Source of the DNA: Ceratodon purpureus
Lineage: Eukaryota > Streptophyta > Bryopsida > Pseudoditrichales > Ditrichaceae
NCBI GenBank assembly: GCA_014871385.1
Contig: CM026426.1
Location: forward strand, 109,092,457 to 109,156,456
Length of the DNA: 64,000 bases
Direction of reading: 5' to 3'
The position numbers were made by a program, and so were the translations under genes. Shown piece after piece: positions 1 through 64,000 of this stretch. Numbering within the stretch: position 1 is the stretch's first letter; each line of letters opens with the position of its first letter. The notes below the pieces were generated by a model. It was not told the DNA's origin. It searched no databases and worked only from the letters and a program-made list of their open reading frames with translations.

Positions 1-627
1 CTTAGCCCTAAATACTTCCCATATTCTAAACCTACTTGAATTAATGAAAACTATAAATGAATTGCATTTTGAATTAAAGCTGATAAGATCAATCTATATT
101 TGAAGAGAATAAACCAAGCCCAAAAAATATTAAAAGATTTGAATTAAGCACAGGAATACTTGTATTAAATATGGATGCAAGTGACGGCTCACTCTAATCT
201 CACTCACAGTCTGTCTGTCCAGCAATCTATTATGAAAATTGAGGTACCCTTACACTGCATAAGATATAGAATTTGAATAAATCATATGCGTCCATTAGTC
301 CTATACATATATAACTAATGCATGAATATGATTAATTAAAATTCTATATATGTATTGTTTTAAATGCAGAAGGAAAAGACGGCTCTTTTTAATCCAATCA
401 CACCCCATAAAAAATAGAATCTGCTCCACGATTTAAACACTTAAAGCAATATTTTGAAAATCTAACCACATATTTATGGGCCTGCAAAAAGCACATTCCG
501 GACAGTTAGCGCCGTCTCTCTTTAATCATACATTCGTTACGTAGCAGAATGAATCATTACCTAGTCGTCCACATGGACATTCCAATTTGAATAAAATGAT
601 CAACAGCGATGCATCATTCCTCTCACT
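1..627. other. AT-rich intergenic DNA
   Basis: No gene is supported here. The stretch is AT-rich with many short A and T runs and stops in all frames. It precedes the Mutator-like gene and may hold that element's 5' terminal region, but I could not match it to a terminal inverted repeat downstream. Confidence 0.6.
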
Positions 628-3600
628 TTGCTCTCGCAATACAGCTTGGCTAGTACACTCACTCTTCTCCGTTCTTCCTCTAGTATCTCTGAGTTGCCGG
701 CGAATATGGGGATGGTCTGTCTGTACGCCCAAGGCATGGGCATCCCTCTTAGGTTTCGCGTAGATGACGATGGTCTAGCTACGGTGTCCTCTCTTCGCCT
801 CAGTCTCAGATTCCATTTTCGAGAGGATTCCATCAGTAAAGAGGAGGAGATGTTTGATGACGTTACTGCCGAGGTTACCCACACCCTCGGGCAGCCTTCA
901 GTGAGAGATGAGAACAACATGTTGCAGTGGAGACTCCTCCCTGGATCCTATAGAGTCTATGGTCTTACTGATTCTTTTATGGCTGCATCCACTGAGATCC
1001 TCACCCCCCGTCGCTCTTCTACTTGCACAATTCAGACTCCCTTACCTTGTGATGTCAAAGTCAAAGTCGAGCCTGGTACCGAGACTTCAGATGTAGAGAA
1101 ACCTCCTCCGACCGTCATATCTCTCTCTTCTGATGACGAAGTCAGTCCCGTGAAGTTGGTGCCTAAGGTCCACGCAGATGCTCCTCCTTCCAATGTGTCT
1201 CCTCCATTGTCCCAGGTCACAGTTAGCATTGTTCCGCTCCTTAAAGAGATTGCTAAGACGCGTGGGTCCAAAAACATTTTGAAGAAGATAGACTATTCGA
1301 CTATTAGACACGAGAGAGTAGAGTACTTGCCTGCGAAGTTTGATGGTCCGGTTCTTTTTGAGTTGCCCCCAGCTGCTGCAGGATCCTCTAAGCTCGCCGC
1401 CAAGTCAATGCAGGGAATGGACAAACGATACGACGGACACTTGTCGACCAAGACCATCACAACAAACATCAAAAACGACTTCGGACTCTCTTTTCGAAGT
1501 TCCACCTGCGTCGGATGGCTGCGCTGCAGCAACAAGGAGTGTGACTTCCTGAAGCGTGTTCCCAAGATCTTCGAGGTTAACGAGACTGAGTTCGAAGGCT
1601 GTACCCTGCAAGCTTTTGTCATGGACCAGCCTCCTCCATCTGACTCCACGCTAGTGTGCAAGGTATGTAAAGAACCTCCATCATGTGTATCTACATGCGA
1701 GGCTAAGATTTATTACGCTGTGGGCAAACCGAATCAGACTAGAGCGTGTATTCACATAGGAACACATGATCATCCAGTGAAAGTAGGAGACTACAGAGAC
1801 TCTAAAGCAGAGATTAGTAGCTTAATAGAAGAGCACGTAGAGATGAACAACAAAGCAACGAAGAGCGCCGTTGTCTTGGAGGCGAGCAAACTCCTCATCG
1901 GGAGCTACCTTCTACAGCCCGAGGATGCACCACCGAGGAAACTGACGATGGAGGAGCTGGTTCCTGTTCTGGATCGATGCAAAGACATGGCGTCGCCCAA
2001 CATCCGCAACAAAGTCGCCACCTTCAAAAAATTCGTAAGGTACGGAATCATGGACGGTATCACCAAGCTCCGTGGTAACAGTCTCTGGGCGTATGTTCAG
2101 GAGAATAGGTTTCCTGGTCAGGGATCGATGCGTGACAAAGTCTTTGTCTTCAAGATGTCGGAGGTCGGGCCGGGCAGTGGTGTCGACTTGGTCAGCCGTA
2201 TGCAAGCTGGTGGTGATTTAGAGAACGCATGGATTTTGTTCGACCATGTCAAACGCGTCAAAGATTGGTCGACGATGGCGTGCCATGTGTACGACGCCAC
2301 CTACTGCCGCGTGATGACAATCGCCACTTGCGACATGCAGTCCGAGGACACGGAGGCCCAGCTCGTCTTCTGGAAACACCTGAACCTGGTCATGGAGATC
2401 AATGGCGTTGCAGCGCCGAACTTCAAGGGGTTCATGGCGGATAACGCACAGGCGAATTGGAATGCAGTGGGAATCCTTTACGGCAATGGCAACAAAGAAG
2501 ACCCAATGGAGGACCGGGAGAGGTCGTGCTTGTTCCACTGGACTCAGAACATGGTGGCGTATACGCAGAAGCACTTCCCCGAAGAACTCTGGGAACAGCA
2601 CAAGAAGATGTGCACTCAGTACAAGAATGCGACCAGCATGGCAGAGGCGGAAACTCTGTACCACGCGTTGCGAGCATGGTGGGCATCTACCGGGGTCGTT
2701 GGCGAGAGCGGGCTCATCAAACTCGATCAGTGGCTGTCATTCTGGCACCACCGCTTCCGCCAGTGGGGGGGATTCATGACCGAGGTATTATCTCTGCACT
2801 CTGTTTTAATGTTTTTGATACTGGTTTCCTAGCCCTAACCTACAAAACTCTAATCCGTGAATCTAACGGCATGTATAGTCAAATCTGCAGAAATTCACGA
2901 AAGAAGAACTCAGAGAGATGCCCACGTGTAACCTCGCCGAAACAATTCACAACAAGTGGCTCCAAGCTTCAGGAAACAACGGGAATGACCTCTACGTTGC
3001 TACCGTGGACGATTTCGTTTGCGCATTTCTACAGGTTGTCAACTACTACCAGTTCCTCAAAGGTGACGTCGGCGGAACAGGACCATCCAAGAAGGAACTC
3101 AGGCTTCAGATGGCGGAACGCAACGCGAAGAAATGGGGAAATCCTACACTGCTCGACAAGCCCATGCTCGATATGCCAGGCGCGGATGAGTTCTGCACCC
3201 GTCAGCCTATCATGCCTGGAGCGGAAGTCTTCGGTTCACAGAAGCGAAAAGCCGACGTCCTTATCGGAGCTGACGAAGAGTCTCATCGCCCGGATAAGAC
3301 CAACTTCTCACGCCCAAGAGGCCCAAGACGTGCCGTCAGGGCTCGCCCTATGCAGATGCCCGTCATTGTGGAAGACGACTCCGAACACGACACCGAGGTA
3401 CAATGTACCCAACCTGCTGCCCAGGAAGTTGATTCCCCTTTACCTTCACCTGTGAACAAGGGCGGCATTCGCCATGTCAACGCGGTTGAAGAAACCAAGG
3501 TGGACGTGAAGGAGTGGCACATTTCTAGACTTCACAAACTTTCTGCGAAGTGCTGCTGGGCCCAAAGAGCTGAAACGAAGAAGAAGTGCACTGAGAGAAT

Positions 3601-4384
3601 CGTCAGGGGGCCCCATTGCACAGCTGCACCGACCTACACTGGGCTCTGGACTAACTATCGCAGGAACCTTGTGGAGAAGACTGAGTTCTTCTTCTGCTCC
3701 GACGATATTGAGCGTTGCGTGAAAGGCTCTAAGCGCAAGTGGGTAGCACACTACTCAAAGGACCAGGAATTCCCTTCCATTCCAGAGGTGTGGCCAGTGA
3801 AACTAGGTACTAACCTAAAACTTACTGAGATTCTTGCCCTCGAAGCAGCGGGCTTTCAACTTCCGCCGAAGAAACCGGTCTCCCCAAGATGCCTCTTCTC
3901 CACTGCCCCGCTTCCTGCAAATCTCAGCTCGGTGCCAGTCCCTGCAGACGCTGACCGCTACCCAGGCAAGAGAGACGGCAAGATGGTGAAGCGCACTGAC
4001 ACTCGTCCCAATCAAGCGCAGCGACTCTCCATGGGCTCCTCCGAGTCTCTTAAAGCGCGCCTCCGTTCCGTCACCATGATACCTGAGCCGGGCCACGGTT
4101 GCATCATTGGGCTGGATTCGGGCGTCGCTCCACACATCACACGGTACCAGATTACCATCAGTTCTTACCCTGGTTGCACTAGTCTTGCATTCAAGAAGAC
4201 GATGACTACGTTCCGTGGGAAGACTCAGTTCACGTATTGTAAGCACCTATACTACATATTCTTGAAGGTCTGCAACCGTGATCCCGAAGCGGAGCTTTTC
4301 ATCCATGCGCCTACCTTCAGCTTCAACGAGGTCAAGGTACTCTTAGAGAGTGGAATCTTGCGTCACCCCTTGGCGAAGAAGTAG
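628..4384 (+). CDS. Mutator-like (MULE) DDE transposase, two exons
   Basis: This is probably a Mutator-family transposase that would cut and reinsert its own element. Exon 1 is 628-2784. The intron begins at GT 2785 and ends at AG 2878 or AG 2890, both of which keep the frame. Exon 2 runs to the stop at 4384. The N-terminal third is acidic and Ser/Thr rich. A Cys/His segment (about 1520-1790, with GWLRC, CKVCK and GTHDHPV) resembles the FLYWCH/WRKY-GCM1 fingers of MULE proteins. The catalytic region carries YDATYCRV (first Asp), FMADNAQANW (second Asp) and CLFHW, in the order usual for MULEs. Exon 2 adds a positively charged region and a Cys-rich tail that I do not recognise. The frame has no internal stop, unlike most other element genes here, so this copy may be young. 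The start is uncertain: 628 is the upstream limit, and a Met at about 706 is an alternative. Confidence 0.75.
2785..2890 (+). other. Intron of the MULE transposase
   Basis: The donor follows the codons for GGFMTE at 2784. In-frame acceptors end at 2878 (TATAG) and 2890 (CTGCAG). Without removal, the frame hits a stop at 2830-2832. With either acceptor it continues as KFTKEELREM into the long second exon. Confidence 0.75.
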
Positions 4385-4638
4385 GTAGCCCTCCTACTTT
4401 AGAACTTCCATTTCCACAATGGCCATTTGTCACGTAGTGAATGATTTTAGTAATATACCATATACTAAGTCAGCTATTGAGAAGCTTTATTGACTTTTTC
4501 ATTATATTAAAGGCTTTGGCATTCACATTGATTGCATTCTATTTCAATACATTGTATCTTGAAGAAGTGCACTATATACCTCGTATCCCCTGACATGTAC
4601 CCTTTATTAAGGCAAACATATACTTGTTATTAGATGTC

Positions 4639-5154
4639 CTAATCTTCGAACCTAACACGTTTAGGGTTGCCCACTACACTATCAGCAGGACTGCCAGCCG
4701 CTGACTGTTCTACAGGAGAAACTACATTCGCATTCACTTTCGTTCCCACACTTGGCAAATGTCCTTCGTATGATCGTTTCAGCAATGGCCCACCTCCCCG
4801 CCTCCGATTAACTGATTCCCTGGAATAGGTTCCCCTTGGGATCTTTCCAACCTTCGAGTATGCATGTGGTTGCAAAGGCACATCTGCGTCCTTCTCTAGC
4901 ACTCTGATATCATCCGAATTTTCTGAACGTGGAGGGTCAGCTCTTACATCCGGTTGTACCGCAACATCCGTTGTCGACGGACGCCCTTGGCTGTTGGCTA
5001 TCACCTCTTCTTCGTCCTCCACCTCAACATATGGTTGAAATGGACAAACATCGTCAGCGAGTGAAACAACATATCTCTGACGTCTTCCATAGCTGCTGTC
5101 CCGTACTACGGAAAAAAGCTTCACATAACACCAATACAAAAGAGGAAGAGACAT
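4639..5154 (-). CDS. Hypothetical basic/acidic protein convergent with the MULE transposase
   Basis: This is an ORF of 171 codons ending in NPKRVRFED, a possible nuclear localisation signal. An acidic run (VEVEDEEEV) lies in the middle, and basic runs (VNRRRGGG, LLKRSYEG) follow. No known domain is visible. It lies 254 bp downstream of the transposase and is transcribed towards it. That recalls the convergent second gene (mudrB) of maize MuDR, but no sequence similarity is claimed. The 5' end is uncertain because the upstream sequence turns AT-rich; it could be the last exon of a longer gene. Confidence 0.4.
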   Translation of the reverse strand: MSLPLLYWCYVKLFSVVRDSSYGRRQRYVVSLADDVCPFQPYVEVEDEEEVIANSQGRPSTTDVAVQPDVRADPPRSENSDDIRVLEKDADVPLQPHAYSKVGKIPRGTYSRESVNRRRGGGPLLKRSYEGHLPSVGTKVNANVVSPVEQSAAGSPADSVVGNPKRVRFED

Positions 5155-5318
5155 TCCCTACTCTTATCTTAAATATCCCTGAAGAAGATGCTTGGCGCCC
5201 TTGAAAATCGGCTATTCATTCATTTAAAAGTTGTCATCCTCCTAAACCGAATGGAAAAAGATGAAGGTTTAGCAGAGGTCATTTAGCATTTAAATTTTTC
5301 TTTAAAAATTAAAGAATG

Positions 5319-5350
<32 letters not shown>

Positions 5351-6025
5351 ATTTATATAAATCGAAATTAAAAAGATTAAAGAAAAGAATAGCAATATTT
5401 AAAATGAAGGTTGAAAATAATATGAAGGAGATCAACAAATTGAATGTGAAAATAAAATGATTGTGAAAATAAAATGAAGGAGAGAATCAAATGCAAGGAC
5501 GCTTTTGACCCCTCTAACAAGATAGATAGAATAAAGAAAATTTTATAAAAAATACAAAACAAATTTCAAAAAAATTTAAAAAAAAAAAAAAAAAAAGGAG
5601 AAAGGCATGTAGACTATAGTGGATGAATTCTAGCAATGTTAAGAAAATGTTATGAAATTAAATGTTACTTGATTCCTGTTCACAGGTTCAATACCAAAAC
5701 ATTTTAAGTAGTAATTTGCATATAAATTTAAGGAGATAAGGGGAATTACTGTATGCCTGAACTAGTTAGAAGGAGCTGGAGCATAGTAATTGGTGCACGT
5801 TAAAAAATTAATCACCAAGAAAAGAGAATATGAACTACAAATTCAATGAAAATACTGTAATTAGTCCACGGTTATAGGGTCAATTAAATTACTAAAATTA
5901 GTAACTTCCCAAAAATATACTAAGAATATTCGGATCTTCTAATTTTATAATTTATTTTTAGTAAAAAAAGTGCTATTTTAAGGTTCTCTCTCCCATTCTG
6001 TGCTCTCCGCTCTCCAAATCTGCGC
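5155..6025. other. A-rich spacer with two poly(A) tracts
   Basis: No gene is seen. The stretch contains a run of about 31 A at 5319-5349 and a run of about 20 A at 5578-5597, separated by AT-rich sequence. Such tracts could be tails of short retroposed sequences, but no target-site duplication was recognised. Confidence 0.5.
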
Positions 6026-7225
6026 TCACCGCTCTCCGCTCTGCGCTCTCCGCTCACGTACAAGCTTCCCTCCCGAACTTCCTACCAACGTCCAAAGCTC
6101 CTCCAAGGTCTCCTCCTGCTCGGCATGGAACTTCCGGATCTCCTCGCTCTTCGCCGCCAGTTCCTTCGTAAGCTCCTGCAACTGAAGCTCCAGCTGCTTC
6201 TTCTCACTCCGAAGTTTCGGGGTGTCCTTCAACAATTCCACCTCTCAGATCAACTCCTCCGGTAAGCAACCTCCCAAAGATGTGCAGACTCTCCGGAACA
6301 GTGTCTCGATCCGATCGTAAGAAGCTTGCGCCCGGTGAGTCTCCTCCCGAATCCCTCGGAATAGCTCAACCGGAAACCCCCGCTCGGAACTGACCTCCCT
6401 CCGTTCCGTATCTCCGCGGACCGTAGAAGGCTCCGTGTGCTGCGACGCAGCGCGCTCCGATCGTGACCTGGACTAAGCCCTAGTAGTGCCAGGGTTCGGA
6501 ACCTCCTTCGTATCGTCGTCCTGTTCCGTGGATGCTGTATCCGAGGTTTCGCCCCTAGGATCGGCTTCCATTCCGGGCGGAATCTCCGAAAAGTTGAGGA
6601 AGTTCTTCGCCATCGTATAAGTCTCTTCCTCCTTATCGCTCAGCAACTCATACGCCTTGTAAAGGTGGAAGAGGAATGGGGAGACCGGGGTCGGCTTCTT
6701 TCCGATCTGTGGCACCATCTTCTGCACAACTTCCGCCATGAGTGCGGCCCAATTCACTGGACGTTCTCCTGAGTACGCTCCGAGGATGGTGTTCCTGACC
6801 GTAATGGTGACCTGTTCCGGTTTCAGCGGATACACAATCAGAACGAGGAAGGCTAAGACCTGCCTCTGCCTCCTATCCTTGCAGGCGTCTATCTCGTATG
6901 CATTATTCCTATGGATCTTCCCGTGAAACTTATCCTGCACGTATCTATCCGTCCGGGTCGCCCAAAGGAGCCCGGTCTGCTCGAAATCGTAAGCTGCCGC
7001 CCACTGTTCCGCATTCCACAGCGTGGGCTTGCCTCGGATCGTATTATCCCACCTATTGTCCGGTCCTTCCAGGACCTCCCTCACCATCACCTCACTCTTC
7101 AGCAACCACAGCCGTGACAACAACCCCTCGCACCTCATCCGGGTGAGGTCGACGATCAGCTTTTCCATCTCCGATTCCCTCACCGGAGTACCGGGACTAA
7201 GGACTCTACACTGCACGTGCGCCAT
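6026..7225 (-). pseudogene. Gag-like transposon protein with two in-frame stops
   Basis: One reading frame runs from the Met at 7225 to about 6026, interrupted only by TAG at 6473-6475 and TGA at 6245-6247. The N-terminal 170 residues include LWNAEQWAAAYDF, RTDRYVQDKFHG, DRRQRQVLAFLVLIVYP and VNWAALMAEVVQKMVP. I associate this arrangement with gag-like or accessory proteins of repeat elements in mosses, lycophytes and ferns. It is followed by an acidic linker, a segment rich in Arg and Ser after the first stop, and a coiled coil after the second (about 6241-6080, heptads in KKQLELQLQELTKEL). The frame stays open across both stops, so each is probably a point mutation (CAG to TAG, CGA to TGA). 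The function is unknown; a structural role in an element is inferred. Confidence 0.5.
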
Positions 7226-7376
7226 TTCTACGCCTTACTTCTCTCCCTCTACGATCCGACAGCAAGAAACCCGACAATCCAACTGCCGGTGAATCGGAAA
7301 AGACAAAAACCCCTCACCGCTCTTTCACTCTCTACTCCCAGTTTGCAAAAAGGAACTCCAAACCCTAACACCCTCG

Positions 7377-7384
7377 CTTATATA
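7377..7384 (-). promoter_or_regulatory. Candidate TATA box
   Basis: The minus strand reads TATATAAG about 150 bp upstream of the Met at 7225 of the gag-like gene. The sequence between is pyrimidine and purine mixed with no ATG in frame. Spacing suits a TATA box with a leader of about 120 bases. This rests on motif and position only. Confidence 0.35.
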
Positions 7385-9146
7385 CCCCAGGCATCATAAA
7401 CGCTGTGGCGGCCCGTAATTGCAGCCGCCACCGTACCGGGCTAGACGCCTATCCGGGTCATGATGACTTCCGCGTCGTTTCGGATCCTTGACGCGGTTAC
7501 AGTAACGGTCAGTACTCGGATCGTCCACCCGTTCCATGTTTTCTCTTCCGAGTTTCGGAATCCAGGTTCCGAGAATACTTCCTGCGTTAACTGTTTTAAG
7601 GTTTCTGGAGTATCCGGTTTGTGTTAACTCCTAATACAGCTATTATCTAGCTATTTTTTAGCTAATTAACCGAAAAAAAATTAAAAATTATTGGAATACT
7701 AACTCCGGATGAGGCTTTTCCGGTTTATTCTGAGTTTCTCGGATCCACAAATCTTGCACGAACCTTTGCTAGACATGTTGTTACTATCGGTTTATGTCCC
7801 ATTTTACTATGTATAGAACAGTGCTCTGGCAACGTCCAATAAAGTCCCAATTTTGTTAGATTCTCGTCCAATGCAGTTGACGGCGTGCATTAAATCCTGG
7901 ATCATTCATTGTCGTGATATGGACTCCGCGTTGCGTTATGGAATTCTGGCTCTGACGGCTGTAATGTGCCTCCCTTACCCCTTATTAATTTTTGCGTATG
8001 TTGTGTATCCTCTCCATATACGATACTGGTGTTCTAACCAGGGCAATGCGTAAAAGACTCTTGCATGCGGGCTTGTAATCTGTCTTTTGCAATGGAATTT
8101 CTTTGCATCAAAAAAGAAAAAAAACTCTTGCATGCAACCTCCATCTGTATGGTTCCTTCCTTTTTTTCTCGAACACGATTCTGAATGTGCAACTGTCCAG
8201 TAAGAACTCACTGTAGAGCTGATCATCACAGAGTACTTGTATAACAATTAATCCAACACCCGGTCGGACACATCCTTGCAATTCGAACTCATCCTCATCG
8301 TGATCCGGAACTCTAAACTTAAGGAATACCTCCGAACTGGTGATAGTTTTGTACATGTACAATGCTCCTGTATCCTATCTTCTATGTGAAAAGTCGTTCG
8401 ACGAGGACCTCAATTGGGTCTTTGAGATGAAGTTTGCTCTTCGGCGCAAAAAACAGCCAAGAAAAATAATGAAAAAATAATAAGGAAAACTTTAATCGAT
8501 AAAAAAACAAGCCGGACCGACGAAACCGAACCATGTCACGGATGGCGTGATAATTGGGGAGGAGCAAAGCTTGAAAGGACGATACGACGGACGAGGTCGG
8601 ATGAGGTCGCTAGTCACGGCTTCACTCTGGAACGTTCGCGCGTGTCCGCGATGCAGCGGACTACAATCCGGATTGTAGCGCGGACTGCGGACTGCAAGCC
8701 GGACCGACAATTCCTAATCAGAATGCGGATCAGTAGTCGGACTGGACGACAGATTCCTGGTCCGAACCGCCCTCGAACGGAAAGGGAACGTTGTGCACTT
8801 GACAGGGAGCGCGAGATGTGGAAGGGAGCGAGTAATGCGAAGGGGCAAGAGCAGGATGGGCAGTGGGTCGGGCGGGTGCGGGACGGAGAGGGGGACTCGT
8901 AGAAAAGGCAAGTTTGGACGCACATTCGTTCTCCACACTTCTCAACATTTGCGCCCAGACCGCTTGCCTCTCTCTGAGTGTGCGGGCGCGCGGGGTGCGG
9001 GGTGAGCGTGGGGTCCTTGTACAACCTTAATATTCTGTAAGTACTTAATTGACCCTATTCGTGTGCTTTGTCACATTATATACTTAATGTTAATTTTTTC
9101 CCCGGAACCCAGCATATGCGAAGTGTCCGTTTAGGGTTTAAGAGTA
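7385..9146. other. Spacer with GGAC/GTCC-rich part
   Basis: No gene is supported. The first part (to about 8570) is mixed composition without a convincing frame. From about 8575 to 9000 the sequence becomes rich in CGGAC and GTCCG words, as do the blocks at 10930-11190 and 13790-14100. The open frames in this part overlap on both strands and look like composition effects. Confidence 0.5.
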
Positions 9147-10798
9147 ATGGTATCAGGAGCTAACCAAGATATTGCGAGCAGGTCCGAAGTTCGCAGCACG
9201 AGAATGTCCACCGGCGGATCGGGCACTCCCTCTAGAAGGAGGTCGAGCAGACCGGACGGAGATGAGTCCGCCAGCGGATTGCAGTCCGCCACTGGTTCCG
9301 GGAAGAGAGCCCGCAAAGAACTGGATTTGCAGCTGGACGTTTTCCACAATCGAGCTCTACTGGCTGGTGATGGCTGGAAGAAAGTGCCAGAGCCTTGGGA
9401 CGCTGCGACGGCTATGCATTTTGTCAACTTTCCTCATTTCGATCGGCTTTGGCCAGATAGTTCGCGCGCACAACACTCTAAGTCGAAGAACGCGAAATAC
9501 GCATCCTTGACAGACTTGGACGTGAAGTGGGGATTCTTCTGCATTCTTCGGGCAATCTCCAATGAATTGAAGTGGCCCAAGAACTGGATCCCGAAGGCTA
9601 TTCTTTCCCTGATGTATGCCGAGCATGTGTTGAAGAAGAAGGTCGGCTGGTCTACCTTAAAGACTCCAGGCTCCTCTTTCGGAGGTCTAGGAGAGAAATT
9701 GACAGCGAAGAAGCCGGTGCACATACCTTATATAGATGTGCCCGAATGGTTCAAGCGTAATCCTTCCCTCGTTGAAGATCCACGGGGTCCAATATCCACA
9801 GACAGGGAATCGTCGAGGGCCGGGAGACCACGGCAACGCACTATACAGAATGCGACGTACGAGGATCAGATGGCTGGCATGCTCGGATCCGGTTGGCAGG
9901 GAAGTGGGTCGGACCCCATCATTGGCGGGAGTGCGGGAGAAGGGTCGGGCGCGGCGACTGCATCCCATGCGAGGGACGGGGGGAACGATTGGACGGGATC
10001 GGCATGGGGGCCATCCGAGGCAGGTGAGGAGAGTTCCGGGCCAGATGTGGCTATGGTCGGATTGGAAGAAGTCGTCAACGCGACAGTAGCCTCCTTTTCT
10101 GGAGCTGACATAGACCTTGACATGGCGCACGGTGGGATCGAGAACGCGAATCCGGGTTTAGGTAGGTCGGACGAGGGTCTGGGTGCGTCGGACGAGGGTT
10201 TAGGTGGGTGGACCACAGATTCGATGGGAGAATCGCTCCGACGACCTCACGGGATTGGCGGATGCCCGGCTCGGAACACGGGTTATTCGGACAAGGTGCG
10301 ACAACTAGCACTGCCCATCACGATCCTCCTTAGCCGAGAGGTGCAGCAAACGTTGTATTGGGAGCAGACCCGGTAATGCGGCGTCTGCTAGAGGAAGTTT
10401 TTGCCAAACATGACGCGGACGTTCGGGAATTAAAAGCAACAATAGGTGGTTTGGAACTGAAGATAGAGGCTCTTCGCGTGTCCGACAGCGGGGACCAGAT
10501 GGCAGGAACATCGGTCACAGAGTTGATGCGAGAAAGGGACGAGGCGTTGAGATCCGCTGAGAGAGCAGAGGCACGGGCTAATGCATGGGAAAAGGATATG
10601 AAAGCCTCTATGTACGCAGCGAAATCGGCCGAGGACCTGACCACGCAGTTAAATGGCCAACTCAGGGACGCTGAAGAATGCATTTTGGCGTTGGAAACGG
10701 ATTCGAGGGAGATAAGCGTCCGACTTGAAGATGCGGAAAAGCGAGCAACTGCGGCGCATAGGAGGTCATGTACCGACTCTAAACCGATCAGTTTGTAA
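9147..10798 (+). pseudogene. Coiled-coil gene of the finger family, lacking the finger
   Basis: The first frame (9147-10376) has a Ser/Arg-rich start, then a globular segment with DVFHNRALLAG, HFDRLWPDSS, DLDVKWGFF and LKWPKNWIPKA. The layout parallels the N-terminal half of the minus-strand gene at 31425-33365 (DFFHRTLQF, DRWPGRSF, YLEMFWW, DPDNWAF), so I infer homology. An acidic, Gly-rich linker follows. At about 10350-10376 the frame shifts by one, and a coiled coil of about 130 residues follows (10358-10798; RERDEALRSAERAEARAN). The zinc finger expected next is absent before the stop at 10798. It could instead be a separate two-ORF gene. The function is unknown. Confidence 0.45.
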
Positions 10799-11790
10799 AT
10801 AGAGTTTGTTTATCACATTCCTGACACCGAAGCCATGATAGAGTGATTGTAATTCCACAATATTGGGACCAGAACCCTAAACACCCAACGTTTATTCCAC
10901 GCCGGACCCTCTCAAAATGGTCCGGCGACGCGGACCACCCCCTTGCCCACTGTATCAGCGGATGGTGCCCGTTCACATTGAATCCGTGCGATCCGACACC
11001 CTCCCGCAGTTACTAGTGTCCGACATCTAGTCCGCCCACTCCGCGTACTCATTGTGCTCGCTTTCCATTCTGTCTTACTCGCGTCCGAATCATGCCCGCT
11101 TACCAGTCCGCCTTAGTCGCGTCCGCATATTCCCCGCCATCCGACCCTAAACCCCGATCCGCATCCGCCGGTCCGGCCTCAATCGTTCGCTACATTAAAC
11201 CACATCCATCTTCAATCCTGGCGACGAGGAATGTCGGAAAGACCGAACGACTGGCCGACAAATACAGCTAGTGTCCCGTGCTTAGGCCGAGGCAATGTCA
11301 CAAATCCTCTTCAACAACGTGAAATTCAAACTGTGACCAACTCATGAACGAAAATCCCCAATAGAACTCACGAACACGAGAGTTGATCGGTGTGCACTTC
11401 AGTAGAATTTCAAAGTGCATAGATTTTTTTGAATGCAATGAATTTCGTGTTGATCCATCTATTGAACCATCTATTACCACACAGCCTACAGGACATTTGA
11501 AACACCATATTCATGTTGCAATGATGGAGCCTACTTTGATACACTGAGTGTAGAAGGAGGAGTACGAAGATATGAAGCCCTGAAGTGTATGTTGTCAAGT
11601 CACACTTGCCAATCCGAAATCAACCCCTCAAATCACCATAATGAGATGACCACCTTGGCGTTAAATATGGCGGCTGCCTGTAGGGGTAGCCATGGCCAGG
11701 GCAATTCCAGTCAATCCACGCCATCGCTGAGAGTTTTGATTGGAGTCGCCATTGCATTCTGGTTCCAATTTGTAGTTTGCTGGTCTGAGG
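10799..11790. other. Intergenic, GTCCGC-rich block
   Basis: No gene is seen. The block at 10930-11190 is dense in TCCGC/GTCCG words and begins with CGCGGACCACCC. A diverged sequence of the same style, also beginning CGCGGACCACCC, lies at 13795-14100. The two flank the finger gene at 11791-13270. Confidence 0.45.
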
Positions 11791-13270
11791 TTGCAAGGGT
11801 CCGATCGAAGAGGAGGGATATACCTGTTGCGAGTGAGAGGGGTCAGAATGGGAGAAGTTGGGAAGGAGAGTTACTTTCACGTGAAGGTTGGGTTGCCAAA
11901 TGCAGGTTTGGACCCCGCCTTCGACTGCAACCATGTCAGCAATGAGGAGCTAAGGTCCATATTCGGAGAGAAGGTTCCTGGGAAGGGATATCTCTTCGAC
12001 GGAGCGAAATCAAGAAAGGTCAAGGCGAGAGTGTTGGAGCTGTACCCAGTGATCTCTCAAATTCCCGAGCTTCCTGCTGGTTTGTTCCTCCCGGAGAGCT
12101 TCGCGAGAGCGGTCGTTTCGGAGGTTTTCCATCGCTACCCAATGAACTGGGCAAAGTATGCAGAGGATCGCTGGAGGGGTAAGAAAATTGAGAGTGGAGA
12201 CAAACTCACAGTCCTCTTTTGCACCCCTGACCGGAATGCCACCTATATTAAAATCCTCTCCAAGGGCCTAGAAGCCGAGATTGCGGACGCTGAGAAGGAT
12301 TGCGAGACGGCCGTGGCAACCCATCGTGTTGCACACGAACGGGCTGCGCTTTTGAGGCAGACGGCGAAGCCACCCCTCACGGATATGGACAGGTACAAGC
12401 TTCAGATCAAGCTGAGGTGCATTGAGGAGACTATAGACTCCTCAGAGGCGAAACTGCAGAAGTGGGGGGCGATGAAGTCTGTCGTCGAAGGCTCTGCTGA
12501 TGAAACATTCCTGAGGTTCTTCGAGGACGAAATCCACGGCGAAGAGCAGAGAATCTTGGAGGCTGGGGAGGAAGTGCAACGTATGAAGGAGGATTTAACT
12601 GAAACGTCGGCGAGGGATCTCGCGGGGGCCATCGACGATGAGAAACGCCTGTCTTCCGCAAAGCAGGATGCAAAGGACAAGGTGAAGGGCTTGAAAGAAA
12701 ATCTCCGCCAGCTTCAGATATGGTGGTCTACATCAATGTTCCGTGCCCTTAGTCCTCGAATCGCAGCGCCCACGCAGAACATCGACTCAATTACCTTTCA
12801 GTGCAAGGTTGCTCCCTTTGTAACCAAGGGTTTTTGGCGATGGACCTAGTGACTGCGTCCTGCGCTTGCCCATACCACCCGTGGTGCGCTGCAGTGCGGA
12901 CTTCGCTTGGTCAGAACTGCGCAAGATGCGGGGAGCATTTCGTAGAGAACTGGTTGAACAGCTTTGGCTTTTTCAAGTGCGAAGGTACGTCAATGTCGCG
13001 CATGTGCATTGATTTCCAGTATTGCTGAATCTGTTATGGAACTGAATATAACATACTTCTGACTTATGCGTCTGTATCTTGCATCTAATAAGCAATTTTT
13101 TATTGAAATTCGTTTTTGACATGGAGTTGTGCATTAGAGTGTCCATTGCGCTGGTCCGGAACTGATATCTGAGTTTTGCTACAAGAGTGCGAGTGGAGAT
13201 TGGCAGTGCGCCGGATACCGGAGAGGGAGAAAAGAAGCGCAAGCATTTGAACTCGGACATTGGAGGGTGA
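11791..13270 (+). pseudogene. Coiled-coil plus RING-like finger protein (family member A)
   Basis: The frame 11791-12849 encodes an N-terminal domain (NEELRSIFGEKVPG, VLELYPVISQIP, MNWAKYAEDRW) that aligns by eye with the gene at 42468-47026 (PDSLRKLFGKRYGDG, VKYLHPILYQHG, VNWCAFGEE). A coiled coil of about 150 residues follows. One base is missing at about 12808, so the finger lies in the next frame (12801-12985): CSLCNQGF, then CACPYHPWC, then CARCGEHF, then WLNSFGF. A donor follows at 12985/12986 in phase 1 (GAAG|GTACGT). A short last exon with a basic motif (GEKKRKH) and stop at about 13268-13270 is likely, with acceptor near 13193. The likely start is the Met at about 11845. The finger resembles RING/PHD folds, but ligase activity is not shown. 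The frameshift suggests a dead copy. Confidence 0.5.
12807..12940 (+). other. RING-like finger, member A
   Basis: The spacing is C-x2-C, about 14 residues, C-x-C-x3-H-x2-C, about 11 residues, C-x2-C, then W-x3-F-G-F. The same order is present in the two minus-strand relatives. Confidence 0.65.
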
Positions 13271-14284
13271 AATTATGCGCGCAAGGACAAGTCGACCTCT
13301 ACATGCCGCCGGAAATCAAAATAGTGTTTTCCACCTCCGATTTCTTGGAAGACAAGGACTGTATGCAAGTGACGGGATGGATTGCATTGCGCTTATGCAG
13401 TGAATTTTCGTACAATAGCTTAGACAATTTACCTTTTTTTAATTCCCAACTGTGTACCTGAACCAGGAAAACTTTGATCACAGACTATTTGTAAGGAATT
13501 TTCGGACCTATACTCGTTTGATAACTAAGCTTCTATTACGGTAGTCATGTTTTTTATAAGGAAGTTTCATAGCTATACTCTATCACTGACTAAATTTCTA
13601 CCAAGACAGCCATGTTTTAATGGATACAGGTCGATTACAATATATAATCTGATGGAATTCAATGTCGGTTTGAGAAGTAGTTGGTCAGTGTGTCACTTCA
13701 GTAGTGTCGGATGGTTCGAATTTCATATTTGCTCGTTAACCAGTTGAGCTGTGTGAAAATTGAAGACAATATGTTCCCAATACCCCACTGCATCGCGGAC
13801 CACCCTCTATGTGTTCGTTCACATCGCGTCCGCCCGGTCCGACAACCTCCGTCCGCAATACGATCGGCATCAAGTCCGCCCACCCGGATACGCATTATGC
13901 CCGCCTACAGGCCCGTCCGAGCCATGTCCGCCTACCAGTCCTTCCCACTGGCGGACTTCCCTGACATCCAACGCTCGTGTTCCTCCTCAATCGTCCGCCA
14001 GGAGAAAAGACGTCCGCACCTGAACCCTAAATCGGTTGCCCATCTCTGTCCGCCCGACTCCGCCGTCGGAACTCCTCTGCACATCCACGTCATTGTCCGG
14101 GACCACCGCAATGCCAAGTAGGACGCCACGTAACGGGGCCGAGTAACTATTTTACCCACGCTACTCGCAGGACCTAAAAGACCCTACGCTGACCCCTATT
14201 ATGACGTCGGAGGACCCCCGTCACGACCCATTCGGACGTCGCGACGGGATAGTCACGACCCGACGGCATAGAATACCCTGAATG
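13271..14284. other. Intergenic region up to the LINE 3' end
   Basis: No gene is supported. The part from 13790 to about 14100 is the GTCCGC-rich block similar to 10930-11190. The part just before 14285 is rich in GTCGTGAC-like words and contains no open frame of note. Confidence 0.5.
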
Positions 14285-16484
14285 GAGGTGTTGTTGTTGA
14301 CAAGTGAGGAGGACATGAAACCATGTATTGGGTTCACGGGATGGGCAAATGGGGCAAGTGATAGATGGGAAGTGGACTCTGCCGAAGAAGAGTTGTTTTC
14401 GGCTTGTCCCATGTACGTTCCGCAGCGAAATTTAATGAGGCAGGATTTTTACTTGTCGCTGATTGCGGGGTTATTCGAGAAGTCATTGGAGAGAACATTG
14501 TCAATATCGGGGTTGCTTGTCCATTTGCAGATGTTGGGGGTTTGGATGGCCATGATTTCTAAGTTGTTTTCTCTGTTGTATTTCGTGATTTGTTTTCCGA
14601 GGACTCGAACAGGGCCTTTGTTCGGAACGATGATCATGGATGGCCATTCATCTTTTTGGAAGTAGTAAGGAGTGGCATGGGCATGTTCGTAGGGTTGTTC
14701 ACCGTTACGATGAGCTTTGTGTGTTCCTCGCTTTGCTAATAAATCGGCTTCTTCGTTACCGTCAATGCTAATATGGGCACAAACTTTGTATAAGGAGATG
14801 GGTTGTGTTCGTTGTTGGAGAATTTCGACTATGGAAGCAAATGTAACTTGATCAGAGTGACTATTGTGTAGAGTGGGGTGTTTGATTTGTGTGTTGAGGA
14901 GGTATAATACATTGAGATAATCTGTAAATATATATGCCGGTTCGTTAGGAAATTGTGTGTTGATGATTTGAAGTGTTTTGTGGACTGCCATCATTTCGGC
15001 ACGGAGGATGTTTTGGTGGCCATGAAGGCGTTTGGAGATGTATAGGCCTTTGGGGCTATAGATGCCATAGCCCGCATGTTCGCGTAGCCATTCGCCGGGG
15101 GCAATTTCTTTGGGGGGTTTGAAGGAGCCATCAGTGTAATAGCTAAATTGGGGCTTGAATTTGAGGGGGAAGTTCGTATGATAATGGTGAAGCGGGGGGA
15201 AGTTGTTTAGGGCGGGTGTAGGGATAAAGGGATAGAGGAGTTTAGACCATTGTTTGCTTGGATTAACCAGGGTATGTGGGGGAGTGGGGGGTGTAATGTT
15301 GGTGTATATGTGGGAGATACGAAGGGTGTTGGCGATAGTTGTGAGTTGTTGGAGGAGGGCAAGGGAACCTATGGGGTTGTTCTGGTGGTGAATGCACAGG
15401 ATTTGGAGTGCAGAGAGTTCCTTCCGATCAAGTTTGAGCTCTGGGGGAATGGTAGGCTCATCATAGGTTATGGTATCTGCAGCGAAGTGGGCAAGAATGT
15501 TTGTGTCATGGAAGGGGCCAACATAGGGGTTAAAGTTTTGATACTAATGAATATCCTGAGAGATGATGAAGGTGATAGTGTTGGGATCGGATTTGGCTGC
15601 GAGTCGGGCCCTGTGGATGGTTTGTTGAAGGTCGAGAGCGATGTGAAGGTGGGCATAACCGATGCCAGAACATTTATGGTCGAATGCTTTCCCAAGGGAG
15701 CCAAAGACTCGATCTCGGGAAAATGGGGAGTGGAAGTGAGTAAATTGAGTAGGGCAGGTGAGTGGAGAGGAGAAGTAGGATTTGATAATGTTGAGTGTGT
15801 CAATGAGAGAGTCCAATATTGGAGGCGGGATAGTAAACTATGCACATTGTAAGGGGTCATTTTTGGGGATACGATATTTATATCGTTGGTATTATCAAAC
15901 AAAAATTTGAATTCGAATGGTTGGGTGGGTGGTTCAAGGCCGTGCAAGGTGTGCTTGGCGTGTTGATATTGTTGCAAAAGCCAGTTGAGGCGCTGACGGG
16001 GGATAGTAATGAGATGGCGGCCGTTATCTTTGTAGATGTGGGCCACGTCAAAGTGTGTTTTGATAGTGTTGGTGGTTGTTTCAATATCGTTTTCGGGGTT
16101 GCATTCATTAATAGAGATATGGGCTAATGGTATGAGAGTAGCGCGGGTGACAAAGCGAGTGTCACGTGGTTGTTCGAAATAGAAGTAGGCTTTGATGAGG
16201 TTGGAGTAATGTTTGTGTTGGAGTTTGGTGTAATAGTGAGGGAGAATGTCGGCATTATGGGTGCAGACGTGTTCGGCGCTCCAAAGAAAGAGGGAGCGGT
16301 GGGTGAGCCACTTATCATAGATAGTGTTGTCGGGTTGAATCCATCGACAAAGGTAGGCGGTGTCTATACGGGGGATTTCATGAGGTACATTAAAGAGTCA
16401 ATGTTTGTGGTCGAGTCTAGTGTGGATAGGGAAGTGTCGAAGGTTATGAAGAATGTTAGAGGGGGGTGAGGGGTGAAGATGGAT

Positions 16485-16503
16485 GGGGGGGGGGGGGGGG
16501 GGG
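16485..16503 (+). repeat. Poly-G tract (19 G)
   Basis: An uninterrupted run of G on the plus strand, equal to a C run in the LINE sense, lies in a GGGGTTGGAGGG-rich setting. It marks a place where slippage has probably shifted ORF2. Confidence 0.85.
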
Positions 16504-16582
16504 TTGGAGGGGTTGGATGGGAGGGGTCGGTTGGGGGGAAAAATGTGGTGGTTGAGGAGGATGTAGGCATCTTTGAGTGTGC

Positions 16583-16606
16583 GGGGGGGGGGGGGGGGGG
16601 GGGGGG
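16583..16606 (+). repeat. Poly-G tract (24 G)
   Basis: A second and longer uninterrupted G run, about 80 bases from the first, lies in the same decayed part of LINE ORF2. Run lengths may be affected by sequencing error. Confidence 0.85.
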
Positions 16607-18238
16607 TGATGGACATGACAAGGGGTTGACAACACGATTGGCAAGGCGGGTGGCAAAAGAGTTGGATGGGGAGGTGTAAAGCGCTGGTAATGAGGTAAGA
16701 AGGGGCGGAGTGGTATCTTTTGAACTCAGTTGGAGTCATGAGGGTGGTGCCATTGGATAGGGTGAGTTGATCTAACGTTGTGATATGTAAGTGAGGAGCT
16801 TGTGGAGGAGTTTAAATGATGTGTGAGGCTGGAGTTGGTGGAGATTAGGGGCTTCGCACATCCAAGCCGTTTCGAGTGGGGATGTGTGGAGTAGAAAGGT
16901 GGCAATGGTGCTTTTAAGGTGAACTACGGCATGGTGTTTGAGAAGAAACAAGGTTCGTGTCATAGGGGAACGAACACGGTGGTGAGATTTCATGCTTGGT
17001 ATTTCTTCGGATCTGCCGAATTTGGCTAGGATGTATTGAACTATTCCATAATAGATTTTTCTAAGCCGACCTTTGTCATTGAGGGCGTGTTGGAGTTGTT
17101 CGCCAATGCATCGGAGGTAGGCATTTTGGAGTGAGAATGCTTCAAGTCCAAATAAGTTGTGGGGGAGTTGGGTGGCGATGTTAGAGGTGCTTTTGGGTAT
17201 TCCACAAATTGATTTATGGAGGGCAATGATCTCTTTGTCCAGTTTTCGGATAGCCGGGATAGAGTATGGTATAGCATAGAAGCTGTATGCAATTCCGGCA
17301 CGAATAACGGTATCAACCATATTAATTTTTTGTTTCATGGTGGCGGGGCAGGCTGCCACGGCTTGACATTGTTGGATGACTTCGGTGGTAGTGGTATTAA
17401 TTTGTGTTTTCCATTTGAGAGAGGGGGCAAGGTTGATACCAAGGTAAGTGTATGGTTTGTGTTGGTCCAATACAGGGATGGGTTGGTTTGGATAGTTGAT
17501 ATTGGTGGCCTGAAGTTGGGCTTTGAAGGCCAGAGGGTTCATTTTGGATTTGTTGGGGGATCCGATCACAACGCATTTACAAATTCCGAGGTCCGTGCCG
17601 GCCCAGGCACAGAGTTTATCGAGTTTATTGAGTTGGAGCTGTAGGGATTTTAAGGTGTTGGAAATGGCGGCTAAGTCATAGGCGTCGGCAGCGGAGGATA
17701 TGGTTACTTTGGATGTGCCAAAGGTGTAGCCATTGTTACCTTGTTGGAGCCAACGGAGGAGAGGTTCGAGGAAGATAATGAAGAGGTACGGGTTGAGGGT
17801 GTCACCTTAGATGGTGCCTCTCTGGATCGGGATGGGTTGGGTTTTTCCAAAATGTTCTCCGGAGAAAATAGTAGAAGATTGGGAGTAAATGTTGCCAATA
17901 AGGTTGATGGCATTGGCGGGGTATCCGAGGTCTTTCATGATGGCGAGAAGCCGAGCATGGTCAATGGAGCCAAATGCATATTTGAAGTCAATGTAAAGAA
18001 TGTATATATCTTGGTTTGTAGATCGGGCATCTTCGAGAGCAGCAATGAGGAGTTGTAATTGCCGAGAGGTACCTCTTTTGGCTCGAAATCCTTCTTGGCT
18101 ATCATGGAGGATTTGATGTCTTTCGCCATAGGCCGAGAGAATGGAGGTGAGGGTAGTTGTGAAGAGTTTATAGATGGTGTTGGCGAGTGCAATTGGTGAA
18201 GCCGTCAAGATTGTGCCAGTGGTATGGTGGACACTACA

Positions 18239-18269
18239 TGTACAGTACCCACCAATAAGTTTACGTTCA
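18239..18269 (+). repeat. Left terminal inverted repeat
   Basis: It begins TGTACAGTACCCACCAA and is complementary to 19181-19211 with one mismatch. Confidence 0.85.
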
Positions 18270-19180
18270 CAACACAAAAAAAGAGAACATTTCTCAATTT
18301 TCAAACAATCACCATGTTCTCAAAAATGATCCAAATTGCCAATTGCAAAGTATATTGGAAAGATAATGGAGTCTTTTATACCATTATGTAAAAGATTTTC
18401 CAAAAAAAATAAAAAATATGTGCTATTATACCATTTTCCTTATGTAATATCTACTATTTACCCTTAGCTCTTATTAGGGGCTTTCTACGTTGAGGTATGC
18501 CAGAAAATAGAATTCAACCATCTTCATAGAAAGCTCTTCCAATTCCTTTTGTATAAATGCAACTTCTTTTTAGAAAAAATATGAATTATACTTACCAAGA
18601 AGCTTAATTTTAGACTTTCATACTCTAACTGAAGTGTCACCATAAACAAGTGTAACTTCAAATGATCATATCTCTGACCTCAAATGACCAAATTTCATGA
18701 AACTAACACCAAATTGTCTAAAATGTAGCAAATTTCATCAAAACCATCTCTTATGTACTAATCCAAGCCACATGTGTAAGGAATTTTCATTAGCAATCAT
18801 CGCACTTAAAAATGTGTATGTTACTTTTTCACAAGGGACCACATCAACGCTTATCACGCCAACTCCATTCAATATTTGTCAGTGTGGGTCACATCTATAC
18901 AAAGGGCATCAAAAGAGGTCTCTCAAGAGATAATAAGATTCTTTTTCTCAACATAGCTCACCACATGAAGGCCTTCGTAACAACGAAAGGTAGATACTAA
19001 AAAGTATGTTAAAATATGCTAAAGTTATTAGATAATTTTCCACTCTTTTTGGAATTTTTTCATATAATGGTAAAGAAGACTCTACTATCTTCCTTATGTA
19101 ATTTGTGTTTTGCAATTTAGATTAGTTTTGTGGGCATGGTGGCCAATTGAAAATTGGAAGCATGTTATCTCTTACTGCTA

Positions 19181-19211
19181 TGAACGTAAACTTGTTGGTG
19201 GGTACTGTACA
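19181..19211 (-). repeat. Right terminal inverted repeat
   Basis: The minus strand begins TGTACAGTACCCACCAA, matching 18239-18269 with one mismatch. Confidence 0.85.
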
Positions 19212-21431
19212 GTGGGGCGGGTGTTTAGTCCGGTGGTGATAGGTAGGGACGATGGGGCGCTTACTGATAAATTGCTGTATGTAGATTTTGTGCGCAACAT
19301 CCTCAGGACTGGTCATAATGTTGTTGTGCCGGTCGATAATAGAATCCAAGGGTGAGGTTTTGGTATTGTGAAAGACTTTTCGATTGACCTTTTTGGGGCT
19401 TTTCTCATAGAGTTGGCGGTATTTGGAGACTGCTTTTAGAATACAAGATTTGGTGTATTTCGTGGTAATCTTTCGGGCTTTGGTATTGGCGGTTTTGGCA
19501 ATGGCAGCAAGGGCATCAATCCATTCATGGGGTACGGTGAGGATTGGGGGGAGGGGGGGGGGTTGGGGGATTTGGACACGGCGGTGATCGCGGATTTTGG
19601 TGAGAATGGGGTGTATATACCAGTGTGGGTCGTGTTTTGCTATGTATATGGTTTTGCAGATAAGGTGATAGGTGGCAAAGTGTTTGTGCCATGCCGTGGC
19701 TAACTTGCGGGGTAGGAATCCGCCTTGGTGGATTGTGCGGGGGGTGAGGGTGGAAAGCGGGGGCGCTTGACAAGTGGTTTCAATGGTTGTGGAGATAGTG
19801 TCAATGATTTGGTCGAGGGAGGTACAAGCGGTAGTCCATTGGTCGTTGGTAAGGTGATCATGGGTTTCCAGGAGGCTGGTGAGGGTGTTGATTTGGAGAG
19901 AATTGTGTTCAAAGAATTCGCTGTTGAATTGTTCGAGATTTGCTGGGGGAATAGGGTTTAGGATGCGAATAGGGGGAGTGGTCGACGGGGGTGGGTGGCG
20001 AGGAATGAGAGTATGAGGCGGGAGACGAATGGTGACTGGATAGTGATCACAGTTGAGGTACATGTGGAGATTAGTGGTTGAGGAGTAATTGTGGTGATGG
20101 GGAGTATTAATATAGAAACCATCGATTAAACTAGTAGAGGTGTAGTTGTAGCCGCCTTAGCAAGAGAAGGGGGTATTGGTGGGAATGTATTCAAAGTTAA
20201 GAGAGACAGTGAAGTCTTTCTAACGAATGTCGTCGTCTTGAGGGGGCGTGGTAGTGTGATGGTTTTGTCTTCCGTGGAGTGCGATGTCACGGTTGAAATC
20301 GCCACAAAGAGTTCAAGTATGGTTGGGGTGCAATGTGATTTGATTGGTGATGGTGGATTGAATGAGGGCGATGAGGCGGATATCTTCCGGGTGAGTGGGC
20401 ATATACATATGGATGAGAAGCCAGGGTTGTAATGGTTGATTGTGTATGCGGAGGATTTGGAGATACGGGGAGATGTTTGCGGGGGTGGGAATTTTGGAGA
20501 CATTGCCGGGAAAGGCGTATTTTTTGTGGATTAAGGTGAGGAGGCCACTGCAACCAGGGGTATAGGGCATTCGCTCTTGTATACAGCGAGTGAGGGCGTG
20601 TGTATTGTTGAAAATAAGTTTGTAGTCGGGAAAGAGGTTTTGGATGTATTTGGTGGATTTAGTGGCGATGAGTTTAGTTTCTTGAATGTGGATGAATGCG
20701 ATGTTGGAGAGCGAGTTCGAGATGAGGTTTTGTAAGTTTGGGAGGGCAGTGTTTAGGGATGAAGCGTTCCAAGTGATAATGTTTGTTTCATGAGAGGAGT
20801 TAGGATTTGGTCGGGATGGTGGGGGAGGGATGTTAGGGGGTGGAAGGGATGAGAGTATACATTTAAAGGTTCGAAGCAGCGAAGGGACTCGGTGAGGAGT
20901 TGAATGGGGAGAAAGGGGAATTTGTTTTGAAGATTTATGATGGTAGGTGGTGTGTCGAGGCTATGTATGTGTGTGTATAAGTCATGGTGGATTGTATGAT
21001 TAAGGTGGATGATGCCTTGGTGACTATCAAGAAATTTGGTGTAAGGATTAGAGGGTAAGGATGTGACGTTCGAGGGGGTTGGTAAGGTTAGAAAGTCTGA
21101 TGAGGAGTGTGGTGGTCCAAATGTCGTTGAAGTAGTGGGCTTGGGGATGCGCAAAGATGTCGTTGCAGTTGGGGATTGAAGGATGAATGGTGACAATTGA
21201 GGCATAGAGCATGTGAGGGGGTGGTGACTCATGATGAGCGTGGATGTATTGATGGAGATGGGGGAATGTAGTAATGGTTTGGAGGTGTAGTGGATGATCG
21301 AGGTTGAGTATAGGAGAGAAGGTGGAGGCAAGATGTTGGTATTCGGGTTGGAGTTTGATTGTGTTGGGTATAAAGTACGTTCTAGCTCGTTTGCGATGGA
21401 TGTCACGGTGGGAACAACAAATGTGCGGCAT

Positions 21432-21455
21432 GGGGCCCGGATTGGGTTCAATGTC
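21432..21455 (-). promoter_or_regulatory. 2A-like ribosome-skipping peptide in ORF2
   Basis: The codons read DIEPNPGP, preceded by LMLCG, about 43 codons from the first Met of the ORF2 5' frame (21584). This fits the 2A consensus D-[VI]-E-x-N-P-G-P, where translation skips the bond between the last Gly and Pro. N-terminal 2A-like sequences are established in some non-LTR retrotransposons, such as trypanosome L1Tc. Activity here is inferred from the motif only. Confidence 0.6.
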
Positions 21456-21584
21456 ACCACAAAGCATGAGAAATTGGAAGTTGTGCGTGGAAGAGTGGAC
21501 TAGGATGAGGGGTCTGGGGCGGCGGTGGTGGGGATGGGAGAAAAGATGAGAGATGATGGTGATTTTGTAGAAGGGGGGTACCAA

Positions 21585-23255
21585 TGGTGATGGGGGGGGG
21601 GGGAGGGAGGGAGGGGAGGGATTTGTGAGAAGTGTGGGGGGTATGTGGAGAAGAAAAGGAAGAATATGTGGAGAGTAAAAGAGTGGAGCGAAAAGGGAGG
21701 AAGGAAGGGGTTAAGCTGGGAGTGTGCAAAAGTGGGGGAGGAGTAGGGGAGGAAGAAGTGAGTGAGGAGAGGGAGGGGAAGGTAGAGAGGGAATGAGGGG
21801 GAATGGTTTCGGACGAGGCCGGTAGGCCGAGTCTATTGTTGTAGGGGAGTGGAGGAGAGAGAGATAAAGGTGGTGGAAAAGAAAACAGGGAGCAGAGATG
21901 GATGGGGAGTAGTGAGTGAGGGGCGCAAGTAGGGGAGGAGTTGTTGGAAGAGGAGGCAAGGGGGGTTGATACCCGGGTTGAGGAGAGGGTAGGTAGGGGA
22001 GGCCGGGTGGGAGGATCTGGGCCGGGTACAGAGTACTGGGAGGGCGGGTATAGGCCGGGTAAGGGTGGGCGGGTATGGGGGAGTAAGGGGGGTCAGGGGC
22101 GAGACAAGGGTTTTGTGAAGGGGGAAGCGGGAGATTGTCGGTGGGGGAATTCGGCAAAGCTGTCGGGCAGGAGGCGAGCCGGGGAGCGGGGAGAGGGGAT
22201 GCGATTGAGGAGAGGGTAAGAGTGGAACATGGTTGGAGAATGTATGGAGAAGGTTCAGTAGAGTAGTAATGAGTATGGAGAAGGGGAGGGGCAGAAGGAG
22301 GCGGGCGTTGTAGGGGGTTGAGCGAAGGAGAGGAGGGGCAGGAGATGGACGAAATCTGGAAGTGGGGTAAGGGGTTGCAAGCGGTGGTGGAAATATAGGT
22401 CAGAGAGGTGGAGTTGGGGAGCCAAATGGATGGAATTGGCGGATTGAGAGGCGGTTGTGAAGACGGGGAGTAGCCTGGAGATGTGCGTTGGCGGGGGGGA
22501 AGTAACATGGAGGTGCGAGCGGAGAGATCAGGTATGTGAAATGGTTGCAGAGGAAAGGTGTTGAATTGGATGGGGAGGGGGCGAGGGAAGGTCGGGGTGA
22601 TGTGTGGGGGGATGTGATCAGGGGAGAAGTGGGACATGTGACAGGGAATGGGGATCGTGGAGTGGCGGAGCAAGGAATTTGTGACATGGGGATCCCGAGA
22701 GCTGGAGATGGAGGGGACGGAGGAGAAGGCGGGGGTGTAGGGTTGGGAGGGAGAAGGGGAGATGGAGACCAAAGATGGGGTAGCGTGTCTGTGGGGGCTG
22801 AGGGTGGAGAGATGTTAGGAGCAAGTGTGTTGTTTGTGGCAGTGTGAGGGGCAAGGGAGCTGTGCGGGGAGGGAGGGATGGGAAGGCTAGGGTCAGGTGG
22901 GAGCTGAAAGTGGGGGCGGAGTGTAAGGGATTGGTGGGAGGGGTGAGAAAGGGGGGGGGAGACGGGTGCAGAGACGGGAGAGAGTGAGCAGAAGGGGAAT
23001 CGGGGAAAACAAGAGAGGGGTGAGAGTGCCGAGGGTGTGGAGGTGAGGAGGAACAGTAAGAATTGAGGGCAAGAGACGCAGATGATCGGAGAAAAGCGGG
23101 ACACTCTTTATTAATCAGAACGCAAGACATGAAGAAGAAGGGGGGGGGGGGCATCTCGTGTCTGAGCCAGTAGGGAGGGGAGGCCCGAGGGGCGGAGGCA
23201 AGAGAGAAGCAGTAAGCTGAGAAGGCCAAGGTAGCAGGAGAAGTTGCAAGGTGTA
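21585..23255 (-). other. CT-rich LINE spacer between ORF1 and ORF2
   Basis: On the LINE strand this is strongly C and T rich. All three frames give long Pro/Ser/Leu-rich ORFs that overlap each other, which reflects composition rather than coding. No domain is visible. It probably serves as the inter-ORF region or a decayed Pro-rich extension of ORF2. Confidence 0.55.
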
Positions 23256-25439
23256 CTAATCATGGAGCATCAGAGGTATAGAGGTGCTGAGGGCTGTAGG
23301 TGGGCCTTCGGCGAGCCCGGAGAGAAGAGCCGAAAAAATGCCACCAACATTGTTACTGTAGGCCTGGGAGGCCGAGGTAAGCAGACTCAGCTGATGACGG
23401 ATGTAGTTGTGATGGGTTTGTTGGAGATTTGAAACGTGTTCGGTGGCTTGTTTGATCTTGGCAGCAGTGCGGGAGTTAATGTCATCGCCGATGGAGGAGA
23501 TGTGGAAGCGAATGCGGCCTTCGACTGCGGTGAGCGTAGCTTCAATCTGGGTGAGTTGGAGGGTGGTTGAGGCTTCATTCTTCAAGGCAATGATGGCATC
23601 TGCAATAACTTCACTGGTGTGATGGTGATCGTGGGCTCGGGCTGTGGCAAGTGGATTACTACCGGCTAGGCTTTTGGTGTGAGGTACGAAGTCATTAAGT
23701 TTACCAAGACACGTGACGCCCTTACGGTTGCACCAGTGTGTGTACACTACGGCATTGAGGCACTGTAAGGTGGCAATGCCATCATGGCGGCCCATGACAT
23801 CTCCCTCGGCTCGGTTGTAGGTTACAGACACTACATTTTTGGGTCCAAGCATTTTATGGAGGGCAGCAGTGGTTTTAAGTTGCGAGTACTCAACTGAGAG
23901 CCTACGGATGAGGACCAAGGTGGTGAGGGCTTCGGGGGCGAGGGGGTTGGAGGAGCGCTCGGAGGAGGGGGCAGTGATCACAAGGCTGTGACCAGCAAAC
24001 AGTATAGGGGTGCTAAGAAGGTATTGCTTGGTAGTCTCGGAGGCTACAGTAACTTCGGCGGTTTCTAACTCCCGGGTGCATTTGGAAATGCCAATAAACT
24101 CTAAGTTAGCCCCGGTTAGGTAGCCATGGCGCGTAAGTTCACCAACGAGCTGGCGGGAGGTATACTGAGCTAGTATGGGGCTCTCTAAGTGGAGGCGTCG
24201 GTTTATAGCTGTAGAAGGAAAGTCAAAGCCCTTTTCCACTTTCCCGACGACATAGTTCAGATCCTGGAGTTGTAATGTGAAAATAAGAGTGCCCTGGAGC
24301 AAGGCAAGGCCATCTACATTGGGGTTCAAAAGGTCAACCTTGAGAAATCCGAGCCAACGTTTACTTTGGGGGTGAATCAAGGCAGATACTGGTTCTCTGA
24401 ATCTGTTGGCTAAGGATACGCCTATGGAGTCAAAACGGGCAATGGCCGCAGCTTGAACTTCTTGTTTGTTCATGTCATTGTATCCATGGTCAAACCGTAT
24501 GACGATTTGGTGTGTGTGAGAAAGGCCAGTAGAGGGATCTATAAGAATGCCATAGGGAATTTGGGTAAGGTGGTATAACTGACCTGGGAGGTTGTCCGGG
24601 CGGGTGGCAGGGAAAAGCTGTTGTGGAACATGCAGGAAGGCATGTCAGTACGAGTGGTATTCCTGGGCTTCAGAATCGGGCATGCCATAGGCGCCGAGAT
24701 TGACTGCGCCGAGGGTGGCCGCCTCAGGGAGGCCCATTTGGAGGTTGAATTGTTCGTGTACAGAAAAGGATAGCCATAATTGATGTGCAAAGAGGGAGTA
24801 AGTGGGAGGAATTACCGAATGGTCTTGGGCGCGGGCGGGGGTGGGATCTAGCGCAGGGAAGGAGCCTTCGTTGTGGACTAGAGGGGCTGGAGGGTTGGAT
24901 GTGGGGGCAGGCAGGTGCTGAGTCGGGGGCAGCAGAGGAGGGTGAGCTGAGGCGCTATACTGGGGTGTAGGGGCGTTGGCGGAAGCAAGAGAAGCTATGG
25001 TGGCAGGGCCGGGGAAATCTGGAGCGGGGGCCTAGGGTAGGAAGCCGAGCTCGGGCTGTGGAGTCGGTGCAGGCTGATCCTCGGTGGGGCGCCGAAAGGT
25101 GATGGATGCTTGAGAAATGCGCTCCCCTTGAGAATCATCGCTGTCTAGTTTGGCATAGACCAAGCGACGACGGCGGCGAGAGCGGGTGGAGTGGGAGGTA
25201 GAGTTGTCGGGATCCATGGTGGCAGGTACATCCGGGTTGGTTGGGGGATCTGCACAAGGGTCACTTGTGGATGCCACGGGGAGGTTAGTCAGAGAATGTA
25301 AAGCAAGGTCATATAATTTTATGGAAAGTTTCTTACGGTGCGATGCAGAAGAGCTAGGCTTGGAGATTTTTGCAGAGAGGTTGGACAAAGAGTCAGCCGA
25401 CAGGCTCACTCGCCGCACGGTGGTTTTGATACGCGCCAT
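23256..25439 (-). pseudogene. LINE ORF1 protein with two in-frame stops
   Basis: One frame of 727 sense and stop codons runs from the Met at 25439 (MARIKTTVRR) to the stop at 23256. It is broken only by TAG at 25032-25034 (after LGFLP) and TGA at 24645-24647 (after EYHSY). Across both stops the frame reads on sensibly. The N-terminus is basic and Ser-rich with an Arg run (RSRRRRR). A Pro-rich linker follows, then a globular domain (from the Met at 24473) with WLGFLKVDLL and TLIFTLQLQDLN, and a long helical C-terminal part (IEATLTAVEGRIRFH). ORF1 proteins of LINEs bind element RNA and form particles; that role is inferred from position. If the upstream Met at 25898 were used, a Pro-rich extension would be added. 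Confidence 0.65.
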
Positions 25440-25440
25440 G

Positions 25441-26926
25441 AGGGAGAGATGGTGGGAGATGGGAGCTACAATCAGGGGGGAGGGAGAAAGAGGGGACCAA
25501 GTGGGGGGGCGGGGAGTGAAGAGTGTAGAGGGGGGGAGTGTAGGAGTGTGCGTAATTGAGATCAGGAGTAAGGAAGGGGCAGGGGGTTGGGTTTTATGGT
25601 GGAGAGGTGGGTGAGTGTGAGGTGGGGGGGGTGGAGGTGAAGTAGCGGTGGAGGAAGGTGACTGGGGAGGTGATGGAAGTGGCAGTGGCGGGGGAGGATA
25701 GCAGTGATGGGGAGAGAGTTGTACGGAGGGGGGAAAGGAGGCATAGGATGGGGTGGGGGAGCAGAGAGCGGTGGTGGAGTTCGATGGCAAGAAGCGCGGC
25801 CGGAGATGGAGGCGGGAGTGATGGTTAGGGACGAGGGTGTTAACGGTGGGTGTTGAAGTGTGTGGGGTGTGCACGTGCAGGATTTTGGAGGGAGCCAAAA
25901 AAAGTGGCGATGGTCAATGGTGGGGCGGAGACAGTGGGAGAAGTGCGCAGGGGGGGAGCGGAGCAAGGCGGCGATGTGCACAACAAGAGGGGAAGCACTG
26001 GCTGTGGAAGGTGGGAGCACGGGGCGGGGGTGAATGTATTTACAAGTGACGCGGGGATTGTAGGAGGAGGATAGTGGAAAAAAGTGTAATATTTTGGCAA
26101 GAAATAAAGGACAAGAAGTGTATGAAGTTGTTTGTGGGAAAAAATCTGGGTAGAAATTTGCATGTGTGTGGGAATGGGCATGGGTTTGAGAGTGGGCGGA
26201 AAGTTGTGGGGGGGGGAATGTATTCATGTGAGACAGGGTGGAAAAAAAGCGGGCAAATTGGTGTGCAGACAGAGGGAGAAGGTGGGACAATGAGAACCAT
26301 GTTTGACTGTGTGCAGAAGTGTGAGCAAGTGAAAAAGGTGCGAGGTATTGGTATAATAATAAGAAGGGGAGGCTAGCCAAAAGGTCGCCAAGGGAGGAAG
26401 AAACCAGCCGAAACCCTGTGAGAAGGGGGGGGACGGGGGAGAGGAGCTGCCGTGGGCAACCTGTGGGCTTGTAGGGAGGCTGAAGCAGGTGCCGAGGCAC
26501 TGTCGAAGTCGAGTGAAACCTTCGCAATAGCGGAGAACACCAGAGGGAGCCGAGTGCCTAAGGTAGGCCTATGGAGGTCGACTCTTGCAGGAGAGTCGTC
26601 GGCGAAGGGGCAGGCCTCTGAAGCGCCAAGGGACTATGGTGAAGCTCGGTGTGAGTGGTGACGGCAGAAATGAGCGGTGGAAAGGGTAGAGCGGAACGTG
26701 GGAGAAACCAGAGTGAAGAGAGCTAAGAGAGCAAGTCGGAGCAGTGCATCTGTATACTAACAGAGCGAAGAGAAGGGAGGTCCCGAGGCAGGCAGGGCGC
26801 GAGGTGAAGGGGGAGGGAGGCGCCATAGGGCAAAAAAATTCTAAGTGTCGAGGCGCTCCTCACCAAGAAAGACGGAGGTCAGCAGCTCCCCTGCGGCGCC
26901 GCCTCAAAAAAAAAAAAAAAAAAAAA
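25441..26926. other. CT-rich leader and GC-rich tract ending in poly(A)
   Basis: From 25440 to about 26400 the minus strand is Pro/Ser/Leu-coding CT-rich sequence without domains, probably the LINE 5' region. From about 26400 to 26900 the sequence is GC-rich with GAGGCTGAAGCAGG and GTCGAGTG words, then ends in a run of 21 A (26906-26926). A separate plus-strand retroposed sequence ending in this poly(A) is possible. Confidence 0.45.
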
Positions 26927-26929
26927 TGT

Positions 26930-27900
26930 CGACAATTCTTTCGAGGGATTCTCAACAATCCATTATTAAGTTATGATAATATTCTTGATCAAGATACTCT
27001 ACTAGATGAGATTTCAACAAAGATTGGGTCTATTCTAGCTCAAAATATGTCTACAAATTATTGGTACAAAACGTACAAATCTATTTTCAAACAAGCAAGA
27101 AAAAATACCAGTGTATGTGTACTATCTGCTGACATAGTCTCAAAAATCATGGAAACTCATTCTACCAATTCTCCAACATTTGATACAATGAATGTACCAG
27201 AATCAGTTTACAATCTTGCTTTGATGTATAACATGAAATAAGCACATTATTCTCTCCATTCACAATGTACAAACCATATTTAATATACATGTATGATGTA
27301 AGGCAATCTTTGCATTTCATAAAAGAAACCTCAAAAACATGTCTAGACAAAGACATCAAAAAAATCAAGAAACAATTTCTACTAATGAATGAACAAGAGG
27401 TTCTACAACATGTCACAAAGTACAATTTGCCAAATTCACTCATAGGCTCACCACGTTGGCATCAATCCCAACTCAAAGATATTCTATCAATGGTCTTGAA
27501 GTTAGGAATGCGCCATTTCTTCCTTACACTTACCGCCGACGAAACCAATTCATTATGTTAGAGCGAAATTCAAATAATGGAAGATATCGCAAAAAATATC
27601 AATGGATCAATGACATGGAAAGATTGTCTAGTCAAATGCGCGACTGTATTTCATGAGAAAGTTCAAAAACTAATGCAACAACTTCTACTTTGTGATAATC
27701 CCATTCTTTGATTTTTAGATATCATAAAATAGACAATACCAACACAAAATAAAATAGATTCTTTTTTATCAGGTTGCTTCATAAAAGACGCTAAAATCGA
27801 CGATTACATAACTAGTGATACTACCATACTATGTACACATTGTGAAGATGTAGCAAAATACAATAGCCTAGTGTTCCATAACAAGTTTTGTGCTTTGGAA
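26930..27900 (+). pseudogene. Helitron-like helicase N-terminal remnant
   Basis: The middle part (27265-27710) reads in one frame: WHQSQLKDILSMVLKLG, RHFFLTLTADE, then TAG at 27559-27561, then SEIQIMEDIAKNI, MTWKDCLVKCATVFH and KLMQQLLLCDNPIL. This matches the Helitron-like N-terminal (Rep-side) pattern, in which FFLTLTADE is followed by a Trp-containing EI-x2-ME motif and FH-x-RV. The TAG sits where Trp is expected. Further stops at 27711 and 27729 follow, then a Cys-containing piece (ILCTHCEDVAKY). The upstream frame (26930-27241) is Asn/Ser rich and may be its N-terminal part. The base composition is AT-rich, unlike the flanks. The DNA helicase part is absent. This copy is dead. Confidence 0.5.
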
Positions 27901-28029
27901 GCGAGAAAAGTACTCTAACCATACTAACAAACGCATCAAACATGCCAGACTTTGCAGATTAGTTGAATAATAAAAGACACAACAATATAGAAATGGTTGC
28001 TATAGGATGCCTCGTTATGTTCATTGAGA

Positions 28030-28979
28030 ATGTAAGCATTTTATTAAGAAAGGTGCGGTGAACGGAGCTGTAGCCACAGTGGTCTCATTCACAGATGATG
28101 TATTTGGAAATATTAAAACTATAACAGTTCAAATCCAAAATTAAGATGTCATCATGAATGTGAAGAGAAACACATTCAGGAACAAGAACAAAGACAACGA
28201 TGTTTACTACAAGCATTAGGGGAAGGTTGGGGTCTCTAGAAGGCCTTTTCCATGAAATCTGTGCCTGAATTTTTGCCATGCCCGTGTACTTTACCTGCAA
28301 ACACCAATGGTGTCAGCAGGTCGCCAAAAGCGAGCCAAATCGCGAATGGGGGGTCCAGCCAATAGTCGCGCATGAAGGCTTCCCTCCCTCGCGCGTGTAG
28401 TCCCGCAGATCGAGAACGGAGCCTCTTCGCGCACGGAGTCCTCGCATTGCAGAAGGGTATCAGCGTTGGTGGGTTTATGAATTCCTGCAAAAGTGACTGA
28501 GTTTGGCCACCTACCAAAATCAAGTTGCCGCTCCCCCTTTGAGATGCAACGTGCACAAGGTGTTGATGTCGAAATGCTGCGAACGGTCATTCCGAACCTC
28601 CAACCATGCCGTGAGAGAGTTGTCGCGGTTGCGTTGTCAACCAGGATGGAGCGGTGGAGACCTCCAAAGGCTGGGCGATGTTGTTTGATTTGGGCTGTGT
28701 GTGGTCACGCATTGTGCAATAGAGATTTAGGGTTTAGTTGTAGTGGTCTCCCAAACGCTGCCAGCGGTCCGCCATCCACATAGGTTGGAGAGAGTACCTG
28801 AGTTGGGAATTGGGGTTTCGGGATGAGGTTTAGGGTAGGTCGTACCTTGCTTGCAACGCCATGGACGTCGGAATTAGCCGTTCGTGATGGCGGAGGGTGT
28901 GTTGACAGCATGTAGTTCTCGCGGTTGATGACATCGACGACAACATCTGTAAGTTTTTGAGTTCACAGTCGAAAATTTC
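28030..28979. other. Intergenic region
   Basis: Several overlapping ORFs on both strands show no motif I recognise. Nothing is called. The part 28230-28970 has higher GC content than the Helitron remnant before it. Confidence 0.45.
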
Positions 28980-30104
28980 ATGCATTCTAGTGGTATGGCT
29001 ACACGGCCAAACTCCCTCGTACAGAGTGTCATCTTGCATAACACTCAAGACTTGGAGGGCAACTGGATCCCCATGAGGGTGGATTGTGATTCATGGTTTA
29101 TGCTGCAACCAGAGTCGGATGGGCCTTGGGGTAGAGAGGCAAGGCGGCATGGTGGAGAAAATTTTCGAGGGGCCTTCAAAGCGCAGATCAGAGATTTCTC
29201 CTGGATCTCCACGAAGCATGGAGCATGCGACCTCGATAAGGTGCTTGTGCAGCATGCATATCAGCCAAGGCATGTGCACTTGGATCCCGCGGAGGCAGCA
29301 ACCAATTCGGGTATGGCAAACTACCTGTACGCGTCGCTTTCGGAGGATTGGGTACATCTCGCATCTATGCTTGGTCCCATTCTTGTGCTCCATGTTGAGA
29401 TTGGGGAGGCAACACGGAATCGACAGAGCCACGCGGAGTTGCTGGACATAGGTACATTCTTCCTTGGTGGTCTGTATTTGCCTCCAACATGTGACACGCT
29501 GTACGGGAAGGTTGAAGCACTCCTGCTTCCAGGGTTCAAGGATGTGGAGTGGCCTTTGCCAGACATGCACACATCTGAGGCGTTTAGAACAAAGCTCACT
29601 CTCGATTTTGCAAATGCTATGAAAGCAACAACAGGTAGCAGCTTCGTCCACCACCAATAATTTATGCCAATCCATGTTATGGTTGATTTGTTTGCGGTAG
29701 CTGCTGACAGCATTAGGCGGACACCTAAATTGTTTGTTTTGAGTAGTCCATCCGAGGCTCTGCTGAGCAGTCTGATGAACCTAGGGTGGAACGAGAAGTT
29801 CCACGTTGGCCAAGATGTCATCAAGTGCGTTGCCAACAAGACCAGCATTGTTTTCCGCTATCACGTGAGAAGACAAACATTATACACCAGGTTCATGTAT
29901 ACAAGGTATAAGGGGGCTGCCAACAGTCAGTGGGAAGCGATGGATCACCTACCAGAGGAGGTGATGGTGGAAGTGTCTTGTATGTTTAAGTGGAACTGCT
30001 GCCAACATTCGAAGTTGGCAAGGGTTGGCCAGTATCCCACCTGCGGCACGAAATTGCAATGGCACTTGGAGATGACGTACCTGGGCAGTACAACCTGGTT
30101 GTGA
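28980..30104 (+). pseudogene. Unrecognised protein with one in-frame TAA
   Basis: The frame runs from the Met at 28980 to the stop at 30104 and is interrupted only by TAA at 29658-29660 (after SSFVHHQ; reading resumes FMPIHVMVDLF). The first part is rich in Trp and His (DCDSWFMLQPE, DFSWISTKHG, HLASMLGPILVLHVEIGEA). The second part includes LFVLSSPSEALLSSL, VFRYHVRRQTLYTRF and LPEEVMVEVSCMF. No known domain is identified. The frame preservation over 370 codons indicates a former gene. Its place among transposase-like genes, and the same kind of single-stop decay, suggest an element-borne protein. If the TAA is an assembly or sequencing error it could be intact. Confidence 0.45.
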
Positions 30105-31424
30105 TAGAGGCCAACAGTGTTTGTGAGAAAAAGGTACGCGTCTAGGCGAATTCATCTAGTCGTTTAGATGTGTTGGGAATTGGCTGTTCGAAGCTCCTTG
30201 CTACCAGCAAACAAAAATGACAGGGCATGGTTGGGTGCAGATCAACCAGCGACATGAGAGACACCTTACAGCTGCAGATGTCACGGTTCCCAAACGGATC
30301 AAGATTGTGGAGCTGTAGGATAAGTGATTTCGGGGATGGGTAGTCACAGTATGTGGGATGTCATTAGGTTCTTCGCCAAGTCGTTAGTGAGTTCAGGTAG
30401 TGGTTTTGCTTACCATTCAGGACTTTCTGTAGGACTTCCTCTATTAACATGTTATATACGGCAAATTTGAAGTACCCTCGATCTACCTGCTGCCCGCGGA
30501 AATAGAAAAGAAAAACAGTTACAATTACCAGCGGTGAATCCTAGGGTGCAAAATGAAAAATAAAATAAAATGCAAGAAGTCTAAGGAATGGCCGGGGTTT
30601 CAAAGAGCCTGGGTCCGAATCGGAAAATTGCTTAGAACTTGTGGTGGCGCCATTGACAGTGGAGCCTGTTGCCAGCGCAAGATTAGAAATAAAAACCATT
30701 GCAAACAAAAGACCACATCAGTTGCAAACACAAAATGGAGTTTGGCACTTTACATAAATAAAGTAATTAGGAAGGAATGTAAGGTTTGTCACTTCGGTCG
30801 TAGAGGTTGGCTCCATCGTGAACCTGGTGCTCTGAACTGGCAGTGGCGAGTACATCTCGAGCCCTTGCTGCCAACAACAAGGAAAAAAAGGAAGGTTGCA
30901 AATAAAAAAAGAACCACGATTGATTCTAATAGAATAAGATAAAAATAAAAATCAGTTGTACATAAGAGATGAAGTAGGTCGCACATGGAAAATAATAACA
31001 TTTGTAAATATTAATAAAAACCATGGTTGCGATTAATGAAACAAGAAAAAAAAAGAACAAAAAAGCTTTCAAATAAAAAATGCAACCTGGTTGCATATAA
31101 GAAGGGAAATACAAAGGGAAGAACTTTGATGACGGCCATGGCTCTCAGATAGCGCGGGCTTGAAGAGAACAAGAGGTCAAAAGATAAAATGGCAGCTAAA
31201 GTGCAGCCCTTGCTGTCGGCAGTCCACAATAAAGAAGAAATACAGTTGCGAATAAAAAGGAAGGGTTACAAGAATGCCATTTCTTTCAAAGAGACATGGT
31301 AGTCCAGAGGCGAATTTATTTCATGTTCAAAAAAGTTTGAGAAAGGTGGCCCATAAAAGTCCGGACCTACAGTCGCTGCCAGCAAACCGTTAACCCGGCC
31401 TAGAAAACTATCCAAGATGGGAAT
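30105..31424. other. A-rich region with recurring GTTGCAAA words
   Basis: No gene is seen. From about 30600 to 31260 the words GTTGCAAA/GCTGCCAACAA and AATAAAAAAAG recur irregularly, giving a loose repetitive texture. Frames are short and interrupted. Confidence 0.45.
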
Positions 31425-33365
31425 CTACTCCACGGCTGCATTTGTGGCAATAGCCTCAACAAGGCTCGACAGTCCCTCCATGTTGGTGTCGTCCTCGTTC
31501 TTCTCAGCTTCACCTGGTTCTTGCGTGGTGGCAGATGAAACCTTGTTCCCATCTCCGGATAGGGCTGCCTGGGTCTCATGAGGAGAGCGTTGCGTGGGAT
31601 CAAACGCTAGGGAGTCCGAGTCGAGGAGAGCATCCTCTGCAGTTGCTGCCAACAAACAAGAATTAGAAAAGAAGTAACATTCGGATGTAACAACAAGCAA
31701 TGGGTAGTTAGGTTTACGAGCAACAAACCTTGGTCGCCCTTGGCCTTCTTCCACGGAAGCGCGGGCACTGAGGGGGAAGCGGTCCTCTTGCTGCTAGGAA
31801 GTGGTGAAGCGGGCTTGGCCAGGAAGATCTCCTCCGTGAGACGTAACTCCTCCGCGGCCTTGGAGTCCAGGTCGAAGCCCCACTGCCCAAGCCATCCTCC
31901 AGTCATCCCCCGCTGCATCGGCGGCATCGGGCGTCTTGGGAGAAGACTGCCTCAAACATACAATGAGGATGTGCCAAGCAACCGCAGAACAAAGGCACGC
32001 AGCAGGTGTCAACGAAGTAACGCTCGCAGAAGGGGCATGGGTCGTTCAGGGCTACTGGCAACACCTAGAACTCCCGCGGGTAACGAGCCAACACCTTCTT
32101 CGGCCGCAAGAAAGCTGATGCCAACTTCAAGGCCGAGATCTCCACTGTCAGCGCGGAGACCTCAGCATGCCTTCTCTGCTCATCGGCTTCCATCTCCTCC
32201 AACTGCTTGTAGACCCTGTCAATGCGGGCCTGGGCCTCAAGGAGTGCCTTGCTTGCAAGCCCCAGCTTGTCTTGGCCTAAGCGGGCCGCCTGGTCAAAGC
32301 GCCTCTTCTCTTGATTGTTGCCATCAGCCGCGGCCTTCTTGGCGGCCTCGCCGGCAGAGAAGATATCGTCATAGAGCTTGGACTCCTCGGCCTCCTTGGC
32401 CTTGATGTAGTCTCGTTGGGTTGCAAGGTCGACCTTCACGCGGTCCCGGCTGGCCTCCACCTTCACAAGTGCCGCCTCCAATGACTTCTTCTTAAGGCGC
32501 TGCTGCTCCAGGACCTGCTTTGGATCTGTTGCCACCAAGGGCTGCACCTTGATGGCAACAGCAGTCGGGGTCTTCACGGCCTTCTTCTTAGCCACGGCCT
32601 TGGCAGGACCAAGCATGGATCTAGGACCCCTAACCTTCTTCGCCTCCGCGGCCGTGAAGGCCTTGGAGGTAGCTCCAACTGCCTTGGCTCCTCCGCTCGC
32701 AGCCGCCCCTCCGCCCTTGCCCTTGCTGACAGCACTAGGGACGTGGTCTGCGAGGAAGTCGATGATGGCCTCAATCTGCTCCCTCAAGGCCGGGGGTGTC
32801 AACTTCTGCGGATTACGCCGTGGCAGCTTCTCGCGCCCCTTTACAATTGCCTCCGCCTTCTGGGCGAAGTTCACATCCACGCCCTCCTCAAAGTAGATGT
32901 GGCAAGCCCGAAGGAAGGAGGTCGCGAATGCCCAATTGTCAGGGTCACCTCTATAGGTCCACCAGAACATCTCCAAGTATTTCCTCTAGGCCTCCGGATC
33001 CTCACAGTCAGCAAAGTAGTGCCGCCCAAAAGAACGCCCTGGCCATCTGTCGATGAAGTCGGCCTTCCTGCAATGCTTGTTGCCGCTGAGGTCACTGAAC
33101 TTGAACCCCTTGTTGGAGAACTGCAAGGTGCGGTGGAAGAAGTCCTCATCGTATCCGCAGCCTGCCTACCCAGCAGAAATGGGGCGAGGTGGTGGAGATG
33201 TCCATGGCGTGCAAGGGGTAAGCCCTCCAAGTCAAACGCATCATCCCATGGCGTCTCAACATCGTTGGCATCCTCCTTGTTGTCAGCAAGCTCGACGACC
33301 TCCTTCTTCTCAGTGCGATCCTCCTCCCGAGAAGCCGCAGCCTTTTCCTTCCTACGGCTCGACAT
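31425..33365 (-). pseudogene. Coiled-coil plus RING-like finger protein (family member B)
   Basis: The start is taken at the Met at 33365 (MSSRRKEKAAAS). After an acidic segment, a frame change near 33165 leads into DFFHRTLQFSNKG, DRWPGRSFGRHY, then TAG at 32986-32988, then RKYLEMFWWTYRGD, DPDNWAF and an Ala/Lys-rich linker. A coiled coil of about 140 residues (KKKSLEAALVKVEASRDR) follows. After TAG at 32065-32067 the frame continues into the finger: CPFC, CGCLAHPHC, CRRC (about 32025-31915). A one-base slip in GGGGGATG leads to WLGQWGFDL. The intron is 31728-31646 (donor CAAG|GTTTGT, phase 1; acceptor TTGGCAG). The last exon is acidic and Gln/Glu rich and stops at 31425. The function is unknown; a DNA-element accessory protein is inferred. 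It lies downstream of the transposase-like fragment at 34190-35095 on the same strand. Confidence 0.55.
31915..32030 (-). other. RING-like finger, member B
   Basis: The order is CPFC, about 12 residues, CGCLAHPHC, about 10 residues, CRRC, then W-x3-W-G-F in the next frame. The same Cys/His spacing as in members A and C shows this is a conserved domain. Confidence 0.65.
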
Positions 33366-33589
33366 CCCTGGCGCTGGTAGTGCAAAAACAACACGTTTTA
33401 CGATAGGGGGATCGCGCATGGCAGCTGAAAGCAGAGAAACGGACAGGGTATTATTCTTGCGGATTAGACTAGTCACATTTTCTCTCCAAAAATCCTTTAG
33501 AACTAAGGACTCCGGCGGCCATGGCTGAACCACTGTCTACTCCGAATACACCATGGCCGATTCACTCCAACAGCTAATTAAAAAAAACC

Positions 33590-34180
33590 ATGCGAGGAGG
33601 CTCGGAGGAGAGAGCTGAAAACCAGCAGCTTACCTCACCGAAGTCCGAAGCAGAACTGTTGTTGCTCCTCCCTAGCTCGCCCCTCGCGCCTCGCTGCTCG
33701 TCTCTTGCGCCTCCTGAAATGTTCGCCTCCACAACTTGCCCATGCGCGCCTCTGCAGCTCACCCCTTCTTCAGCCTCCGCGACTCGCCCCTTGCGCGTCT
33801 GCAGCTCCGCTCCTTGCGCCTCCCGGCACCCCTGCTACGACTTTGCTCCTCCGCAACTCACCCCTCCCCGCCGCCTCCGCTCCTCCCTTGCGCCTCCGCA
33901 GTTGCCCTCCGCAGCTCGCCTCCGCAGCCCCTTGCACCCTCGCAGCCCCTTGCGCCTCCGCAGCTCCTCGCAGCTCTTCGCTACCCCTTGCGTCTCCGCA
34001 GCTCCTTCCACCTGAGCAAGCGTGCAATGCAGCTCCCTCTTCAGCTCCTTGCAGCTCAGTCACAGCTCCCTTGCGCCCGAGCTCCGCTGCCCCCTCCTCC
34101 ACGGCCCGCGCCTCACGCTGCAGCTCCTTCGAGCTGCAATCCGCAACCTCCAACGGTTTCTTGCGCCTCCTTGGCTGTTG
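33590..34180. repeat. Low-complexity CTCCGCAGCTC-rich tract
   Basis: Variants of GCGCCTCCGCAGCTC recur through about 550 bases. They create long but meaningless ORFs rich in Pro, Ser, Leu and Arg on the plus strand and Glu, Gly and Ala on the minus strand. It separates the two minus-strand element genes. Confidence 0.6.
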
Positions 34181-34189
34181 CCCTTGGCG

Positions 34190-35095
34190 TCACCTGCCAC
34201 CGATCAGCAACGGCACGAAGACGCCCTCCTTCGTGTCCACGGTCTCTCCCCGGCACCCACAACCGTTAGTGGAGTTGCGACCTTCCTCAGGATCCACATT
34301 GTTGCCATCCTCCCTGGGGTCATCTTTGTTGGCAGAACCACTTGCTTCAGCATTGTTGGCTCCACCACCTCCAACGGTGTTATCACACACCCAAGCTCTG
34401 CCAACACGCCGTTGCCTTGACCGCCAATTCTCCAAAGCCCTGGCAGCATTTGATCGATGCCACTGTTCTCGCCTTCTACGTGTAGCCTCCATGCGGGCCT
34501 CATCATACGGGGTATTGAGAACCCTGATGCTCTCTAATTTCTTCTTATACCGATGCTATATATTTCGGTACTAATGTTGGAATTGTTGCAAAATAACACT
34601 GATGCGCTCTTTGCCACCACCATGAGCTGTGTGCGCCTGATTCGCTGCCTTCGCTTGATGATGGGATTTCTCCATACCCTGGAAACTCTATACAGCCAGA
34701 CTACCGTATTCCTCCACAAACCAACTGCCATGCCTGACAAGTACATGCTGTCAACAGCCACTCCAAGGTTAGATTTGGATTGAGAATTGAAGAAAGTAAG
34801 GTCAGCCATCAACCCCTTATTCATCCCAAACATCGTGTAAATAACTCACCATGTAGTGCGACACATGCTCCTCTCCAAAGGCCTCCAGAAATGTTCTCTC
34901 CAACGTTTCTATCTTCCCTTTGAACTGGAGTCGTTGTTCTGCTGTCAGCACCAAGCCGCTGAAATATGGTAGAACCTCTTCAAAGGCTTGCCACATAGTA
35001 GCCCTTGCCCTACGATGTGCACCGCCGCCACTATTATTGCTCTCTGCTTGACATATAGGTGTGTGTACACTAGACCAATGTACTTTTTGAGTCAC
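34190..35095 (-). pseudogene. C-terminal part of a transposase-like gene
   Basis: Exon 1 (35095-34850) encodes RATMWQAFEEVLPYFSG, LTAEQRLQFKGKIETLE and EAFGEEHVSHYM. The intron is 34849-34748 (GTGAGT...GACAG, 102 bp). Exon 2 continues HVLVRHGSWFVEEYGSLAV, then TAG (34688-34690), then SFQGMEKSHHQAK, then TAG (34571-34573), TAG (34556-34558), and a basic region to the stop at 34190. In the family as I know it the first stop replaces Trp (LAVWS), and the other two fit Trp and Gln. The segment corresponds to the region after the catalytic core of element proteins whose N-terminal part resembles 49464-50893. No catalytic core precedes it here, so the copy is 5' truncated near 35045-35095. Confidence 0.5.
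34748..34849 (-). other. Intron in the transposase-like fragment
   Basis: The donor reads ATG|GTGAGTTATT and the acceptor GCTGTTGACAG|CATGTA. Joining gives HYMHVLVRHGSWF in phase 0. Confidence 0.75.
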
Positions 35096-36436
35096 GGTAC
35101 ACTAGTCAAAGAGTACATTACTTTGTACTTTGTATTACCTAGGTTTAGGCGTTTCAATTTGAGTGTCTGGTTTGCTTTGCTTAGTTCTACATATGTGAAC
35201 TCTCTTCTGCGTTATTGAGTTACCTAAAAAACAAAGTTAATTGTCCCAAAAAAGTACTATTGTCAAGTACTATGGAAAAGTCACACTGTATTCAGATTTA
35301 AAAAAGTACAAATTTCGTAAGCCTCCAAGGTTCAGATCTTGTTTTCTTTTTTTTTAGAGGAGACAAGAAGAACCAGTCTCGTGGGATCCGTTGTAAATTC
35401 TACAAGTACGTCACTTAATTTGCACAGATCCTAGAAGTAAATGCTGGCTTCGGTTGCAACGGCTTACGAAGTAGAAAATGTTAATTTTTCTTAATCGGGT
35501 CTGTGATTCTAAACGGCTGGACATGTCTCTAGAATGGCCATCTCTCAAATTAAGTTTTTCCGTTACTTGGCCCTCTACGCCTTCCTGCGTGCTAATTAGA
35601 CTCAACGTACTTAGAAGTATATATTGTACTCGTAATGCGTAATAACTACTGCCTTGTTTTTGATGCCAGATCCTATTTTGCTAGGCCGCCATGTCATGAA
35701 GGCGCCGCCACCCTGTGATTTTGTCCACGTCATCGTCTCTCTCGTGGCTCTCCCCTCTTGGCGCTTGCAGCACACTGTTGCTTGTTTGATGCAGTATGCT
35801 GTTCGTCGTGTGTTGATGTTCATGCTGCATGCAAGGGTTTTGGTTGAATGCTGTAGTTCGCACTTTGTGTTGCAAGACACATCAACTTCATGAGTTCCCT
35901 GCTTGTTATTTCCTTTTGAATAATGTCAAGGTCCACGCCACACCAAGCTGTTCTAGTTCAGAGAGTGATTACTTCTTATTTTACGAAGGAGGTGATTTCT
36001 GAGTTTGAATCTTCTTGTTACCATTCACTTAGTGAGATATCTGAGTCTGGATATGTTGAAGAAACCCCAGTGTCTAAACAAGGGAATCGCGATTTCTACC
36101 TTGGCAAGTGCAACAACGTAGATGAGTCCCCAAGGCGTTCTCTATTCATGAGTCCAGTTTCGTATTCTTATTCCACCAGCAGCTTCGAGCGATCACCGTC
36201 TGTTTCGGTCGGAAGGGTTTCAGTTGGATCTCCTACTGCTTCTTGCGAATCAGTTGCGTTTAGGAAGTAGAGAGGCTGAGGCTCAAGGGTGAGTTCCCGT
36301 TTTAGACTCATGATACTGTGATTCTTCTTTGTTTCTCATGCAGTACTATTGAACCGTGTTAGCTTCTCAACTCCTCAACTACGTACTCTACTTTAGTGTA
36401 ACGTATCTGATCCGTGGCTTGGTTTTTGACGTGTGA
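35096..36436. other. Spacer; possible Ser-rich first exon of the next gene
   Basis: Most of this is noncoding. The plus-strand ORF 35923-36270 is Ser-rich (SPVSYSYSTSSFERSPSVS) and could be a 5' exon of the DDE-like gene that follows, with a donor near 36290 (CAAGG|GTGAGT), but two stops lie just before that donor. Called with low confidence and not merged. Confidence 0.35.
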
Positions 36437-39400
36437 ATGTGTATTAGATTTACCGCAATGGGTAACACTGCTAAGAGGCAGCGATTGCGGCATGGTGTTA
36501 GTCGTCCAGGTCTCGCAGCTAGGCAAGCTGAGGCCCGCTTGCAGGAAGAGCTGCAGGCAGCAGCTACAGATAGGGCTAGAGAAAGGAAGGCTCGTCAAAG
36601 AGCTAGAGATAGACAGAGACACGAGGAGACCTTGGTTTTAGCTTATGTGCTGCTGAATGACGATGTTGAAGATAGTATGACAGTGCGGGAGTTAAATCGG
36701 ATCTCCCTTCCCATAGCACAGTATGTAGTCGAGGAGTTGAGAAGTTGTCCCGGTCCATCGAGTAGGAGAGATGTTATAGAGTGGGTCATGCGTCATAACA
36801 CTATTTTGCCTTTGCTTCCTGTGTACTATGCTCGGCCACAGGAAGCAAAGGTAATTCATTCTTTTCTTGAGAACTTCAAAACGAGTTGCAGTTGGTGAAA
36901 GTGGCAAACTCAAACGAGCGCTTAGCAAGGAAGAGTGCATTGTTGGATGCCGCTATCAGTTTGGGGATTGACGGGGTGAGGCCTCTATCACGCGTTTTGG
37001 ATACAACACAAGCAAGCATCAATATTGCATTGAGTAGAAGAGTTTACGCCCCCAACCAAGTAGACACGGTTTGTAGTCTTCGTCTTCACCGGAAGAAGAG
37101 AGAGGGCCTGTCTGACTATGTGAAGCAGTGCATAGAGGCCTGGTGGAATGGTCAGACTAAGGTATCGCCGAACAAGAAGGACATTGTCCGGCACAGAGTA
37201 GGTCGCAGAGACTGGGCCGAGCCGCATCCAACACATTATCTCTGTGAGACTTAGGTAAGTTGTAAGACTCCAAAAAGATTTCATTTTTTTGGCAGAGCTG
37301 AATGCTCAGTCCTTGTGCTTTTGAGCTCTTGTTGTACAAAGAAGATAGTAAAAAAATGGAGAGTACTCGACATGAGTTTCCCAGTAACTACTATACTGCG
37401 TGTTCTATCTGGTCTATAGTCTTCGATACATAATGTTGGAAAAAGAAGTCCTTAGATAACCACGGTCCATAGAGTAGCTCGGAGGTGTACTCTTTGTAAA
37501 TTTAGCTTATCATGTGGTCTCTCTAGAGCGAAACTTCACTTGTACTTATCGTATTTATTGATTCTTCTAAAGGTCTTGTACTACTAACCACTAGGAATGA
37601 GGAGTACAGAAGTGGTTTTCAACGTATTCCTAGTACTGTGTGATATCAAGTCGATTGTCTCTTTGTACATAAAACTACTTAGTGTTGTATCAGTAGGGAT
37701 TTAAAGTTATAGATGTACATTAGAAGTTCCTTCAATATACTTATTGTATAAATAATATACCAGAGCATGTACGTTGTTACCTTAATTTAGCATTCACAAT
37801 TGGGACTAACTAGTTTCCATGTACTGTTTTGGGCGTTTAGTACTTCGAGTATTTTAGCGACCCACGGTAGTCTTGAAACCCTGCCATATTGTACAAGTTG
37901 GTTCTTTACAAAGTACTTATAGCAGCGTGAATTGTACACAATGGTTTTGAATGTATGTGTCGAAGCGTTTTTGTATTTTGTGGTAGTAGTTTGTTGCATT
38001 CAGTACAATTATGTACCATATGTCGATATGGACCTAAGCTTGTGTTTTGCAGACCACATTCTTCTTACGATTCGAAGAAGTCCATCCAGAATGCAGTGTG
38101 CGGCAGAGAGCTTTTGAGAGGTTGAAGCCGTGGTGGGTGCAAAAATTAAAGGAGAGGAATACATGTTGTTGTATATATCATGTCGAGATGGACATGATGA
38201 AGGTTGGATTAAGCAACCTCAGAGAGAAGTCTCCACGACTGCATGCACAAATGACCTGTGTTTGTGACTGTCAAGTATGCGCAAGCAACGTGGAGGGGAG
38301 TTGTCATGCACATGAGAATGTTTCAAGCAAATAACCTTGATGTGGGAGTCATGTGTGTGTCCAAAAGGGGAGTGCGATATGTGGCATAGACTTGAGTGCC
38401 TTATGGGCGACTGTCCTCATTGCGGTTTCCATCTTTTTCTTTTCTGTCCTCTAGAGTTGTCTGCTTCTAACACGGCCCTTGTGAAATGGAAGTGCTTTGA
38501 CTACTACCAGGTGGGAGTGGATGCACAGACTGGAAAGGTGAAGAAACGGTTGTGGGAGGCTTTCAGAGAGACACATGCCCACGAATTCCTTTTGTACATG
38601 GAGAAAACCGTGACCACCTTCATCACCCACAACTTCAAAGCACGATGGCAAGATGAGCAGTGCCAACTCATGATGAAAAACGTGCCAGAGGGAGTTGTCA
38701 TATCGCATATTGACTATGCGGAGAACTATACATTTGCTATCCAGAACGAGGTCCAAAGCTTGTACTACTTTAGTACAAGTGTGACCATCTTAGTGCACAT
38801 CACGATGTGGAAGGAAGACGAGCAGACCATGAAACAGACTCATTTCTACATATCCGACGACAAGGCGCACGATTCAGCGTTTGTGCAACATTGTTTGCTG
38901 TTGCATTGGGATTGGCTAAGAGATTCGGGGTTGACTCCAGAGGAGCATTGGGTGTACAGTGACGGATGCAGTGCCCAATTTAAGTGTGCAACAGCTATGT
39001 ATTTCGTTGCTTGGTACCCTGCGCTCACCGGTGGTTGCAAGATGCGTTGGAATTACTTTGAATCGGCTCATGGGAAGGGAGAATGGGATGGAGCAGGGGC
39101 TGTGGTGAAGAGGGCGCTTGCTGCTGAACAAATTCAGAATCCCTTGAGGCCCTTACAAAATGCAGCTCAAGTTGTAGAGTTTTTGGAGGAGAAATATACA
39201 GAGCGTGTTCCCAGCTCATATGCACAAACCAGAATTGCTCCTCTATCCCGAGTATTCTAGTTGATTGGAGATACAGAATGTGATCATGCTGACAAGAGTG
39301 TGAAGTGTAACACTTTGCCAAGCTCGAAGAGTCTCTACTCAATCATGGGATTTTCTATGACTGATCCTACCATGCTTAGAACTCGTGAGTTGTCTTGCTT

Positions 39401-39959
39401 CTGTAATCCCTGCATAGATGGTGATTGGACTGAGTGTGAGAACTTGTCACATGTGCAGGAGTGGAAGGTCCAAAGGCTCCGACCATTCAGTGCAATTGCC
39501 GTAGCTCAACAAATTGAAGAAATTGACGAGGAAGCAAACTGGGTGTATGACGGCGTTTCAGAGGAGGTGGGAGACTTGGTGGACATTGGTGACAACTTCA
39601 TGATTCTAGCGGAAGAAGACAACGAAGACGGGGTGGAGTTCTACATTCTCCAGTGTCAAGCCAAGAAGTTCGTCTTAACAGAACCCATGACTTGCCCATG
39701 GGGGGGCGTATTCAGGGCCGGAGACATTGTGATCAGGGCAAAATACTACAAGAAGTATGGTCGTGGAGAGAAGACATATGTATTGTGTGACAGAGCAGTT
39801 GATGCCCATGTTGATGCCCATCTGGTTAGAGCTTGCAAATTTCCGATGGTTCTTGCTCCACATAGGGTAAAGGGTACTCCTGTATACAAGATGTCAAGTG
39901 AAACACAAAGGATATGTGAAGATGCTTTGCGAGAGTGGTGGGCGTTCAATGCAGATTAA
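36437..39959 (+). pseudogene. DDE-like transposase gene, broken by frameshifts and stops
   Basis: The likely Met is at 36458 (MGNTAKRQR). An Arg-rich helical start leads to LPLLPVYY. One A is missing from an A run near 36880, shifting the frame to ELQLVKVANSNERLARK. The exon ends with TAG at 37252-37254 (Gln in the family, THYLCET-Q) at a donor. The intron is 37255-38052. The next exon has LKERNTCCCIYHVEM and CVCDCQVC. A frame change near 38325 leads to WESCVCPKG and CPHCGFHL. The core shows ISHIDYAENYTFAIQNEVQS (first Asp), TQTHFYISDDKAHDS-like ISDD, VYSDGCSAQFK (second Asp) and SAHGKGEWDGAGAVVKRAL (Glu). TAG at 39258-39260 is followed in frame by RELSCFCNPCIDGDW and a tail to 39959. I know this family from plant and animal repeat proteins; the triad assignment is inferred. 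Confidence 0.6.
37255..38052 (+). other. Intron of the DDE-like gene
   Basis: The donor is TAG|GTAAGT and the acceptor TGTGTTTTGCAG|ACCACA. Joining THYLCET-x to TTFFLRFEEVHPE keeps phase 0. The 798 bp interior is AT-rich with no ORF worth calling. Confidence 0.65.
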
Positions 39960-40750
39960 GTACAAGTTGGTCCACTCTGTACTCTGATTTTAGGATAGTT
40001 TCTCATTTGATGTTGGTTTTAGAAGTAGTGGTCCCGTGATGATACAAGTCAAACAAATGCTTGGGTATTTGTCTGACTGAAAGTGAGCTCTAGAGATGTC
40101 CCGCTATCCAAGTGCTCCCACTTTTTTTGCTTCAGTCATCTACTGTCTGGCATAGTAGTCTGTGATTAAGAAAACCTGCAATCCATTTTTTTTTTTATTC
40201 TTTCTAATCTTCTTTTTTTAATTTCATTTTGTACCTTCTAATGTCATTCTCTTTTGAATCCGTGCCTTTTCAGTGTGCCTTTCCTTTTTTCATTTTGAGT
40301 CAGGCAGGACGATCATAGTTCTACATTTTGCTGGATATTAGGTATTGTAGTTTTTTTCCTTTTTTTTTGGCCCTTTTACAGATAGCACTGGATAGCGGTA
40401 CCTCAAGAGCTCATATCTGAGGATAGCAGTGATATGCGGATGGTAGGAATTGGGAGCTATCAGACCTTGGTGAGAGGTTTGTTTCTCATTTGGGGTTGGT
40501 TTTAGAAGTACTGGTTGGTGTTTTGACAAGTACTAAGAGTACTCAAGCAATACCATCGAAAGTACTTTTAGGATTTGAAATATTGATTCGCTACCTCGAA
40601 TTGTTGCCTGAGTTTATAAACTCAATTTAAATTCTTCTCTATTTTACTGAAGTATATAATGTTTGTTGTAGATGAATTCTACTTGCTTAAGTGCGAGCAA
40701 CATTTTGCAGCTGGCCTATTTGTAAGTACAATATATCCAAAACATGTGCG
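39960..40750. other. Intergenic, T-rich
   Basis: This is the 3' flank of the DDE-like gene with several T runs (40188-40235, 40350-40372). Nothing is called. Confidence 0.5.
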
Positions 40751-40756
40751 AAGATA

Positions 40757-41046
40757 AAGTCTACAGCCCTACAGTCACTGTCACTTGAATTACATCTCGT
40801 CTCTACATACATTAAGGGCAGCCGCATGAAAAATACAAGAATGTGCAAATGTGTGCATACTTGAGAAAATGGTAAAGTTCAGGCAAAATGCCGAAGTCTA
40901 CAGCCCTACAGATATCAGTTAAGCTGACTGTCATTTGAATTACATCCTGCTGTACATACATTAAGGGCAGCCGCATGAAAAATACAAGAATGTGCAAATG
41001 TGTGCATACTTGGGAAAATGGTAAAGTTCAAGCACAATGCCGAAGT
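40757..41046. repeat. Tandem duplication of a 137-149 bp unit
   Basis: AGTCTACAGCCCTACAG begins near 40758 and again near 40895. The block CATTAAGGGCAGCCGCATGA recurs at 40810 and 40959. The second copy carries about 12 extra bases after the first 20. It directly adjoins the stop of the SUVR-like gene, so it forms that gene's 3' untranslated or flanking region. Confidence 0.8.
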
Positions 41047-42151
41047 CATCTACTCCTACGAGGTGTGCGGGGGGGCTTTCGGACTGCAAGTGGTACTGTA
41101 CCGTCTCTACACTTAGCACTTTTGCATTTACAAGAAAATATAGGCAAATCCGGATCTTCTTTAGAAAAGTCTGTGCCATAATCCCATGTTAGTTCCTCTC
41201 CAGGATTTATAATTCGACTAGCAAAGAATGCCACATGGTAATATCGGCGATCAACACTCTCTATTGACACTGGAATGTCCACTAAGTTAGAATCTTCACA
41301 CCTGTAGGACAAAGGCCCACGGTCAGGTCACATTGAATTGGACACAAGGAAGGGGAGGCCGATGTAGAGAAAATGGAATTAGACTCTAACCTGTGGTTCA
41401 AAAATCTGGCAACATTTCCAAATCGAGCACTGTCCAAGCACAATGCATTGTTGTCGTCCAAATTCCGCTCTGTGGTCCAATCAGCATCGAGTTGCAAGCT
41501 ATAGGACTGACCCCTATCTACCCCCGAGTTTCTAAACATTTGCTCAACATTGGTTAAAATCTCTCCCATCAACTCAAAAACAAACGCACCTCTAGGTATA
41601 TGCTCACATGTCCAAATCCCCCATCCCGTAAGGGCTGTACGAAAAACCTCTACTGGATACTTCATCCCCTGCTGAACAACACGATTCCCACAATCACCAC
41701 GACACCTACACTTAACATTGCACTCCTTAACAAATGGGCGAGGCACATGACCCTCACAAACTTCATTTCCATTTAGACACATTGAACCCTTCTTAGAGTA
41801 GTTAGCATCGGCGGTGTTGAACCGATCAAAAGCCATGTCCTCCAGAAGTCCTCCATCACTGTAGCCGATTCCACCTAGGGACTGCTCTTGGCATGCACAC
41901 GTACCACTCCCACGGAGACATTCCGAGGAACACAAGCAGTAGTCCCCGCGGCGGAAACTCTCTAGGATGGTAGGTACCCGGGCCTGGTCATAGACCACAC
42001 TAGAGTTCACATACTGAAAATAACGCATAGCAATATCAGACTGACCAATAAGGATAGGCACCCTCTCAAGCCCATTAGACAGATCTTCAGGATCATACCA
42101 ACTGTCGGCCTGGTTGAATCACATCCCACCAGACCACCTTCCCCAAGTCAT
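41046..42151 (-). CDS. SUVR-type histone-lysine methyltransferase (pre-SET, SET, post-SET)
   Basis: It would methylate a histone H3 lysine (H3K9 in characterised SUVR4-like enzymes). Exon 42110-41391 covers WYDPEDLSNGLERVP, the Cys-rich pre-SET (CLCSSECLRGSGTCACQ to CRCRGDCGNRVVQQG) and SET parts GAFVFELMGEIL and ARFGNVARFLNH. The intron is 41390-41302 (GTTAGA...CTACAG). Exon 41301-41046 completes the NHRC motif, then VPVSIE-like core, RIINPGEELTWDYG (catalytic Tyr) and post-SET CKCKSAKC. All key residues are present. Upstream, either an acceptor at 42111 (TTCAACCAG) joins an unseen exon, or the Met at 42151 reads through TGA at 42119-42121. The N-terminal WIYLD region of plant SUVR proteins was not found in the next 4 kb, which hold an element gene. 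It could be a real gene with a distant first exon or a captured fragment. Confidence 0.8.
41302..41390 (-). other. Intron splitting the SET NHxC motif
   Basis: The donor is AACCACAG|GTTAGA and the acceptor CCTACAG|GTGTGAA, 89 bp. Joining restores FLNHRCEDSNLVDIP. Without splicing the catalytic Tyr and post-SET part would be lost. Confidence 0.9.
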
Positions 42152-43209
42152 GATGCGAAAAAAACGAAGTGCAAAAAAATATCCAACATCGGAGCAACCA
42201 ACTACCTACTGCACAGTTATTCAAGAACTAAAAACATCAAATAATTCATCAAGGAAAAAACTTATAAAAAATAACATCAATGCCAATGGATAAACAGAAA
42301 ATCTCAGCCGTGAACAGTTCTCGTTAGAGGGGCCTCATAGATGAGTATGATACATGGAAGTACCTGCAATGCCAATGTATCCAAGCATACTAGTGCAGCT
42401 AAATAACAAAAACCAAAAATAACAAAAATAATGAACTGTAACGACAGTCCACACTCTGACCCTCATTCTATGTGGCACCTCTCCGTCTCTTTAGTAAGAG
42501 ATCGCCACCTACCTTATCACCCTTCACCTTCTCCCCCCGTTTAGTCTTAACCTTGGTCGAAGAAGGAGATTCTTCTGATGTTGGCTGGGCCTCCTTTGCA
42601 GTGCGTGCTCTGGTCCGCACTTGTCCCTCTGCAACGATTGGGCTGCTGCCCTCTCCTCCGGCAATCTCTGTAAGCTCCTTATAGGTTGTCTTCTCAGCCG
42701 AGTACATGTTTTTTGGTGCAGTAAGATCCCCTGGTGTTGTGTCATCGGACACGCTTGGACCGCGCGCCCTCTTTGCCCTTAGCTTGAAAGGAGACCTAGG
42801 ACTCTCCACTGCCGATTTTGTCCCCTTCGATGCGGGCTCCCCCTCCTTTCTGGCAGGCTCTCCTTCTTCTGCTGCTGCGGGCTCCACTTCCTTTGACTCT
42901 GGCTCTCCTTGCTTTGCTACGGGAGATCCTCCCTTCGTGGCTGGCTCCCCTTCCTTCCCGCATGGCTCTCCTCCTTTCACAGCCGGATGCGCTCCCTTTG
43001 CCGCGGGCTCCCCTTCCTTCCCCCCCTTTGCTTTGCGTCCTTGCAAGCATTGGGATCCTGGTTTCGTTGGGATGCTCTTTAGAGCCTGCGGTGATGACTT
43101 CCTCTCCTTGCCCTTCTCCCCCTCTTCTACCTGCAACTTCCTCTGAACCCCCTTCTCATTATCCCTCTGATGCGCTGGACTATGGCCCGCTCCCGAGGCC
43201 TCCATCACT

Positions 43210-43440
43210 AATTCCAGTAGGCTGCCTCCCCCTACCGAGAAACACCTGGTTACTTCCATTGGGGTGCTGCCAATTCCACCCGCTGGGGTGCTGCCCCCTC
43301 CTCCCATTGGGCTCCTTCCCCCTCCTCCTGCTGGCCTGCTGCCCCCTCCTGCCCCTTGCATGCTGCCCCCTCCTCCTGCTGGCCTGCTCCCCCCTCCTTC
43401 CCCTTGGCTCCTGCCCCCTCCTCTTGCCAATATATCATCT
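43210..43440 (-). repeat. Gly-rich coding minisatellite in member C
   Basis: Degenerate units coding for GGGGSRPAGG, GGSMQGAG and GGRSPMGG recur about eight times. A second set of KEGEPA/KGGEPA units lies at about 42830-43010. Both keep the frame, so they arose while the protein was read. Confidence 0.7.
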
Positions 43441-45097
43441 CCTCCCGCTAGCTCGCCGTCTCCTACCAGTATCTGTACACCTCCTCCCGCTGCACCGCCG
43501 GTCTGGACAACCTTGAAATACTCAATGCCATCCAGTGGAGATGGTGCCGTGAGAGTGTCTCTAGGCTTGGCTGGGCTGGCTACCAAGACGGGTTGCTCAG
43601 TTTGATCACCGTCGTCACAACCTCCATCCTCACCATCCCCCATTGCCTCCTCAGAATCTGCGTCGTCATTGTCGTTGGTACCTAAAATCGTAGTGCCAAA
43701 GCTAGAATGATCTCTTGACATCTTTATCTCTTCTTCATCCTCCAAAGAATCTTCCCCAGACTCCAAATCGGATTCTGATCCCTTCAAAGGATTCCCACCC
43801 GTCAAGGCCTCCATCACCATTCCCTCAACCGGCTTCACTTCACTTCTTTCTCGCCTCTCTTGAGGCCGCGCTGCCTTTGCCATCAAAGGCGATGCCTCCC
43901 TGTATCCCTCACCTTCCCTTCTCGACCAATTTGCCTGACTTGTCTCTCCCTCCACGCCGCGGCTTGAGTTGCTCAACTTAAAAGGAGGTGGTGCAAACCT
44001 CAAGCTCGAGCCTGCCATAACACACAACATTAGACTTTGTAGAAGTTGTAACCAATGTACTGAAATACACAAGCACTCTAGGATGAACTAATGAACTAGT
44101 ACTATGTCTACCTATAAGAACTACACTATTGGTGCTTCTGTACTAAGCCAGAGTATTTACTGTACTCCCTAAATCCTACTGGATTAGTGACTAACCTAGA
44201 TGACTTTTAGTACAAAGTGGATAGAAGACAAAAAATACCTGTTGTAGCTCCGTCAAGTATAGTGCTCACTGCGTACAAGGGAAGTTAGTACATTTTCAGC
44301 CCAGACTTTGGATCTAGAGTACACAAAGTGCTTGCTGTAGTTGGTTGCATGTACCTAAATACTAAACACTCTGTATTTAGGTATTTAGGTACATCCTTGG
44401 AATACACTTTCTTCTAGGCTAGTACACTAAGACATCTCGTGGACACATACTCTCCATGACCCCAATTCAACCCTTAACTCTTCCATCGCAGTTTATGTAC
44501 ACATTGTAATTTCTGAGTGCACCTTTAGTACTACTAGAGAACTCTGTGTACCCTTCTTAAAAGCCAACCCTGTATTAACCATACATCTAAGGACAAACTA
44601 CCACAACTCCAAGTTCACTAAGACACTTGCAGACTCAAATGGAAATGACAAGATATACAAGTACAAGGGAGAAGGTACATTACCGAACTTTCCAATATTC
44701 CCTACAGAGTGGACTCCTGGTTTTACCTAGTGTTTCATTCCATAAGTTACACTATGTACCAATAGACAAGGCTAGACTACTCAAACGAGTAACCAAGGCC
44801 ATGTACACATAACTCTGGGGACAGTTGGCACTTAGAGACCACCAAAGAACTTGTAGTCTAGAACACCTAAACCGCAAAGCATCTGAAAGCAGTGGCCTGC
44901 TGTGAAGGTTAAATACTGAAAATAACAAAGATTGGAAGTCACGTAAACATACCATCCAAGGGCACCAGCGCCCCAGCTTGCTCTGTTCTCTCTTGTAGCA
45001 ATCTTCTTCTCTCCTCAGCCAACCCCAACATCAACGCCCTCTCTAGAAGCTCTCCAGGTGGCTCCCCCCAACCGAAGCTCCAATGCCAGTCTGGATA

Positions 45098-45235
45098 GGC
45101 CAACTCTCCGCACCCTTCCGCCACACACTTGCAGCTTCGCACATACAACACCGAGGCACAGTAGGGATGGTACAGATGCTTACAAGAGCTAACAACTATA
45201 TCATTCTAAGGAAATGGAAAATCGCACAAGCTACA
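45098..45235 (-). other. RING-like finger, member C
   Basis: The order is CSLC, then CKHLYHPYC after about 14 residues, then CKC and C-G-E, then W-x3-F-G-W. A TAG lies between the first and second Cys pairs. Confidence 0.65.
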
Positions 45236-47026
45236 AACAGTAATTCGAATGAACTTGCTCTCATCAGTGACATCAAACTCTACTTTAGCCGGATCTCCAA
45301 GTGCATACACCATTGGCTGGAGGCTGTAATTAGCACCACTCCTTCCCTGTTTGAGGGCAAATTTCTCTGCTGCAAGAGCATCGAATTGTAGCTGTCCGGT
45401 TTCTAATCCCCTTGTCACCAACCGGATCTCAGCTTCCGCGGAATTCAGCTCCTCCCTCGCAGATGCAGCCTTCACATCCTCCTCCGCTAACTGTTCTTGG
45501 ATTCCCTCCATTTTGATTTTCTCCTTGAACACATCGGCCCCTTGCTCCTCTAGTCCCTTGATCAGTGTTGCCTTTTGTTCCTCTTGCTTCTTCAGCGTCT
45601 CTACACCCCATTCCGACTATTTGCTCCTCCAAACCGCGCCATCAAGCCTCTGTGCCGCCTTCTTCTTCTCATCTCGCTTGTGCTTCAGCTCCGAGTGTAT
45701 TGCTGCCATCAGACCTTCAACAACTCAGATTCGCTCCAAAGCTACACCCTTCTTCAGCTCTGTACCCCTCCCCCCAGCTCCCACGTCTTCCTGCAAACAT
45801 ATCCCCGACTCCCTTGCGGACTCAAGCCCACCATCCCCCTCACCATAGCGAAGCTTTCCTCCACTCCGCACTGTTCCCTCAGACCCTGCTCCCTCCCCCA
45901 CCTTCCGTCAACCCTGCTCCCTTCCATCGCTGCCCTGCTCCATCTTCACCTTGAAACCGCCCTCGACCTTGATTCCCCGCCATTCGTTCCCTCGCACGTC
46001 AATCCTTCCCTTCCCCTCCACGCTCCTAGACTCTGCGATCTTCTTGCGGAGCTCATCCAGCTTGATCCGATCCAGTTGATAGCGACTTCTCTGTCGCTTG
46101 TTTGTCTCTTCTCCAAACGCGCACCAATTGACGCGGCCCCCACCCTCCTCATACTCAAGAGTTACCCCCTCAGCAAACCGCACCGTGATGAGGTTGGGGG
46201 TCTCCCCTTCTCCATGTTGGTAGAGAATCGGATGTAGGTACTTAACTCTATCGACGACCTCAACCTTGTCACAATCCTGCCAGTAAAAGCCGTTGCGCCC
46301 ACCATCTCCATACCGCTTCCCAAACAATTTCCGCAACGAATCAGGGGGAACAGTACCCCTCCGAAAGTGATGCGGATTTTCCCCTTCGTTCTGGAGCCCA
46401 AATTTGTCCTCGAAATCCCGTCTCTTTAGCTCTCTGGGTGGCTTCTTCAACCTTGCAATCTCCTCGTCTACATCTTCTACGCTGTTGATAGCTCGTTCAG
46501 ACCTCCCTACGGACTTCCCCCTCTTCTTCGCGCTATCCTTTGCAGCTCCTCCGACTTCATGAAGAGCTCCCCCTCCTTCGCCCCATGCAGTAGCTCCTCC
46601 TTCTCTCTCATAGGGCTCCTTAGCCAATGCTGCTCCCTTCTTCGGCGCTACATTGTCCTTGAAGCTGACGCCTGCTCGGCCTCCTTTCACCCTCGACCTC
46701 GCCTTCTTGCGCGCGGATCGCAACTCGCCGTCTTCGTCGCTGCACTCGCCCTGCCTCCCTCTCGCCCTCACCGAACCGCTTCTCCCGGCACGAGCACTCG
46801 CAATGCTGCCAGACCTCCCGCTCATGGATCGATCCATGCTGCCCCCTTCTCTCGGTGCACACTCCTGGCCCACAGCTAGAAACCCGAACTGATCAAGAGC
46901 AATGCTACAGCTCTTGGGCAACGCAATGGCTCCAAAAATCACAATTAATCCCCCTCGCCCCACACATCTCTCCCCTCCCCCTACACCGAGCTTCTCCGCC
47001 CATACACCAAGCCTCCCCGCCCACAC

Positions 47027-49463
47027 ACCAAGCTTCCTAGTGCTTGCAAAACCCTGGAGACTCTGAGGCGAGGTGCGAGACGAGGCGAGGTGCGAGACGA
47101 AGGTTACCTGCGGTCACCAGTCACCAATATTGTGAGGGTCCCTGCTTACTGGTGATCACCGGTTGCGTCCATGATGAACCCGGGTGGTAACCTCCGATCA
47201 CCAGTTCTTAAACCCTGGGTGCGGTATTAAGCCGTCCACATCAGTCACAAAGTTCTGTCCTTCCCTTAGCGCCATCTTGACATGTAAGTAAAGTACTTTA
47301 GAATGTTCTTTCAATTTGGCATGTAAGTAAAGTACCTTAGAATGTTCTTTCAATTTGACCCCCAAATTCATCAATGATTCATAGCATCCTTTGTCCCAAA
47401 AAAAAAAAGAGAAAAATAAATAACTAAATAATAAGAAGAGGGAACCAACGAAAAATAAATTTGAAAAGAAATAAATAAGTAATAATAAAAGAGAAGGAAA
47501 AATAAATAAAAAGTTAATAAAATAAAGATGAGTGAACAAAAGGGAAATAAACTAAAATATTGTTAATGATAGAAGATGAGGAAAACAAAATTTAAAAAAA
47601 AAAAAAATTGAGAGAAAGGAAAGATTAATAAAGAGTTCTTTAGAATGGAAAAAAACTAGATGTTCAGTGAGGAAATTTCCTTGCCTAAAGATACTTCAAA
47701 GTAAATTTTATAGAGTGCAATAAAATTGGCTAAACCTTTGTCAAAGTCACCTTCAAACCCCTTTTTTAAAAATGTAAATGTCGCAAAACCTTCCACATAA
47801 AACTACAAATAACTTATCTAAATTATATCCAAACAATTTGTACCATATAAATTTTTTAATGTTGTATATACATTTAATTATAGCACGAAGGGTCAAATAT
47901 TTCGTTGCCTCATTTTTTAATGCCCAAAGTTGACATTCTAAATCACTTATTTAATTTCTAAAAAATACTATAACTTCCTTACTTCTAAACGATACATGTT
48001 AACCATGTCTACTTCATTTTCAAAAAATACAAAGGTATCATTATTCATTGGAAAAAAAGACACCAAGGTGGGGAAGCATTTTTTATTTTTTTATTTTTTT
48101 ATTCAACTCCTCATGTATTTGATTTTGATAGCTTACTCATTTAATCATATTAAAATTAATTTCCAACCCCTTATGTACTTGATTTTAATGGCTTTCCCTA
48201 TTTGTATTTGTATTTGTATTTTTTTATTGTTTTTTTTAATTCAACCCCTTATGTATTTCATTTTGATAGCTTATTTTCAAATTCAACTTAATTTATCTTA
48301 TTTTAATTCTTCATTTCTTTTCAACTCCTTTTGTATTTGACTTTGATAGCTTACTCAGGTTTTTTATTTATTTATTTATTTATTTATAATTCAACCCCCT
48401 ATGTATTTCATTTTGATAGCTTTTTCCATTTATTTTTTGTTTTTTTAAAAAAAAATCTACCCCCTATGTATTTGATTTTGTTAGTTTTATTTTTTTATTT
48501 TTATTTTTATTTTTATTTTTATTTTTTTCCAACCCCTTATCTGGATGAACATTGATGAATATAGTTTGATGAATATAGTTTTTTTTCATACTAATGAATA
48601 TAGTTTTTTTAAATGCATTTTTTTAGTTTAAAGTATAAACAATAGAATACTTCAATTAATCATGCACTTAATTTTTGATCGGAAAAGAAAACTCTTTTTG
48701 TCATATGTACCTCACGTATAGAAAAAACCAATTATACAAATATAGAATATTAAAATTGCTTCATATAATTCTTTAGCATGCCTTTTCCTCTATCACTAAT
48801 AACTAAGACATTCACTACATTACTAAATATCACAATAGAATGTCCATATTGATCCCCAAATTCCTTTTCAAAATTCATTTACATTACATTATATTACTCT
48901 AATTTAATTTATATCAATTCTTATCTCCATAATACTTTTAAAATCCAATCACTCTACTAAAATATTTTTCATCCCAAATTCATCTTAGAAAACTGGTGAA
49001 GGTGTCACTTATCCATAGCTCTCAGATGTTTATTGAATCCATTGTTTTTAGAAGTAGGATGAGAATACATTATATGCGGGGGATGATTGTGTAGGATAAC
49101 AATACAGTGACACCTCGTATGGAAAATCTAGGATGCTTACAACCCCATTCAAATCTGATCCCACTACCAAGGCTCGAACTCCCCTCCCGCCAAGCCACAG
49201 TCTTTAAATTTAGCCGGCGCCAACTTCCGTCGAGCTGGAACACAGGCTTCCCAAATCACGACAAATCCACTTGTGTCAGTTTTGGCTTCCTTCCATTGGC
49301 TGAACTTAATCCTGAAACCCAGCTACCGAGAAATCCGATGAACGGCTAGGATCGACAGTGATAGTGTACAAGAAGTACATATTTGTACTTCAAGGTCCCA
49401 ACAGTACACAATTAGTTTGCCAAAATTGCACTACGTCTAGCGTACATTAACCCATCTGTCTTT
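47027..49463. other. A- and T-rich spacer
   Basis: No gene is supported. The stretch holds A-rich AAATAAATAA sequence (47396-47560), a near-direct repeat of GACATGTAAGTAAAGTAC... (47278 and 47318), the T-rich repeat array described separately, and AT-rich sequence to 49000. Confidence 0.5.
48102..48540 (+). repeat. Degenerate tandem array, about 60-80 bp units
   Basis: The core TTCAACCCCTTATGTATTT followed by (C/G)ATTTTGATAGCTT recurs near 48102, 48161, 48240, 48320, 48390, 48456 and 48528. T-rich spacers of variable length, some of them (TTTA)n, separate the cores. Unit spacing is 59-79 bp. Confidence 0.8.
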
Positions 49464-50893
49464 CTAGGCCTTGTCGTTTCCAGACCAAACGCTTGGTCTA
49501 AATAGTCTGCTGGCAACAACCCCACTGAAAGATGGTTTCTGTGGCACATTCCCCGTGCTGCCACTTAGTTTCGGATCCTTTCTAATCTCCACGTTGCCAC
49601 CGTGAGCCTCGATAGCTGACAAGGACTTCTCTATTTGCTCTATTGCTGTAGCCCTGAGTCTTTGATCTTGTATGTTCCAGACATAAATGATGTGTTGATG
49701 CACAATCTTCTTCGCTAGGCGAACTAGGGCATCGAGTGTACTGATGTGCACTCTGTGCAACGGAATTGGCAAGATAGGCCTCGACCTTGTGTGTGCACGC
49801 ATGTCACAAGGTTCTGGCTCCATAGAGTTGGCAAACAGTCCCCCCACCCAGTTCGGTTTCTCACGTTTTCTGATGGCAGCACTCGCCTGGCTTGCTGTGC
49901 CTACGGTAGGCTTAGCCCTCTTCTGCTCGCAATATATGCAGTTCATTGCGCACGACAGCCCCGACTGAAGCCCGTACATACACTTGATTGTCTTCATGTC
50001 CGCAGCAAGATGCCACTCCACATGGACTTCTCCAACTTCAGGGACTGTGAGTTTCTCGCCACTGGACTGTGCTGCGATCACAGATGGAAATTTGGATTTC
50101 CCAAATATCCACGAGAGAACTTCGTAGGACTCTTTTTCCACTTGAAAGGTTGCCACTGGCCAGATTTCCTGCTCCGACTGGACTGAGAAGAACAGGGCAT
50201 GGTTCCTCTAAATGTCTGGGTTGAGCGCCCTATTCATCAATGTGATGCTGACCCGTTCAAACTTCTTGCCATTGACAATCTCGGCCTCGTCCAATTTCAT
50301 GACAAATACTAGCGGTGCCCCTCTTAACTCTGTGGAAACATGGCGAGTGGATGTGGAAGTCACAGTGAATTGATAAAGAACCCTGCTGACAGCAAACTCT
50401 GAAAACAACAGTCTGAGGTGATTACGTTACCTTCTTCCGTGATGCCATAGAAGATCACCATGCTTCTTTGGACCACCTCAAGGTTTGTAAATAGGGAATT
50501 CTTCTCAGTCAAAACGACTTCCTTTACCATGTCCTCGGACTTCTTGTTCTTCTTAGAACTTGCTGGCAGCGTAAGTCGACCTTCAGCATGGTAGTATTCG
50601 CCAATATACTGTGGCAGGTTTGCATTTAACTCCTGCCGAAGCAATTTCACATGATAGGGGCTCGGCAAAATACTCCCGGAGACTCCTTTGTTCAGACCAG
50701 CAATGGGAGCCTTCACAGATTTATAGAGAGCACCATATCCCCGATGGGAAACCCCTGCCTGGTCGCAAGGAGCAAGAATTTTGTCCAGTCCAATACTCTT
50801 GCTAATCAATTTAAGTACATTGTTTGCAATCTCTGAGTGAACATGTGCCATTGCAGGCTGAGAAGCGAGCGCTACACCTTCATGCCATGACAA
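49464..50893 (-). pseudogene. Transposase-like protein, N-terminal and core part
   Basis: The first frame (about 50893-50420) has LSWHEGVALAS, VSHRGYGALYKS and LLRQELNANLPQYIGEYY. A one-base change near 50412 moves to the frame LLFSEFAVSRVLYQF, then LVFVMKLDEAEIVNGKK, RVSITLMNRALNPDI, TAG (50208-50210), WPVATFQVEKES, VEWHLAADMKTIKCMYG, CIYCEQK, RVHISTLDALVRLAKKIVH and SGSTGNVPQKPSFSG, with a stop at 49464. Asp residues in VMKLDEAE and LAADMKTIK are candidates for catalytic acids. I know similar proteins from repeats of plants and lower animals, without an accepted name. The C-terminal region expected next matches the separate fragment at 34190-35095. Function as a transposase is inferred. Confidence 0.5.
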
Positions 50894-50967
50894 AATTCGA
50901 GATAGTGCTACTGCAGTCCTATTTTGGGACTCTTTATCCCCCGAAGTCGAGAGTTATTCCGGTTCTC

Positions 50968-51702
50968 TCAGTTCCTTTGGACAACAAACTGCACCACATT
51001 TGGTTGCAGCACTGTCCGCACAAGCTTCACTCTTACTTTTGATCCACCTGATCCAGGTTTTAACTCGTGAATCCCTCTGAGAGCCCTCCTCCTATTTCGC
51101 CTCCCCATGGGGGTCTCCTTCTCGAAGCTGGCCCTCCGCTGGCAGCGATCAACGTCTTCTTCGACACCCCGCACATGGCGCTCCAATTGCTCCACCCTTT
51201 GGGCATGGCAATCACGGACAGCCTGTAATTTAGCTTGCAAATCCGTGCATGTCTTCTCTAACTCAAGGCAACGCATTCTCCCCAATTGGACATCTTCGGC
51301 TGCCCTTGAGTTGCTGGCCAGAGCTTCGCCTCGAAGCTGAAGGACTTCTTCGCTCAACTGTGCCAACTGGATCCACGTCTCCTCCTGTGTAGGACCATGT
51401 ACACAATGATCCAGCAGCCTGTATGTATATCCGCATAGACCCCGCTCTCCATAACATATGAATTCAATGAACTCTTTTAGCGACTTGATTGGAGGTGGCT
51501 TCCCTGTCACTGGATCAGCAGGGTAAATGTCTCCATTGATCCACAAGTCAATGTTCATGTCTCCACGCAACCTCCGTGTTGGAAACGAGCTCCTCATGCA
51601 CAGCTCCACTTGCGTAGAACCTCGTCTCATGACCGGGGCATAGTATGTGTCCAGTGCAAAGTGGGGAATGTACTGATTGATCTGTGCAGCCCTTGCTGCC
51701 AT
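50968..51702 (-). CDS. Hypothetical protein with coiled coil, likely 5' part of the adjoining element
   Basis: An ORF of 244 codons. The first half is globular (FALDTYYAPVMRRG, NIDLWINGDIYPADP, LKEFIEFICYGERGLCGY). The second half is a coiled coil (about residues 110-190; TDLQAKLQAVRDCHAQRVEQ) and then a basic stretch (MGRRNRRRALRGIHEL). It lies just upstream of, and on the same strand as, the transposase-like gene, 75 bp from its first recognisable codons and in another frame. It is either a separate gag-like ORF or its N-terminal exon. No stop interrupts it. Confidence 0.45.
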   Translation of the reverse strand: MAARAAQINQYIPHFALDTYYAPVMRRGSTQVELCMRSSFPTRRLRGDMNIDLWINGDIYPADPVTGKPPPIKSLKEFIEFICYGERGLCGYTYRLLDHCVHGPTQEETWIQLAQLSEEVLQLRGEALASNSRAAEDVQLGRMRCLELEKTCTDLQAKLQAVRDCHAQRVEQLERHVRGVEEDVDRCQRRASFEKETPMGRRNRRRALRGIHELKPGSGGSKVRVKLVRTVLQPNVVQFVVQRN

Positions 51703-52680
51703 CGTGGACCTGATAGTCGGTAGTCTTGATTGAATCTCCCTTGGTCACACTTGGTGATTTGCAGGTAATCGAGAAAACTTGTTATGATTTCAGGACACCT
51801 CCTATACCCAATGAAAAACTAAATTCGCAACCACAAATACTCCGAACCTAATTCAATAGACTTGTGTGGCATCTACAAGTGGCAAATCGACCACGAAACC
51901 TACATTGCCTTATACCGTTGTGGCAGCAAGGCCTAATGAAATCGAAATTCAATTGCTCTAAAACCCACTAGCCCCTAAACACCCCACAAAGGTTTATCGT
52001 GGCAACAAACCCTAAACCTTCAAGTACATCAGTTTTCATCTCTTCGTCGAAACCTTGGTCGCCGACTGAGAACGACCCCTTGCCGCCGTCGCTGCCAGCG
52101 GACGCTGCCAAGAAATTAATCGGAATCTGAATTTTGCTCCACCGATCTGGGCGCCATCGCCACTCGGAATCTTTGGAGCAAATCACATACAATTCTGCAT
52201 CCCGCAGTGCTAGAAACGATTTGCTTGAAGCAAAACAGGGCGCTTCGTTTTCTTGGTGCTGAACGGCGTAGAGCCGGTGGCGCCATCACGCCCAAACCGT
52301 TGTGGCAACAACTCGAACAATGCGTGGATCGAGGCAACGGATCGAGGCAGTTCATTAATTGCAGAGCAATATATTCCACTCCTTGGCGCTCAACAACCAC
52401 CGTCGACGCCCTCTTGCCAACGAGGCAAAACCCAGCCACGCAGCTCCCATCCATCTCCAAAAGGCCGCTCCGGGCAGCATTTCAGACCCCTGCTCACAAC
52501 AACAGAGGTGTTTTTGGGCAGGAAGCTCACCTAATCCAGGCTGTCTTACAAGGCCCTTAGGAGACCCCATTTTTCCCCTAATGTCAAGAAGGAGTCCTTC
52601 TCGGAATTCTCTTCAAAAAAGGGCGGAGACAATTTTGCTTGATGTGGAGACTGTGATGAGCTGAAGCAGCAACGAGCAGC
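51703..52680. other. Intergenic region
   Basis: ORFs on both strands overlap and lack motifs. GTGGCAAC/GTTGTGGC words recur between 51900 and 52420. Nothing is called. Confidence 0.45.
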
Positions 52681-54498
52681 ATGCACTAGGGGTACGGGAC
52701 CCTTTGACGTGTGCCAGAAGAGGTTAGACATGCACCTTGCAGGTCAAAAAGCACATCGCGAAGTGTACTATGCAAACCGCTTCATTTCAGAGGAAAAACC
52801 AGAGAATAGTGTGACTATCATTCATGATAAGATGGATCATTTGAGGACTTCCTCTCCTCATTTCTCTCATAAAAGTAAGAATATGGATTCCTTCATGAAG
52901 CTCCCGATTTCTGTTACGGAGATGATTGCTCAAGGTCACGGAGACGTGAGATATGCACATTATGGATTAGATATTTATCCTAGTGATTCCAACCACACCA
53001 TTGGCTCCATTGCAAAGTTGCTCCGAGATTTGGAACAACCGCCAAAACATTCATCTCGGGAGCTTTTCACTTCTGGAAGATCAGCTGCTTTGTTTGCCGC
53101 ATTGCTCGATGGTGCTGAGATGTGTGAATCATCTTTGCCTCCTATCTCCAATGAAGTGGTTGAGGCAAAACCTCTGCCTCCGGTGCTGAATCTTCAACTT
53201 GACAACGCATCGGGCGATAACAAGAACCGATATGTGTTTGCCTTTTGCTCACTTCTAACATTCCATGCTGTATTCAAGGAGGTCTACATCATCTTCTTGA
53301 TTGTTGGGCAATTACACGATGACATTGATGCTCTTTTTGGAAGATGGAGCTATAAGCTTCGGGGTACTGGCCGTACCCCACGTTACCATTGCTCATGAAG
53401 TCTTTCATGGATGCAGAGTCTCGTCCGGTTATTCCACATCTCATTGAAGAATTCCTTGATTTCAAGACTTTTGTAGATGGTTTTTTGTGCACCGGACGTG
53501 ATGCTTTGGAAGGTCATAGCAACGCTCAACAATTCAAGTTCTACATGGATAACAATGGTTGGCCCTTGATGCAATACAAGCTTGTCTGTACTAACAATGA
53601 GTGGTTGCCAAGAGAAGGCGGTGGAATTCGACTCTGGAAGGAGACTCAAAGTGGATCCCCGAACGTGCCTCTCGGTGATCCGAACCGTGTAATACCTCGG
53701 CAAATGCATGGACATGACAAGGTTTGCAAAGGTCTCGAGTCATTCATCAATTTATGGAGTGCAATGGCAAATGATGACTTGTCTGGAGAGTTTCGAAGAT
53801 CAATCGAACACTTCAAGTACTACTGGATGGGTGTGAAAGCAGCTTTGGATATTCCACTCCTCGAAGTAGACCGTCTTCGTGACAGATTTTGGCCAAATAC
53901 AAGGATCGCGCCTTCGGAGATAGATCGGTTCCAAGGAGATGGAACCTTGCGAGAAGAATTTGAACGAGATGCACCTCATGTTGGTCCTAGGCGAGATCGT
54001 CCTCGAGAGTCATTTCGTGTTGGAAGAGATGTTTATGCAGGGTACTTTCTCGCTATTCGTCCACCTGATGAAGACAATCGTGCACCTGTTTGGATAGGCA
54101 GAGCTTTGACTGATCCCAATTCAGATTGTAACCATCCGATTGCAATTTCTGTACAATATTGGACTCCAGCTACAACTCTTCACGTGGATGCAGAAACTTA
54201 CAAAGGATAGGACTCCAACAATGGTAATACTTGGCGTGAAGATCCTGCATTTGACCCGACTTAGGTCCATTCTGATTGTATCATGGCTTCGTGGCAGTTT
54301 TGTATTAAAGAGGGATCTTCAAATCCACGGATGCGTATTCGAGTTTTACAGGTCGGAATATTAAAGCTTCAATTGATCATCACCAAGCAGAAGATGATAG
54401 GTGTTCATCTTCAGAGCGAAATTGAGTATTTAGATATACTCGGCATCCGAGATATTTCACGAGATAATCATCATCAAAAATCATTTACTATAGCGTAA
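52681..54498 (+). pseudogene. DUF7869-type element protein, broken
   Basis: The frame from about 52690 encodes VTIIHDKMDHLRT, MKLPISVTEMIAQGHGD, YAHYGLDIYPSDSN and the core LNLQLDNASGDNKNRYVFAF, EVYIIFLIVGQLHDDIDALFGRWS. One base is missing near 53372, shifting to TLPLLMKSFMDAE, GWPLMQYKL, WLPREGGGIRLWKE and SFRVGRDVYAGYFLAIRP. TAG codons at 54208-54210 (Trp expected after TYKG) and 54262-54264 interrupt the tail, which ends at 54498. The QLDNA-x3-NKN and HDDID acid clusters are typical of the DUF7869 region, which probably has an RNase-H-like fold. The 5' end is missing. I know such genes as repeat-borne in mosses and ferns; the function is not established. Confidence 0.6.
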
Positions 54499-55603
54499 TG
54501 ATGGAAAGATTAGATACATTGGGCCAGTGCATTATATGTATCCCTATGTTACTATTCTTATGAAGAATAAGAATATTTTCCATACGATAAAGAAGATTGC
54601 GTGGTTCTAATGAAGTTGAGTTTATATTTTGAGTCAAAGATTATAGTTATGCATTTCTTGTTTATTTTACAAGTCTTTGCGAAGGACAATGTGAGACAGA
54701 GAGGACAATAAAGTGGACCAGGAAGTGCAAAATGTGATCACTAAGAAGTTAATATGAAGTGTGTTTTTTTTTAAAAATCAAATCTGGTTTTGAGCAGTTT
54801 GGTGTGGTTCTTGAGCATTTTAGTCACTTTCTAGGGTCTCATAGAGTATATTACACTCATGTCTGTAAAAAGAACATCCTCAATTCAACTAAATTTGATT
54901 CCGACTTTTGAAACACAAACATGAAATTTTGTAAAGTCTAAGTCTATTCATTTGGTGCCCACTATTGTCTTTAGAGGATGTTTTATTTAAATTGAAAAAA
55001 CAATGTTTGGGGAAAAAAAACGTACAAAATATACCACGAAAGTGACCCTCTTAAAAAACATTGCTACATTTGGAACCGTAAACCAATTAGTGGGTATATG
55101 AATTGGCTATTTTAAAAAACCTCTTAAACATACAGAGGGCAGCACTTCCTGAAAGGTGATTTTTTGACATTTTCTCTTCTTCTATACTTACTTTTTCAAA
55201 TGACAGCATTCACTTCTCTGCGATTTAAAGCCTTCATACAATAAGTTTTAAGTGTCTACTTTGCACATAACTTTTCCAAGTTGTAGGAAAACAAGTAGAG
55301 AATCCATATTAATCATTAAAATATACTTCCATCACTTTGGTGCAATCTTTGCGAATGGGCTGAAAATGGCATTTAGTTGAGCAATTTCTTCATCCAATTT
55401 ATTGTGCTTCCCTCCGTTGGTGACATGTATTTCAACAGTTTCTTAGAAACATACACTTCCTTGCCTACTAGAATACTGAGTTATGCATTTGTTATTCCAA
55501 AAGTACAACAAATTTGCATTTTAACTCTACATGATATCTGCAATACCACACCAAGTGCTTTCTTTCTAAATTTTTGATCACATGTTTAGAAGGAATTTAA
55601 TAT

Positions 55604-55686
55604 TGAGAGTCTCAATATAATGGATAGTCTCGTTTTAGTGAATGGAAAATTTTACTACATTTAGTGGCACCATTATATTGAGACTT
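55604..55686. repeat. Inverted repeat around AGTCTCAATATAATG
   Basis: AGTCTCAATATAATG near 55608 is inverted as CATTATATTGAGACT near 55671, with about 50 bases between. A further GTCTCAATATA copy follows near 55693. It may be a very short MITE or hairpin. Positions are approximate. Confidence 0.45.
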
Positions 55687-57170
55687 CCAATTGTCTCAAT
55701 ATAAAAAATATCGTGTTTATGGACCAAATCCAACAGGTTCTAAAAGTTATTTCTCAACAAAATATTCAACATATTGATTTTTCACTCTTGGAATTTGGTG
55801 TCACATATAGTGCGGACAAATTAACCAAATTAATGCCCAATCATGTAAATTTGCATGCTTTTTTTCATCCATGTTCATCTCTTCCACATGCACTTGTACC
55901 CAATCTTTTGAAAACAAAATTCATAAATTTTGTTGCAAACTGAAATGTAATTTTTTTAAATGCTCTCTGAAAATTTATGAATAACAATCTTCATAAGAGA
56001 CCTACATTAGGAAAGTCTCCCCTTTAGAATTTTATATAAATTTAATATGAAACTGACACAATAATAATCAATGTAAAATTGACATCACTTTACTATTTTT
56101 TGGTGGTTACTGTTACAGAACATTTACGTAAAAAATTTTGATATGAAAATTGTATCAACTCTCTTGCATGTATTTTATATCAAATTTATAACATCTGTAA
56201 AATACTATTAAAATCATAATTTAAAATTATGATATAATTTTTTTGTTAAAAAGAATCCATATTAAATTTATAATGATAAAATATTTGATGTTAATTATAT
56301 ACAAAATTAATATAAAATACATGATATTAAACTTTATGTGATCTTAACATTAACATGATATGAATTTTATATCAAATTTTATCAGCATTATGAATCATCA
56401 AAATTTGTAAAAAATTGTAAGTATATGAACCATTAACCATTTCGGGGAGGGTTAGGGTTTCTGTTTGTTTGTTGGGTGGTTTTGAGGGGTTTAGGGTGGT
56501 TGATGTGCGTTAAAGGCGTTGTTGTTTTGTTGTTTGAGTGTAGTGGTTGAGGGAGTTGGATTGCTTCGTGGGTTTTTATAGGTTTCTGAGAATGTTAGAG
56601 ATGCATTGTTCAAGAGCTCGGAAGCAGTTGTGGTCTCTGAGAGTTGTGGTCCCTGAGGGTTTGTGGTTTCTGACTCGCCGGGGACGATATAGTGTGGATG
56701 AATTGGTTTTTGGGTGAGTAGGAGAGGCGTTTTTCTGGTAGTTTTGCATGATTTGGCTTCTTTTGTAATGTGGGGAAGATTTGTCAATGTGGGTCTTGAA
56801 TGAGTCCCTATGTATGATCATGTCGCTGGAATTTGGATATCAATTGAGGTGAAGTGGAAGGGAGTTTCGATCTGGGCTTGGAGACGATGTCATGGCGCGT
56901 TTGGAGCTCAATTTGGGAGTGATCTTTCTGATATGTTGGTTTCAAGACTCCAACCAGGATGTAACGTGGAGTTTCTACTCGTGAAGAGCGGATGGGTGTG
57001 CAAATCATTCCTTGTCGCCTTATGTGGTCGTCTCAGGATTTATGTAAGGATTCTCTCTGTTTTTGCTGCTTTTGAATTGCATGAGTGGATTGATTGTCCG
57101 TTTTTGTTGATCAGGTTGTCTTGGTGCGTGGAGGATGAATTGATCGCTGAAGTTGCAATGCGCTCGATAT

Positions 57171-57187
57171 TAGGGTTTAGGGTTTAG
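57171..57187 (+). repeat. Short plant telomere-like repeat
   Basis: TTAGGGTTTAGGGTTTAG, just over two TTTAGGG units. It is an interstitial telomere motif or telo-box. Confidence 0.6.
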
Positions 57188-58443
57188 TAGCCAATTCTGC
57201 AGTCCCATTTGGCTATTACATGTAGGTTTGGGAAGAGTTTCTCATAGGATTTCATGGTACGTCATGAGGCTCGTTCTTTTTCTTGTATTAGTCTTCTGCA
57301 ATGCTTCGTCGCTTGTCTTTACCTAGGCTTGTTGTTTTGGTACTCATGGTTAAGTACATCAAGACCTCCTTGTGAGGGCGATAATTTTGTGGATGGGTTT
57401 AGAAGGTGGGGCTGGTGTTCCAATAGGAAGAGAATTCAATGTTTTTTGGTGGATTCATGTCCTCTTGGCGTGATCAGATGGGATTTTCATCTTCTTTTGA
57501 TTGTTTGTCTTCTTTAGGAGCTATAGTTGTCCATTTCGCTTTTGTAGTTCCTGATATCGTAATCGTATAGCCTTAGATTTGGAGTTTGTCATTGTTGTCA
57601 AATAATGCATCTTGTCAACATTACTATTCTTTTAGTTGACGCTATCGAAATTCTGGTTACTCACAGACCAGTAGTTTCATATTGTGTGCAGGAAACACAC
57701 AGACGAGCAGTGGCATGAGTTCCAAAGAGAAGATCAACAAAGAGAAGATGGGAGAAGGCGCACCTAAAGGATATTGGCCATGGTCCTTTCGGAAAGAGAT
57801 TAGTGACGTTCCTACATAAACGCAATGTCCAAAAATGTCATTGAGATTAACATCTACGCCAGGATTGCAGTTACATTTGCGCTGCTCAAATGCGTTCACG
57901 GCAATTAGTACCCTTTATTAGTACCCTTTAATTAGTATCCTTTATTAGTATGTAATTTTTTCCATTTAAATCTATTCAGTTGGTACATTCGATGCATTGG
58001 AAATCTATTGCTTTATTACATTGTGTAAATACGGAATGTACATTTATTTGCATTTTAAGCACTGGAAATCTACCATATGCATACAATGTATACAATTCAC
58101 TGATCCTAAATCTACCCTATTCTTTCTTTAGATGAACTCCAAATCTATCCCGTAGCTACATCACCATTTGTCCTAAATCTACAAATATTTAAAATTCCAC
58201 CTCCAAAATCTAACCTGAAAGTAGATTCATATGTGCAATTTTAAGATTTATTTCATACAAATTTTATATACAATTTATATAAATTTAATATCTGTATTAC
58301 CTTCAAAATTGTAGATAAAATTTATGTTTTCTTTTTAGTACAACATGTACTAATTAAATTGACAAATGTTTAACGAAATATTTATATAAAAGGCTAGCTT
58401 GTTATATTCAATAGGAAATGTTTACAGAATTTATATAAAATTT

Positions 58444-58465
58444 AGTCCATCAGACTTTCCTGATG
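58444..58465 (+). repeat. Single copy of the hairpin repeat
   Basis: AGTCCATCAGACTTTCCTGATG matches the unit of the triple array at 59038-59103. Confidence 0.75.
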
Positions 58466-59037
58466 TAGACCAAGATTCCAAAAGTTCCATTTTGATTCAA
58501 AAGAAAAAAGGAAAAAAAAAGAATAATATAGAAGAAGAAGAAAAATGAACGACGTAAAGAAGAAGAAAAAGAGAAAGAATCCCATCTTCCAAGGAAGTCT
58601 AAAACTGTAAATAAAGTGTATGTTTATTCCATCAAGATATGGACTGAGGCTGTAGAACTACGAGTCTCTTCATTGGATTTTAAATGACTTATAAGATGGG
58701 CCTTCAAGGGTGAAAAATTACCATGAACCTAGGTTGGAAAAGGAAAAACTATAAAGTTTAAATTTGCGCCAATAGTTGTTATATATATTTGATAGTGGCC
58801 CATGAAAATTTCGCACATTATTTGTCTTACTTCACTGCCTGGTTGCACGTACGTTTATAACCATGGTTCTGGATACTCCATTAAGCGTGATTTCTTCATA
58901 GATATTTTTTACCACAAAATTCAATGACAAGTTAAAAATAATATTCCTGCCTACGATTTTTACGTATTTGTCTCCACCAACGTGGTGGGCCTCGCCCCAC
59001 AAGCGGCTGTAGTTATAGAATTCATATCAAATTTACT

Positions 59038-59103
59038 GAGTCCATCAGACTTTTCTGATGAGTCCATCAGACTTTCCTGATGAGTCCATCAGACTTTCCT
59101 GAT
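59038..59103 (+). repeat. Three tandem 22 bp units
   Basis: GAGTCCATCAGACTTTCCTGAT occurs three times head to tail (the first has TTTTC for TTTCC). Across each junction CTGATG-AGTC-CATCAG forms a 6 bp stem with a 4-base loop. It lies 170 bp upstream of the helicase start codon. Confidence 0.9.
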
Positions 59104-59273
59104 GAAGTACGCAGCAACTCCTTTAATACCGGCTCCGACCAACCAGTCACCACCCGTACATTCTCCACACATCACCACATTATCACCCGGATATCAAGCC
59201 AAAAGGAGTCTGCCTTCCACGGGCATGTGTTCGGAGGAAGTGTTGGTGAATTTTGCACAGAAGTAGGCTGGCG

Positions 59274-62200
59274 ATGGCGATGACGACGGCGAATGCCATG
59301 GGAGGCCCCCGGGCGGACCGCGCCGCACAGGTTGCCTCGCACCAGACGCGCCTCCAGAAGCTCGTGCTCGCCTGGGACTACCTCCGCATCGTCACGGACT
59401 CCCGGGTAAGCTCACGAATACTAATTCTCCTTCACTCGCCATCAATCGTCGTTTCCTTCATTTATCCTGAATTTCTCTATCACCGGACTGAGCGCACGCG
59501 GAGGTTTGAAGCGGAGTAGGAATGAGAGAAAATGGTGGACTAGGCGGTGGTCGATTCGGTGAATTCGAAGTCTCTAGGGTTCAGGGTTTGGAGTTTGTGG
59601 TTTCTTGAACCCTAGAGTTCTTGTGAGAATGGTTTTTTTTTGAATTGAGGAGAGATTTCCTGTTTTTTGATGAAGTGTAAAAGCTAGCGTGGTGTCAATG
59701 CAATTGGAATTGAAAGCAGCCGATTCGATCACTTGTGACGTGGTTTGAGAGCGTGCCGGTGATCGAATTGGATTTATTGAGCTTCTAGTTTTAAGAGGAA
59801 AACTGTCTGTCTAGAATCATGGAGGATATAGGCTTTTTGTTTGCTAGATTGTGGATGGAGAGTTCCTCTGTTTTAGTCGAGTTTGCTGGTGCTAGAAAGA
59901 GGGGATATTTAGACAATGTTGTGCGCTTGGTGTTGAGGTTGTTCCCTTACTGGAAGGTTTTGGAACATGGCAGGCGAACCAGAAGAAGAGGAAGGCGTCG
60001 GATTTGGCGGCAGGGCCTGGATTGCGCAAAGTTCCGAATACGTTTCACAATGTGGATGACTATCAGGATGTCTTTGAGTCGCTCCTTCTGGAAGAGTGTC
60101 GTGCTCAAATTCTGCGAGGGGATGAAGAAGAAGGTTTGAGAAATGTGCACCTGAATGTAGCTATTTAAAAGCCAGCCTTGAAAAGACACACGAGTATTTT
60201 TGTTAGAGTGTTGGTTTGGGAGTAGGTGGCAAAATAGATATTAATTCAACAAGGCCTGGAAATGTTTCTGTTTCACTTATTGGATGAACAAGAAGCCGTG
60301 TTTGAGGAAATATTTAGATGTACTTTTTTGTGTTGTCATGCAGGTGTTGGACAATGTCACATGGTGGCAGTGATACAATGCGAGAGAGTGAACGAGTTTC
60401 ATTTCGTCAAAGTTGCTATCGACGCAGGAGATTGTCAAGAATATTTTGAGAATGATCTTGTGCTTCTCAGCAAAGAACAGGTATAGGTGATGGTGTTGCA
60501 CTTGTCTGGTATGTTTTCAATATCTTAGGCATATGAAGTACATGCAAGACATTGGACTTACAAAATGCATGATACTGTTTTTGCTATGGTATGCATCGTT
60601 TTCTGCATTCTTTGCATGGAAGGGAGGTTTTGGTTTCATGGACACAAAAGTGCTCGAGAGGATTATCTTCATTTTCGGTACTTCTGAAAACGTGTGTGAG
60701 AATTTCAGCTTGGGAAGGGGAAGTTACCATCTACGTATGCTCTTGCAAATGTGGAGAGTCGTGAGGGTCAACAAGCTTTACGGTTACGCATGTATCTGGA
60801 GAAGGAAGCTAAGAAGGGGGCCACCATTGAGAATGACAGTGCAGCAAAAGTGCTCACATCTCTTTCGGGTCCTAAAACTGCCTGGTGGATCCTTAAGGTA
60901 GTTTCTTTTCGTTAGTCAATTGTCAGGCTTAGAAGCGGGATTATATGTCACTTGCAATTAGGAGTATTCTTAGTTCTAGGATGACTTGAGAGGGGTGGGT
61001 GGAGGATGGAAGAATTTTTTGGTTGGGAAATTTCGTTATTCTTGTCAACCTGTTACGGACCCCTTGCAATGTTTTCATTCATTTGTATTTCTAATTGGCC
61101 TTTTCAACTGACGCATCCTTCTGTGCACAGCTATGCAACATGTCAACTATTTTACGAGAGTACATCTCGCTTCGATCAGTGGCCACCTTGCCATTTATCG
61201 ATACCATTCTTTCTGCTAGTCTCATCAAAGAAGATGAAACTGATTCAGCAGAAGAATCAGGCCGATGGACAATACCCCCTTCTCTGCACGATCGCTTGAG
61301 CGTAACTCATAACATCTCACAGTTTCAGGCTATTCAGGTATTTTGGACTTCTACACAGTTGTGATTAGAGTAATCTATGTGACTCAAACTTCTCACTTCG
61401 GGTGTTGGATTGTAGTAATTCTGAAGTGTTTGTGCGGTGAGAAGGTCAGCCTTGTTCATGTTCACAAGCAAACCCCTCTCATCAACGTAAGCCTACCTGG
61501 ATAAAGTTTGGTTCGTTTGAGTCGCACTTTATCTGCAGAATTTGGATGTGCTCATTTTGAGTTTTAATTGATACAGGCTGGGTGTTCACGTGATCCTTTG
61601 GTGCTTATTCAGGTGCATCTCTTGTCCTCGTCATGTGGTCCTTATGCAGATACATTCGAGTACAACTGTTAAACAATGATAATTAGGTGTAGAATTTAAA
61701 ATTTTCATGTGGGTGACAACCTCTTACATCTGGTTCATTTTTCATGACATTTGGCCACTTTTCCCCTAATTCTTTAATGATAGTACAGGGGCCACCTGGA
61801 ACAGGCAAGACACAGACTATTCTGGGCCTTCTCAGCGTTGTTTTGCACTCCACACCGGTTAGACAGGCTTTCAAGTAGTGCATTCGCTTCGTTTTCTCTT
61901 CTTTGCTATTATTACTTTGATTGTTAAATTTACAGTTGGAAGGACTCATGGTTTTTCAGGATGATAGTTCAACGTGTAGTTTTGTGCAGTAACAGTTACT
62001 ATTGAAATAGAGAACCTTTTGTTATTCTAGTATTTCAAACCCAACTTCTAATTTAACCTTAATTAATATATTTCCCTTTTCCAAGTTTCTGAAAGTTGAT
62101 TGAATCGCAGGAATGGTGAAATTGCTGTTCAACATAAACCCGAGCTTACATCTGGAGAAAGGTTGCCCTTCCCATCATTCAATTTTTATTTTCGATTTGC

Positions 62201-64000
62201 GTTCACTTGATATGAAGACATTTCCATCATGCATCGGTTGTGTAACAGATAGGCACAATTTGGTTTTAGGTGCTGCAAACAATGTCTAGCATATTGTTTG
62301 ATGCTTCACAACTAACATCACTATCTGACCTTTGTGAACCTGAAACTTATTGAATCCTCCTTGTGGCTCCTCTCTTTTGACACGGTGCTTGTGCTATCTG
62401 GCATATACTGCAGAATGGGTAACTGGATAAAGGCTTCTCCATGGCTTAACCAAAGTGTGAACCCTCGGGATCTCATTATGCCCACGGATGGTGATGATGG
62501 GTTCTTCCCCGCCTCTGCCAACCAATTCGTAAGCCTCTATTTTTCTACTTAGATCGGTCCAGTACCAGGCAAAGTTGTCTTCCGTTTTCATTACATAATT
62601 TAAGTCAAGTGTGTAACGACATTTTGGTACATGTTTTTGTTCGTTTCACTTGAGCTCAATGTAAGTGTCAGGGTTTACACAATCAGTTCAAGTCATATGT
62701 ACTTTCCCTGATTCTTTTAAGTGACAACTTTTGAGGGAAAGGATTTTAGATAATGTCTTGAAATCTGAAAGCTTAGGAGCTTGTCATGAATTTCTTCTTG
62801 TACTTCACAGCAAACAAAATAGTATTTCTGGAGATGTCGTGTTTACTGACAAGTCAGCATGGTCTACCTTCTAAGAAACTGAGTACTCCGATCACGTCAA
62901 AGATTTTTGATTATCTTGTGTCTCTTCATGGCTGATTGCAGCGACCAGAGAATATAGCAGCTAAACGGAAGCATCGCAAACACGTACTCGTATGTGCCCC
63001 GTCGAATTCTGCTCTTGATGAAATTGTTTTGCGTCTATTGAATACAGGTTGTCCCTCTTTCCTGGCTTTGCTTTTACAATTTCTGATGGCGTTGCTTGCA
63101 TGGGGACGTCGTTTTATCCCTTCTAAACCTAGTGAAGCATGCAACTGAGAAACTCTTGCAGCTATGATTATATTTACCAAGGCTGGCCTAATCAGGTCTT
63201 CGGGATGAGAATGGACAAACATACACACCTAGTGTTGTTAGAGTGGGCCTCAATGCGCATCATTCAGTCTCTGCTGTTTCTATGGACACTCTGGTCAGTG
63301 TCGCAGTCCTTGGCCTTTTTGATTTCCGTCAAATGAATCTGTTGCACAAACTTGGACGTGACATTGTAAACTACTGGGGCTTTGAGAACGTTCTATGAGG
63401 GTCTTCTTCAAGCATCAAATTTTCCAAATGTTCTGATTGTTCGGATGACATAGACTCTGCTATAGAAGCTGAACCATGTATTCGCATTGATGCATGTCCT
63501 AGACAGCATAGATAAGTTATTTCATTTGCGAGGCATGAATACGTTGAGGAATTAGATTTGCGAAGCTTCTACTTAGATTGATCGGAACTATTTTCGTATC
63601 TCGTAGAACATATGAATATTTCTTTTTTCAGCTCTATGTTGCAAGCAACGACATCGTTTTCTGCAGGTTACACAACGTCTGAGCGGCGTGGACAAGTCAG
63701 CTGTATCAGCTGGGCCAAGGGCTAGTGCTGGAATGGAACGTGACCGTTGTCGAATTTCAATATTAGATGAGGCTGCCATTGTGAGTTTGCGATGAATCTC
63801 CCGACTATGTCTTGTTCATGTTCTGAATTTATGTGAATGTTCAAGTTGCAGTAGGATTCGTGGTTGGTTTATATTCTCGCTGTGCCATATCGGAGGTAAC
63901 TTGTGATTAGTCCGCATGTTTTTTAAAACATCAATGTGTATTTTTGCAGGTGTGTTCTACATTGAGTTTTAGTGGTGCGGGCATTTTTATGCGAATGAAT
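59274..64000 (+). CDS. MAA3: SEN1/MAGATAMA3-like RNA/DNA helicase, 5' 13 exons
   Basis: Superfamily 1 helicase of the Sen1/senataxin group, which unwinds RNA-DNA hybrids in transcription termination. Met 59274 is the first in frame. Exons (all GT-AG, phases consistent): 59274-59405, 59974-60133, 60344-60480, 60709-60897, 61131-61337, 61577-61612, 61789-61874, 62111-62161, 62414-62528, 62942-63047, 63196-63293, 63667-63780, 63950-64000 and beyond. Read-out: LAWDYLRIVTDSR; FHNVDDYQDVFESLL; NDLVLLSKEQ; YALANVESREG; REYISLRSVATLPF; LVLIQ joined to Walker A GPPGTGKTQTILGLL; DGDDGFFPASANQF; motif Ia VLVCAPSNSALDEIV; RVGLNAHHSV; RISILDEAAIV; STLSFSGAG. The LDEAAIV segment precedes motif II; the DEAAQA box lies beyond the window. 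No internal stop is present. The identification rests on recalled similarity to plant MAA3. Confidence 0.9.
61577..61612 (+). other. 36-nt micro-exon of the helicase gene
   Basis: It encodes AGCSRDPLVLIQ, immediately before the Walker A exon. The acceptor is GATACAG and the donor CAG|GTGCAT. Phase 0 is kept on both sides. Confidence 0.85.

Follow-up and report, generated by a model that had tools for sequence, protein, structure and literature searches.

Three loci in the window (the whole 64,000-nucleotide stretch of Ceratodon purpureus DNA analysed here) raise the question of whether their look-alike coiled-coil genes descend from one ancestor, what protein an intact copy would encode and whether mobile elements carry them. 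The first-pass annotation had described at each locus (A, B and C) a globular N-terminal part, a long coiled coil, a RING-like finger, a W-x3-[FW]-G motif and a phase-1 splice donor, and had argued from these for common descent. All of these parts are present at all three loci, and profile comparisons and a tree bear the argument out: the homology of A, B and C, as members of a single eukaryotic protein family to which neither Pfam nor NCBIfam was found to give a name, is well supported. We consider it somewhat probable that each is a degenerate copy from one of three deep clades of an unnamed multigene family, whose intact product would be a coiled-coil RING protein that recruits a ubiquitin-conjugating enzyme. 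The features are as follows.

9135-10795, plus strand: other globular and coiled-coil frames, not supported as a member (frame 9135-10373 compared with the three clade profiles)
10970-11109, plus strand: weak direct repeat flanking A, left copy (the right one at 13816-13941; 68% identity, E 4.5e-5)
11848-12792, plus strand: A, N-terminal domain and coiled coil in one open frame (86% identity to P0001 residues 1-329 over 11848-12834, tblastn)
12795-12984, plus strand: A, finger C-x2-C-x13-C-x-C-x2-H-P-x-C-x10-C-x2-C and WLNSFGF, to the donor (91% identity to P0001 residues 317-393 over 12795-13025)
32068-33165, minus strand: B, N-terminal domain and coiled coil in one frame (64% identity to P0032 81-512)
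31906-32064, minus strand: B, finger CPFC..CGCLAHPHC..CRRC, following an in-frame stop at 32067-32065 (window comparison, tblastn and pattern)
31729-31915, minus strand: B, WLGQWGF motif and tail in another frame (63% identity to P0032 503-567)
31646-31728, minus strand: B, putative phase-1 intron of 83 bases (donor and acceptor both rank first in the stretch)
31425-31645, minus strand: B, putative exon 2, an acidic tail ending SLVEAIATNAAVE (C-terminus like that of P0035, KLVDAIATSAVP)
44953-46837, minus strand: C, exon 1 with N-terminal domain, helical hairpin, finger and W motif (75% identity to P0005 over 605 residues)
44012-44952, minus strand: C, putative phase-1 intron (acceptor 44011)
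42513-44011, minus strand: C, putative exon 2, a low-complexity linker, acidic then basic, open throughout
42110-42512, minus strand: putative phase-0 intron from C exon 2 to a SET exon (donor AAG/GTAGGT best of the stretch, 9.9)
41391-42109, minus strand: Pre-SET and first part of SET (Pfam Pre-SET 2.4e-10, SET 2.9e-9, both above cut-off)
41046-41301, minus strand: end of SET (NHRCED across the splice) and post-SET-like CKCKSAKC, to the stop (frame reading)

Relatives from environmental DNA number at least 37 in total (4 A-type, at least 6 B-type and at least 27 C-type), and their tree contains three supported clades, each of which holds one window locus. Several are open over their full length, including P0005 (628 aa, 78% identity to member C), P0032 (66% identity to member B) and P0001 (83% identity to member A). 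When only the window fingers are compared, A and C match (best E 4.5e-9) and B reaches A only at E 0.97; clade profiles that include the outside relatives match at 5.4e-19 (A-C), 1.1e-12 (A-B) and 6.2e-8 (B-C), and at 8.3e-17, 2.4e-9 and 1.7e-5, respectively, in a scripted rerun without context. The first-pass annotation had staked its case on profile-profile alignment above background, and against 50 column shuffles per comparison this holds for most parts (finger A-B, 36.0 versus a best shuffle of 16.8; N-terminal domain B-C, 27.6 versus 21.8) and over the whole length (B-C, 51.8 versus 35.5), but not for the B-C finger taken alone (18.6 versus 18.3), so that B and C are linked via A, the N-terminal domain and the whole length. 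That the three loci are instead unrelated, alike only through coiled coils and a chance finger, would fit this last score and the isolation of B among the window sequences; it is opposed by the profiles, the N-terminal domain alignments, the tree and the controls alike, and by tblastn, in which a window member is also matched by relatives belonging to a different clade (P0037 against the C finger, E 0.003; P0002 against the C finger, 5e-9). We regard it as very improbable, and as already refuted for A-C and A-B.

A fourth locus at 9147-10798, which had been proposed to carry the N-terminal part and coiled coil only, aligns to no clade profile (E 0.35, 0.62 and 0.73) and drops out of the family. 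The remark that the family has no accepted name stands: Pfam is listed for none of the 37 relatives, and Pfam scans of the loci's window pieces and of 7 relatives gave nothing above cut-off. Among the papers listed by literature searches, with most subscription journals outside their reach, none deals with this family.

All three window copies are broken. The finger part of A sits in a different frame from its coil part; the coil frame of B has an in-frame stop at 32988-32986, and the first ~90 residues of B lie in another frame (33153-33419, 60% over P0032 1-90); exon 1 of C, a single frame with its N-terminal domain at about 46504-45935 and its finger within 45250-45065, contains 4 stops (45910, 45727, 45619 and 45208). 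The donors are nevertheless in phase 1 at each locus, as derived by hand from the coordinates, and score well by a crude splice-site matrix: AAG/GTACGT at 12984 in A is the top of its stretch (9.7), as is AAG/GTTTGT at 31729 in B, and ATG/GTATGT at 44953 in C is joint best (8.9). All 12 C-type proteins compared have Gly at the donor codon. The B-type proteins P0034 and P0035 remain open beyond the B donor point, and their tails match B exon 2 weakly, with BLAST giving only E 0.096 (P0034) and 1.2 (P0035). We propose that the coiled-coil RING family duplicates and decays quickly, which would explain why broken copies from three clades lie within 36 kb; its copy number would be high.

Structure prediction suggests that an intact protein begins with a mostly helical N-terminal domain, continues through a long antiparallel helical hairpin to a RING-type finger and its W-x3-[FW]-G cap, and ends in a further tail past the phase-1 intron. 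In a model of P0011 (22 sequences), block means are 71-93 in the N-terminal domain and mostly 74-95 in the hairpin, while the whole model has a mean pLDDT of 67 and a pTM of 0.39; the N-terminal domain of member C folded alone reaches a pTM of 0.77. This domain is confidently predicted to be mostly helical with an unfamiliar fold, and its interest lies in that confidence combined with the lack of a PDB match (Foldseek best E 5.9; Z at most 3.3 among the 37 chains compared). A possible resemblance to a plant transposon-protein domain had no backing from Pfam, and proposed kinship of the N-terminal domain with frame 6476-7234, through a common PVNWA stretch (E 0.25 and 0.49), or with frame 50971-51744 (E 0.18) was not supported. 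Matches of the coil to Smc, seryl-tRNA synthetase and others were put down to a widespread helical arrangement and not taken as kinship.

RING fingers have eight zinc ligands with 2-3 residues between ligands 4 and 5, where PHD fingers have 4-5. A full-finger pattern that tolerates 12-14 residues between ligands 2 and 3 and 2-3 between ligands 4 and 5 matches 26 of the 37 relatives, the remaining 11 being mostly fragments, and all 26 have eight ligands with exactly x13 and x2 at these positions. The middle of the motif thus reads C-x-[CH]-x2-H-P-x-C, where the first-pass annotation had placed x3 before H-P, and its description of the finger as RING-like is upheld by the ligand spacing; since x2 also separates ligands 4 and 5 in all three window fingers, PHD is rejected. 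Ligand 4 is His in all 18 C-type fingers (RING-H2 order) and Cys in all 8 of A- and B-type. A relaxed pattern, composed after the loci were seen, has exactly 3 matches in the six-frame translation of the window, namely A, B and C, and none in 20 block-shuffled windows. Among curated RING models, searched in 7 of the 37 relatives, the best was zf-RING_2 in P0011 (E 0.0052), whose 17.5 bits fall short of the cut-off of 27.3.

The comparison of the predicted finger fold with RING and PHD, which had been suggested as a check, gave RING chains among the structural matches. The finger of the P0011 model (pLDDT 66-76) belongs to a chain for which Foldseek places 4 RING domains in the top 50 (RNF165 5ulk, Arkadia twice and RNF38; prob 0.87-0.99, E 0.53-1.3, aligned region not given), RNF165 5ulk reaching prob 0.99, a TM by target of 0.75 and an rmsd of 1.7 over 47 columns; no match in the PDB or viral structure libraries had E <=0.001. 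Sequence matches to solved chains favour PHD and RING about equally (EBS 0.79, APC11 1.4; RNF146 0.4, EBS 1.6). In the viral structure library, some RING-annotated giant-virus proteins also appear in the top 50.

The C-type spacing, C-x2-C-x13-C-x-H-x2-H-x2-C, resembles the RING-H2 fingers of RNF165, Arkadia and RNF38; unlike these, C-type fingers have x4 between the last two ligands, A- and B-type fingers have Cys at ligand 4, and the family lacks conserved ligase residues and a Pfam match above cut-off. BRE1/HUB-type proteins, in which a long coil precedes a C-terminal RING, share the coil-then-RING order, whereas the window family adds the N-terminal domain, the W-x3-[FW]-G cap and the tail; the Pfam scans of window pieces and relatives gave no sign of a BRE1/HUB relation. 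TRIM proteins carry a RING, a B-box and a coiled coil in sequence. The window family likewise has a RING and a coiled coil, but its coil precedes the finger and the Pfam scans gave no B-box match, and TRIM membership was rejected.

The proteins probably serve as coiled-coil RING scaffolds or as ubiquitin ligases, in a family that appears to duplicate and decay fast. By analogy with other long-coil-then-RING proteins, the hairpin would pair two protein copies in the nucleus, the N-terminal domain would bind a target and the RING would recruit a ubiquitin-conjugating enzyme, through which ubiquitin could be transferred. Active RING ligases usually have Pro after ligand 7, Trp in the helix and Arg or Lys after ligand 8; by eye, these are not conserved in the relatives' fingers, while W-x3-[FW]-G is present in 27 of the 37 relatives. 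This lends some weight to a lesser but serious possibility, namely that the finger keeps the RING fold without ligase activity and that the proteins act as scaffolds, structural or chromatin-binding, gripping partners via finger and cap. Against it, the eight ligands are kept across clades, again by eye, together with the hydrophobic residue before ligand 2, a trait of E2-binding RINGs.

Directly downstream of C, on the same strand and in matching splice phase, 41046-42109 holds Pre-SET, SET and post-SET in an open frame like that of H3K9 methyltransferases, the top PDB relatives of 41391-42109 being SETMAR, EHMT1/2 and SUV39H2. C-type genes might encode one fused protein (N-terminal domain, hairpin, RING, linker, Pre-SET, SET and post-SET) that couples ubiquitin to H3K9 methylation, which we judge rather unlikely. 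The exon 2 frame, with its stop only at 42470-42468, ends about 350 bases from the SET frame; it is entered from acceptor 44011, second best of its stretch (8.9 versus 10.2 at 44915) yet opening into that frame. Donor 42513 and acceptor 42109 are both phase 0, the frame is kept over three consecutive introns and no in-frame ATG precedes Pre-SET in the SET frame. On the other hand, acceptor 42109 (AACCAG/GCC) is only the fifth best of its stretch by the crude matrix (5.4), the B-type P0034 and P0035 stop without a SET, and the 4 stops of exon 1, set against none in exon 2 and the SET exons, look like those of a separate gene. By our own arithmetic from mutable codons such confinement has about a 7% chance, which makes this last hint weak.

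Like the SUVR histone methyltransferases, the frame downstream of C has Pre-SET and SET without SRA (no Pfam match in the SET frame or in C exon 2); unlike them, it has a RING/coil exon upstream, and no WIYLD match was found in the four C frames scanned, 45617-45910 lying outside that scan. Its NHRC presumably corresponds to the essential SUVR His and Cys. These particular residues are described as catalytic in a SUVR study, which also reports, in favour of the fusion, that the WIYLD domain of Arabidopsis SUVR4 is ubiquitin-binding and influences H3K9 methylation and, against it, that silencing by SUVR2 dispenses with ubiquitin-binding and SET residues (PMC4260354).

The first-pass annotation had taken the genes for element-borne, a claim that our searches did not sustain. 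Accessory genes on transposable elements, whose protein modifies or disarms host silencing and whose copies spread along, would account for three clades within 36 kb, all broken, in a stretch that also has a DUF7869 protein (Pfam) and frames that by eye resemble LINE reverse transcriptase and RNase H. Fragmentary relatives lie on long contigs (P0022 and P0027 each on a 199,587-base contig), and one report offers a precedent in charophyte and dinoflagellate retrotransposons that carry DNA methyltransferases (PMC5890265). The ~130-base direct repeat on both sides of A (alignment score 64 versus a best of 28 in 100 shuffles) points the same way, but at just 68% identity it may be a common repeat, and among repeats >=20 bases nothing convincing surrounds B or C, where an A/T-rich 22-base inverted pair (82%) and A-rich low-identity copies, respectively, look like chance. 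Nor did Pfam recognise a transposase in the neighbouring frames scanned, although frame 38316-39257 looks transposase-like by eye, and the window has no excess of the consensus LTR primer site (4 sites with <=2 mismatches versus 4.66 expected). Viral and prokaryote contig collections, scanned with one or two short peptide patterns each, gave no confirmed relative; a viral or prokaryotic origin was set aside, although this absence is only suggestive because the patterns were few and short and records near the window's own genome were possibly excluded. Carriage by elements is doubtful in our estimate. Still more improbable is the combined reading of C-type genes as transposon-borne or transposon-targeting fusions, in which a new-fold N-terminal domain and a coiled-coil RING ubiquitin-ligase module would be fused to a SUVR-like H3K9 methyltransferase, making a ubiquitin/heterochromatin module that is mobile or copies rapidly.

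Should C-type genes end in SET, or elements carry them, they would add a new example of genes that move or copy fast and act on the host silencing machinery; the analysis already defines an unnamed three-clade family with many intact members usable at the bench.

Translation of each of the three loci proposed in the first-pass annotation revealed the finger it described.

11791-13270, plus strand: member A, finger present on translation
31425-33365, minus strand: member B, finger present on translation
42468-47026, minus strand: member C, finger present on translation

A relaxed finger pattern, composed after the loci were known, matched three times in the six-frame window, all at A, B and C, and never in 20 block-shuffled windows. 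All three copies are decayed: C exon 1 is a single frame interrupted by four stops (TGA, TGA, TAG and TAG), the main frame of B contains two in-frame stops, with a change of frame at either end, and in A the coil and the finger lie in different frames. Full-length open relatives show these copies to be broken members of a family that also has intact ones; that three clades lie within 36 kb, all as broken copies, suggests by inference that the family is numerous.

Three protein searches returned 37 relatives: four with A, at least 27 with a C-based profile (C plus three A-type relatives) and at least six with B, the last two counts being lower bounds since those searches scored only the 7,994 candidates that had the greatest number of words in common. 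The closest to A is P0001 (83% identity); among the matches listed, P0005 is closest to C (78%), and B is matched by P0033 (91% over 60% of the query) and P0032 (66% over 99%). A number of the relatives are fragmentary and come from long contigs (199,587 bases each for P0022 and P0027, for example), and none of the 37 has a listed Pfam domain.

A, B and C almost certainly form one family. Comparison of the window copies alone linked A with C (best E 4.5e-9) and gave E 0.97 for B against A. With clade profiles, hhalign aligned most of the length (A-C 5.4e-19, A-B 1.1e-12, B-C 6.2e-8), and a script rescoring the same pairs without context gave 8.3e-17, 2.4e-9 and 1.7e-5. Controls were 50 column shuffles per comparison, with too-short rows left out. 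The mostly helical N-terminal domain (5/6 B, 4/4 A and 12/12 C rows kept) scored 48.3 versus a best shuffle of 23.9 for A-C, 38.6 versus 20.3 for A-B and 27.6 versus 21.8 for B-C; whole-length shuffles, covering B-C and B-A, gave 51.8 versus 35.5 and 77.1 versus 29.7. The finger (5/6 B, 3/4 A and 12/12 C rows) scored 67.7 versus 18.4 for A-C, 36.0 versus 16.8 for A-B and 18.6 versus 18.3 for B-C, the last not separated. Across clades, tblastn took P0037 and P0002 to C's finger (E 0.003 and 5e-9) and P0021 to A's N-terminal domain (E 4e-4). A tree computed by maximum likelihood from 21 rows (the three window members and, out of the 37 relatives, 18 picked as near full length) held three starred clades, each with one window member; branches are long for P0037, P0002 and P0003, and a program warning marks the P0002-P0003 joining as possibly false. 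The proposed common descent is thus borne out by the clade profiles, whole length and tree, whereas the B-C finger alone stays near shuffle level. The additional member proposed at 9147-10798 is not supported (E 0.35, 0.62 and 0.73 against the three clade profiles). A globular frame at 6476-7234 (minus), whose PVNWA stretch resembles the N-terminal domain, reached profile E values of only 0.25 and 0.49.

The finger is very probably a RING. The full pattern, which permitted 12-14 residues between ligands 2 and 3 and 2-3 between ligands 4 and 5, occurs in 26 of the 37 relatives (A 3/4, B 5/6, C 18/27), and all 26 have 13 and two, respectively. A spacing of two between ligands 4 and 5 is that of a RING; PHD fingers have 4-5 residues at this point. 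The three residues annotated before H-P are therefore two. Ligand 4 is His in 18/18 C-type fingers and Cys in 8/8 A- and B-type ones; the W-x3-[FW]-G motif is present in 27/37 relatives. Pfam scores for the finger were all under cut-off (best zf-RING_2, E 0.0052). A coil able to dimerise, together with the charged tails, the globular N-terminal domain and the RING-type finger, points to a putative scaffold or ligase. Residues typical of ligases are not conserved, and we hold a ligase role to be possible but tentative.

A hand count from coordinates assigns phase 1, as annotated, to the donor of A (12984), that of B (31729) and that of C (44953). The donor lies about 6 residues after SFG in A-type proteins and about 40 in C-type, with B about like C-type, so that the phase is common but the exact position differs in A. 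In the alignment of C-type proteins, every one (12/12) has Gly at C's donor codon; most of them continue beyond it into dissimilar residues, as expected if gene calling ran on through a G|GT donor. Two B-type relatives, P0034 and P0035, stay open beyond the donor point with a tail end resembling the window's exon 2 (LV[DE]AIAT[SN]A), although BLAST of B's exon 2 tail against them gave E values of only 0.096 and 1.2. No second exon of A was identified.

Downstream of C, on the same strand and starting about 350 bases past its stop, lies a further frame.

41046-42109, minus strand: Pre-SET/SET/post-SET open frame with a putative intron (41390-41302) whose splicing restores NHRCED

SETMAR, EHMT1/2 and SUV39H2 rank highest among its PDB relatives, and it is likely a SU(VAR)3-9-related histone methyltransferase. 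Read across the splice, the SET part stays open as far as a post-SET-like end, where a stop follows. It has no in-frame ATG ahead of Pre-SET and thus needs an upstream exon, the nearest open one seen being C exon 2. The highest-scoring donor of the stretch (42513) falls within that exon, and its phase 0 matches that of the SET exon acceptor (42109, only fifth by score with a crude matrix). We nevertheless consider a single RING-SET fusion gene improbable: B-type relatives end without SET, and C's four stops are confined to exon 1, although by our own arithmetic this has about a 7% chance (C-to-T stop-prone codons: 31 remaining plus four stops in exon 1, 32 elsewhere). An adjacent direct repeat (40757-41047; about 140-155 bases, 86% identical) lies at and beyond the SET frame's end.

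That the family's genes are borne by mobile elements we judge somewhat unlikely. Repeats of at least 20 bases around B (an A/T-rich 22-base inverted pair, 82%) and C (A-rich low-identity copies) look like chance; A is flanked by a longer one.

10970-11109 and 13816-13941: direct repeat flanking A, about 130 bases, 68% identical, scoring above shuffles

No relatives were confirmed in viral (viral_contigs) or prokaryote (genome_contigs) contigs.

Elsewhere in the window, one extra base aside, TGGTATCAGGAGC (9148-9160, plus) is similar to the site at which initiator tRNA primes plant LTR elements. It stands at the start of 9135-10795, the coiled-coil frame rejected as a member, which may be a gag-like gene. 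The window shows no enrichment of near-matches to the consensus primer site. Large frames at 36437-39956 (plus) had no Pfam match above cut-off; by eye, 38316-39257 (plus) looks transposase-like. A DUF7869 protein (52643-54207, plus; E 1e-27) may derive from a transposable element. On visual inspection, frames at 14452-26557 (minus) resemble LINE reverse transcriptase and RNase H; GC skew in this stretch is very strong, reaching 0.68.
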